Below, in pieces: positions 1-41,305 of a stretch of DNA of 41,305 bases. Numbering within the stretch: the first letter of the stretch is position 1; every line of letters starts with the position of its first letter. The notes under the pieces were generated by a model. The model was not told the origin of the DNA. It made no database searches and saw nothing but the letters and a program-made list of their open reading frames with translations. The position numbers were made by a program, and so were the translations under genes. Source of the DNA: Saprospiraceae bacterium (GTDB taxonomy: Bacteria > Bacteroidota > Bacteroidia > Chitinophagales > Saprospiraceae); NCBI GenBank assembly GCA_020628145.1, contig JAHDFN010000003.1, positions 1 to 41,305 of the forward strand, in the 5' to 3' direction.

Positions 1-268
1 CATCCCGGCAAAGATTTACAAACATCTTAGCGACCCGATAGGGAGTTCCCTTAAGACTGTCGTCATTCAAATCAAGACCGAGAATATTCATGATTTCCCT
101 AAAGTGTTCCTCGATTTTCTCAATCTTGTCCTCATCGGGCATTTCGAAGGCATTATCCTTCATCGGTGTTTCAAGGGATGTACCTACATGGGCGTCCCCC
201 AGCCCTTCGTTTTTGTCTTCCTTATTAGGATTTTTGTTTCCACTCACAACCGACTTTTCTAGTTTCAT
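1..268 (-). CDS. folE: GTP cyclohydrolase I, N-terminal part (partial at window edge)
   Basis: GTP cyclohydrolase I converts GTP to 7,8-dihydroneopterin triphosphate, the first step of folate and pterin synthesis in the cytosol. The start is the ATG at 268. The 89 visible codons give a hydrophilic N-terminal extension (about residues 1-47) followed by the family's opening helix, with the signature LGLDLNDDSLKGTPYRVAKM at about 63-82. The protein then runs off the window. The last residues read VNLCRD, whereas the family expects VNEIFAGM or similar. The expected reading is recovered if five bases (such as GAAAT) are restored between positions 13 and 14. The gene therefore carries either a frameshift or an end-of-contig error. 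Family assignment is confident; intactness is not. Confidence 0.85.
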   Translation of the reverse strand, partial: MKLEKSVVSGNKNPNKEDKNEGLGDAHVGTSLETPMKDNAFEMPDEDKIEKIEEHFREIMNILGLDLNDDSLKGTPYRVAKMFVNLCRD

Positions 269-412
269 TATATGTGTATTTGAATTGTATCCACGTCTAA
301 AAACGTACAATCGGGGTAATTTGTTTAATAATTACATGGAATAACTGCTATTGTGATGTATGAATTCATGAACGGTCACGGATAATGCAAGAAAATACAA
401 GCCTAAAGTACA

Positions 413-444
413 AAAGGGGAAGTTGTTTGGACAACTTCCCCTTT
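413..444 (-). terminator. Rho-independent terminator of the sigma/anti-sigma unit
   Basis: A perfect 14-bp inverted repeat (413-426 pairing with 431-444) with a four-base loop lies 24 bases past the stop codon of the barrel-fused regulator. Read on the minus strand it ends in TTTT. The rest of 269-467 (upstream of folE) shows no gene; no clear TAnnTTTG element was found for folE. Confidence 0.75.
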
Positions 445-467
445 CCGGATTATCATTATTTTGATTT

Positions 468-1889
468 TTAGAATTCATACCTAAGGAAAACACCTAGGCT
501 CGTTTCCCTTTTCCCCCAACCGGGTAAATCATATTTTTGAGTCTGCTGGGTAACTTCATCGTCAAATGCGGACAAATTCCGTTTTATCAGACCGTAATCG
601 AACCGGATGCCCAATGCCAATTTCCGAACAGGATAATAACTGACACCTGCTAAAATCTGGGGGTCTAACAACGGGGTTATGGAGGGGGGGGCATCCGAGG
701 TATTTTGAGCGGGCGTACCCAAAGGATCGAATCCTAGTAATTCCTGAGCGGAGTCTCTATTTTTAGATTTCAAATTGACATTCAATGCCATTCCGGCATC
801 CAATTGCCAGCGGGGAGAAAACCGATACCCCACCATTACCGGAATTTTGATTTTATGATGTCTCATTATTTTGGGAACATTGTTTATAACGTTCTGCAAA
901 CTATCATATTCATAACCCGGGGATAAATTTTCATCCAGATTTACATTGGCAACATTCAGGTATTCATCCGAATAATCAATACGGGACAAGTGGTATTCGC
1001 CTCCAAGAGACAAATTCCATTTCGAATTGAATCGGTATCGGGCAGACAGCCCCAATTTACCTCCTATTTCATCCGAGGATGAATATTGGAAACCTGTTTC
1101 GATTCCCAAGGACCATTTTTTATTTTCCTTTTCTTCATCTTCTTTTCCATCTTCAATTTCAGCCACAATATTTTCAATCAATTGGATTTGTTCCACTTTA
1201 TTTTTAATCGATGCATCAATCATTGCCATGAGTTTCAATTCTATTTTCTGCTTGGATTCATTTTCGGATTCAAATGGATTCAAATTCTTTTTTACGGAAT
1301 TAATCGAAGGAAGATTTTCTTCATATATTTCTTGAATTAATTCTTCCTGAAAATTTTCATTTTTTTGTATGACTGAACTATTATTTCCGGATTTTTTTTC
1401 AATGGAAATAATTTCCAATTCGGCCCTATCATTAACACCTAATTCCTTTTTCGAATAATTCAGATCATAACGACTAGGAATATTCTCATTTTTCCTAATT
1501 ACGGGATTGGACCGAGTATTTTTTCCTAGCTGTTTTTCGGGATTGTTTTTTATTGGATCGTTGGGAGTAGATGAATTATTTTGTTTTTCAGTATTTTCAA
1601 TTTCATTTTGAATTAATGATTCTACTTTATCCGCGGGTACATATTTTGCATGTTCATCTTTGGGTTCTTCGGTATCTGTTATATAAAGTTTTTTATCTTC
1701 CCTGAAATCCGTCATCGAATAAATGGAAATAGAAATCATGGAAATCCCTATCAAAAAGAAAAGGAAAAACAACCAACGCCTTTTCTTTTTACGCACAGGC
1801 ATTTCCTTATCCAAAAGAGATTCCATGTCACTCCAAGAACGATCCAGGAAATCTTTATCCAGATTATATTTTTTATTGCTATCCGACAT
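468..1889 (-). CDS. Putative anti-sigma regulator fused to an outer-membrane beta-barrel
   Basis: This 473-residue protein overlaps the ECF sigma gene by 11 bases, so the two are translationally coupled. It has a cytoplasmic N-terminus of about 34 residues with a WSDMESLLDKEMP segment and a KKKRR stop-transfer patch. One strong transmembrane helix (about 39-59) follows, then a charged, Asn/Glu/Lys-rich linker of about 200 residues (60-257). The C-terminal region (258-473) consists of alternating beta strands ending in phenylalanine, like OMP_b-brl/PorT-type barrels. There is no cleavable signal peptide. The layout suggests one chain anchored in the inner membrane, spanning the periplasm and inserting in the outer membrane. 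By position it is the likely cognate anti-sigma factor. Sigma binding is inferred from context and layout; no classical anti-sigma fold is evident. The Trp/Met/Leu-Asp motif resembles N-termini I recall from other Bacteroidota barrel proteins next to sigma genes. Confidence 0.65.
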   Translation of the reverse strand: MSDSNKKYNLDKDFLDRSWSDMESLLDKEMPVRKKKRRWLFFLFFLIGISMISISIYSMTDFREDKKLYITDTEEPKDEHAKYVPADKVESLIQNEIENTEKQNNSSTPNDPIKNNPEKQLGKNTRSNPVIRKNENIPSRYDLNYSKKELGVNDRAELEIISIEKKSGNNSSVIQKNENFQEELIQEIYEENLPSINSVKKNLNPFESENESKQKIELKLMAMIDASIKNKVEQIQLIENIVAEIEDGKEDEEKENKKWSLGIETGFQYSSSDEIGGKLGLSARYRFNSKWNLSLGGEYHLSRIDYSDEYLNVANVNLDENLSPGYEYDSLQNVINNVPKIMRHHKIKIPVMVGYRFSPRWQLDAGMALNVNLKSKNRDSAQELLGFDPLGTPAQNTSDAPPSITPLLDPQILAGVSYYPVRKLALGIRFDYGLIKRNLSAFDDEVTQQTQKYDLPGWGKRETSLGVFLRYEF

Positions 1890-2442
1890 CTCTTATATCA
1901 TAATGTTCCTGAATCAATTCTTTTAAACGGGTACGTGCAGCAGACAAATGCCACTTGGACGTCCCGGTACTTATCCCCATTTTATCGGCTATTTCATTGT
2001 GCTTGTATCCTTCTATCGCAAACAAACGGAAAACCTCTGCCGAAGCGGGAGGCAGTTTTTCTATCAACTTGACAATATCATTGAAATATAAATCAGAAAG
2101 CGTATTGCTTTCCGTCCGTGAGTCCTCAGGTTCTTCCAAGATAACCGCCCTAAGATATTTGGCATCACTCCTGAAATAATCAGCACGGGTTCTCATCATT
2201 GTCGTTTTTATCCATCCGCCCAAAGCTTTTGGATCATTGACCGTATTTATTTTTTTGAATACTTTTAAAAATCCCTGATTGACAATTTCCATCGCCTTCT
2301 CCCTATCCCTCACATGATAGACCATCAGCCCCATCATATTGGAAAAATATTTGCGGTACAGGTATTCCTGAGCCCTCCGATCATTATCTGAGCAAGCCGC
2401 AATCAATTCTATTTCCGAATATGTTTTTTTTCTAAAAAGCAT
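1879..2442 (-). CDS. ECF-family RNA polymerase sigma factor
   Basis: The 187-residue protein has the two-domain layout of sigma-70 family ECF factors. A sigma-2 region (about 20-90) contains AQEYLYRKYFSNMMGLMVY and an acidic/aromatic patch. A sigma-4 helix-turn-helix (about 125-180) reads LPPASAEVFRLFAIEGYKHN followed by EIADKMGISTGTSKWHL. It would direct core polymerase to a small regulon. It is the middle gene of a three-gene minus-strand unit, 25 bases after the upstream barrel gene and overlapping the downstream barrel-fused regulator. That neighbour is the obvious candidate to hold it inactive. Family assignment is clear; the target promoters cannot be read from this window. Confidence 0.92.
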   Translation of the reverse strand: MLFRKKTYSEIELIAACSDNDRRAQEYLYRKYFSNMMGLMVYHVRDREKAMEIVNQGFLKVFKKINTVNDPKALGGWIKTTMMRTRADYFRSDAKYLRAVILEEPEDSRTESNTLSDLYFNDIVKLIEKLPPASAEVFRLFAIEGYKHNEIADKMGISTGTSKWHLSAARTRLKELIQEHYDIRDVG

Positions 2443-2467
2443 GAATCGTTTCTAGGCGAATGGGAAT

Positions 2468-3046
2468 TTAAAATTCAAACCCGAAATTAATGGAATACCT
2501 TTGGTACAACCTTTTGATATTAACAATATACAAATCATCATCCCAACTATCATCACGCCTGAATTTCGCATGTTGCAATTCATATCCGAAAGATATGGAC
2601 GAAGCGAATCTTTCCCTTTTCTGGAATTTCCACCCAACTGCCGGACGGAAATAAACACCATTCGGTTTATTATCCCAATTTTCGAATTGTGACAATACCT
2701 TTACTCCCCATCCCAATTCCATACTATAAATAGGCCGCACTTTCCATTCCGTCAAATCCCCTCTTATTTCGGCATACACAGGAATAAATACATCCGGGTT
2801 ATCAAAATTGTAAAATTCATATCCTATTCCTCCTCCGACACTCAGCCACCTATTGAATTCATATCCCATCGAATACCTGAATCCTATTCCCCCACTTTTC
2901 GTATTGGACCCGAACTCCGAACGCTGTAAATTACCCAAATTAAATCCAAAGGAAATATGGGAATAATAATTAATTTCCTTTTCATCCTGGGCTTTCAGTG
3001 ATAAAGCCAATCCTGCAAATATCAACATTAATATTGTCCGTCTCAT
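2468..3046 (-). CDS. Outer-membrane beta-barrel protein
   Basis: A 192-residue protein with a cleavable signal peptide (MRRTILMLIFAGLALSLKAQ, cut after about residue 19 or 20). The remainder alternates aromatic and polar residues as in small 8-10-strand porin-like barrels and ends in phenylalanine (NFGFEF), the usual outer-membrane C-terminal signature. It is the first gene of the unit with the ECF sigma factor, so it may be a partner or a target of the sensing system. I do not recognise a specific family beyond the OMP_b-brl type, and no ligand can be inferred. Confidence 0.75.
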   Translation of the reverse strand: MRRTILMLIFAGLALSLKAQDEKEINYYSHISFGFNLGNLQRSEFGSNTKSGGIGFRYSMGYEFNRWLSVGGGIGYEFYNFDNPDVFIPVYAEIRGDLTEWKVRPIYSMELGWGVKVLSQFENWDNKPNGVYFRPAVGWKFQKRERFASSISFGYELQHAKFRRDDSWDDDLYIVNIKRLYQRYSINFGFEF

Positions 3047-3062
3047 TTATTGTTTTTTAAAT

Positions 3063-3082
3063 GGGACGCCCTAAGGCGTCCC
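3063..3082 (-). terminator. Hairpin after the LVIVD lipoprotein gene
   Basis: An 8-bp inverted repeat GGGACGCC/GGCGTCCC with a CTAA loop lies just past the stop of the lipoprotein gene. On the minus strand it is followed by an A/T-rich stretch but not a clean T tract, so it is a moderate terminator candidate. It also lies 16 bases upstream of the barrel gene start. Confidence 0.5.
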
Positions 3083-3113
3083 CAATCAAACCAAACTTAC
3101 ACTTAATCTGAAA

Positions 3114-4391
3114 TCACGAATTCGGGATTACACTCAATTGACGGATATTATCCTTATCCGATGTATCGAACTGATAAAACCCATCCGCACCAATTACCAT
3201 AATATGATTTTCGCCTAATGCAATGACATCATAGGCATCGAAACCTTTCAGTCTTCCTAATTCATGTACATTATAGGTATCTTCAACATCCAATACCCTT
3301 ATCCCTTCAGAGCCTTCTCCCAAATACAATACTTCACTAGGGGTAATGGATAATCCATGAGGATTTGACATTTCATAACTCTTCATCAATGTAGGATTCG
3401 TCAAATCATTTATATCAATGATGTCCATTTGATTTGTAAACCCATCACATTCAGGATTACCACTCCTCAAGGTTACAAACGCACGGTTGCCGGACACATA
3501 AACCGGATCACAGGCACGGGCATGTTGGAACTTGGACAGTTGATTGGGAGATTCGGGATTGCTATTATCGAATATGTACATCCCATCAGCCGCACCGATG
3601 AATAAATGATTCCCATGTGGAAATATGGTTTCGATATTCCATCCGACATAAACGGTATTCCTGAGTTCGGGACAGTCTATGGTATTAATACTGAACACAT
3701 CCATATTCCCTTCATCCAATGCATACAGATAATCATTTACGATTCCGAAACGGGCCATGGAACCGGCGATACCAACTTCTCCTCCTTGAGTACCGACAGT
3801 CCCGGTTTGTCCATCGAATGTCGTAGGATCCACAAATACTTCTCCACCATTTCCGGACAATATGACATCGTCACCCCAATGCGAAGAATAACAATCAAAT
3901 GTTTCGGTAACATTGGTTCTTTCATGGTAAACCAAAACACCTAAGGCCTGCTCTTCGTAATACCAACCAAAGACATCCTCTACTCTTTTCTTTAAAACGG
4001 GGTTTGAGAACGTACTGATATCAATAGTCAATAAATCCATATAGTTATCTGCATAGAGGATATTGTTTTTGACAGCCATATCCACATTCCCCGGAATCGG
4101 GATAAAAGCCACATTATTTGGATTGGAAGGATCCGCATTATCTATAATATGGATTCCCTCCCTCAGCTCATTAATCAGAACATAATTGTTGTAAAAATAT
4201 ATCTTACCCGGATTTTCCAAATCTCTTGCAGCCTCGGCCCTGATATCAATACGGATATCATCCATAGGCATGTAAACAGGATCGTACCGGGTGTATGTCA
4301 ATTTATTCTTACACTTGTCTTCTATACAACTCTGAAAGAATAACAACGACAACAAAACTATGGACGATAATAAAATTCTTGCTTTCTTCAT
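3114..4391 (-). CDS. LVIVD-repeat surface lipoprotein
   Basis: The ATG at 4391 is preferred over the longer frame (to 4478) because it gives a proper lipoprotein signal peptide with lipobox cysteine at residue 22 (LLFFQSC). The resulting 425-residue protein contains repeated blocks of LVIVD/beta-propeller type, for example GIHIIDNADPSNPNNVAFI and MYIFDNSNPESPNQLSKF, in which a hydrophobic triplet with Asp precedes a Ser/Asn-Pro turn. Such proteins are predicted to form extracellular or periplasmic propellers; no enzymatic role is known to me. It is a single gene on the minus strand with its own downstream hairpin. The family is clear; the function is unknown. Confidence 0.8.
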   Translation of the reverse strand: MKKARILLSSIVLLSLLFFQSCIEDKCKNKLTYTRYDPVYMPMDDIRIDIRAEAARDLENPGKIYFYNNYVLINELREGIHIIDNADPSNPNNVAFIPIPGNVDMAVKNNILYADNYMDLLTIDISTFSNPVLKKRVEDVFGWYYEEQALGVLVYHERTNVTETFDCYSSHWGDDVILSGNGGEVFVDPTTFDGQTGTVGTQGGEVGIAGSMARFGIVNDYLYALDEGNMDVFSINTIDCPELRNTVYVGWNIETIFPHGNHLFIGAADGMYIFDNSNPESPNQLSKFQHARACDPVYVSGNRAFVTLRSGNPECDGFTNQMDIIDINDLTNPTLMKSYEMSNPHGLSITPSEVLYLGEGSEGIRVLDVEDTYNVHELGRLKGFDAYDVIALGENHIMVIGADGFYQFDTSDKDNIRQLSVIPNS

Positions 4392-4529
4392 TACGAATAT
4401 GGATTTGATTCCCAATATGGGATTTTTATTAAAATAAAGGACTTCGGGAATCAACCGAAATTCAATTCGATAAATCAAAGCCCTTACAATTACAATGACG
4501 AAAGGAGTATAAAAAAAGGTTGGGTCGGA

Positions 4530-5456
4530 TCAGGATTTTTTCATGGGTAAGTCAAAAACAGCACCATCATATCCTAGATAAGAGGCAGGAAAAATGCTTC
4601 GGGCCTCAAGTAGATGGGGATCCAAATCCTCATATCTTGCCGAATAATGGCCTAGTATCAATCGCCCTACCTCGGCTTTTTTAGCAATTTCCGCTGCCTG
4701 CATTACAGTTGAATGATTTGTTGCCAATGCCTTATCCGCATCTTCTTCAAGAAAAGTGGACTCATGATAGAGCATATCCACACCCTTTATATAAGGAATG
4801 ATTCTTTCATCATAGGAAGTATCTGTACAAAATGCAAAACTTCTTGGAGGAGGGGGAGCCAGTGTAAGTTCATTATTGGGAATAACCCGACCTTCAGGAT
4901 TGCTCCAATCATTTCCTAATTTGATCCCGGGAATATCCTTAAAGGGAATACCGTATTCTGATATTTTCTCCTTGATCATTTTACGGGGCATCTTCTTTTC
5001 CCTGAAAAGATAACCGTTACACGCAATGCCATGACTCAAGGGGATGGTTTCAACCGTTAGGATCTCATTTTCAAAAATCAACTGGCTGATTGTAGTATCC
5101 AATTCATGGTAGATGATTTTAAAAGGCGGGCCCTTCTCTGCTTGGGGAAACAAACCGTTTATCATCGCTTCTAATCCGGGAGGGGAATAAATATTCAATG
5201 GTGTTTCCCTTCCATTCATTCCCAACGAGGTCAATAAACCCGGCAGGCCGAAAATATGATCGCCATGAAGATGCGTAATGAAAACACTTTGGATTTTTCC
5301 TTTTCTCACCTTGAATTTTGACATCCGCATCTGTGTCCCTTCGCCACAATCCAATAAAAACAACTGCTCATGTATATTGAGTACATGAGCAGTCGGAAAA
5401 CGGTTTTTAAACGGCATGGCTCCACTGGAACCTAAAATAGTCAATTCGAATTTCAT
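4530..5456 (-). CDS. rnz: Ribonuclease Z (tRNA 3'-end endonuclease)
   Basis: Ribonuclease Z removes 3' trailers from pre-tRNAs in the cytosol. The 308-residue length is normal for the family. The zinc-binding metallo-beta-lactamase motif THLHGDH (about residues 61-67) is followed by the family signature IFGLPGLL. The N-terminal LGSSGAMP and LLDCGEGTQ and the later FCTDTSYD and GHYSARY motifs supply the remaining metal and substrate residues. Its ATG directly follows the TAG of the STAS gene, so the two are co-transcribed. Its stop is 138 bases before the start of the next minus-strand gene; no strong terminator is visible there. Confidence 0.95.
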   Translation of the reverse strand: MKFELTILGSSGAMPFKNRFPTAHVLNIHEQLFLLDCGEGTQMRMSKFKVRKGKIQSVFITHLHGDHIFGLPGLLTSLGMNGRETPLNIYSPPGLEAMINGLFPQAEKGPPFKIIYHELDTTISQLIFENEILTVETIPLSHGIACNGYLFREKKMPRKMIKEKISEYGIPFKDIPGIKLGNDWSNPEGRVIPNNELTLAPPPPRSFAFCTDTSYDERIIPYIKGVDMLYHESTFLEEDADKALATNHSTVMQAAEIAKKAEVGRLILGHYSARYEDLDPHLLEARSIFPASYLGYDGAVFDLPMKKS

Positions 5457-5840
5457 CTATTCTTCGTCACCGTCCGAATTCAGTTCTTTTTCTATTTCAT
5501 CCATGAAAACGAAATCAACGGATTCATCCAAAGTAGGAATAATCGTCAACACGGTTTCCAAGCGGGAAATTTCTATCAATTTCTTAACGTGTGGATGGGT
5601 AGCACCTGTCAAGACAAATGTTCCGATATCCTTCCACAAACGATTAGCTGTCAAAATGGCACTCAGACCCGATGAATCCACAAATTTCACTTCACTCAAA
5701 TCCAAAATGAAATTTGGTACGCCTTCATTCCTAAGAATAACGAATTCTGATTTGACATTCGGAGCAACTAGGGAATTCAGGTTTTCCTCCTGTAAGGTCA
5801 TTACGGTGTATTTTTCCTGTTTATTAACGGAAAACTTCAT
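5457..5840 (-). CDS. STAS-domain protein (anti-sigma factor antagonist type)
   Basis: This 127-residue protein is a single STAS domain. The core ILDLSEVKFVDSSGLSAIL (about 45-63) contains the serine of the DSSGL motif that is phosphorylated in SpoIIAA/RsbV-type antagonists. A short acidic tail (ELNSDGDEE) follows. Classical function would be partner switching with an anti-sigma kinase, but no kinase or phosphatase gene is nearby. It shares a transcript with rnz, whose start abuts its stop codon. Start at the ATG at 5840. Confidence 0.88.
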   Translation of the reverse strand: MKFSVNKQEKYTVMTLQEENLNSLVAPNVKSEFVILRNEGVPNFILDLSEVKFVDSSGLSAILTANRLWKDIGTFVLTGATHPHVKKLIEISRLETVLTIIPTLDESVDFVFMDEIEKELNSDGDEE

Positions 5841-6408
5841 TTATAATACGATTTTAAATATGAAAACCAATTAAAGTATATTAGATGTTATCACGAAAAA
5901 TTGATTATAGCCAACCGGTCTTTTTGAAAATATGCCTGCGTTATTCCTCTCAACCGTAGCTATCGCTCGCTTTTCGACGAATGCCTTGCCTATTTCCAAT
6001 ATTCCTCATTTGTCTTACATAAAAAACATTTCGGGATAACATCTTGCTTTATCCAAAGAACTAAGGTAGATAAATAAACATTCATGTGCAAATAAAATCA
6101 GACGAAACAACGTCACGGTCAAAGTTGTAAAATCCATAATTTTTCAAGGATATTATCGAACTTATTGCCGAAATAAGCGTAATAAGACATATGTGCAGAA
6201 TTTCCCCATATCCGGCAGATACCTACTGCAGATATGTCTGAATTTCAGACTTGGCATTATTTTGTAGGGAAATACGAATTAGGATAATCTATGATTTTTT
6301 ATGGTGATATTTTCTTTATCGACTAAAATTACATAGGTTTAACCGCACGATTTATCAAATTGAACCGTTTATTGTTTATACAACAACAATTCAGACACAT
6401 AATAATAA
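5841..6408. other. 568-bp intergenic region between the STAS gene and clpC
   Basis: No gene is supportable here. It must hold the divergent promoters of the STAS/rnz pair (minus) and clpC (plus). I found no clean TAnnTTTG element for either; TAGGTTTA near 6336 is one mismatch from consensus. Within it, about 5930-6025 is a more GC-rich block unlike its A/T-rich surroundings (listed separately). Confidence 0.6.
5930..6025. repeat. Candidate dispersed extragenic repeat unit
   Basis: A compositionally distinct block beginning near TATGCCTGCGTTATTCC and ending near GCCTTGCCTATTTCC, with weak, imperfect inverted symmetry between its ends. It has no open frame. It resembles short dispersed intergenic repeats I recall from other Bacteroidota, but no second copy occurs in this window, so repeat status is a guess. 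Confidence 0.3.
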
Positions 6409-8937
6409 ATGAAAAAATTTTCACCAAAAGTAAAAGAAGTCATATCCAAAAGCAGGGATGAAGCCCTTAGATTAGGACATGATTATATCGGAACGGAGCA
6501 TCTTTTGCTCGGCATTGCTTCCAGAACAGAGAGCCTTCCATGTAAAGTCATGGACTCCTTGGATGTCAGTGCGGATGAACTCCGTCAATTGGTTGAAGAA
6601 TCCGTTTTCAGGAGAAGATTACCCAAGGCTCATCTCAATGTAGGCGAACTCCCTTTGGATAAACATGCTGCGAGAATAATCAAGGTTGCATTTCTGGAAG
6701 CCCGTCAGATGAAGAGCGAAGCCATAGGTCCAGAACACCTGATTCTCTCCATGCTGAAAGACAAGGATAATCGGGCTTATAAGATATTGAGGGAGTTTGA
6801 TGTGGACTATGAAGCATTCAAATCCGAATTGGATTATTTTGTCTATGGACATACCGAAGAAGATTATGAAATGCCCGATATCCGCAATGAAAACGAATCG
6901 GAAGAACCTTTTGATGAGGAAAGGGGATTTTCACAACCCAGAAAAGGTGCTTCCAAATCCAGAACACCGGTCTTGGATAATTTCGGTAGGGATATCACCA
7001 AATTGGCAGAAGAAGGAAAACTGGATCCTATCATAGGAAGAGAAAATGAAATAGAAAGGGTTTCCCAAATACTCAGCCGCCGTAAAAAGAACAATCCGAT
7101 TCTAATTGGGGAACCGGGCGTGGGTAAGACGGCCATTGCGGAAGGTTTGGCCCTTCGAATCAATAAAAGGAAAGTCTCCAGAACGCTTTTCAACAAACGT
7201 ATCGTAATGTTGGATTTGGCAGCTTTGGTTGCCGGAACCAAATATAGGGGACAATTCGAAGAAAGGATGAAAGCCATCATGAACGAACTGGAAAAATCCA
7301 GAGACGTGATCCTTTTCATTGATGAGATCCATACCATAGTCGGAGCGGGTGGAGCTACCGGTTCCTTAGATGCTTCCAATATTTTCAAACCTGCATTGGC
7401 AAGGGGTGAATTACAATGTATCGGAGCTTCCACATTGGATGAATACCGTCAATATATCGAAAAGGATGGTGCTTTGGATCGAAGATTCCAAAAGGTCATC
7501 GTTGATCCACCATCAGCAGAGGAAGCCATCCATATCCTGAAGAATATCAAACCCAAATACGAAGAATTCCATCATGTGAATTACGATGAGGAAGCCATTC
7601 ATGCCTGTGTCAAGTTAAGTGATAGGTATATCAGTGATCGTTTCCTTCCGGATAAGGCCATCGATGTGCTGGATGAAGCCGGGGCGAGGGTACACTTGAA
7701 AAACATCCACGTTCCCAAACACATTGTGGAGCTTGAAGAGAAAATTGAGTTACTCAAGGAAAAGAAGAACAATGCGGTTAAGAATCAGCAATATGAAAAA
7801 GCCGCAGATTTGAGAGACCACGAATCCAAACTGCACAGGCAATTGGAATTCGCCAAACAGGAATGGGAAGAGCAATCCAAAACACAACGGTATCCGGTTA
7901 CGGAAGAAGATATTGCCGAGGTTGTTGCTATGATGACGAATATCCCTGTCCAGAAAGTAGCTCAGAGTGAGAGTAACAAGCTGGTTAAAATGTCAGATGA
8001 TCTCAAGGGCGCCGTCATAGGTCAGGATGAAGCTATTAGTAAAGTAACTAGAGCCATACAGAGAAACAGGATAGGTTTGAAAGATCCTTCCAAACCCATA
8101 GGCTCATTCGTTTTCCTCGGCCCGACCGGTGTAGGTAAAACGGAACTGGCCAAAGCATTGGCTAAATACATTTTCGATTCCGAAGAAGCACTCATCCGTA
8201 TAGATATGAGTGAATACATGGAGAAATTCGCTATCAGTCGTTTGATTGGAGCGCCTCCGGGATATGTCGGTTACGAAGAAGGAGGGCAATTGACCGAAAA
8301 GGTAAGGAGGAAACCTTATTCCGTTATTCTATTGGATGAGATCGAGAAGGCACATCCAGATGTCTGGAATGTTTTGCTTCAAGTATTGGATGATGGTCAA
8401 TTGACGGATGGCTTGGGTCGTAAGGTTAATTTCAAAAATACCATGATCATCATGACATCCAATATCGGTATCCGTGATTTACAGGATTTCGGTCAGGGAG
8501 TAGGTTTCAACACCCAATCCCGTCAGGAAAATTCGAAAGAAGATTCCAATAGGATGATTCAGAATGCATTGAAGAGTACCTTCTCTCCTGAATTCCTGAA
8601 CAGGATTGATGATGTCATCATCTTCAACAGTCTGAACCAAGATGATATCTTCCAAATCATTGATATTACTTTGGGAGATTTGTACAAGCGATTGGAGGAA
8701 ATGGGATTCGAATTATCCTTAACGGAAGAAGCCAAGAAATTTGTAGCGGAGAAGGGATACGATCCTAAATTCGGTGCGAGGCCACTTCATCGAGCGATTC
8801 AGAAATATTTAGAAGATCCCCTTGCAGAATTCATTTTGAACAATAACCCTAAAGAAGGGACAAAGTTCGAAGCTGTCATGAATAAGGACAAGGATGGCCT
8901 TAATATCAAAAAGAAAAAGAGTTCGGCCAAAATTTAA
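6409..8937 (+). CDS. clpC: ClpC-type AAA+ unfoldase
   Basis: ClpC unfolds substrates and feeds them to the ClpP protease in the cytosol. The 842-residue protein has two Clp-N repeats (about 1-145). The first AAA+ domain has Walker A GEPGVGKT (234-241) and Walker B FIDEIH (Asp305/Glu306). A middle region with a UVR-like segment (about 455-485, NQQYEKAADLRDHE) marks ClpC rather than ClpA/ClpB. The second AAA+ domain has Walker A GPTGVGKT (571-578) and Walker B LLDEIE (Asp643/Glu644). A VGF tripeptide at 698-700 is in the position of the ClpP-docking loop. The C-terminus is Lys-rich. It is a single gene with its own terminator; no ctsR, mcsA or mcsB gene is adjacent. Confidence 0.97.
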   Translation: MKKFSPKVKEVISKSRDEALRLGHDYIGTEHLLLGIASRTESLPCKVMDSLDVSADELRQLVEESVFRRRLPKAHLNVGELPLDKHAARIIKVAFLEARQMKSEAIGPEHLILSMLKDKDNRAYKILREFDVDYEAFKSELDYFVYGHTEEDYEMPDIRNENESEEPFDEERGFSQPRKGASKSRTPVLDNFGRDITKLAEEGKLDPIIGRENEIERVSQILSRRKKNNPILIGEPGVGKTAIAEGLALRINKRKVSRTLFNKRIVMLDLAALVAGTKYRGQFEERMKAIMNELEKSRDVILFIDEIHTIVGAGGATGSLDASNIFKPALARGELQCIGASTLDEYRQYIEKDGALDRRFQKVIVDPPSAEEAIHILKNIKPKYEEFHHVNYDEEAIHACVKLSDRYISDRFLPDKAIDVLDEAGARVHLKNIHVPKHIVELEEKIELLKEKKNNAVKNQQYEKAADLRDHESKLHRQLEFAKQEWEEQSKTQRYPVTEEDIAEVVAMMTNIPVQKVAQSESNKLVKMSDDLKGAVIGQDEAISKVTRAIQRNRIGLKDPSKPIGSFVFLGPTGVGKTELAKALAKYIFDSEEALIRIDMSEYMEKFAISRLIGAPPGYVGYEEGGQLTEKVRRKPYSVILLDEIEKAHPDVWNVLLQVLDDGQLTDGLGRKVNFKNTMIIMTSNIGIRDLQDFGQGVGFNTQSRQENSKEDSNRMIQNALKSTFSPEFLNRIDDVIIFNSLNQDDIFQIIDITLGDLYKRLEEMGFELSLTEEAKKFVAEKGYDPKFGARPLHRAIQKYLEDPLAEFILNNNPKEGTKFEAVMNKDKDGLNIKKKKSSAKI

Positions 8938-8961
8938 ACCGAGTCTTTCAAATAATTATTC

Positions 8962-8994
8962 AAAAAGCCGATCCAACATAAGGATCGGCTTTTT
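8962..8994 (+). terminator. clpC terminator
   Basis: A 13-bp perfect stem AAAAAGCCGATCC/GGATCGGCTTTTT with a seven-base loop, ending in a T run, 24 bases after the clpC stop. Confidence 0.9.
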
Positions 8995-9125
8995 TATTTA
9001 ATCATGCCCTTTATTTATTCCTTAAAAAAACCCATATTTGCCATATCCTAACACTAAGGGAACTATTTATATTCTCAAATGGGTTATGGAATTGTAAATC
9101 TCATTGTTTATTAAATCATTACATA

Positions 9126-9719
9126 TTGGCTAAAAGATTCAAAAGGAACAATAACCGAAATCAGCGTGAAAAGCCCCAACACAGGATCAACTCTTATATC
9201 CGAATCCCTGAAATCCGTTTGGTTGGAGACAACATGGACAAGGTAAGTGAAGTCGCCGGAAGGACTATCGAATCCGGTATCTACAAAACCCGTGACGTAC
9301 AGGATTGGGCGATGAGGATGGAATTGGATTTGGTAGAAATCTCCCCAAAAGCCGATCCTCCCGTTTGCCGAATCATCGACTATAAGAAATTCCTTTATCA
9401 AAAGAAAAAGAAAGAAAAGGAACTCAAAGCCAAAACGGCAAAAACCGTCATTAAGGAAATCCGATTCGGACCGAATACCGACAAGCATGATTTCGACTTC
9501 AAACTCAAACATGCCATCGGTTTCCTGGAAGATGGTAACAAAGTGAAAGCTTTCGTTCAATTTAGAGGGCGTTCCATTGTTTTCAAGGAAAGAGGTGAAT
9601 TGTTATTATTGAATTTCATCAAGGAATTGGAAGAAATAGCTGCTGCCGAAGCCCTTCCCAGATTGGAGGGAAGAAGAATGTCAGTCGTATTACAACCGAA
9701 AAAGAAATCCAAGAAATAA
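9126..9719 (+). CDS. infC: Translation initiation factor IF-3, TTG start
   Basis: IF-3 binds the 30S subunit and checks start-codon pairing. The 197 residues contain the N-terminal domain ([18 protein letters not shown], then [20 protein letters not shown]) and the C-terminal domain ([19 protein letters not shown] to the Lys-rich end). The first codon consistent with the family N-terminus [10 protein letters not shown] is TTG at 9126, preceded by ATA; no in-frame ATG lies nearby upstream. A non-AUG start is typical of infC and in other bacteria lets IF-3 repress its own translation; that is likely here but unproven. Unusually, rpmI and rplT do not follow and thrS does not precede: the gene stands alone between clpC and the pigment locus, with its own terminator. 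Confidence 0.96.
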
Positions 9720-9737
9720 TATTTGGATAATGTATAT

Positions 9738-9773
9738 AAAAAAGGTGCTTCATTGGAATGAAGCACCTTTTTT
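9738..9773. terminator. Bidirectional terminator between infC and the ammonia-lyase gene
   Basis: A near-perfect inverted repeat with about 15-17 paired bases (AAAAAAGGTGCTTCA and its complement), flanked by A and T runs. It serves convergent transcripts from infC (plus) and the lyase (minus). Confidence 0.88.
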
Positions 9774-9803
9774 GTGTGTAGAAATGTAAACGCCCCCCTA
9801 AAG

Positions 9804-11345
9804 TCACCCAATCACTTTAGGGTTGTTTTCCATTAGGAATCGCTTCACGTTTGCAATCCTCCTATACAATGGTTTATCCGAAACTATCGTAGGAACATTT
9901 TCACGGATACTTTGATAGAATTCACTAGTGATGGAAGACAGTTCCTTCTCGACTTTCTTATAATCGACCAATTGTACCAAGGTCATACTGTGTATAGCCA
10001 AAACCTCAAAAGCGTTTTCAATAACCTTGGCCGTCATTACCGCAGAATTGGTCCCCATACTTACGATATCCTGATTATCATTATTATTCGGAATACTATG
10101 GATATACATCGGATTGGAAAGCATCTGATTTTCAGCAGTGGTAGATGTCGCCGTGAATTGTGCCCCCTGTAGTCCGTAATTGGTACCGAGTGTTCCCAGA
10201 TTGGCAAAAGGAGGAAATTTCCCATTCAACTTGGAGTGTAACATAAAATTCAACTGCCTTTCGGCCAACATCGTCAGTTTGGTCATGGTAATCCTCAACT
10301 TATCCATTTCCAAAGCCACATAGTCTCCATGAAAATTTCCACCATGATATACATTGCCCGCCTCTACGTCTATCACCGGGTTATCATTGACCGAATTCAA
10401 TTCATTTTCTATGATTTCCTTGCTGTAAAGGAAGCTGTCCCAAATCGGACCAAGAATCTGGGGCAAACAACGGATAGAATAATACTCCTGTACCTTATCC
10501 TCAAAAATCTGTTCTTCTTTTTCCTGATCATACAAATGATCCGCCCGTTTTCGGATTAGCTTACTGTCTCTCAGACAATAGGATAATGCCCTTGCAACTT
10601 CCATCTGCCCCTTATGAAGTTTAACCCGATTCAATTCATCGGAAAAATGATCATCGTAAGCTTCAACCATTTCCGTAAGGAGGGCTGTCATCAAGACAGA
10701 CCAATTGACTAATTTCCGACTCCTATTCAGGTTGATCAATCCGATACCGGTCATACAGGATGTCCCATTCATTAAGGCCAACCCTTCCCTCAGGTGTACT
10801 TTTAATGGTGTTATCCCCAGATGATCGAAGATTTCATTATCCTTATAGGATTTCCCCTTATACCTGACCTCGCCTTCTCCTATCAAGGCCAAAGCGAAAT
10901 GGGCCAATTGTACCAAATCACCACTGGCTCCTACTCCACCGTGGGCATATATGATCGGATATATTTCTTTATTGATAAAATCGCGGATGAGCAATACCAC
11001 TGAAGGATGGATGCCCGACTTAGCTTTTAGTAACGTATTCAATCGAGCCAGCATCATACTCCTTACCTGTAAATCGTCTAGGGGAGAACCCGAACCGGTG
11101 GCATGACTTCTAATCAGATTATATTGCAATTGCAGTTGTTGGGCATCATCTACCTTATATTGGGCCATGGGCCCGAATCCGGTATTAATACCATAAATCA
11201 CCTTCCTTTTTGAAAAATCCTTCAAAAAGGAAAAACACTCCTCTACCTTCGAAAGCGTAGCCGCATCGATTCCCATCTTTTCGTTACCGAAAAGGATGCT
11301 TTCCGCCTCATCAACCGAAAGGTGTCGTTCTACAATTGTTATCAT
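9804..11345 (-). CDS. Tyrosine ammonia-lyase (aromatic amino acid lyase family)
   Basis: This 513-residue enzyme belongs to the MIO-dependent lyases. ASG at 140-142 (in GGVGASGDLVQLAH) forms the MIO cofactor, and Tyr51 in VIYGINTGFGPMAQY is the catalytic tyrosine. The product with tyrosine would be 4-coumarate, the starter of flexirubin-type aryl polyenes. The selectivity loop NLIRSHATGSG (76-86) and blocks such as YDDHFSDELN, QEYYSIRC and GGNFHGDYVALEMDKL closely match, from memory, the Flavobacterium johnsoniae tyrosine ammonia-lyase. Histidine ammonia-lyase shares the Ser-His loop, but no hutU, hutI or hutG gene is nearby. It is transcribed divergently from the seven-gene pigment operon, with a TATCTTTG -7 element 30 bases upstream. 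Confidence 0.85.
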   Translation of the reverse strand: MITIVERHLSVDEAESILFGNEKMGIDAATLSKVEECFSFLKDFSKRKVIYGINTGFGPMAQYKVDDAQQLQLQYNLIRSHATGSGSPLDDLQVRSMMLARLNTLLKAKSGIHPSVVLLIRDFINKEIYPIIYAHGGVGASGDLVQLAHFALALIGEGEVRYKGKSYKDNEIFDHLGITPLKVHLREGLALMNGTSCMTGIGLINLNRSRKLVNWSVLMTALLTEMVEAYDDHFSDELNRVKLHKGQMEVARALSYCLRDSKLIRKRADHLYDQEKEEQIFEDKVQEYYSIRCLPQILGPIWDSFLYSKEIIENELNSVNDNPVIDVEAGNVYHGGNFHGDYVALEMDKLRITMTKLTMLAERQLNFMLHSKLNGKFPPFANLGTLGTNYGLQGAQFTATSTTAENQMLSNPMYIHSIPNNNDNQDIVSMGTNSAVMTAKVIENAFEVLAIHSMTLVQLVDYKKVEKELSSITSEFYQSIRENVPTIVSDKPLYRRIANVKRFLMENNPKVIG

Positions 11346-11374
11346 TGGATGGTTGTCAATTATTTAGCAGGGGG

Positions 11375-11382
11375 CAAAGATA
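11375..11382 (-). promoter_or_regulatory. -7 promoter element of the ammonia-lyase gene
   Basis: On the minus strand this reads TATCTTTG, an exact match to the Bacteroidota -7 consensus TAnnTTTG, 29 bases before the ATG. A TTTG lies upstream, but the spacing (about 14 bases) is short for a -33 box. The rest of the 206-bp divergent gap (11346-11551) should also hold the operon promoter; only weak matches, such as AATTTTTG near 11490, were seen. Confidence 0.55.
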
Positions 11383-11551
11383 ATCATATTATTACTCAAA
11401 TCCGATGTGTAATGTCTCTCTTCCCTCAATTAAATTCAGTGTAAAAATCGGCAAAAAATTACAGTTTTTCATACCTTGTAATATGAATTTTTGTCAATTG
11501 GGGAATTCCTTAGTGTAACCCCAATGGTACAATACCACATAACTGATTGAG

Positions 11552-12775
11552 ATGGAAGTTTATAAGACCGATGTATTAGTCATAGGGGCCGGCCCTTCCG
11601 GAGCGGTGGCGGCTTCCATTCTCGAAAAAAAGGGCTTGGACGTCCTTTTGGTTGAAAAAAAGAAATTTCCCAGATATGTCATAGGAGAAAGCCTGCTTCC
11701 ATCCTGTATGGAATCGCTTAAAGAGGCCGGTTTCCTTGAAGCCCTGCAAAAGGAAGAATTCCAACTCAAGATAGGTGCCCGGTTCATCCGGGATGACCAG
11801 GAGTGTCTATTCCGGTTTGAAGAACAATATACCGAAGGTTGGAGCTGGACCTGGCAGGTTCCCCGTGAACGATTCGATCAGGTGATGACGGATGAACTTG
11901 AAAAGAGAGGTGTCCGCATCCTTTTCGAACATGGTGTAACGGATATACAATTCAATGGAAGCACATCCAAGACTACCATTGAGGATAGAACCGGAAAAGT
12001 CCATCAAGTTGAAGCCAAATTCGTCATTGATGCCAGTGGTTACGGACGGGTATTACCCCGATTATTGGGTTTGGAAGCCTCATCCGATTTCCCGATGCGA
12101 CAATCCTTTTTCACTAGGATAAAAGATGAAAGAAGGCCGAAGAATCTGGAAGGAAAACAAGCGACATTTGTTGTTTTGGATCAACAGAACTGGATGTGGG
12201 TCATTCCTTTTTCCAATGGTATAACATCCGTAGGATTTGTCGGCGACCCGATTTTTTTCAAAGGCAATGACGAAACGGTCATGAGGCAAATGATTGAAGA
12301 TGTCTATCAGATGAAGGATAGATTCAGAGACATGGAACATGTGATGCCCCCTCAAACCATCAAGGGTTATGCGAGTGGTGTTACAAAATTATATGGCGAC
12401 GGCTTCGCCTTGGCCGGCAATAGTGCTGAATTCCTCGACCCTATTTTTTCATCCGGGGTGGCACTGGGCATCCTGACCGGACATAGGGCCGCAGAATTAG
12501 CTGCGATGCAACTCAAAGGGGAAAATGTAAATTGGGAAACGGATTTTGCAGATTATATCAATCAGGGTGTGGATACCTTCAGATCCTATGTAAGACATTG
12601 GTATAACGGTTCTATGCAATGTGCTTTTTTCACACCTACTGCCATCAATCAGAAGATCAAGAACCAGATTTGCTCGGTACTGGCAGGCTATGTCTGGGAC
12701 AAGTCCAATCCATATGTAGCCAAGCACGAAAAGGCCATGACCGTTCTTCAAAAAGTGATACATCTATATTCCTAA
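11552..12775 (+). CDS. Flavin-dependent halogenase-like oxidoreductase
   Basis: A 407-residue FAD enzyme with the dinucleotide-binding GAGPSG at 12-17, the PRYVIGESLLP motif (40-50) shared by flavin halogenases and geranylgeranyl-reductase relatives, and the halogenase hallmark WxWxIP as WMWVIP (214-219). Lys73 in KIGARF sits where phenol halogenases carry the lysine that relays hypochlorous acid. Many flexirubins are chlorinated on the aromatic ring, which fits a role on the coumarate-derived head group. The same family also contains non-halogenating monooxygenases and reductases, so the reaction is inferred. It is the first gene of the operon, divergent from the lyase, and is followed after six bases by the glycosyltransferase. 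Confidence 0.75.
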   Translation: MEVYKTDVLVIGAGPSGAVAASILEKKGLDVLLVEKKKFPRYVIGESLLPSCMESLKEAGFLEALQKEEFQLKIGARFIRDDQECLFRFEEQYTEGWSWTWQVPRERFDQVMTDELEKRGVRILFEHGVTDIQFNGSTSKTTIEDRTGKVHQVEAKFVIDASGYGRVLPRLLGLEASSDFPMRQSFFTRIKDERRPKNLEGKQATFVVLDQQNWMWVIPFSNGITSVGFVGDPIFFKGNDETVMRQMIEDVYQMKDRFRDMEHVMPPQTIKGYASGVTKLYGDGFALAGNSAEFLDPIFSSGVALGILTGHRAAELAAMQLKGENVNWETDFADYINQGVDTFRSYVRHWYNGSMQCAFFTPTAINQKIKNQICSVLAGYVWDKSNPYVAKHEKAMTVLQKVIHLYS

Positions 12776-12781
12776 ACCTCC

Positions 12782-13993
12782 ATGAAATCCACAGGAAAAT
12801 CCGACCCAAGATTCGAGGAATGGAAATGTTGTGTCCTCATTCCGACTTATAATAATGATTCCACTTTGGAGGAGGTTATTCGAGGTGTCATGCAATATAC
12901 CCACAATGTTATTGTCATGAATGACGGCTGCACGGATAATACCGCTTCCATATTATCCAAGTATAAGGATGAAATCCATGTCCATACCTTCGAACAAAAC
13001 CAAGGAAAAGGGGCGGCCCTGATGAAAGGATTTGAGTTGGCCTTGGAACAAGGATACCAATATCTGATTTCCATCGATTCCGATGGTCAACATTATCCCG
13101 ATGATCTACCTGTTTTTCTGGACACTTTAGGAGAGCAACCTGACTCCCTTATCGTAGGAGCGAGGAATATGGAACAGAATTCCGTTCCGGGGGGAAGCAG
13201 TTTCGGTCATAAGTTTTCTAATTTCTGGTATAGATTGGAAACCGGAATCGATTTGCCCGACACCCAATCGGGGTATCGACTCTACCCTATCCGGTTATTG
13301 AAAGGCATCCGGTTTTTTACCGGCAAATATGAATTCGAAATCGAAATTCTGGTAAGGGCTGCATGGCGGGATGTGAATGTGACTTATTGTCCGATAAAAG
13401 TATATTATCCTCCTCAGGAAGAAAGGGTCAGCCACTTCCGACCGTACAAGGATTTCGCCCGGATTTCCGTTTTGAATACCTTTCTGGTCATTATTACTTT
13501 TCTTTACATCAAACCCCGGAATCTGATAAGGGCTTTGCAAAAAAAAAAATTAAGGGAACACATTAAGGGTTTTATAGAAAAATACCTTTTACATGAAACG
13601 GAATCCAATTTAGCGAAATCCGCTTCAGTGGGACTCGGTATTTTCTTTGCACTGAGTCCCTTTTGGGGATTCCATTTATGGTTGGCCTTGCTTTTCGCCC
13701 ATATTTTAAAACTCAATAAAATCATTGCCGGCGTTGCCAGCAATGTTAGTATCCCGCCTTTGATTCCTTTTATTATTTTTGCAAGCTATAAACTAGGTAG
13801 TTGGGTTACACCGAATGCTGTGGAATTGGAATTCAATAAAAACATTACCATTGAAACCATCCATCAGAATCTCATCCAATATGTTACGGGCAGTTTCATA
13901 CTGGGTATTATTATGGCATTTATCATCGGTACGCTGACCTATATTACATTAACCGTATTTTATAAAAAAGGTAATCTGAGTGTACCTCGTTAA
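12782..13993 (+). CDS. Family 2 glycosyltransferase fused to DUF2062
   Basis: Residues 15-230 form a GT-A glycosyltransferase of the dolichyl-phosphate-mannose-synthase type, with VLIPTYNN, NDGCTDNT, the metal-binding ISIDSDGQH and DTQSGYRLYP. A membrane stretch (about 225-245) is followed by a DUF2062 region (about 265-395) with several hydrophobic helices. The protein is predicted to be an inner-membrane enzyme with a cytosolic catalytic face. Homologues recur in Bacteroidota aryl-polyene and flexirubin clusters, but their substrate is not established to my knowledge. Its stop overlaps the next start (TAATG). Confidence 0.85.
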   Translation: MKSTGKSDPRFEEWKCCVLIPTYNNDSTLEEVIRGVMQYTHNVIVMNDGCTDNTASILSKYKDEIHVHTFEQNQGKGAALMKGFELALEQGYQYLISIDSDGQHYPDDLPVFLDTLGEQPDSLIVGARNMEQNSVPGGSSFGHKFSNFWYRLETGIDLPDTQSGYRLYPIRLLKGIRFFTGKYEFEIEILVRAAWRDVNVTYCPIKVYYPPQEERVSHFRPYKDFARISVLNTFLVIITFLYIKPRNLIRALQKKKLREHIKGFIEKYLLHETESNLAKSASVGLGIFFALSPFWGFHLWLALLFAHILKLNKIIAGVASNVSIPPLIPFIIFASYKLGSWVTPNAVELEFNKNITIETIHQNLIQYVTGSFILGIIMAFIIGTLTYITLTVFYKKGNLSVPR

Positions 13994-16900
13994 TGAGTGG
14001 GATTTTCATACATATCTATCAATATTTCAGTGAGCGAAAAAACCTGTTCCGGCTTTTTCTTTTATTGTTCCTGCTCATCGGGCTGGGACTGGCATCCCAA
14101 TTACGGATGGAAGAAGATATTTCACGTGTCATTCCTGCCGATCCCAAGGTAAAACGGCTCAATACCGTTTTCCAGAATTCCAAGTTTTCTGAAAAAATCA
14201 TCATCAATCTTTCTTTGAAAGATACAAGCCGGACTCCGGATGCCGATGTCCTCGGTCTTTTCGGAGATACGTTGCATGATATTGTAAAAGAAAGGCTTTA
14301 TCCGGATTACCTGAGTGATATTACTTTCCGCTTCGACGATGATAAGATGATGGAGATGTATGATGTCTTTTATGACAATCTACCCTTGTTCCTCAATGAT
14401 GGGGATTACCGGAAAATGGAATCGGAGTTGAATCGGGAAAGCATCCGGGAAAAACTGAAGGGGAACCTGAAAACCTTATTTTCCCCGGCCGGAATGGTTT
14501 TCAAGAAATTCATCCTCAGAGACCCTATGGGATGGACGCCTTTGGCTTTGAAAAAATTGGAATCCCTACAACTAGATGAAAATTTCGAATTGGATAACAG
14601 TTATATTGTAACCAAGGATAAAAGGCATTTGCTTTTATTTATGGATGCGGCCCACCCTCCCAATGAAACCGGTAAAAACAGTGAACTGATTTCACAATTG
14701 GATTTTATTCTCGATAGCCTGGATCAAGCCCGACCGGATATCCATGCGGAATATTTCGGTTCGGTACCGGTCGCCGTAGGTAATGCCAATCAAATCAAAA
14801 AAGATATTCATTTGACGGTTACGATTGCCGTTATTTGTTTGCTTCTGCTCATTAGTTTTTTCTTTAGGCGGCCGAGCATCTTTTTTCTGATAATCATTCC
14901 TATTGTTTTCGGAGGTATAACTTCTTTGGCGATTTTGTTTTTAATCCGCCAACAGGTTTCTGCCATTGCATTGGGTATCGGTTCTGTCTTATTGGGAATC
15001 GCATTGGATTTTTCATTCCATTTGTTTACCCATTACCGAAACAGACCGGATACGATTGAAGTATTGAAGGATGTTTCCCTTCCTATTATCATGAGTTGTC
15101 TGACGACGGCCTGTGCATTTCTTTGCCTCATGTTCGTTCATTCGGAAGCCTTGTTCGATTTAGGATTATTTGCTGCCATCAGTATTATCGGTTCTGCATT
15201 ATTTGCACTGATCATCCTTCCTCATTTTTTTAATAAAAAAACCGTTACGCCCACCTCCAATTTCCTAGACCAAATCGCAGCTTATCCATTTGATCGGAGT
15301 AAGGTTTTAAAATGGATTTTATTGGGCGCAAGTATTTTATTTTTATTTACTTTCGGAAAAACGGGATTCGATGCCGATTTGAATAAAATGAATTTTGTTT
15401 CTCCTGAATTACAACGAGCGGAAAATAATCTGGATGCGATTAATGATTATAAACTCAAATCGGTTTTTCTGATTGCAAGTGGAAGTGATTTAAATGAAGC
15501 CTTGGAATATACGGAAGCCAAAACCCAAGAGGTAGAAGCCTTGAAAACAAAAGGCATTGTAAAAAAATCTTCCGGTTTAGCGAATGTTCTTTTATCTCAA
15601 AAGAGACAAAACGAAAAAATAAAGAAATGGAAAAATTTCTGGAATCCTGAAAGAAAGGATTCTATTATACAAATATTGAAAGAAGAAGGAACTCCTTTAA
15701 AGTTCAAAGAAAATACCTTTAAGACTTTTTATACTACCCTGGATAAGGATTTTTCCTACATGGACACTTCTTCGGTAAATACCATCATACAATTATTCGC
15801 CAAGGATTTCATTACCCGAAAAAAGGAAATGACAACGGTCATTACGACATTAAAGGTCAAGGAAGAAGACAAAGATGCTGTTTATGCCGGCATTGAAGAT
15901 TCGGACAACTTGATTGTATTTGATCGTTCTTATCTCTCTACCCGCTTCCTAGACATTTTACAATCCGACTTTAATCTTTTAGTCGGACTTTCCATGTTGG
16001 TCGTATTTTTAATTCTTTTGATTTCCTTTGGAAGAATAGAGCTGAGCATTATTGCTTTCCTACCAATGTTATTGGGTTGGTTATGGACATTGGGTATAAT
16101 GGGAATACTAGGATTGGATTTCAATATTTTCAATATTATTATTTCGACATTTATTTTCGGTCTAGGTATTGATTATTCTATTTTTATTATGAACGGATTA
16201 ATCCAACACCATAAAACCGGGCATTACAATTTAAAATCCTATAAGACCTCTATCTTATTATCCGGACTCACAACTATTATCGGAATGGGGGTTTTGATTT
16301 TTGCACAACACCCTGCCCTTAGATCTATTGCTTCCCTTTCCATTATAGGTATAATTTCGGTAGTCATCATTGCCTTCACTTTAGAGCCCGCACTATTCCG
16401 CTGGTTGGTGAGTAAAAAAGGGAAGAAAAGAAAGGAACCGATGCTCCTCAAGGATATTCTTATTTCTCTATTCACCTTCTTTTTATTTTTAGGTGGGTGC
16501 ATTTTCCTAACGATTCTAATTCCAATACTGAAAATATTACCGATTGATTCCAAAAAGAAAAAATACTTTTTCAGCAGGCGTTTACAGAATCTTTGTAGCC
16601 TGATCAATACCGTAGTCCCCAGCATCAAAAAAGAAATCCTCAACCCATTTAATGAATCTTTTGAAAAACCTGCCGTCATTGTTTCCAACCATCAATCCCA
16701 TATTGATTTAACGGCCTTATTAATGTTGCATCCTAAAATGATCGTCCTCACCAATGATTGGGTTTGGAACAATCCCTTTTATGGTTTCATTGTAAAATAT
16801 GCAGATTTTTTTCCGGTTACGGAAGGGCATGAAAAAAGCCTTCCTTTAATGAAACAAAAAATGGAAGACGGATATTCCATCCTTGTTTTCCCCGAAGGCA

Positions 16901-17706
16901 CCCGTTCCCCCGATTGCAAAATAAAACGCTTTAAAAAAGGAGCATTTTTATTAGCCCAAGAATTAAAGGCGGATATTGTCCCCGTTCTTTTACACGGTGC
17001 AGGTCATTGTGTAAATAAAGGCGAAAATTATATCAAGGATGGAAAAGTAACCATTCAAATCATGAAAAGAATCCCTCATGGCTCTACTCCATATGGAAAC
17101 ACATATCAGGAAATGACAAAAGGTGTCATGAATAACATGAGGGAAGAATTCGAACATCTTCGTGAAAAAGTCGAGACTCCGGATTATTTCGAAAGTAAAT
17201 TAATTAAGAATTATATTTATAGGGGTAAGGATATTTTCAATAAAGCTAAAAAAGAAATCAGAGCGAATGAAAATTACAAATACTGGAATGAACATATTCC
17301 ACGTAAATGTAAGATTTCGGATTTAGGTTGTGGCATTGGAGCCAGAGCTTATATGTTGTCTTTTGTCAGCGAACAAAGAGAAATCCATTGTTGGGATTCG
17401 AAGAAAGAAAATATGATCCTAGCGGAAAACAATATTTCAAAACATAATGGTATTCATTTCCATTATACAGATATGGATAATTTCCTTTCCCGGAAAACCG
17501 ATGTTTTAATTATAGATCCTGAAGAGTTCAACAGAAAGGATTGGACCTGGGAATCCATCCTAAACCATATGGAAGACCACTTGGATTCGAATGGTTTTAT
17601 CCTAAGCAAATCAGATAGACAAAACATTCAATTGCCGGAAGGTTTAATCGGAGAAAAATTATCCGGTGGATTGATTAAAATCAGGAAAACAAGAAATAAC
17701 GGATGA
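13993..17706 (+). CDS. Trifunctional MMPL exporter / lysophospholipid-type acyltransferase / SAM methyltransferase
   Basis: The 1237 residues contain three modules. Residues 1-815 are an RND/MMPL transporter with a duplicated plan: a first helix at about 17-35, a periplasmic loop, a helix bundle at 275-420, then a second helix, loop and bundle (about 440-800). Residues about 840-1060 are a PlsC-type acyltransferase with HQSHID at 900-905 and FPEGTRS around 967-972. Residues about 1090-1237 are a class I methyltransferase with the SAM motif DLGCGIG (1110-1116). The fusion is a known architecture in flexirubin-type loci and would couple acylation and methylation of a pigment or lipid to its export across the inner membrane. 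It starts within the preceding stop (TAATG) and overlaps the next gene (ATGA). Confidence 0.88.
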   Translation: MSGIFIHIYQYFSERKNLFRLFLLLFLLIGLGLASQLRMEEDISRVIPADPKVKRLNTVFQNSKFSEKIIINLSLKDTSRTPDADVLGLFGDTLHDIVKERLYPDYLSDITFRFDDDKMMEMYDVFYDNLPLFLNDGDYRKMESELNRESIREKLKGNLKTLFSPAGMVFKKFILRDPMGWTPLALKKLESLQLDENFELDNSYIVTKDKRHLLLFMDAAHPPNETGKNSELISQLDFILDSLDQARPDIHAEYFGSVPVAVGNANQIKKDIHLTVTIAVICLLLLISFFFRRPSIFFLIIIPIVFGGITSLAILFLIRQQVSAIALGIGSVLLGIALDFSFHLFTHYRNRPDTIEVLKDVSLPIIMSCLTTACAFLCLMFVHSEALFDLGLFAAISIIGSALFALIILPHFFNKKTVTPTSNFLDQIAAYPFDRSKVLKWILLGASILFLFTFGKTGFDADLNKMNFVSPELQRAENNLDAINDYKLKSVFLIASGSDLNEALEYTEAKTQEVEALKTKGIVKKSSGLANVLLSQKRQNEKIKKWKNFWNPERKDSIIQILKEEGTPLKFKENTFKTFYTTLDKDFSYMDTSSVNTIIQLFAKDFITRKKEMTTVITTLKVKEEDKDAVYAGIEDSDNLIVFDRSYLSTRFLDILQSDFNLLVGLSMLVVFLILLISFGRIELSIIAFLPMLLGWLWTLGIMGILGLDFNIFNIIISTFIFGLGIDYSIFIMNGLIQHHKTGHYNLKSYKTSILLSGLTTIIGMGVLIFAQHPALRSIASLSIIGIISVVIIAFTLEPALFRWLVSKKGKKRKEPMLLKDILISLFTFFLFLGGCIFLTILIPILKILPIDSKKKKYFFSRRLQNLCSLINTVVPSIKKEILNPFNESFEKPAVIVSNHQSHIDLTALLMLHPKMIVLTNDWVWNNPFYGFIVKYADFFPVTEGHEKSLPLMKQKMEDGYSILVFPEGTRSPDCKIKRFKKGAFLLAQELKADIVPVLLHGAGHCVNKGENYIKDGKVTIQIMKRIPHGSTPYGNTYQEMTKGVMNNMREEFEHLREKVETPDYFESKLIKNYIYRGKDIFNKAKKEIRANENYKYWNEHIPRKCKISDLGCGIGARAYMLSFVSEQREIHCWDSKKENMILAENNISKHNGIHFHYTDMDNFLSRKTDVLIIDPEEFNRKDWTWESILNHMEDHLDSNGFILSKSDRQNIQLPEGLIGEKLSGGLIKIRKTRNNG

Positions 17707-19235
17707 AAAGATATAAGGCTCAATACGATGTCATTATCATAGGTAGCGGACTAGGAGGTTTACAATGTGCCTATATTCTAGGAGAGGCCGGTTATAGCGT
17801 TTGTGTTTTGGAAAAAAACAAACAGACCGGTGGCAACCTTCAAACATTCGTAAGAGACAAATGTATTTTCGATACGGGTGTGCATTATATCGGCGGATTG
17901 GATGAAGGACAGAATCTTTATCAATATTTCAAATATTTCGGTTTGATGGACAAACTGAAATTAAGAAAAATGGATACGGCATTCGACCATATCACTTTCG
18001 AGGGAGATGAAAACTCCTATTATCACCAACAAACCTATCCTGCATTTATAGAGTCTCTTTCCGAGCAATTTCCGGAAGAAAGAAAAAATATCGAAAAATA
18101 TTGTGAAGGCATATTGGGAGCTTGCAAATCATTTCCATTATACAATTTGGAAGATAAGGATCCGATGGAAGACGAAGAAAAATTTTTCCGCTACCTGACC
18201 ATCGGTGCCAAGGATTTTATCGATGCTTCCACACAAAATCAAAAATTAAGAAATGTACTGGCCGGCTCCAATCCCTTGTATGCCGGCATTGCGGATAAAA
18301 CACCCTTATATTCCCATGCTTTAACCGTAAACACTTACATCGACAGTTCCTACCGTTGTGTTGACGGGGGTTCTCAAATCTGCCGGATACTTACAAAAGG
18401 CATTCGTAAATTCGGTGGAGAAATATTAAAATACAAGGATGTAAAAAAACTGATTTTCGAAAATGGAAAATTAACCAAAGCCGAAACCGCCGAAGGAGAA
18501 CAATTTGAAGGAAAATATTTTATTTCCAATATTCATCCTCACCTGACTTTGGATTTAATGAAAGATCATAAAATCCGAAAATCATATGTCAGGCGAATCC
18601 GTTCCTTGGGTAATAGTACTTCTTGTTTCAATTTACATTTGGTTTTGAAAAAAGACAGCTTTCCTTATCTCAATTATAATTATTATCATTACAACAACAC
18701 CAATATTTGGAATTATGATAATTACACCGAAGCCACTTGGCCGGAGGGGTATATGTTGTCCACTCCCGCTTCTTCAAAATCGGAAAAATATGCCGACTGC
18801 CTAACAATGATGTCATATATGCGATATGACGAAGTGGAACAATGGGCCCATACTTTCAACACGGTGGCCAACGAACAATCCCGTGGAGAAGATTACGAAG
18901 CATTCAAAATGGATCGGGCTGAAAAATGCATTGTGGAATTGGAAAAAAAGTTTCCGAATATCCGTTCCTGCATTCATTCCATACATACCACAACTCCATT
19001 GTCTTTCAGGGATTACATCGGTGCTTCGGACGGTTCCATGTATGGTATTTTAAAAGATTATAAAGATCCGCTACGATCTTTTATTTCTCCCAAAACAAAA
19101 GTGGAAAACCTTTTCCTGACCGGACAGAATCTGAACATGCACGGAATTCTCGGAGTAACCATCGGTTCCATCATGACCTGTGCCGAATTTTTGAGTCGAA
19201 CGGAAATATTGAATAAAATCAAACGTGCACAATAA
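17703..19235 (+). CDS. Phytoene desaturase/retinol saturase-like FAD oxidoreductase
   Basis: A 510-residue flavoprotein with N-terminal IIIGSGLGGLQCAYILGEAG and the second FAD-contact segment VLEKNKQTGGNLQTF. The C-terminal LFLTGQNLNMHGILGVTIGS is the FAD-closing motif of CrtI/RetSat-type enzymes. Members act on polyene chains (desaturation, saturation or isomerisation), so a role in adjusting double bonds of an aryl polyene is plausible. No carotenoid genes such as crtB are present. It overlaps the preceding gene by ATGA, and the next gene begins immediately after its stop. Confidence 0.85.
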   Translation: MKRYKAQYDVIIIGSGLGGLQCAYILGEAGYSVCVLEKNKQTGGNLQTFVRDKCIFDTGVHYIGGLDEGQNLYQYFKYFGLMDKLKLRKMDTAFDHITFEGDENSYYHQQTYPAFIESLSEQFPEERKNIEKYCEGILGACKSFPLYNLEDKDPMEDEEKFFRYLTIGAKDFIDASTQNQKLRNVLAGSNPLYAGIADKTPLYSHALTVNTYIDSSYRCVDGGSQICRILTKGIRKFGGEILKYKDVKKLIFENGKLTKAETAEGEQFEGKYFISNIHPHLTLDLMKDHKIRKSYVRRIRSLGNSTSCFNLHLVLKKDSFPYLNYNYYHYNNTNIWNYDNYTEATWPEGYMLSTPASSKSEKYADCLTMMSYMRYDEVEQWAHTFNTVANEQSRGEDYEAFKMDRAEKCIVELEKKFPNIRSCIHSIHTTTPLSFRDYIGASDGSMYGILKDYKDPLRSFISPKTKVENLFLTGQNLNMHGILGVTIGSIMTCAEFLSRTEILNKIKRAQ

Positions 19236-20936
19236 ATGCCCGGACGTTTAAAAAAAACATTCAAGTGGCTGGGATATTTATTCGTTTTTTTCATTATCCT
19301 ATTGCTCATCCTCGGTATTTTATTCCTTTGGGCCATTAAGATAAATCCGCCTGAAGTGGAGGACATGAGTACGATAGAAATCCCAAGTGTGAAAGTGGAC
19401 GAGGAATTCCATTATTGGAAAAATTGTTGGCTGAAAAAAAACAAACACGGCATTTGGGAAACCTACCTGGAAGGCAGTCCTTTTGAAATTGGCGTAGCCA
19501 ATGGCAAAATGACAAGCGAACTGACCTACCAGTTGGAAGTTTCATTCATTAATGAAATGAAAAAATTCGTCCCTTCCGAATCCTTCCTACATTATCTGAA
19601 ATATTTTATCGGTTGGTTCAATCGGAAAATGCCGGAATATATTTTGGAAGAATACCAACAGGAAATTTACGGTGCGTCCCTTTCTGCCAATAACGAATAT
19701 GATTTTGTCGGCCCTAAATACCAAAGGGTTTTGAATTATCATGGTGCCCACGACATAGGACATGCATTAAAAAATATGGGAACGGTCGGTTGTACTTCCT
19801 TTTCCACTTGGAATACCCGTTCGGAAGATAGCACTTTATTAATCGGTCGGAATTTTGATTTTTATGTGGGTGACGGATTTTCAAAAAACAAAGTCGTAAG
19901 TTTCATTCGACCGGAGAAAGGAAATCCGTTTATGATGATCGCCTGGGCCGGAATGAGTGGTGTCGTTTCCGGGATGAATATCCACGGATTGACGATTACA
20001 TTAAATGCCGCCCCTTCGGAAATTCCCATGCACGGCAAGACTCCCATTTCCATTCTGGCCCGTGAGATATTGCAATATGCATCCAATATAGAAGAGGCTT
20101 ATGCAATAGCACAAAAGAGAGAAACTTTTGTTTCTGAAACCCTAATGATAGGCTCCGCAGTCGATAATGCTACCGCCCTTATTGAAAAATCCACTGAAAA
20201 AACGGTTTTGTATCATTCGGAGTTAAATGACCACATCATTTGTTCCAACCATTACCAATCCGAAGCTTTCAAAGATTATGAATTGAATACCGAACACATA
20301 AAAAACAGTCATTCCGATTATAGATATAAAAGAATGATTGAATTGATGAATCAATATCCGGCTATGAATGCCGAGGCCGTCGCAGCCATTCTTCGGGACA
20401 AGGAAGGAATCGGCGGGCAGAAAATCGGAATGGGCAATGAAAAATCAATCAACCAACTGATTGCCCATCATGCCATTATTTTCAAACCGCACGAAAGGAT
20501 CGTCTGGGTCTCCACTCCACCCTTTATGTTGGGAGAATTCATTGCCTATGACCTCAATCAGGTATTCAGTGAATTTCCGGGTATGAAGGAAAACAGGGAA
20601 ATCACATTGGATAGTTTGGAAATAGCAGAAGATCCTTTTTTATATTCGGAGGAATTCAATAATTTTAAGACCTTTAGGCAACTGAAGGAACAGGTTGAAA
20701 AAGCCATCGAAAGCGAAGGGAAAATAAAATTGGAAGAAAATACAATCCGGACCTTTATACAATCCAACCCTGATTATTATATGGTGTATTCTTTATCCGG
20801 TGAATATTATCTTTCTCAAAAGGAATGCGAAAAGGCATTGGAATTTTATCAACAGGCTTTGGAAAAGGAAATAACGACTTTGACTGAAAAAGAAGAATTT
20901 TCGGAAACCATTTCAGCCGGGTGTACATTGGAATAA
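19236..20936 (+). CDS. Membrane-anchored C45-family Ntn hydrolase/acyltransferase with C-terminal TPR
   Basis: A 566-residue protein with an N-terminal membrane anchor (about 10-33). A C45/acyl-CoA:6-APA acyltransferase-like domain follows, in which Gly185-Cys186-Thr187 (MGTVGCTSF) matches the autoprocessing site and nucleophile of penicillin acyltransferase. A C-terminal helical region (about 500-566) contains a tetratricopeptide-like pair. C45-type genes recur in flexirubin-type clusters. Acyl transfer or amide/ester hydrolysis on the pigment, probably on the periplasmic face, is inferred and the substrate unknown. If autocleavage occurs before Cys186 the enzyme would be a heterodimer with a tethered alpha chain. 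It abuts the preceding stop and overlaps the next start by one base. Confidence 0.8.
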   Translation: MPGRLKKTFKWLGYLFVFFIILLLILGILFLWAIKINPPEVEDMSTIEIPSVKVDEEFHYWKNCWLKKNKHGIWETYLEGSPFEIGVANGKMTSELTYQLEVSFINEMKKFVPSESFLHYLKYFIGWFNRKMPEYILEEYQQEIYGASLSANNEYDFVGPKYQRVLNYHGAHDIGHALKNMGTVGCTSFSTWNTRSEDSTLLIGRNFDFYVGDGFSKNKVVSFIRPEKGNPFMMIAWAGMSGVVSGMNIHGLTITLNAAPSEIPMHGKTPISILAREILQYASNIEEAYAIAQKRETFVSETLMIGSAVDNATALIEKSTEKTVLYHSELNDHIICSNHYQSEAFKDYELNTEHIKNSHSDYRYKRMIELMNQYPAMNAEAVAAILRDKEGIGGQKIGMGNEKSINQLIAHHAIIFKPHERIVWVSTPPFMLGEFIAYDLNQVFSEFPGMKENREITLDSLEIAEDPFLYSEEFNNFKTFRQLKEQVEKAIESEGKIKLEENTIRTFIQSNPDYYMVYSLSGEYYLSQKECEKALEFYQQALEKEITTLTEKEEFSETISAGCTLE

Positions 20937-22099
20937 TGACTACGAATAATATAAACTTGAAACAGGAAATTTACGACGACATAAGGCCTTATCGGGATGA
21001 TGAAGTAGAGGAAGCCATGCAGCGGCTCTCCAAGGATTCTCTTTTTCTGAAAGCCATTCAATATATTTTTCCCGATAAAGATGAATCAGAAATGCAGTCA
21101 TTTTTATCGGGCATCAAAACCATTTATGACTTCCAAGGTAAAATCATGTACAAAGTCATCCAATACGTTTTGAATACCAGTTCGGACGGAGCTACTTTTC
21201 ATGGAATTGACAACCTGAATCCGGACACTCCTTATCTTTTCATTTCCAATCATCGGGATATTTTTTTCGATGCCGCCTTGTTACAATATTATTTATTTTC
21301 GACTCGATTCCCCACATCACAAATTTCCTTCGGAAAGAATCTGATGCTCAATGACACTATAGTTGATTTCGGAAAAATAAATAAAATGTTCACCGTCCAT
21401 AGGGAAGGGAAGACAGCTAGGGAAATGTACCAACATTCCAAGAACCTTTCCGATTATATTCGGCAGATCCTTACCGAAACAAAAGAATCGATTTGGATTG
21501 CCCAAAGGAACGGACGCACCAAAGACGGTATTGATGACACCCAAACCGGATTACTCCAAATGCTGGCCGTGAGCCAAAGGAAAAAAAACCTGACCGAAGC
21601 TTTACTGCCTTTGAATATTATTCCAATTGCCATCTCATATGAATTCGAACCTTGCGACAATTTGAAAGTCCGAGAAAATTATTTGAAAAGATCCGGCCCT
21701 TATCAAAAAGCGGAAGGAGAAGATTTCAAAAGCATCCTTAATGGAATAGTAGAAAACAAAGGCCGCATACATATGCATCTTTGCGACCCGATGAATGAAT
21801 TCATCAGGGATTTAAATCCGGATGAAAATCATCACCATCAAATTGAAGCTATACGACAGGAAATGAATAAAAGAATTATTTCCGGTTATCGTTGTTGGAC
21901 TTTTAATTATGTAGCAGCAGACATCATTGAAAACAAAACCGATTACACCCAATATTATTTACCAGAAGATAAAATCCGTTTTTACGATTTCATAAAAAAC
22001 AGATTGAATAAGATAGAAGGAAAAAACCCGGAGATGGAAGACATGCTCATCCGATTATATGCCAATCCTGTTTTACGAAAAAAGGAAATTACCGGATAA
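20936..22099 (+). CDS. PlsC-like glycerol-3-phosphate/1-acylglycerol-3-phosphate acyltransferase
   Basis: The start at ATG 20936 (MTTNNINLK) is chosen because it overlaps the preceding stop as TAATG, like its neighbours; an in-frame ATG exists five codons earlier. The 387-residue protein resembles the lysophosphatidate acyltransferase superfamily. FISNHRDIFFDAALLQ contains the catalytic His, with five residues to Asp instead of the canonical four. A later basic segment (IWIAQRNGRTKDG) sits where the EGTRS phosphate-binding motif lies. It may esterify a lipid or the pigment. It is the second acyltransferase of the operon, besides the one in the MMPL fusion. Confidence 0.8.
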   Translation: MTTNNINLKQEIYDDIRPYRDDEVEEAMQRLSKDSLFLKAIQYIFPDKDESEMQSFLSGIKTIYDFQGKIMYKVIQYVLNTSSDGATFHGIDNLNPDTPYLFISNHRDIFFDAALLQYYLFSTRFPTSQISFGKNLMLNDTIVDFGKINKMFTVHREGKTAREMYQHSKNLSDYIRQILTETKESIWIAQRNGRTKDGIDDTQTGLLQMLAVSQRKKNLTEALLPLNIIPIAISYEFEPCDNLKVRENYLKRSGPYQKAEGEDFKSILNGIVENKGRIHMHLCDPMNEFIRDLNPDENHHHQIEAIRQEMNKRIISGYRCWTFNYVAADIIENKTDYTQYYLPEDKIRFYDFIKNRLNKIEGKNPEMEDMLIRLYANPVLRKKEITG

Positions 22100-23388
22100 T
22101 GTTCATTCCTGAAATAGAAAAATCAAGTAGAAAAAAAATAAAAACCTTCCAAGAAAAAAAACTCAGGGAAGCACTCTCCTATTTGGAAAGGCACTCTCCT
22201 TTTTATTCCGAATTATTTAAAAAAGAAAAAACCAACATTTCTGAAATCAAGACACTGGAAGACCTTGTAAAAATTCCGGTCACGACCAAGGAAATGTTAC
22301 AAAAAAGAAATGAGGATTTCATTTGTGTTCCCAAAAATAAAATCGTCGATTTCGTCACCACTTCCGGTACATTGGGTTTACCCGTTACTTTCGCCCTGAC
22401 GGAAAACGACCTGAAAAGACTGGCTTATAATGAATACATTTCCTTCATCTGTGCAGACGGGAGCGAAGACGACATTTACCAATTGACTACGACTATTGAC
22501 AGGAGATTCATGGCCGGACTCGCTTATTTCTTAGGTGTTCGTAAATTGGGAGCCGGTATCGTCAGGGTCGGATCGGGATTACCACAACTACAATGGGAAA
22601 CCATAGAACGGATTCAACCGAATGCATTAATCGTGGTTCCTTCTTTTTTATTAAAATTAATCGACTACGCCGAAAAAAATAATATAAATTATAAAAACAG
22701 TCCGATAAAAAAGGCCATTTGCATCGGAGAACCTTTACGCAATTCGGATTTCTCCTTGAATACCCTAGGAAAAAGAATCAAGGAAAAATGGGACATTGAT
22801 TTATTTTCGACCTATGCTTCCACAGAAATGGAAACAGCGTTTACCGAATGCAAAGCGGGACAAGGGGGGCATCATCATCCCGAACTAATTATAGTGGAAT
22901 TATTAGATGAAAACAATAATGTCGTCAAGGAAGGAGAACAGGGAGAAGTGACCATCACTACACTTGGCATAGAAGGTATGCCTTTACTCCGATTTAAAAC
23001 GGGAGACATATGCCATGCTCATCATGAGGCGTGTCCTTGCGGCAGGAACACCCTGCGACTCGGGCCGATTATCGGACGTACACAGCAGATGATAAAATTC
23101 AAAGGTACGACTTTGTATCCTCCGGCTATTTTCGATGCCATCCATGCCATGCCGGGCATCGGGAATTATATTGTCGAAGTATATAAAAACGAAATCGAAA
23201 CGGATGAGATTTTAATTCATGTTGAAAACCAAAAAAACAATTCCGATTTCAAAAAAAACCTACAACTCCACTTAAAATCAAAATTAAGGGTAACCCCTAA
23301 AATAGAATTGCATCCTGAAAATTCACTCCTTCCGAAAATATTCAGAAAGGACAGTAGAAAACCGATTCGGTTTATTGATAAAAGATAG
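22099..23388 (+). CDS. PaaK-like adenylate-forming ligase
   Basis: A 429-residue member of the phenylacetate-CoA ligase branch of the ANL superfamily. The phosphate loop is VTTSGTLGLPV (about 86-96). The YASTEM adenine motif, GDICHAHHEACPCGR with its zinc-type cysteines, and the GRTQQMIKFKG hinge follow. It would activate an aromatic acid as the adenylate and pass it to CoA or to a carrier protein. With a tyrosine ammonia-lyase in the locus, 4-coumarate is the natural candidate, which makes this the probable starter-loading enzyme. No carrier-protein gene is in the window. It is the last operon gene and starts inside the previous stop (TAATG). Confidence 0.85.
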   Translation: MFIPEIEKSSRKKIKTFQEKKLREALSYLERHSPFYSELFKKEKTNISEIKTLEDLVKIPVTTKEMLQKRNEDFICVPKNKIVDFVTTSGTLGLPVTFALTENDLKRLAYNEYISFICADGSEDDIYQLTTTIDRRFMAGLAYFLGVRKLGAGIVRVGSGLPQLQWETIERIQPNALIVVPSFLLKLIDYAEKNNINYKNSPIKKAICIGEPLRNSDFSLNTLGKRIKEKWDIDLFSTYASTEMETAFTECKAGQGGHHHPELIIVELLDENNNVVKEGEQGEVTITTLGIEGMPLLRFKTGDICHAHHEACPCGRNTLRLGPIIGRTQQMIKFKGTTLYPPAIFDAIHAMPGIGNYIVEVYKNEIETDEILIHVENQKNNSDFKKNLQLHLKSKLRVTPKIELHPENSLLPKIFRKDSRKPIRFIDKR

Positions 23389-23422
23389 GAAAGGTAACAA
23401 CATGTTCTAAGTATAAGACATT

Positions 23423-23479
23423 ATTTATCGAAGAAGAGTAACATCTCCTTTATACATTATTTCTTCTCCATCGATAAAT
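23423..23479 (+). terminator. Dyad-symmetric hairpin downstream of the pigment operon
   Basis: ATTTATCGA (23423-23431) pairs with TCGATAAAT (23471-23479). After a three-base bulge a further six pairs (AGAAGA/TCTTCT) form. It lies 35 bases past the ligase stop. There is no T tract, so it may be an RNA-stabilising 3' end or a factor-dependent terminator rather than an intrinsic one. Confidence 0.4.
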
Positions 23480-23521
23480 GCTATATTAATTAAATAGACA
23501 GAAATTCCCGGGTTCATCGGT

Positions 23522-23752
23522 ATGGAAATTTCGGATAAAAAAGAGACAGGTTTTGGAAAACACTTCTTTCGAATTCATGAAAAAAAATTCGGAGAATAAT
23601 CCGACAATAAAAAATCATATGACAATTTTATCCGGAAGGGAAAATCAGGAGAAGACATTCATAAAGCCACCGAAGCAATACATCTAAAAAATCAAGAACT
23701 AGCAGAAGGCTTTTTTACTGAAAATGAAAATACCGACCGTTATTTCAAGTAG
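23522..23752 (+). pseudogene. Possible broken small ORF in the 23.4-23.9 kb gap
   Basis: From ATG 23522 a frame of 76 codons is interrupted once by TAA (26th codon) and then runs 50 more codons to TAGTAG. Both parts have a coherent, hydrophilic, Lys/Glu-rich composition; the second has no start codon of its own. It may be a decayed small protein gene or chance. The product is unrecognised. Apart from this, the hairpin and the promoter, nothing is seen in 23389-23874. Confidence 0.25.
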
Positions 23753-23836
23753 TAGATTTTTTCGAATCCACCTTTATCCTAATCACATATAATAATTACA
23801 GTATCGGAAAAGACAAGCTATTAAACTATAAGTTGT

Positions 23837-23844
23837 TATCTTTG
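23837..23844 (+). promoter_or_regulatory. -7 promoter element of the beta-helix protein gene
   Basis: TATCTTTG matches TAnnTTTG exactly and lies 30 bases upstream of ATG 23875. Its position argues against the longer frame starting at TTG 23833. No convincing -33 TTG at the right distance was seen. Confidence 0.6.
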
Positions 23845-23874
23845 AATATATTTTCAAACGAAAATTTAATCTCA

Positions 23875-26421
23875 ATGAAATACTTTTTACTACTTATTAC
23901 TTTCTTATCTTTCATTATACACACCAATGCCGCCACCATTTATGTAAATACCAACGCTACCGGCAATAACAACGGAACCAGTTGGGCCAATGCCTTTACG
24001 GATTTGCAGACTGCTTTGAGTGTAGCGATTTACAATGACCAAATCTGGGTGGCAACCGGTATTTACAAACCGACCACAGGAACAAGCCAAACCGTTTCAT
24101 TCGTCATGAAAAACGGAGTCGATTTATACGGCGGTTTTGCAGGTACGGAAACATCTGTTAACGACCGGAACATAGAAGCCAACCCCACTACCCTTTCCGG
24201 CGATATCGGGCAAGCCGGGGAAGAATTGGACAACAGTGAAAAAATCATGCGAATCCAAAACATCACTTCCAATCTCGTTCTTGACGGATTCAGGATTGTA
24301 AACGGCCATGACGAAGATTCTTGGAACGGAGAAGGTGCCGGGATATTCATGACCAATAATACCGGAGGACAAATCACTATCAACAACTGCGTTTTCTTTA
24401 ATAATTATGCCGGAAGAAACGGAGGTGCCATGCATATCAGTGATTCATATGCAACTTTCAATAATTGTGATTTCTTATATAATGCTTCCTACAATTATGG
24501 AGGCGGTGCCGTTTATGCTTCCAACGGTTCGGATTCCTATTTGTTTTTCTATGACTGTTCCTTTATCGGAAATACTTCAAGGGGAGGAGCAGCCATCTTA
24601 TTTTCAGAATTCGAACTGACCATCGACAGATGTTTTTTTTCCAATAATACGGATACATCCGGAAGTATCGTCTCTGCCAGTTATGCCGATGTCTGCAATA
24701 TCAGCAATTCCATTTTTGTCGGTAATTTTGTAGATGACAGCGATGGTGCGATTATTTCCAGTGGAGCGGATGTCACCAACCTAATAAACCTAACCGTCTG
24801 CCACAATGATCCGGGGTCTTATACGGAAGCCGTAACCGGTGGTTGGTATGATTCAGAATTCAATATCATCAATTGCATCATATGGGGCAATGAGGATTCT
24901 GACGAAGGATTACAGGTAGAGCCTGAACATAAAACCGTAATTAATTCCATCATTGAACATGGGTATGCCGGAGGCACGAATGTCTTGGATACCGATCCCA
25001 TGTTTGTCAATCCGGGCAATTTATCCATGGCTCCTTTCGATGCGGGAAATTACGATTATTCCTTACAGGAAAATTCACCTTGTGTGAATATGGGAAGTAA
25101 TATCCATGTCAATGGTTTTTCATTGGATTTTTTAAGAAATGATAGGATTCAACAAGGAGTCGTTGATGTAGGTGCAATAGAGTCTCCTTATACGGATTTA
25201 ATTCCGCCCGTTGCAAATTGCAAAGATGCGGTACTTTATCTACCCGCCGAGGGCCCAGGCATTCTATTACCCGAAGCCATAGATAATCAAAGTTATGACA
25301 ACACCTCCATCGCCAATTATGAATTGAGTCAGGATAATTTCGATTGTAGTCATTTAGGCCCCAACCCGGTTACCCTTACCGTGACCGATTTTTCGGGAAA
25401 TTCTTCCAGTTGTTCCGCAGAAGTAACAGTCGTGGACAACCTCGGCCCACAAATCATCACACCACCTTCTACGCCTACGGTGTACATCGATGCCAATGGC
25501 AATGGTTCATTGACTGTGAATGATGTGGACAATGGGACTTTCGATAATTGTGGAATGAGCAATATTTCCATTTCCCAAACCGAATTCACCTGCAATACTT
25601 TAGGTACAACGACAATAACCGTTACCGCAACCGATATTTATGGAAATGTATCCAATCAGAATGTGGACATTTACGTATTTGATGGAATCCCTCCCAACAT
25701 AATGGCTATGGATATCAATGTATATTTGGATAACAACGGAAATGCTTCTATTGAACCCGAAGATGTCGATGCGGGTTCTAGTGATAATTGCGGAATCGGT
25801 TTGGAGATGGTAGAACCGAATACTTTCAACTGTTCCAATGTGGGAGCGAATTCCGTTAATTATGCCATTGTTGATTTAATGGGAGCCTATGAACAGATAC
25901 AACTTACCGCAACGGTCATCGATACGATTTCTCCTCTGACCATTGGTCAGGATATTACAATTAGTTTGCAGAATGCAAATCCTTATGTCATCAGCCCTAA
26001 CGACTTAGACAATGGTAGTACGGATAATTGTGGGGTGTTATCACAATCCCTGAGCATGAATACTTTTAGCGAAGTAGGTGTTTATGATGTGGAATTAATG
26101 ACTACGGATTTAAATGGGAATACCAGCTCGGGAATTTACCAGGTAACCGTCGTCAATAATGGAGTAGGTGTTTTAAACCTTTCCGATTTAAATGTCGAGG
26201 TTTTCCCTAATCCTTTCAAGGATGAAATCATCATTAATTCCCATTCATTCAATTGGACGGAATTGGAATTAATAAATGTATTGGGAGAAAAAATATTGGC
26301 AGAGAATAATTACAATGAGCAAACCTCATTAAATACGAACCATATTTCTCAAGGAATTTATTTCCTCCGGTTCAAGGACAAAAATGGAAATACAGGATGT
26401 ATTAAATTGATTAAAAATTAA
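23875..26421 (+). CDS. T9SS-exported beta-helix protein with HYR-like repeats
   Basis: The ATG at 23875 gives a clean signal peptide (MKYFLLLITFLSFIIHTNA), so it is preferred over the TTG at 23833. The mature protein begins ATIYVNTNATGNNNGTSWAN, the usual opening of choice-of-anchor-Q/parallel beta-helix proteins. Asn/Gly-rich right-handed helix coils run to about residue 440 (ITINNCVFFNNYAGRNGGAM is one). Four HYR/Ig-like repeats of about 80 residues follow (roughly 455-760), each with a DNCG or similar Cys-containing motif. The last 75-80 residues (VFPNPFKDEIIIN to GCIKLIKN) are a T9SS type A sorting domain. It is predicted to be secreted or surface-attached; ligand unknown. It is monocistronic, with its own promoter and terminator. 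Confidence 0.88.
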   Translation: MKYFLLLITFLSFIIHTNAATIYVNTNATGNNNGTSWANAFTDLQTALSVAIYNDQIWVATGIYKPTTGTSQTVSFVMKNGVDLYGGFAGTETSVNDRNIEANPTTLSGDIGQAGEELDNSEKIMRIQNITSNLVLDGFRIVNGHDEDSWNGEGAGIFMTNNTGGQITINNCVFFNNYAGRNGGAMHISDSYATFNNCDFLYNASYNYGGGAVYASNGSDSYLFFYDCSFIGNTSRGGAAILFSEFELTIDRCFFSNNTDTSGSIVSASYADVCNISNSIFVGNFVDDSDGAIISSGADVTNLINLTVCHNDPGSYTEAVTGGWYDSEFNIINCIIWGNEDSDEGLQVEPEHKTVINSIIEHGYAGGTNVLDTDPMFVNPGNLSMAPFDAGNYDYSLQENSPCVNMGSNIHVNGFSLDFLRNDRIQQGVVDVGAIESPYTDLIPPVANCKDAVLYLPAEGPGILLPEAIDNQSYDNTSIANYELSQDNFDCSHLGPNPVTLTVTDFSGNSSSCSAEVTVVDNLGPQIITPPSTPTVYIDANGNGSLTVNDVDNGTFDNCGMSNISISQTEFTCNTLGTTTITVTATDIYGNVSNQNVDIYVFDGIPPNIMAMDINVYLDNNGNASIEPEDVDAGSSDNCGIGLEMVEPNTFNCSNVGANSVNYAIVDLMGAYEQIQLTATVIDTISPLTIGQDITISLQNANPYVISPNDLDNGSTDNCGVLSQSLSMNTFSEVGVYDVELMTTDLNGNTSSGIYQVTVVNNGVGVLNLSDLNVEVFPNPFKDEIIINSHSFNWTELELINVLGEKILAENNYNEQTSLNTNHISQGIYFLRFKDKNGNTGCIKLIKN

Positions 26422-26433
26422 TTTCCAATCATT

Positions 26434-26483
26434 GAAAAATAAAAAACGCCCATTGAGTTCTCAATGGGCGTTTTTTATTTTTC
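26434..26483. terminator. Strong bidirectional terminator
   Basis: A perfect 23-bp stem (26434-26456 pairing with 26461-26483) with a GTTC loop, A-rich on one side and T-rich on the other. It follows the beta-helix protein gene and would insulate the small gene downstream. Confidence 0.92.
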
Positions 26484-26539
26484 ACGCCGTAAACATTTTT
26501 CAAATTCTACCGTTTGAATTTCAAATAAAATCCAAAACC

Positions 26540-26707
26540 ATGTTCGGCTTTTTAAAAAAGAAATCTCCCCTTGAAAAATTAACGAAGGAATATCAATCCT
26601 TAATGGAAGAAGCATTCAGGCTATCAAAAACGGATCGGAAATCAAGTGATCAAAAATATGCGGAAGCGGAAGAGATCCAAAAGAAAATAGAGGCTTTAAA
26701 ATCCTGA
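26540..26707 (+). CDS. Lacal_2735-type small protein
   Basis: The 55-residue product from ATG 26540 (MFGFLKKKSPLEKLTKEYQS) is preferred over a longer frame that starts inside the terminator. Small proteins of this form, with an F-K-K-K N-terminus, an EEAFRLSKTDRK core and a DQKYAEAEEIQKKIE C-terminal helix, are widespread in Bacteroidota and are annotated as the Lacal_2735/DUF6435 family. It is all helical and highly charged; the function is unknown. It is convergent with the DUF4249 gene, 15 bases away. Confidence 0.85.
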   Translation: MFGFLKKKSPLEKLTKEYQSLMEEAFRLSKTDRKSSDQKYAEAEEIQKKIEALKS

Positions 26708-26722
26708 TTTTTGCTTAAAAAA

Positions 26723-27550
26723 TCATTGTACGATCAAAGTATCCCGGTCGTAGGATAATCCGGTAAAAATACCGATGCCTCCTTCTACGTTACTTCTAAT
26801 CTGTGCCGGTGTGGCAAACGGATTCCCATTCGCATTAATCGCATCGAAAACGGATTGTAGAAAATTAAAATAAGGCTCATCTATATGATACAAGGTCGTA
26901 TATAACGTATCTCCGAAAGTATAATCGAATGCAGAGCCGAAAACGAATTGTCCGTCATCGGTTTCCAGATTATCATCCGTAATGAAGTCCTGATCCAATC
27001 GACCTCCATCTATGGTTTCACCGACATGCAGTTGTCGCCTGTACCAATTATCCTCTTCCGGGGGATCAACAAAATATGAAAGCACCAAAGCAGCAGTATC
27101 TGTTGTATTGAATTGTAAAATCATCGAATCCACTTCGACAGGTTCAATAATCTGGGTAGTTCCGGTCAATGCCCTCCCCCGATCATCCATTATACTAATT
27201 GAAAAATCTTCGTAATAATTAAACGGAACGATTTTCTGCGATTGAAAATTATAGAATTTATTAAATACGAAATCAAAAAAAGCACCATTGGGCAAGGTAT
27301 CCATAACCCCCTGATGAGTAATGACAACAGTAGCATTCTGTATCAATGGATTATCTGTAGAGGAATTAAAGTAATCCTGACTTTCAGACAATAACAAACG
27401 GTAAGGTTGTCCGGGTTCAAGATAACATTCCAAGACCAATTCACTTTCATATGGAGGTAATTCCACATCGATGTCTTTTTGTAAATCGCAGGAAGCAATG
27501 ATTACTAGAAAAGATAAAACCGAGATTAAAAGCAATAATTCGTTGTCCAT
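26723..27550 (-). CDS. DUF4249 lipoprotein
   Basis: A 275-residue lipoprotein with lipobox IIASC (Cys21) and the typical DUF4249 opening DIDVELPPYESELVLECYLE, followed by a beta-rich body with a YRLLLSESQDYF strand. These proteins usually accompany a TonB-dependent receptor with a carboxypeptidase-regulatory domain, but none is in this window. The n-region is acidic (MDNELLLL) with no positive residue, unusual for a signal peptide; an in-frame stop just upstream rules out an earlier start. It lies 32 bases after rluD on the same strand, so it may be read from the lepA-rluD transcript. Confidence 0.8.
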   Translation of the reverse strand: MDNELLLLISVLSFLVIIASCDLQKDIDVELPPYESELVLECYLEPGQPYRLLLSESQDYFNSSTDNPLIQNATVVITHQGVMDTLPNGAFFDFVFNKFYNFQSQKIVPFNYYEDFSISIMDDRGRALTGTTQIIEPVEVDSMILQFNTTDTAALVLSYFVDPPEEDNWYRRQLHVGETIDGGRLDQDFITDDNLETDDGQFVFGSAFDYTFGDTLYTTLYHIDEPYFNFLQSVFDAINANGNPFATPAQIRSNVEGGIGIFTGLSYDRDTLIVQ

Positions 27551-27582
27551 GTTTTATTTTATTTCCTAAAGCCTATTCTTTA

Positions 27583-28647
27583 TTACAGCTTTTTCCGGGT
27601 AGTCAGATATTTTCTCCATTTGTCCAAACACAATTGGAAATCTTCCGGCAAATCCGAATGGAACATCATCCGCTCCCCAGTCGTCGGATGATCAAATCCT
27701 AGAGATTTGGCATGTAATCCCTGTCTGGGCATCAGTTTGAATGCATTCTCTACAAATTGCTTGTATTTTGAAAAAACGGTTCCCTTTAATATCCTATCAC
27801 CTCCATATCGCTTATCATTAAACAAAGTATGGCCCAAATGTTTCATATGGACACGAATTTGATGAGTCCGCCCCGTTTCCAATCTACATTCCACCAAGCT
27901 CACATAATACAAATCCTCAATCACACTGTAATGCGTAACTGCATATTTTCCCCGATCTCCTTCCGGGAACACCCGGTTATGCAATCTATTATAGGGGTCG
28001 CGTCCGATATTGATTTCGACGGTCCCTTCCTGTTCATCAAAATCACCCCAAACCAAGGCATAATATCTACGGTAGGTCGTATGATCAAAAAACTGCTTGG
28101 CGATGTGGGACATCGCATGTTGGGTTTTAGCCATCACCAACAAACCCGAAGTATCCTTATCTATCCGATGTACCAAGCCCGGCCGACTCACATAATCATC
28201 CCTGAAAGGCATCGGTTGCTGATTCCTCATATGATAGGCAATCGCATTAACCAAGGTTCCCGTTTTATGGCCTACACCCGGATGCACAACCATCCCCGGT
28301 GGTTTATTGATGACCATTACGTCATCATCTTCATATACGATATTAAGAGGAATATTTTCTGGAACAACAGGAACATTCACCTCGGGTGGATCAGGTAGAA
28401 GAATGGTCACCACGTCATGTGGTTTTATCTTATGATTCGGTTTGACATTTTGATCATTCACCTTTATAGCACCATCACGGATGGCCCGTTGGATACGGTT
28501 TCGGGTAACCTTTTCCATTTTGGACATCAGGAATTTATCAATTCGTAACAAACCCTGTCCGGGGTCTGCGACAAAACGATAGTGTTCAAAAAGATTATCC
28601 TCCCTTTGACTGTCAAAAGCCCTACCCTTCTCGTCCTTCTCCTTCAT
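27583..28647 (-). CDS. rluD: RluD-type 23S rRNA pseudouridine synthase
   Basis: This RluA-family enzyme isomerises uridines in 23S rRNA helix 69. ATG 28647 gives 354 residues; the frame also extends to a TTG two codons earlier. An S4 RNA-binding domain (about 33-95, LRIDKFLMSKMEKVTRNRIQ) precedes the catalytic domain with VINKPPGMVVHPG and HRIDKDTSGLLV (160-171), in which Asp163 is the catalytic aspartate. The C-terminal LETGRTHQIRVHM and HAKSLGFDHP motifs are also present. It follows lepA by nine bases. Confidence 0.92.
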   Translation of the reverse strand: MKEKDEKGRAFDSQREDNLFEHYRFVADPGQGLLRIDKFLMSKMEKVTRNRIQRAIRDGAIKVNDQNVKPNHKIKPHDVVTILLPDPPEVNVPVVPENIPLNIVYEDDDVMVINKPPGMVVHPGVGHKTGTLVNAIAYHMRNQQPMPFRDDYVSRPGLVHRIDKDTSGLLVMAKTQHAMSHIAKQFFDHTTYRRYYALVWGDFDEQEGTVEINIGRDPYNRLHNRVFPEGDRGKYAVTHYSVIEDLYYVSLVECRLETGRTHQIRVHMKHLGHTLFNDKRYGGDRILKGTVFSKYKQFVENAFKLMPRQGLHAKSLGFDHPTTGERMMFHSDLPEDFQLCLDKWRKYLTTRKKL

Positions 28648-28656
28648 TTCCAATCC

Positions 28657-30450
28657 CTAATCGTTTAGTTTCAATACCGCCAAGAATGCTTTTTGCGGAA
28701 CTTCAACATTTCCAATCTGCCTCATCTTCTTCTTTCCCTTCTTCTGTTTTTCCAATAATTTACGCTTTCGTGTAATATCACCACCATAACATTTGGCGGT
28801 TACATCCTTCCGTAATGCAGAGATCGTTTCTCTTGCTATAATCTTGGCTCCAATTGCCGCCTGTATCGCAATAACGAATTGTTGGCGAGGCAATAATTCC
28901 TTGAGTTTCTTACATAACTTCCTACCGAAATAATATGCCTTATCCCTATGTATCAATGCAGACAAAGCATCCACATTATCTCCATTCAGTTTAATATCCA
29001 TCTTAACCAGATGAGACGTCCTATATCCGATAGGAGCATAATCAAAGGAAGCATAGCCCTTGGATATGGATTTCAATCGGTCATAGAAATCGAATACGAT
29101 TTCTGCCAATGGCAATTCGAAAGTCATTTCTACTCTTTCGGGAGTGAGGTATGCCTGCTTGGTCATATATCCCCGCTTCTCGATACACAAAGTCATAATC
29201 GAACCGATAAATTCAGGCTTGGTAATGATTTGTGATTCGATAAAAGGCTCCTCCACCCTATCCATGATCGTAGGATCAGGTAAATCGACCGGAGTATTCA
29301 CAATGATTTCCTCTCCTTTTTTCGTATAGGCACGGTAGGATACGTTAGGAATAGTAGTAATCACATCCATATCGAATTCCCGGGATAGTCTTTCCTGTAT
29401 GATTTCCAAGTGCAGCATCCCTAAGAAACCACAACGGAAACCGAATCCCAATGCAATGGATGTCTCTGGCTCATAAACCAATGAGGCATCATTGAGCTGA
29501 AGCTTTTCCAAACTATCCCTCAAATCTTCAAAATCATCATTATCTATCGGAAAAATCCCCGCAAATACCATTGGTTTTACGTTCTCAAATCCGTCTATGA
29601 ACGTCGAACTGGGATTGTTATCCAACGTAATGGTATCTCCTACCTTCACCTCCTTGGAATTCTTGATCCCGGTAACGATATAACCCACATCACCGGTGCC
29701 TACTTCCTTCTTCGGCATCATATCCATCTGTAGTACACCAACCTCATCGGCAAAGTAACTGTTACCCGTATTCATGAACCGGATCTTATCTCCTTTTTTC
29801 AGTGAACCGTTCACAATACGATAATAGGTAATCACTCCCCGATAGGAATTGAAAACAGAATCGAAAATCAAAGCCTGTAAAGGAGCATCCGGATCTCCTT
29901 TGGGTGCAGGAATTCTATCTACTACTGCATTTAGAATATCCTCTATTCCGATACCGGTCTTTCCACTGGCATGAACGACTTCTTCCGGATCGCAACCAAT
30001 CAAGTCCACAATCTGTTCTGTAACTTCTTCGATCATCGCACTTTCCATATCCACCTTATTTAGAATGGGAATGATCTCCAAGTCGTTTTCAATAGCCAGA
30101 TAAAGATTCGATATGGTCTGAGCCTGAATTCCCTGTGAAGCATCAACTAATAATAAAGCTCCTTCACAAGCAGCAATCGAGCGGGACACCTCATAAGAAA
30201 AATCCACATGCCCGGGCGTGTCAATGAGATTGAAGGTATAAGTCGTACCGCTGTCATGTTTGAAATACAGTTGTACGGCGTGGCTCTTAATCGTAATTCC
30301 ACGCTCACGCTCCAAATCCATGTCATCCAATGCCTGATCTTTCATATCCCTTTCGGCAATGGTCTGGGTAAATTCCAATAATCTATCTGAAAGTGTACTT
30401 TTGCCATGATCTATATGGGCAATGACACAAAAATTCCTAATATTCTTCAT
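28657..30450 (-). CDS. lepA: Elongation factor 4 (LepA), back-translocating GTPase
   Basis: The ATG at 30450 ([20 protein letters not shown]) gives the standard 597-residue length; the longer frame to 30612 would cross the promoter. G-domain motifs are AHIDHGKS (G1), [10 protein letters not shown] (G2), [12 protein letters not shown] (G3) and NKVDME (G4). The LepA-specific C-terminal region is present, with [20 protein letters not shown]. It acts on ribosomes in the cytosol. It is the first gene of a probable lepA-rluD-DUF4249 unit, with a TATATTTG element immediately upstream, giving a very short leader. Confidence 0.97.
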
Positions 30451-30456
30451 ACGCCG

Positions 30457-30464
30457 CAAATATA
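30457..30464 (-). promoter_or_regulatory. -7 promoter element of lepA
   Basis: On the minus strand the sequence is TATATTTG, an exact TAnnTTTG match only six bases before the lepA ATG. Transcription from here would start at or close to the start codon. The nearest upstream TTG is about 27 bases away, longer than usual. Further into the divergent gap, 30498-30540 can fold into an imperfect hairpin (CCTCTAA/TTAGAGG). Confidence 0.5.
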
Positions 30465-30593
30465 CGGATTTTATATCCTTTATGTTCCTATCAACGTCCT
30501 CTAAAGAACAAGTGTTCCCTCGGATTGTTTTCCTTAGAGGAATGAAATTGAAAAACGGATTGCTTACCTTTCCATTTCGAAACCACCATTTAT

Positions 30594-32246
30594 ATGATTC
30601 GATTATCCACAATTCTAATCATTCTTTTGTTCACCATCCATTCGGATGCCCAAAGAAAGAAAAAACCGGACATGCATGTTATAGAGTTCGTTGACAAGCA
30701 ACATTCGGCATATAGCATTTATCGTCCCTGGGAATTCCTGTCACCAAGAGCCATTCAAAGACGAAAAAGAAACGGGATTCCCATCACTACATCAGATCTC
30801 CCTGTAAATGATAACTATCTCGATAAAATCAGAAATACAGGAGCAAGAATCCATTCAACATCCAAATGGTTGAATTCGGCATTGATCATTATTGATAAGG
30901 AACGGTTGTCCTTGGATGAAATCAAAAAGATGGAATTTGTAAAATCTACTTTTCCCGTAGGATATTATAGAAAAGCCCCAAAGAGGAAAGAACCCCAACG
31001 GGTACTTCCCAAAGCATATGACCCTTATGGGGATAGATATGGTTTTGCAGGGCCTCAAATCAGAATGACTATCGGCCATATCCTTCATTGGCTGGGGTAT
31101 GAAGGCCAGGGAAAACAGGTTGCCGTATTAGACGGAGGTTTTACCCAAGCAGATGTAATGCCTTTTTTCGACAGCCTTAAAATCCATAATCGGCTATTGC
31201 CCTCCAAAGATATCGTCCACAGCGACAACTATGCTTATGAAAGTTCTTCACATGGTTCACAGGTACTTTCCACTATGGCCGCCAACCTCCCCGGCCTGAT
31301 GGTCGGAACCGCCCCATCCGCAGAATACATTTGTATTAAAACAGAAGAAATCGGTGCCGAAAATCCCGTTGAGGAAGAGTACTGGATAAGGGGACTGGAA
31401 CATGCCGATAGCCTCGGCATAGATGTAGTCAATTCTTCATTGGGATATACTACTTTCGATCTCAAGGATTTGAACCATATCAAAGAAAAACTGGATGGGA
31501 TATCCTATAGAGCAAGTCAAGCCGCAAATATTGCAGCTGAAAAAGGTATATTGGTTGTCAATAGTGCAGGAAATGAAGGAAATGGTTCTTGGAAAAAAAT
31601 AGGTGTTCCAGCAGATGCGGAACTCATTTTGACAGTCGGGGCTGTAAATATCAATGGAGATAAAGCAGGCTTCAGTTCATTCGGCCCGACTGCTGATGGC
31701 AGAATAAAGCCGGAGGTTTCCGTTATGGGAGAACGTGCCGCCGTTGCTGACCTCCATGACTACCAAGTCAATGGTTCAAATGGGACATCCTTCTCTTCCC
31801 CCATACTAGCAGGATTGGCTACTTCCCTTTGGTCCGCTTTTCCTGAAAGATCCAATATGGAAATCAGGGATGCTATTATTAGAAGCAGCCACCAGGCTGC
31901 TTTACCCGACACCCTTCTGGGCTATGGAATTCCGGATATGACAAAAGCTTTTGCTTTCCTTTCAGGAATTGAAACACACCACCGATTCGATCCCGGATCA
32001 CGAATTCTCATTTTGGATAATAATCTCCAAGTATTTTTCCCTAGGGACACCAATGCTGAAACAGCTTTTTATAGATTACATGATGCTTTCGGACGAACAA
32101 TAACCGAAGGTACCCAGTACCAATATCTGCCACTGGGTTATTTGGAAGTTCCGGATTTACAAATATCACTTACCCCGGGCGTTTATTCTCTACTCATCCA
32201 ATCAGGACAAATCTCAATGAGAATACATTTCGTCAAAACCGAATAA
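30594..32246 (+). CDS. Secreted subtilisin-like serine protease (S8)
   Basis: A 550-residue protease with a signal peptide ([20 protein letters not shown]). A region of about 120 residues follows that may act as a propeptide ([19 protein letters not shown] is a common opening in Bacteroidota S8 enzymes). The subtilase domain has all catalytic residues: Asp180 in VAVLDGGF, His220 in SSSHGSQV, Asn327 in SAGNEG and Ser399 in NGTSFSSP. The last 80-85 residues ([15 protein letters not shown] to MRIHFVKTE) resemble a T9SS type A sorting domain, though the usual PNP is replaced by PRD. Its start is 143 bases from divergent lepA. Surface protein degradation or processing is likely. Confidence 0.9.
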
Positions 32247-32297
32247 TACATTATTCCCATAAAGGAACTTTGGGATGGCTTCCAAATCACTCTAATG

Positions 32298-32334
32298 AAA
32301 AAAGTCATGCTCGTGATACAAGCATGACTTTTTT
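32298..32334. terminator. Bidirectional terminator between the protease and PorP/SprF genes
   Basis: A perfect 14-bp stem (AAAAAAGTCATGCT, 32298-32311, pairing with 32321-32334) with a nine-base loop and T-rich exit on both strands. Confidence 0.9.
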
Positions 32335-32353
32335 TATATGGATATTCAATTTA

Positions 32354-33355
32354 TTAGAAATACCTAGGCGTAACAATTTTCTTTTCTTTGTAATCAAAGT
32401 CGTAACCTAACATAACATCGAATGATCCAACAGCAGGTTGTTGTAATTTAGTCAATGTATAATCATAAGACAAACCGATTCTTAAACCGTTCTTAAGGAA
32501 ATAGGCTGCCCAAATATCCGCTGAATCAACAGAACTCTTTCCATTGAATGCTTCGAAAGCCGAACGGAAGGAAGCCCCTACCCAAAAAGTATCAAAGAAT
32601 AGGAATGAGGCATCTATATCAAACTCTGTAGGAGCACCGGTATAATTGATCGCACTAGCAGATTTGAACTCACCGAACAAGCCTACATTCTTGATCAATA
32701 AGGAAGGTTTGAATTTTATAGTGGGTGTAATCCCGATAACACCACCGGCCATGAAGTAATAATGACGGTATTGCATCGCCCATTTTTGCTCACCGGCTTC
32801 TGCCATCCTCAAATCATTATTAATAATATGAGGGACGGAAGCTCCAATATAGAAATCAGGTGTATAGTAATAAACACCCGCCCCGGCATTAGGCAACCAT
32901 CTTCTCGGTGTCGGATCGTCGAATGCAACATCGTTGAATTCCCTTACATCCAATTTATTCCAATCAGCTCTCCAGTTTTGGATTCCTCCTTGTAAAGCCA
33001 TCGATAGTTTACCATAATTAAATTTAATATGGTATGCAAAGGCCAGATTTATCGTAGTTGTTCCGGTCGGACCGATTTTATCATTAATAAGACTCACCCC
33101 CAATCCAATTTTATTTTGGGCCAAAGGCGTATGAATCGTAAAGGACTGTGATTCCGGAGCTCCTTCGATACCCCACCATTGGTTACGATAAATGGCATTT
33201 ATAGACATAAAATCGTAACTACCGGCATAAGCAGGGTTGTAACTCAACTGGTTGAACATGTATTTGGTAAACATGGCATCCTGCTGGGCAGTTAAAAAGG
33301 ACGTCGTTCCTACAGTGGCCAAAAGCACAATCAAGAAGGTGTATAATTTCCTCAT
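32354..33355 (-). CDS. PorP/SprF-family T9SS outer-membrane protein
   Basis: A 333-residue outer-membrane barrel with a signal peptide ending at TAQQ (about residues 22-25) and the family signature DAMFTKYMFNQLSYNPAYAG, then NQWWGIEGAP and repeated glycine/aromatic strands. SprF-type members act with large T9SS cargo; in Flavobacterium, SprF is needed for secretion of the gliding adhesin SprB. Here the gene lies directly downstream of a giant SprB-like adhesin on the same strand, 256 bases apart, which fits a cargo-specific partner. The gap holds one hairpin and no visible gene. Confidence 0.92.
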   Translation of the reverse strand: MRKLYTFLIVLLATVGTTSFLTAQQDAMFTKYMFNQLSYNPAYAGSYDFMSINAIYRNQWWGIEGAPESQSFTIHTPLAQNKIGLGVSLINDKIGPTGTTTINLAFAYHIKFNYGKLSMALQGGIQNWRADWNKLDVREFNDVAFDDPTPRRWLPNAGAGVYYYTPDFYIGASVPHIINNDLRMAEAGEQKWAMQYRHYYFMAGGVIGITPTIKFKPSLLIKNVGLFGEFKSASAINYTGAPTEFDIDASFLFFDTFWVGASFRSAFEAFNGKSSVDSADIWAAYFLKNGLRIGLSYDYTLTKLQQPAVGSFDVMLGYDFDYKEKKIVTPRYF

Positions 33356-33574
33356 AATTAGAGAATTTAAACTCTATAAAAAAAGTGTATATCTGTTACT
33401 AAAATTTCAAACTACCGGGGAGGAAAATAATAAAGGAGTGCTAATTTCTCCTCTAATATACAAAAACACTCCAATTCCGATAAAGAAAACTCCCCGTTTA
33501 ACATATCGAAATAATCCTTAAAGTGTTTACTTTCCATAGATTACAATAATCAAGCCGTTATCAAAAAGGGAAAT

Positions 33575-33596
33575 GGGGAGTCCCCTCGGACTCCCC
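33575..33596 (-). terminator. Hairpin downstream of the giant adhesin gene
   Basis: GGGGAGTCC/GGACTCCCC with a CCTC loop, extended after a bulge by AAGGG (33566-33570) pairing with CCCTT (33599-33603). On the minus strand a T run follows. It could end or attenuate transcription between the adhesin and the PorP/SprF gene. Confidence 0.6.
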
Positions 33597-33611
33597 TACC
33601 CTTAATCAATA

Positions 33612-36600
33612 TTATCTATGAATCTGAACAAATCCGTCAATCTTCTTAGTTGTCGGCTGTCCGTTTTCATCTACAGCTTCATAACTCAGGATATAGAAGT
33701 AAGTTCCATCAGGTAATGGCTTACCATCCCAAGTACCATCCCAGTTATTCTGATAATCATCTACCAGATAAACTTGGTTACCCCAACGGTTGAAGATACA
33801 TAGGTTATTCTCAGGGAAGTTCTCCAACCCTTCGATTACGAATAGATCATTCACATCATCACCATTTGGTGAGAATCCGTTGAAGATGACCAGATCATCA
33901 CATATCACATCCACATAGACTGTGGCTTCATCACATCCAACTTCATTACAGATAATGTAAGTGAAGCTATCCGTTTCACCACAGAAGTCCGGATTAGGCG
34001 TATAGATGATTGAGTCATTATCAGTAATAATAACCGTACCGTTCATTGGCTGATCATTTATCATGATGTCAGTCAAATCACAGAATAAGGTATCGTTCGC
34101 ATCAACTACACCGTAGGTGATATCCGAGCCAATCGTGATAGTACCCAGGGTATCATTCACCGCTATCGGAGCAATACAATCCTCCGTTACCGTAATGATA
34201 TAGATAGTCGTATCACATTCGTTCGTTGTTGTATCACAAACTACGATACATGCCGTATCCTGACCAGGACTGAATCCTTCGAATTCAACTATCGGACCAG
34301 GATCTAGTTCCAATTCGGTTATTACCACACTGGAACCACTGGCATCTTCACAATAGTTGAAGATAGTATCAGGATTCATCACACATGGATCCAAGTCGAA
34401 CATCGGAGCGAAGATTTCATCAACCGTCAAGTCTAACAAGACAGTATCAACATCTCCACATGTAGGATTAGGCATCACATCCACAATGAATATCGTGGTA
34501 TCGCAAGTATTCATCATCGTATCGCAAACTACGATACATGCCGTATCCTGACCCACAGTTATTCCTTCGAATGAAACCGTGTCATTGGTTACCTCATTCA
34601 AGGTAACGATAACATTGGTGCCGGAATCATCCTCACAGTAGTTGAAGATGGTATCCAAACTGTTCAAGCAGCTATCCAATGCCAGTTCGTAATCAAGGAT
34701 GTCTCCCTCCATGATTGTAAGATTGATGGTATCCAATCCACAATTTTCAGGAATCACCGTGATATAGAACTTAGTCGTATCGCATAATCCTAAGTCATCG
34801 CAGATAATCACACATGCAGTATCCGTACCTGTGGAATTATCCCCTACATAAGTTACACAGTAGTTCACATCATCGATGATGAAGTCGGCGTAATCATTAT
34901 CATTATCCAACAAGTTGGTAATGCTTTCAACATTTCCAGGCAACTGGAATGTATCCAAGCACAAGGTAACCATGTCATCTACAAAGATGGTATCGACAAT
35001 CTCTTCATTCGGGATACACAATACGTTCACTGTCATGGTATCCATACAACCCGTCAAGGTATCAGTGAATATCAATTCATGTGTTCCGATAGGAAGATCT
35101 ATACTTGAACCTTGAGCAACACCCAAGCTGTCCACATCACATGCTCCGAATGTAGCAGGATCATAGGTTGTACCGAGTAGATTATCTACAACAGTGTAAC
35201 CTCCTACTTCAGCTGCCGGTATCGGCAAGCAGTAGGCCAGTGTAGCACTACAATCGGATAATTGAGCATAAGCCATATCAGGTGTGAACAAGGTATCACA
35301 TACCGGTGTGATAGATACGATGATACAAGTAGTATCCGGCAACCCTGTCGCATCAATACCTTCGATGCAGATGGTATCTACAAACGAACCTATGGTTACA
35401 TCAGAATTATAAGTGATACATCCTGTAACAGGATCCAATGTCCAAGAACCATATGTACTGGTAGTATTGGCATCCAACAGGTTGTAATCAATTGGATTAT
35501 TAATATCCAATTCACTGTTATCGAAACAGGCGGTTATTGAATCCTCTGTAGGTAGTGTCACGAAAATCGTATCATTCATCGTAGGATCGAAGATATTCAC
35601 AATGATGATAGTCGTATCCATCAACCCTGTTCCATCCTCAGTACCATAGATAAAGATAGTATCTACTCCGTTACCTTCAGTATCTCCTGCATCATAAGTG
35701 ATACATCCATCTGTATCATTCAAATTCCAAGTACCGAAGTCACTCATTCCATCATCGGTAGCATCCAATACGAATGTTATCTGACCTGTCAAATCATCCT
35801 GTACAAAGCAACCGGTATCATCAGAACCGAAGGTTGGCACATTGATTATTACCGTATCCTGAGATGGGATAATGGTCACATCAATCAATAATGTATCACA
35901 CAATCCATCACTGTTACAAGCAGAGATACAAACCTCATCGATATCGATACCGATGTTGTTCAGATCATTAGCTGTGTAGGTCAAGCATCCATCAGGACCT
36001 ACTGTATAGGTTCCGATAGTCGGATCAGGAGTAGAACACAATGTGTAATTAATCGGACCTCCATTCGCAAACCCTGGCTCGAATTCTGTAAAGCAAACGA
36101 TATCCGTTACGGTTTCTCCTTCCTGAACCACTATTTCAGTACTATCCGGAGTAGGAATGATATTGACAATGATTGTCGTCTCATCAACAAGATTGTTATC
36201 ATCCATTGCAGTAATGGTAATCATATCCATATTGAATCCGACATTACCGAATGCCTCATAATCGATACACTCATTATTTGTCGTGATTGTTCCGGTTGTG
36301 TTACCATTCACATCCGTTGCTACGAATGTATATGTAATAGTACCGGACAATGGCGGCGTATCCAATCCTGAGAAGCACGCTGCATTCTCTGTCAAAGTGT
36401 TTGCAGGCACATCGATAGTTAATGTATCGAATTCAATGATTACGTCAATGATATTCACAACAACAACTGTAGTACCCGTGATATTACCATTACCATCATC
36501 TCCTATGATTGTAATGTAATCCACTGCATTTCCAATTACACCATTTGCCGTGTATTCTAAACATCCGGTCGTTGTATTCAATACCCATGAACCATAGGTA

Positions 36601-39600
36601 GCGTCTGCTCCCGTCGTCGGGCTTGTATTATCCGGATCAGTTACATCCAAAGTGTAGTTAACTGTTCCTGGCAATGTTCCTACAAAACAACCCGTACCAT
36701 CCGTTTCAAAGATCGGCACAGTGATATATACCGTATCTACAGGTGGCTCAGGCTCTTCAAAGATATTCACAATAACCACGGTAGTATTACTTACACCATC
36801 GCTACCTGTTCCAATAATCGTGATGTAATCCACTGCATTACCAGTAACTCCATTCGCTGTATATATCAGACAACCATTAGCATCAAGTGTCCAGGAACCA
36901 TATCCATTTTCATTATCCTGACCGGTAGTACTATTGATAGTATTTGGAATATCGTTTAAGTCCAAAGTATATGTAACATTCGGAGTCAATACATCCACGA
37001 AACAGCCCGTACCATCAGTACCAAATACAGGTACGTTGATAACTACGGTATCCGGTTCAGGTGGAGTATCTTCAAAGATATTCACAATAACCACGGTAGT
37101 ATTACTTACACCATCGCTACCTGTTCCAATAATCGTGATGTAATCCACTGCATTACCAGTAACTCCATTCGCTGTATATATCAGACAACCATTAGCATCA
37201 AGTGTCCAGGAACCATATCCATTTTCATTATCCTGACCGGTAGTACTATTGATAGTATTTGGAATATCGTTTAAGTCCAAAGTATATGTAACATTCGGAG
37301 TCAATACATCCACGAAACAGCCCGTACCATCAGTACCAAATACAGGTACATTGATAACTACGGTATCCGGATCGGTATCACAACCAATATTCACAACATT
37401 GATAACTTCATCAGGACATCCTGTTGTATTATCGATGACTTCGATGATATGATCTCCCGGCTCGACACACAAGCTGGTACCCATGGCCATCGTCAAGAAG
37501 TTGAAGCCTAATGTAGCAGGAGTACCATCAAGATCATTGGTTACCTGCATAATGCTGTAAGTGTTGTTATTGTCACCACCCAAGATGACAGAACCGGCAC
37601 TCATCAACTCCCAGTTACCTGTCGGATCCAAGTTATTCATCAAGTCTTCAAGACCTTGTGGGTCATTGAATGTACCATTCAAGACTTGCCCGCCAACAAC
37701 CCAACTATCCAACGTGTAAGGACCGGAAGCCCCGGCATTCAACAATTGAGTATAATTGAAGGCATAAACAGAATCAACATCACATCCGTCGAATGCTCCG
37801 GTATATTCCGTTCCATCAAGATTAACCGTATATCCGCCCATCATATCGAATGGAATATCCAAACAGACAGGAGTACAGTTTTCACAATCCACTGTATTAA
37901 CCACAGTAGGTGTGACATCAGGACAATCTTCAGGAGTCACGGTTACATTCACAACCAAAGTATCTGTCTCACCATTTTCATTCGTCACGATAATGACGAT
38001 TGGATTAGGTTCCGTACCCGGTGCATTTCCGGCAGTATAAACCAAACAACCCGTTGTCGGATTCAACGTCCATGAACCGAATGATCCGGTATCTGTCGTT
38101 CCACCTGTTCCCAACTCGTAAGTCAAGGTACCTGTCAACTCCATTTCAGGAGCATCGAAGCAAATCGGATTTGCACTGTTATCCGTATTCACCGGCAACA
38201 CCAGTGTTACAGTATCAGGTGTATAACAGGTCTCGGTAGTAACATTCACATTGATTTGTTCCAAAGCACAGCTAGTATCATTCACATCGAAGATTTCGAT
38301 GACATGGCTACCCGCTTCAACACAAACCGCAGTTCCGTTGATTTCAAGACCTATGTTAGCTCCCAAGTTGGAGAATGACATGAATCCTCCAAGGTTCTGA
38401 ACCAGGATATCTCCATAAGTGGAACCTTGTGTACCACCTTCTATTTCATATGATGCGGCATCCAATATCCAGTTACCTGCAGGGTCATTGGCATTCAAGA
38501 AATCTGTCAATTCCTGAGGATTGTTCACCAACCCGGTGTAAACCGTTCCATTTACAGTCCATCCTAGGATATCATATGGTCCTTGATCTCCCATACCTAA
38601 TAAAGTAAAGTATGAGTAAAGTATCATGGTATCATAATTACAACCTACGAAATCGGCAGCCGTAATTTCAACATCATCCAAAGTAATCACATAGTTCTGT
38701 ACTTCATCCAATGGAATTTCCAAACAGACAGGAGCACAATCATCACATGTTTCTTCGGATACATTCGTGATATTAGGATTACAAGTCGGATCACAATCCG
38801 GAGCAGCCTCAATAACCAAGTTGGTAGCATCAGCAATACAGCCATTGTCGTCAGTTACAATTAAGCTGTATGTTCCTGCACCCAAGGTTGGCTGGCTCTG
38901 AGGATTTTCGGAACCATTCAGGTTCGACCAATTCCAAGTATATGGAGGAGTGCCTCCTGTTGTAGTTACTGTGATAGAACCAAGTACGACATTATTATTG
39001 GCATCACATGTCTCATCAATGATTTCAATATCAATATCAATCAATGAAGGCTCGATAACTTCGAAACATTCCTGACCGGTGATACATCCATCAATATCGG
39101 TTGTAATGATGCAGTAGTTACCCTCGCTCAAGTTACCATTGGTAGCTTCAATATTAGTAGCAGCATCAACAATCATTGTATTCAACCCTGCAGGAAGAAC
39201 ATCAAAGACAACAGTTCCATCACTGCTTCCTATACAGCTAACCATAACAGGATTGTTACTCACTGTAATCGTAGCAGGATTAGCGACATCATCCATTAAT
39301 GTTACTCCTCCGTCAATCACACAATTCGTGATGTTATCCGTAACAGTTACATTATACAATCCTGAAGGCAGGTTCGTCAATGTAGCACCTGAACCACTTG
39401 GAGACCAAGCAAAGGTATAATTCCCCGTTCCTCCTGTTATAACTGCGGTCAATGAACCATTAGAAACTCCACAATCAGGATTTACCATATTGAAGTCCAG
39501 TGACAATGGATTCATTTCAGGAATATTCACCACGATGACATTCGGACAATCCGTATTCACAGGGTCTATAACGGTAACGTTATAATCTCCGGCAGGTAGA

Positions 39601-41305
39601 TTGTTCTGAACAGCACCATTGGGTAGATTATCCCACTCATAAGTATAGCTTGCAGGTGTAAGCGTAACTGAACCATCAGTCAAGTCACAAGTAGCAGGAG
39701 TTGCCTGATAACCAGCAACAGGTCCTTCAACGTTTCCTACAGGAATTTCTTCTACTATAGGACAACTTGCATCTGCATTATTAGTAATCGTTACAGTATA
39801 TGTACCGGTTGACAGATTAGACTGCATGGAACCGGTTGTATTAATTGGTGCAGCCCAAGTGAATGTATAATCAGCTTCATTCTGGACAAGGTTCACCTCT
39901 ATAGAACCGTTGGATTCTCCACAGTTCTCTTCAACTACTACAATGTTCATAATCTCAGCTTCTTCACAAGGTGTACCAGGACAATCAGCAGGAGCTACCA
40001 CCAAGTTGTTCGCATCTGCCGTACAACCATTCGCATCCGTTACCGTCAAGGAGTACGTTCCGGCAGTTAGGCTTGGCTGACTCTCAGGATTATTGTTTCC
40101 GTTCAAGTTCGACCAGTTCCATGTATATGGAGGTGTTCCGCCTGTAGTCGTTACCATGATAGAGCCTGGCACCACATTATCATTAGCATCACATGTTTCA
40201 GGTAATACTTCGATATCCACATCTATCAGACTTGGTTCTTCTACCATGAAAGTAGCTTCTCCAGCCAAACATCCGTCGGCATCGGTAGCTTCTATAGTAT
40301 AACTTCCGGCACCCAATGTTCCGTTCGCAACAACATTTCCTGTTCCATCAACAATCACTGTTGTGAAACCGGCAGTAGCATCGAACTCTACAGTTCCGTC
40401 TGTAGATCCTACACAGCTTACCATCACAGGAGCATTGGTCACAACAATATCAGCAGGGTTGGCAACGATATCCAATACCGTACCCATATCCGTCAATTCA
40501 CATCCCCATGTAAGGTCGGTGATCGTTACAGGATATGAACCACTGGCCAAACCGGTAATCGTAGCAGTGCTGCCGAAGCTACCCCAATCGTAGGCATAGT
40601 TTCCGGAACCACCGCTTACATTAGCAGTCAATGAACCGTTGGATTCACCACAGGTCGCATCTGTCGATGTGAAGGTAACTGTCAACGGATTCGTTGCAGG
40701 AACCTCAACTTCTATCACATTAGGACAAGCAGGTGCAGCAGGATTCGTAACAGTCACTACATATTGTCCGGCAGGAACATTCGTCTGAACGTTTCCGTTT
40801 AGCAATCCTTGATTCCATTGATACAGGTAATTAGCAGGAGTGATGGTGATACTACCATCTGCCAATTCACATGTTGCAGGAGTAACTACCGGATCGTCAG
40901 TTACAGGGCCATCAACATTACCGACAGGTATGACCTGTACGATGAAACAAGAAGCATCGCCGGCATCGGTAATCGTCACCGTATATGAACCACTAACCAA
41001 ACCGGTTTGGGTCGGACCTGTTCCATTGATTGGAGCAGCCCATTCGAATGTATAACCTGCATTACCACCTACCATACTGATTTCTATAAGACCATTGGAT
41101 GCTCCACAGTTTTCTTCAACAACTACAATGTCCTCAATAATCGGATCCTCACAAACCGGAGGAGGAGTACAGATTTCTTCATCTATTACCAGATTATTGG
41201 CATCGGCCGTACAACCGTTGGCATCCGTTACCGTCAAGGAGTACGTTCCAGCAGTTAGGCTTGGCTGACTCTCAGGATTATTGTTTCCGTTCAAGTTCGA
41301 CCAGT
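33612..41305 (-). CDS. Giant SprB-like repeat adhesin with T9SS type B sorting domain (5' end beyond window)
   Basis: The frame is open for about 2563 residues to the window edge with no signal peptide, so the N-terminus lies outside; the apparent start at 41294 is only an internal TTG. Numbered from 41294, residues 1 to about 870 are SprB-type repeats (GTYSLTVTDANGC, NPxCGxSNGSLT) in a 396-residue super-repeat. About 870-1305 holds two large domains with CAPVCLEIPLDEV / CTPVCLDIPFDMM cores. About 1310-2150 holds Ig-like repeats opening DTVxIxVPxF and containing GCLxYTANG, each with paired cysteines; a shorter CLPIPAAEVGGY domain lies within. Asp/Thr/Cys-rich repeats and a Big_9-like unit follow. 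Residues 2468-2560 are the CHU_C/type B sorting domain (FNGFSPNGDDVNDLFVIEG, FNRWGNQVY, DGTYFYIL). It is predicted to be a T9SS-exported surface adhesin, possibly for gliding or biofilm. Confidence 0.9.
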   Translation of the reverse strand, partial: WSNLNGNNNPESQPSLTAGTYSLTVTDANGCTADANNLVIDEEICTPPPVCEDPIIEDIVVVEENCGASNGLIEISMVGGNAGYTFEWAAPINGTGPTQTGLVSGSYTVTITDAGDASCFIVQVIPVGNVDGPVTDDPVVTPATCELADGSITITPANYLYQWNQGLLNGNVQTNVPAGQYVVTVTNPAAPACPNVIEVEVPATNPLTVTFTSTDATCGESNGSLTANVSGGSGNYAYDWGSFGSTATITGLASGSYPVTITDLTWGCELTDMGTVLDIVANPADIVVTNAPVMVSCVGSTDGTVEFDATAGFTTVIVDGTGNVVANGTLGAGSYTIEATDADGCLAGEATFMVEEPSLIDVDIEVLPETCDANDNVVPGSIMVTTTGGTPPYTWNWSNLNGNNNPESQPSLTAGTYSLTVTDANGCTADANNLVVAPADCPGTPCEEAEIMNIVVVEENCGESNGSIEVNLVQNEADYTFTWAAPINTTGSMQSNLSTGTYTVTITNNADASCPIVEEIPVGNVEGPVAGYQATPATCDLTDGSVTLTPASYTYEWDNLPNGAVQNNLPAGDYNVTVIDPVNTDCPNVIVVNIPEMNPLSLDFNMVNPDCGVSNGSLTAVITGGTGNYTFAWSPSGSGATLTNLPSGLYNVTVTDNITNCVIDGGVTLMDDVANPATITVSNNPVMVSCIGSSDGTVVFDVLPAGLNTMIVDAATNIEATNGNLSEGNYCIITTDIDGCITGQECFEVIEPSLIDIDIEIIDETCDANNNVVLGSITVTTTGGTPPYTWNWSNLNGSENPQSQPTLGAGTYSLIVTDDNGCIADATNLVIEAAPDCDPTCNPNITNVSEETCDDCAPVCLEIPLDEVQNYVITLDDVEITAADFVGCNYDTMILYSYFTLLGMGDQGPYDILGWTVNGTVYTGLVNNPQELTDFLNANDPAGNWILDAASYEIEGGTQGSTYGDILVQNLGGFMSFSNLGANIGLEINGTAVCVEAGSHVIEIFDVNDTSCALEQINVNVTTETCYTPDTVTLVLPVNTDNSANPICFDAPEMELTGTLTYELGTGGTTDTGSFGSWTLNPTTGCLVYTAGNAPGTEPNPIVIIVTNENGETDTLVVNVTVTPEDCPDVTPTVVNTVDCENCTPVCLDIPFDMMGGYTVNLDGTEYTGAFDGCDVDSVYAFNYTQLLNAGASGPYTLDSWVVGGQVLNGTFNDPQGLEDLMNNLDPTGNWELMSAGSVILGGDNNNTYSIMQVTNDLDGTPATLGFNFLTMAMGTSLCVEPGDHIIEVIDNTTGCPDEVINVVNIGCDTDPDTVVINVPVFGTDGTGCFVDVLTPNVTYTLDLNDIPNTINSTTGQDNENGYGSWTLDANGCLIYTANGVTGNAVDYITIIGTGSDGVSNTTVVIVNIFEDTPPEPDTVVINVPVFGTDGTGCFVDVLTPNVTYTLDLNDIPNTINSTTGQDNENGYGSWTLDANGCLIYTANGVTGNAVDYITIIGTGSDGVSNTTVVIVNIFEEPEPPVDTVYITVPIFETDGTGCFVGTLPGTVNYTLDVTDPDNTSPTTGADATYGSWVLNTTTGCLEYTANGVIGNAVDYITIIGDDGNGNITGTTVVVVNIIDVIIEFDTLTIDVPANTLTENAACFSGLDTPPLSGTITYTFVATDVNGNTTGTITTNNECIDYEAFGNVGFNMDMITITAMDDNNLVDETTIIVNIIPTPDSTEIVVQEGETVTDIVCFTEFEPGFANGGPINYTLCSTPDPTIGTYTVGPDGCLTYTANDLNNIGIDIDEVCISACNSDGLCDTLLIDVTIIPSQDTVIINVPTFGSDDTGCFVQDDLTGQITFVLDATDDGMSDFGTWNLNDTDGCITYDAGDTEGNGVDTIFIYGTEDGTGLMDTTIIIVNIFDPTMNDTIFVTLPTEDSITACFDNSELDINNPIDYNLLDANTTSTYGSWTLDPVTGCITYNSDVTIGSFVDTICIEGIDATGLPDTTCIIVSITPVCDTLFTPDMAYAQLSDCSATLAYCLPIPAAEVGGYTVVDNLLGTTYDPATFGACDVDSLGVAQGSSIDLPIGTHELIFTDTLTGCMDTMTVNVLCIPNEEIVDTIFVDDMVTLCLDTFQLPGNVESITNLLDNDNDYADFIIDDVNYCVTYVGDNSTGTDTACVIICDDLGLCDTTKFYITVIPENCGLDTINLTIMEGDILDYELALDSCLNSLDTIFNYCEDDSGTNVIVTLNEVTNDTVSFEGITVGQDTACIVVCDTMMNTCDTTIFIVDVMPNPTCGDVDTVLLDLTVDEIFAPMFDLDPCVMNPDTIFNYCEDASGSSVVITELELDPGPIVEFEGFSPGQDTACIVVCDTTTNECDTTIYIITVTEDCIAPIAVNDTLGTITIGSDITYGVVDANDTLFCDLTDIMINDQPMNGTVIITDNDSIIYTPNPDFCGETDSFTYIICNEVGCDEATVYVDVICDDLVIFNGFSPNGDDVNDLFVIEGLENFPENNLCIFNRWGNQVYLVDDYQNNWDGTWDGKPLPDGTYFYILSYEAVDENGQPTTKKIDGFVQIHR
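36754..37055 (-). repeat. Tandem repeat copy 1 of the 315-bp unit in the adhesin
   Basis: These 302 bases match 37069-37370 with one mismatch (37035 G versus 37350 A). The repeat period is 315 bp, exactly 105 codons, and encodes one Ig-like unit beginning DTVVINVPVFGTDGTG. The near identity implies a recent in-frame duplication or gene conversion. Confidence 0.97.
37069..37370 (-). repeat. Tandem repeat copy 2 of the 315-bp unit in the adhesin
   Basis: Partner of 36754-37055; the two are separated by 13 bases of linker encoding a Pro/Glu-rich joint. Confidence 0.97.
38916..40100 (-). repeat. Super-repeat unit B of the adhesin (1185 bp)
   Basis: One copy of a 395-396-residue block. It contains, in order, ENCGESNGSIEV, PVGNVEGPV, ATCDLTDGSVTL, CGVSNGSLTAV, DDVANPATITVSNNPVMVSC, EPSLIDIDIEI and GTPPYTWNWSNLNG. 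It aligns with unit A over its whole length, with substitutions throughout. Confidence 0.85.
40101..41288 (-). repeat. Super-repeat unit A of the adhesin (1188 bp)
   Basis: The second full copy of the block, with the same motif order (ENCGASNGLIEI, PVGNVDGPV, ATCELADGSITI, CGESNGSLTAN, DIVANPADIVVTNAPVMVSC, EPSLIDVDIEV). A third unit begins at the window edge: 41221-41305 match 40033-40117 with one mismatch at 41250/40062. Confidence 0.88.

Follow-up and report, generated by a model that had tools for sequence, protein, structure and literature searches.

The eight flx-type genes in the window (the whole 41,305-nt stretch of DNA analysed) and a polyketide core on two other contigs of the same genome, C30 and C268, probably make up one flexirubin-type aryl-polyene cluster that occupied a single site and is now interrupted between flxY and the final gene of the core. 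The cluster appears to be without DarA and DarB, and its product is probably not a dialkylresorcinol ester. The genome assembly (G000) is in 340 contigs and about 92% complete.

Gene content of the window

The initial annotation described positions 9804–23388 as a flexirubin-type locus without its core, and both parts of that description held up. Eight flx-type ORFs were confirmed there by an ORF check and a domain profile search, with the coordinates below and the named domains present. The features are:

9126..9719, forward: infC, translation initiation factor IF-3 (IF3_N and IF3_C domains), left edge of the site, 84 bp from flxA
9735..9780 (limits approximate), forward: terminator-like hairpin in the infC/flxA gap, from a fold of 9715–9800
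9804..11345, reverse: flxA, tyrosine ammonia-lyase (NF053541, 824.7 bits, cut-off 700; Lyase_aromatic, 529 bits; ASG at 140)
11552..12775, forward: halogenase-like FAD enzyme (Trp_halogenase, 85 bits; FAD-binding; GAGPSG and WMWVIP motifs)
12782..13993, forward: GT2-DUF2062 protein, flxT-like (domains; counterpart in the reference flx clusters)
13993..17706, forward: MMPL-acyltransferase-methyltransferase fusion, flxU-like (domains; reference-cluster counterpart; HQSHID acyltransferase motif)
17703..19235, forward: CrtI-like oxidoreductase, flxV-like (domains; reference-cluster counterpart)
19236..20936, forward: C45 family (C45/AAT) acyltransferase/hydrolase, flxW-like (NF040521, 208.2 bits, cut-off 85; reference-cluster counterpart)
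20921..22099, forward: PlsC-type acyltransferase (PF01553, 27.4 bits, cut-off 23), without a counterpart in the two canonical clusters
22099..23388, forward: flxY, 4-coumarate-CoA ligase (NF053551, 707.3 bits, cut-off 520; AMP-binding)
23389..23832, no strand: break stretch, at the position where the congener G004 has the last gene of the core

Two of the window proteins, FlxA and FlxY, pass curated NCBIfam flexirubin cut-offs, and the ASG at residue 140 of FlxA is presumably the MIO triad. The halogenase-like enzyme is 45–48% identical to Flavobacterium and Chitinophaga cluster genes; neither it nor the CrtI-like protein passed a specific NCBIfam cut-off among the best 25 matches listed. When 40 flx/dar reference proteins were compared by tblastn (E <= 1e-4) with the whole 48,570-bp contig that contains the window, no ketosynthase, FlxB, ACP, LolA2/LolB2, DarA or DarB was found. 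Matches were confined to the eight genes, a ninth, from a CrtI paralogue query, being the CrtI-like gene again.

The flanks contain, on the left, a ClpC-type chaperone and infC, and on the right a Por_Secre_tail protein, a DUF4249 protein, a pseudouridine synthase and LepA. The region around the hairpin (9715–9800) has a folding energy of -28.1 kcal/mol, with a z-score of -6.08 against 200 shuffles. Promoter and terminator scans gave 51 sites against 45.4 expected and 21 against 15.8, respectively, and neither was taken as evidence.

The polyketide core

The search of the rest of the genome that the initial annotation had proposed located ketosynthases and ACPs, though not DarA or DarB. Contigs C30 and C268 carry 15 further flx-type genes, which include FlxB, three ketosynthases and a ketosynthase-like partner, two ACPs, a thioesterase, a deacetylase, LolA2, LolB2 and a FabA-like dehydratase. 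FlxB (388.2 bits, cut-off 340) is on C30 together with the ketosynthases and ACPs; C268 continues the core, with an overlap of about 106 nearly identical bases, and supplies LolA2 (216.4 bits, cut-off 125) and LolB2 (116 bits, cut-off 60). The last core gene scores 26.9 bits as ApeI-like, under the cut-off of 28.5, and 29.5 bits as FabA-like (cut-off 23). Motifs are intact in those cluster proteins that were checked.

A probable single site between infC and rpmI

In the window flxA adjoins infC, and on C30 flxB adjoins rpmI-rplT. In the congeners G003 and G006, which have no flxA, infC-rpmI-rplT are contiguous; G000, G003 and G006 have a common rpmI leader, and both sides of the cluster are collinear with a single G006 contig. 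A third congener, G004, has the two halves in tail-to-tail orientation with only 9 bp between them. These edges, the adjacency in flxA-less congeners and the G004 junction together lead to the reading of one cluster at one site. The G004 cluster is itself spread over two contigs with an imperfect join, and its site, beside a tRNA-Asn, is different. In G002, flxA likewise adjoins infC.

As a family-wide rule, infC-rpmI adjacency is false: the two genes are adjacent in G003, G006, G009 and G013, adjacency is absent within the stretches read of seven genomes (G010, G011, G012, G014, G029, G043 and G054), and the contig is cut in G005, G007 and G008. The one-site argument therefore rests on the congeners. 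No interruption of an operon is claimed, as rpmI has its own shared leader and a hairpin follows infC.

The whole cluster would be about 24 kb with 23 genes, of which the window holds the starter, tailoring and export end. The proposed order is infC, flxA (reversed), hal-flxT-flxU-flxV-flxW-plsC-flxY, the break, the core, which reads in the direction of flxY and has flxB at its outer end, and rpmI-rplT. Genes, motifs, positions and flanks are observed directly, and the reactions, the product and the order of events in the cluster's history are our inference. The earlier suggestion of a split into two loci thus stands in that the core is elsewhere in the genome, but these are probably not independent loci, given the infC and rpmI edges and the 9-bp gap in G004. 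More generally, what looks like a "half cluster" in a draft assembly can belong to the margin of a complete cluster, which the host genes on either side make it possible to recognise.

The break after flxY

Either a long-range rearrangement or a false join of contigs would account for the break, and the draft is compatible with both. A local rearrangement near infC found no support, as the right-flank genes are absent from the 226,821-bp infC-rpmI contig of G006, save for a 29% match to the Por_Secre_tail protein.

That a real inversion, translocation or large insertion parted flxY from the core, leaving two distant operons for one product, is about an even proposition. The right-flank genes are genome-like in composition up to 33.4 kb (correlation 0.954), and in G013, G043 and G054 flx genes are spread over several long contigs. 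The congener G002 also has unrelated genes beyond its core, but the 10-kb stretch there has a GC content of 0.295 and its genes differ, which makes the two breaks separate events. Against a rearrangement, the junction is seen in draft contigs only.

It is quite conceivable, at somewhat short of even chances, that the window contig was instead falsely joined just after flxY and that the infC–rpmI gap in fact contains the unbroken cluster. Both edges fit a single site, the halves are joined in G004, and an assembly in 340 contigs leaves room for such an error. However, C268 extends 147 bp beyond the last core gene without meeting the window contig or reaching flxY, and so a 9-bp gap like that of G004 is not seen here. 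No junction repeat was identified in the comparison of the break stretch with the C268 end, which gave no match beyond chance words of 12–16 bp. The ends of C30 and C268 have no overlap of at least 15 exact bases with the window contig, nor does any contig or read in G000 span the gap between the halves.

DarA, DarB and the likely product

DarB was not found in G000 at E <= 1e-20, nor DarA at 1e-10, in a genome 92% complete; DarB was also without a match at 1e-60 with NF053539. Since neither was found, the polyene is probably not a dialkylresorcinol ester, and the product is likely an aryl polyene without a dialkylresorcinol cap. A separate location of polyene and dar genes has been published before, as has the idea that an aryl polyene turns into a flexirubin only where dar genes are present.

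Given the level of completeness, dar genes could be missed in G000, and in C. rupis and C. pinensis they are apart from the polyene cluster (PMC3992019). That they lie in the unassembled part, the product being an ordinary flexirubin, is nevertheless unlikely. Neither DarA nor DarB was found in the flxA-bearing congeners G002 (82% complete) and G004 (88%), nor in G012 (98%), while orthologues in other flx genomes were matched (DarB at 49–64%, DarA at 39–58%). A DarB match is missing in five of ten FlxA-positive genomes of this family, against six of 70 outside the family in the sample of the order.

Going by the protein families, FlxA would deaminate tyrosine to 4-coumarate and FlxY would convert this to coumaroyl-CoA. 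The ketosynthases, FlxB and dehydratase would then lengthen the ACP-bound coumaroyl group into a 4-hydroxyphenyl polyene, whose ring may be decorated by the halogenase-like enzyme and a methyltransferase; transport to the outer membrane would fall to LolA2, LolB2 and the MMPL protein. The polyene would probably be either free or linked to a lipid alcohol of another kind; candidate attaching enzymes are FlxW, the PlsC-type enzyme and the acyltransferase domain of FlxU.

FlxW has been proposed to join the polyene to the dialkylresorcinol (PMC3992019). Several genomes without a DarB match have a FlxW-like gene (G000, G004, G012, G265 and partly G002); the stretches read of G118 and G253 showed no such gene, and neither did the cut contig of G306. 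If borne out, dar-free flx pathways bear on the role of FlxW. The PlsC-type gene of the window was found only in G000 and G004 among 44 stretches (tblastn, 1e-3). It was rejected as a general dar replacement, with none in the stretches read of the dar-negative G012, G265, G118 and G253; such a role within this genus is possible.

A broader and rather doubtful proposal is that the flexirubin pathway of this genus has turned into a dar-free aryl-polyene pathway. The pathway would move as a unit between chromosomal sites (infC/rpmI in G000, with only the infC edge seen in G002, and a place beside a tRNA-Asn in G004) and come apart where flxY and the core converge, and a PlsC-type acyltransferase recruited to it would link the polyene to some other lipid alcohol. 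The other suggestion of the initial annotation, a separate non-polyene coumaroyl lipid made by the window genes without the core, is very improbable and is not needed to explain the gene set: the genes do form a self-contained block within a single contig, and coumaroyl-CoA would result from FlxA and FlxY by themselves (both activities demonstrated in vitro for C. pinensis; PMC3992019), but this genome also has a core that looks complete, with its motifs intact, and in G004 the core adjoins flxY.

Distribution in the family

In published family descriptions, the Saprospiraceae, Lewinellaceae and Haliscomenobacteraceae are described as not producing flexirubin-type pigments (PMC5167729). FlxA was above or near its cut-off in 13 genomes of the wider family. 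In a FlxA tree of 100 rows, the three from this genus form one clade with a support of 100, within which G002 groups with G004 (support 93), whereas it is G000 and G002 that have the infC edge in common. The tree does not fix the position of the clade and carries a long-branch warning, and no donor is claimed for this reason.

Comparison with known systems

The closest known systems are the Flavobacterium johnsoniae and Chitinophaga pinensis flx clusters (Schoner et al., 2014; PMC3992019), for which Flavobacterium sp. SLB02 and Chitinophaga rupis served as proxies here. Of the eight window genes, seven have counterparts in both reference clusters, as do the C30 core genes, and, as in flexirubin clusters, FlxA, FlxB, FlxY, LolA2 and LolB2 pass the NCBIfam flexirubin cut-offs. 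In contrast to the references, flxA is at the opposite end from flxB, the flxT-flxY block has the reverse orientation with respect to the core, the PlsC-type gene follows flxW and precedes flxY, the assembly leaves the cluster broken, and neither DarA nor DarB was found. The xanthomonadin and E. coli APE systems use other starters, whereas here the starter would be coumarate from tyrosine via FlxA and FlxY. They resemble the expected product in yielding an outer-membrane aryl polyene without dialkylresorcinol (PMC5932025). Overall, the cluster is of an ordinary kind, and it is its state that is unusual.

Polyketide core genes

The eight genes reported by the initial annotation at 9804–23388, as a flexirubin-type locus without a polyketide core, were found in place with the domains named. 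FlxA (824.7 bits, curated equivalog cut-off 700) and FlxY (707.3 bits, cut-off 520) both pass, and seven of the eight match counterparts in the canonical clusters of Flavobacterium sp. SLB02 and Chitinophaga rupis; the exception is the PlsC-type acyltransferase gene, for which those clusters have no match. The window is the initial 41,305 bases of a 48,570-bp contig, over the whole of which 40 flx and dar reference proteins matched nothing flx or dar beyond these genes. The core is missing from this contig but not from the genome, a 4.3-Mb draft assembly of 340 contigs at 91.9% completeness: a ketosynthase search located 15 core genes on two other contigs, C30 and C268.

Core genes of the host genome, by contig
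C30: FlxB (388.2 bits, cut-off 340)
C30: first ketosynthase
C30: first ACP
C30: HtrB-type acyltransferase
C30: 143-aa protein
C30: thioesterase
C30: second ketosynthase
C30: 216-aa protein
C30: second ACP
C30: third ketosynthase, truncated where the contig ends, remainder on C268
C268: ketosynthase-like protein, cysteine motif not found
C268: polysaccharide deacetylase
C268: LolA2
C268: LolB2
C268: FabA-like protein

C268 (3,938 bp) overlaps C30 by ~106 nearly identical bases. Catalytic motifs are present in those core and window proteins that were checked.

A probable single site between infC and rpmI

C30 and the window contig appear to carry opposite edges of a single cluster. On C30, rpmI (L35) and rplT (L20) begin 238 bp past flxB, and the gap retains the conserved rpmI leader; the window has infC 84 bp past flxA. 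In two congeners without an above-cut-off FlxA match (G003 and G006), rpmI and rplT come immediately after infC, and the flanks on the clpC and parA sides are both collinear with a single 227-kb contig of G006. The contigs of three other congeners (G005, G007, and G008; L352, L351, and L353) end no more than ~200 bp after infC, the position of the cluster in the host and congener G002.

Beyond the congeners, the infC-rpmI adjacency was also found in G009 and G013, and was not seen in the parts that were read of G010, G011, G012, G014, G029, G043, and G054. Because it is not family-wide, confidence is slightly reduced in what is still the probable arrangement, one flexirubin-type aryl-polyene cluster at the infC/rpmI site, broken between flxY and the core.

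The break after flxY

To the right of flxY are genes for a Por_Secre_tail protein, DUF4249, a pseudouridine synthase, LepA, a subtilase, and PorP/SprF, together with two reading frames of very large size. On the infC contig of G006 none of these was found, except for the Por_Secre_tail protein, which has a match at 29%. There is an even chance that the break is a real rearrangement; a false contig join in the assembly is a little less likely. Composition up to 33.4 kb agrees with the left side (correlation 0.954), with a correlation of just 0.442 for the large-protein coding region at 33.4–48.6 kb. C268 extends 147 bp beyond the last core gene without meeting the window contig. G002 likewise has unrelated genes beyond its core, on ~10 kb with a GC of 0.295 (L258:1-10100, contig C425) that may represent foreign DNA at the corresponding convergent end.

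The two large frames (~2,600 and 2,430 aa; 33612–41305, continuing to contig position 48570; L142) lie beside the PorP/SprF gene and are similar to each other and to G013 proteins, in a stretch with an odd tetranucleotide profile.

Arrangement in congeners and other genomes

Of the nine genomes available for the genus, three, host included, have FlxA above cut-off. G002 has the infC-flxA edge in common with the host. In G004 the core converges on flxY-plsC-flxW-flxV, 9 bp separating them, with a tRNA-Asn past flxB and genes other than infC past flxA. A second G004 contig carries flxA-hal-flxT-flxU and terminates in the start of flxV. The two likely join into one set, and no more than likely, since on the first contig the flxU end differs and an additional ORF stands ahead of flxV. 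A 179-aa frame between the divergent flxU end and flxV (C259:22969-23508; L201:2969-3508) may be reductase-like, to judge by eye. One G004 contig is letter-identical to record JAHDHJ010000147.1, a Saprospiraceae MAG.

Loose clustering is not peculiar to the window, since flx genes are spread over five contigs (97–296 kb) in G013 and are likewise scattered in G043 and G054. Elsewhere flxA to flxY are kept together (G390), or flxA stands with most of the core (G029, G306, and G406). The flx and dar genes of G013, G043, and G054 lie across several long contigs (L126-L128, L132-L136, L163-L168, L199-L203, L206-L208, L261-L271). A divergent cluster in G118 and G253 (L312-L317) has flxA, flxB, flxY, and KS-like genes in close proximity, with no recognised flxT, flxU, flxV, or flxW within the 60 kb read, and no DarB found.

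Dialkylresorcinol genes

The DarB query was a Flavobacterium protein (672 bits on NF053539, cut-off 550), and the DarA query its Flavobacterium neighbour, assigned by position and named by no NCBIfam model. Among 14 genomes, DarB (E <= 1e-20) was matched in eight, with none in the host, G002, G004, G012, G050 (only 57% complete), or G064 (Solitalea longa); DarA (E <= 1e-10) was matched in nine, with none in the same genomes except G050.

An order-wide sample of 396 genomes was searched for FlxA and DarB. FlxA (E <= 1e-150) was found in 80, counting partial matches in G133 and G194, and is above cut-off in 78; DarB (E <= 1e-60) was found in 76. Both occur in 69 genomes, DarB without FlxA in seven, and FlxA without DarB in 11. 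The last make up 5 of 10 FlxA-positive genomes in the host's family versus 6 of 70 elsewhere (Fisher p = 0.003, ignoring relatedness). Among those six, two fall short of 80% completeness and several are split into hundreds of contigs. Some DarB absences may be assembly gaps, because G306 has no match while G390, with an identical FlxA, does.

Comparison with known clusters

The flxA-Y set was defined by Schoner et al. (2014; PMC3992019), who demonstrated the activity of both FlxA and FlxY in vitro, suggested that FlxW links the polyene with resorcinol, and placed the C. pinensis dar genes away from the flx cluster. Kumagai et al. (2018; PMC5932025) have aryl polyenes becoming flexirubins where dar proteins are present, and a biased distribution of the polyene genes not common to the dar genes. 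PMC5167729 describes Saprospiraceae as non-producers of flexirubin-type pigments, and the retrieved extracts on flexirubin or aryl polyenes and Saprospiraceae contain no description of this cluster, site, or break. Genes for the usual resorcinol half are not detectable in the host genome, and the polyene may be attached to another alcohol or to none. The cluster, interrupted in the genome or misjoined in the assembly, is of a known kind, and its polyene half is, so far as the tests go, complete.
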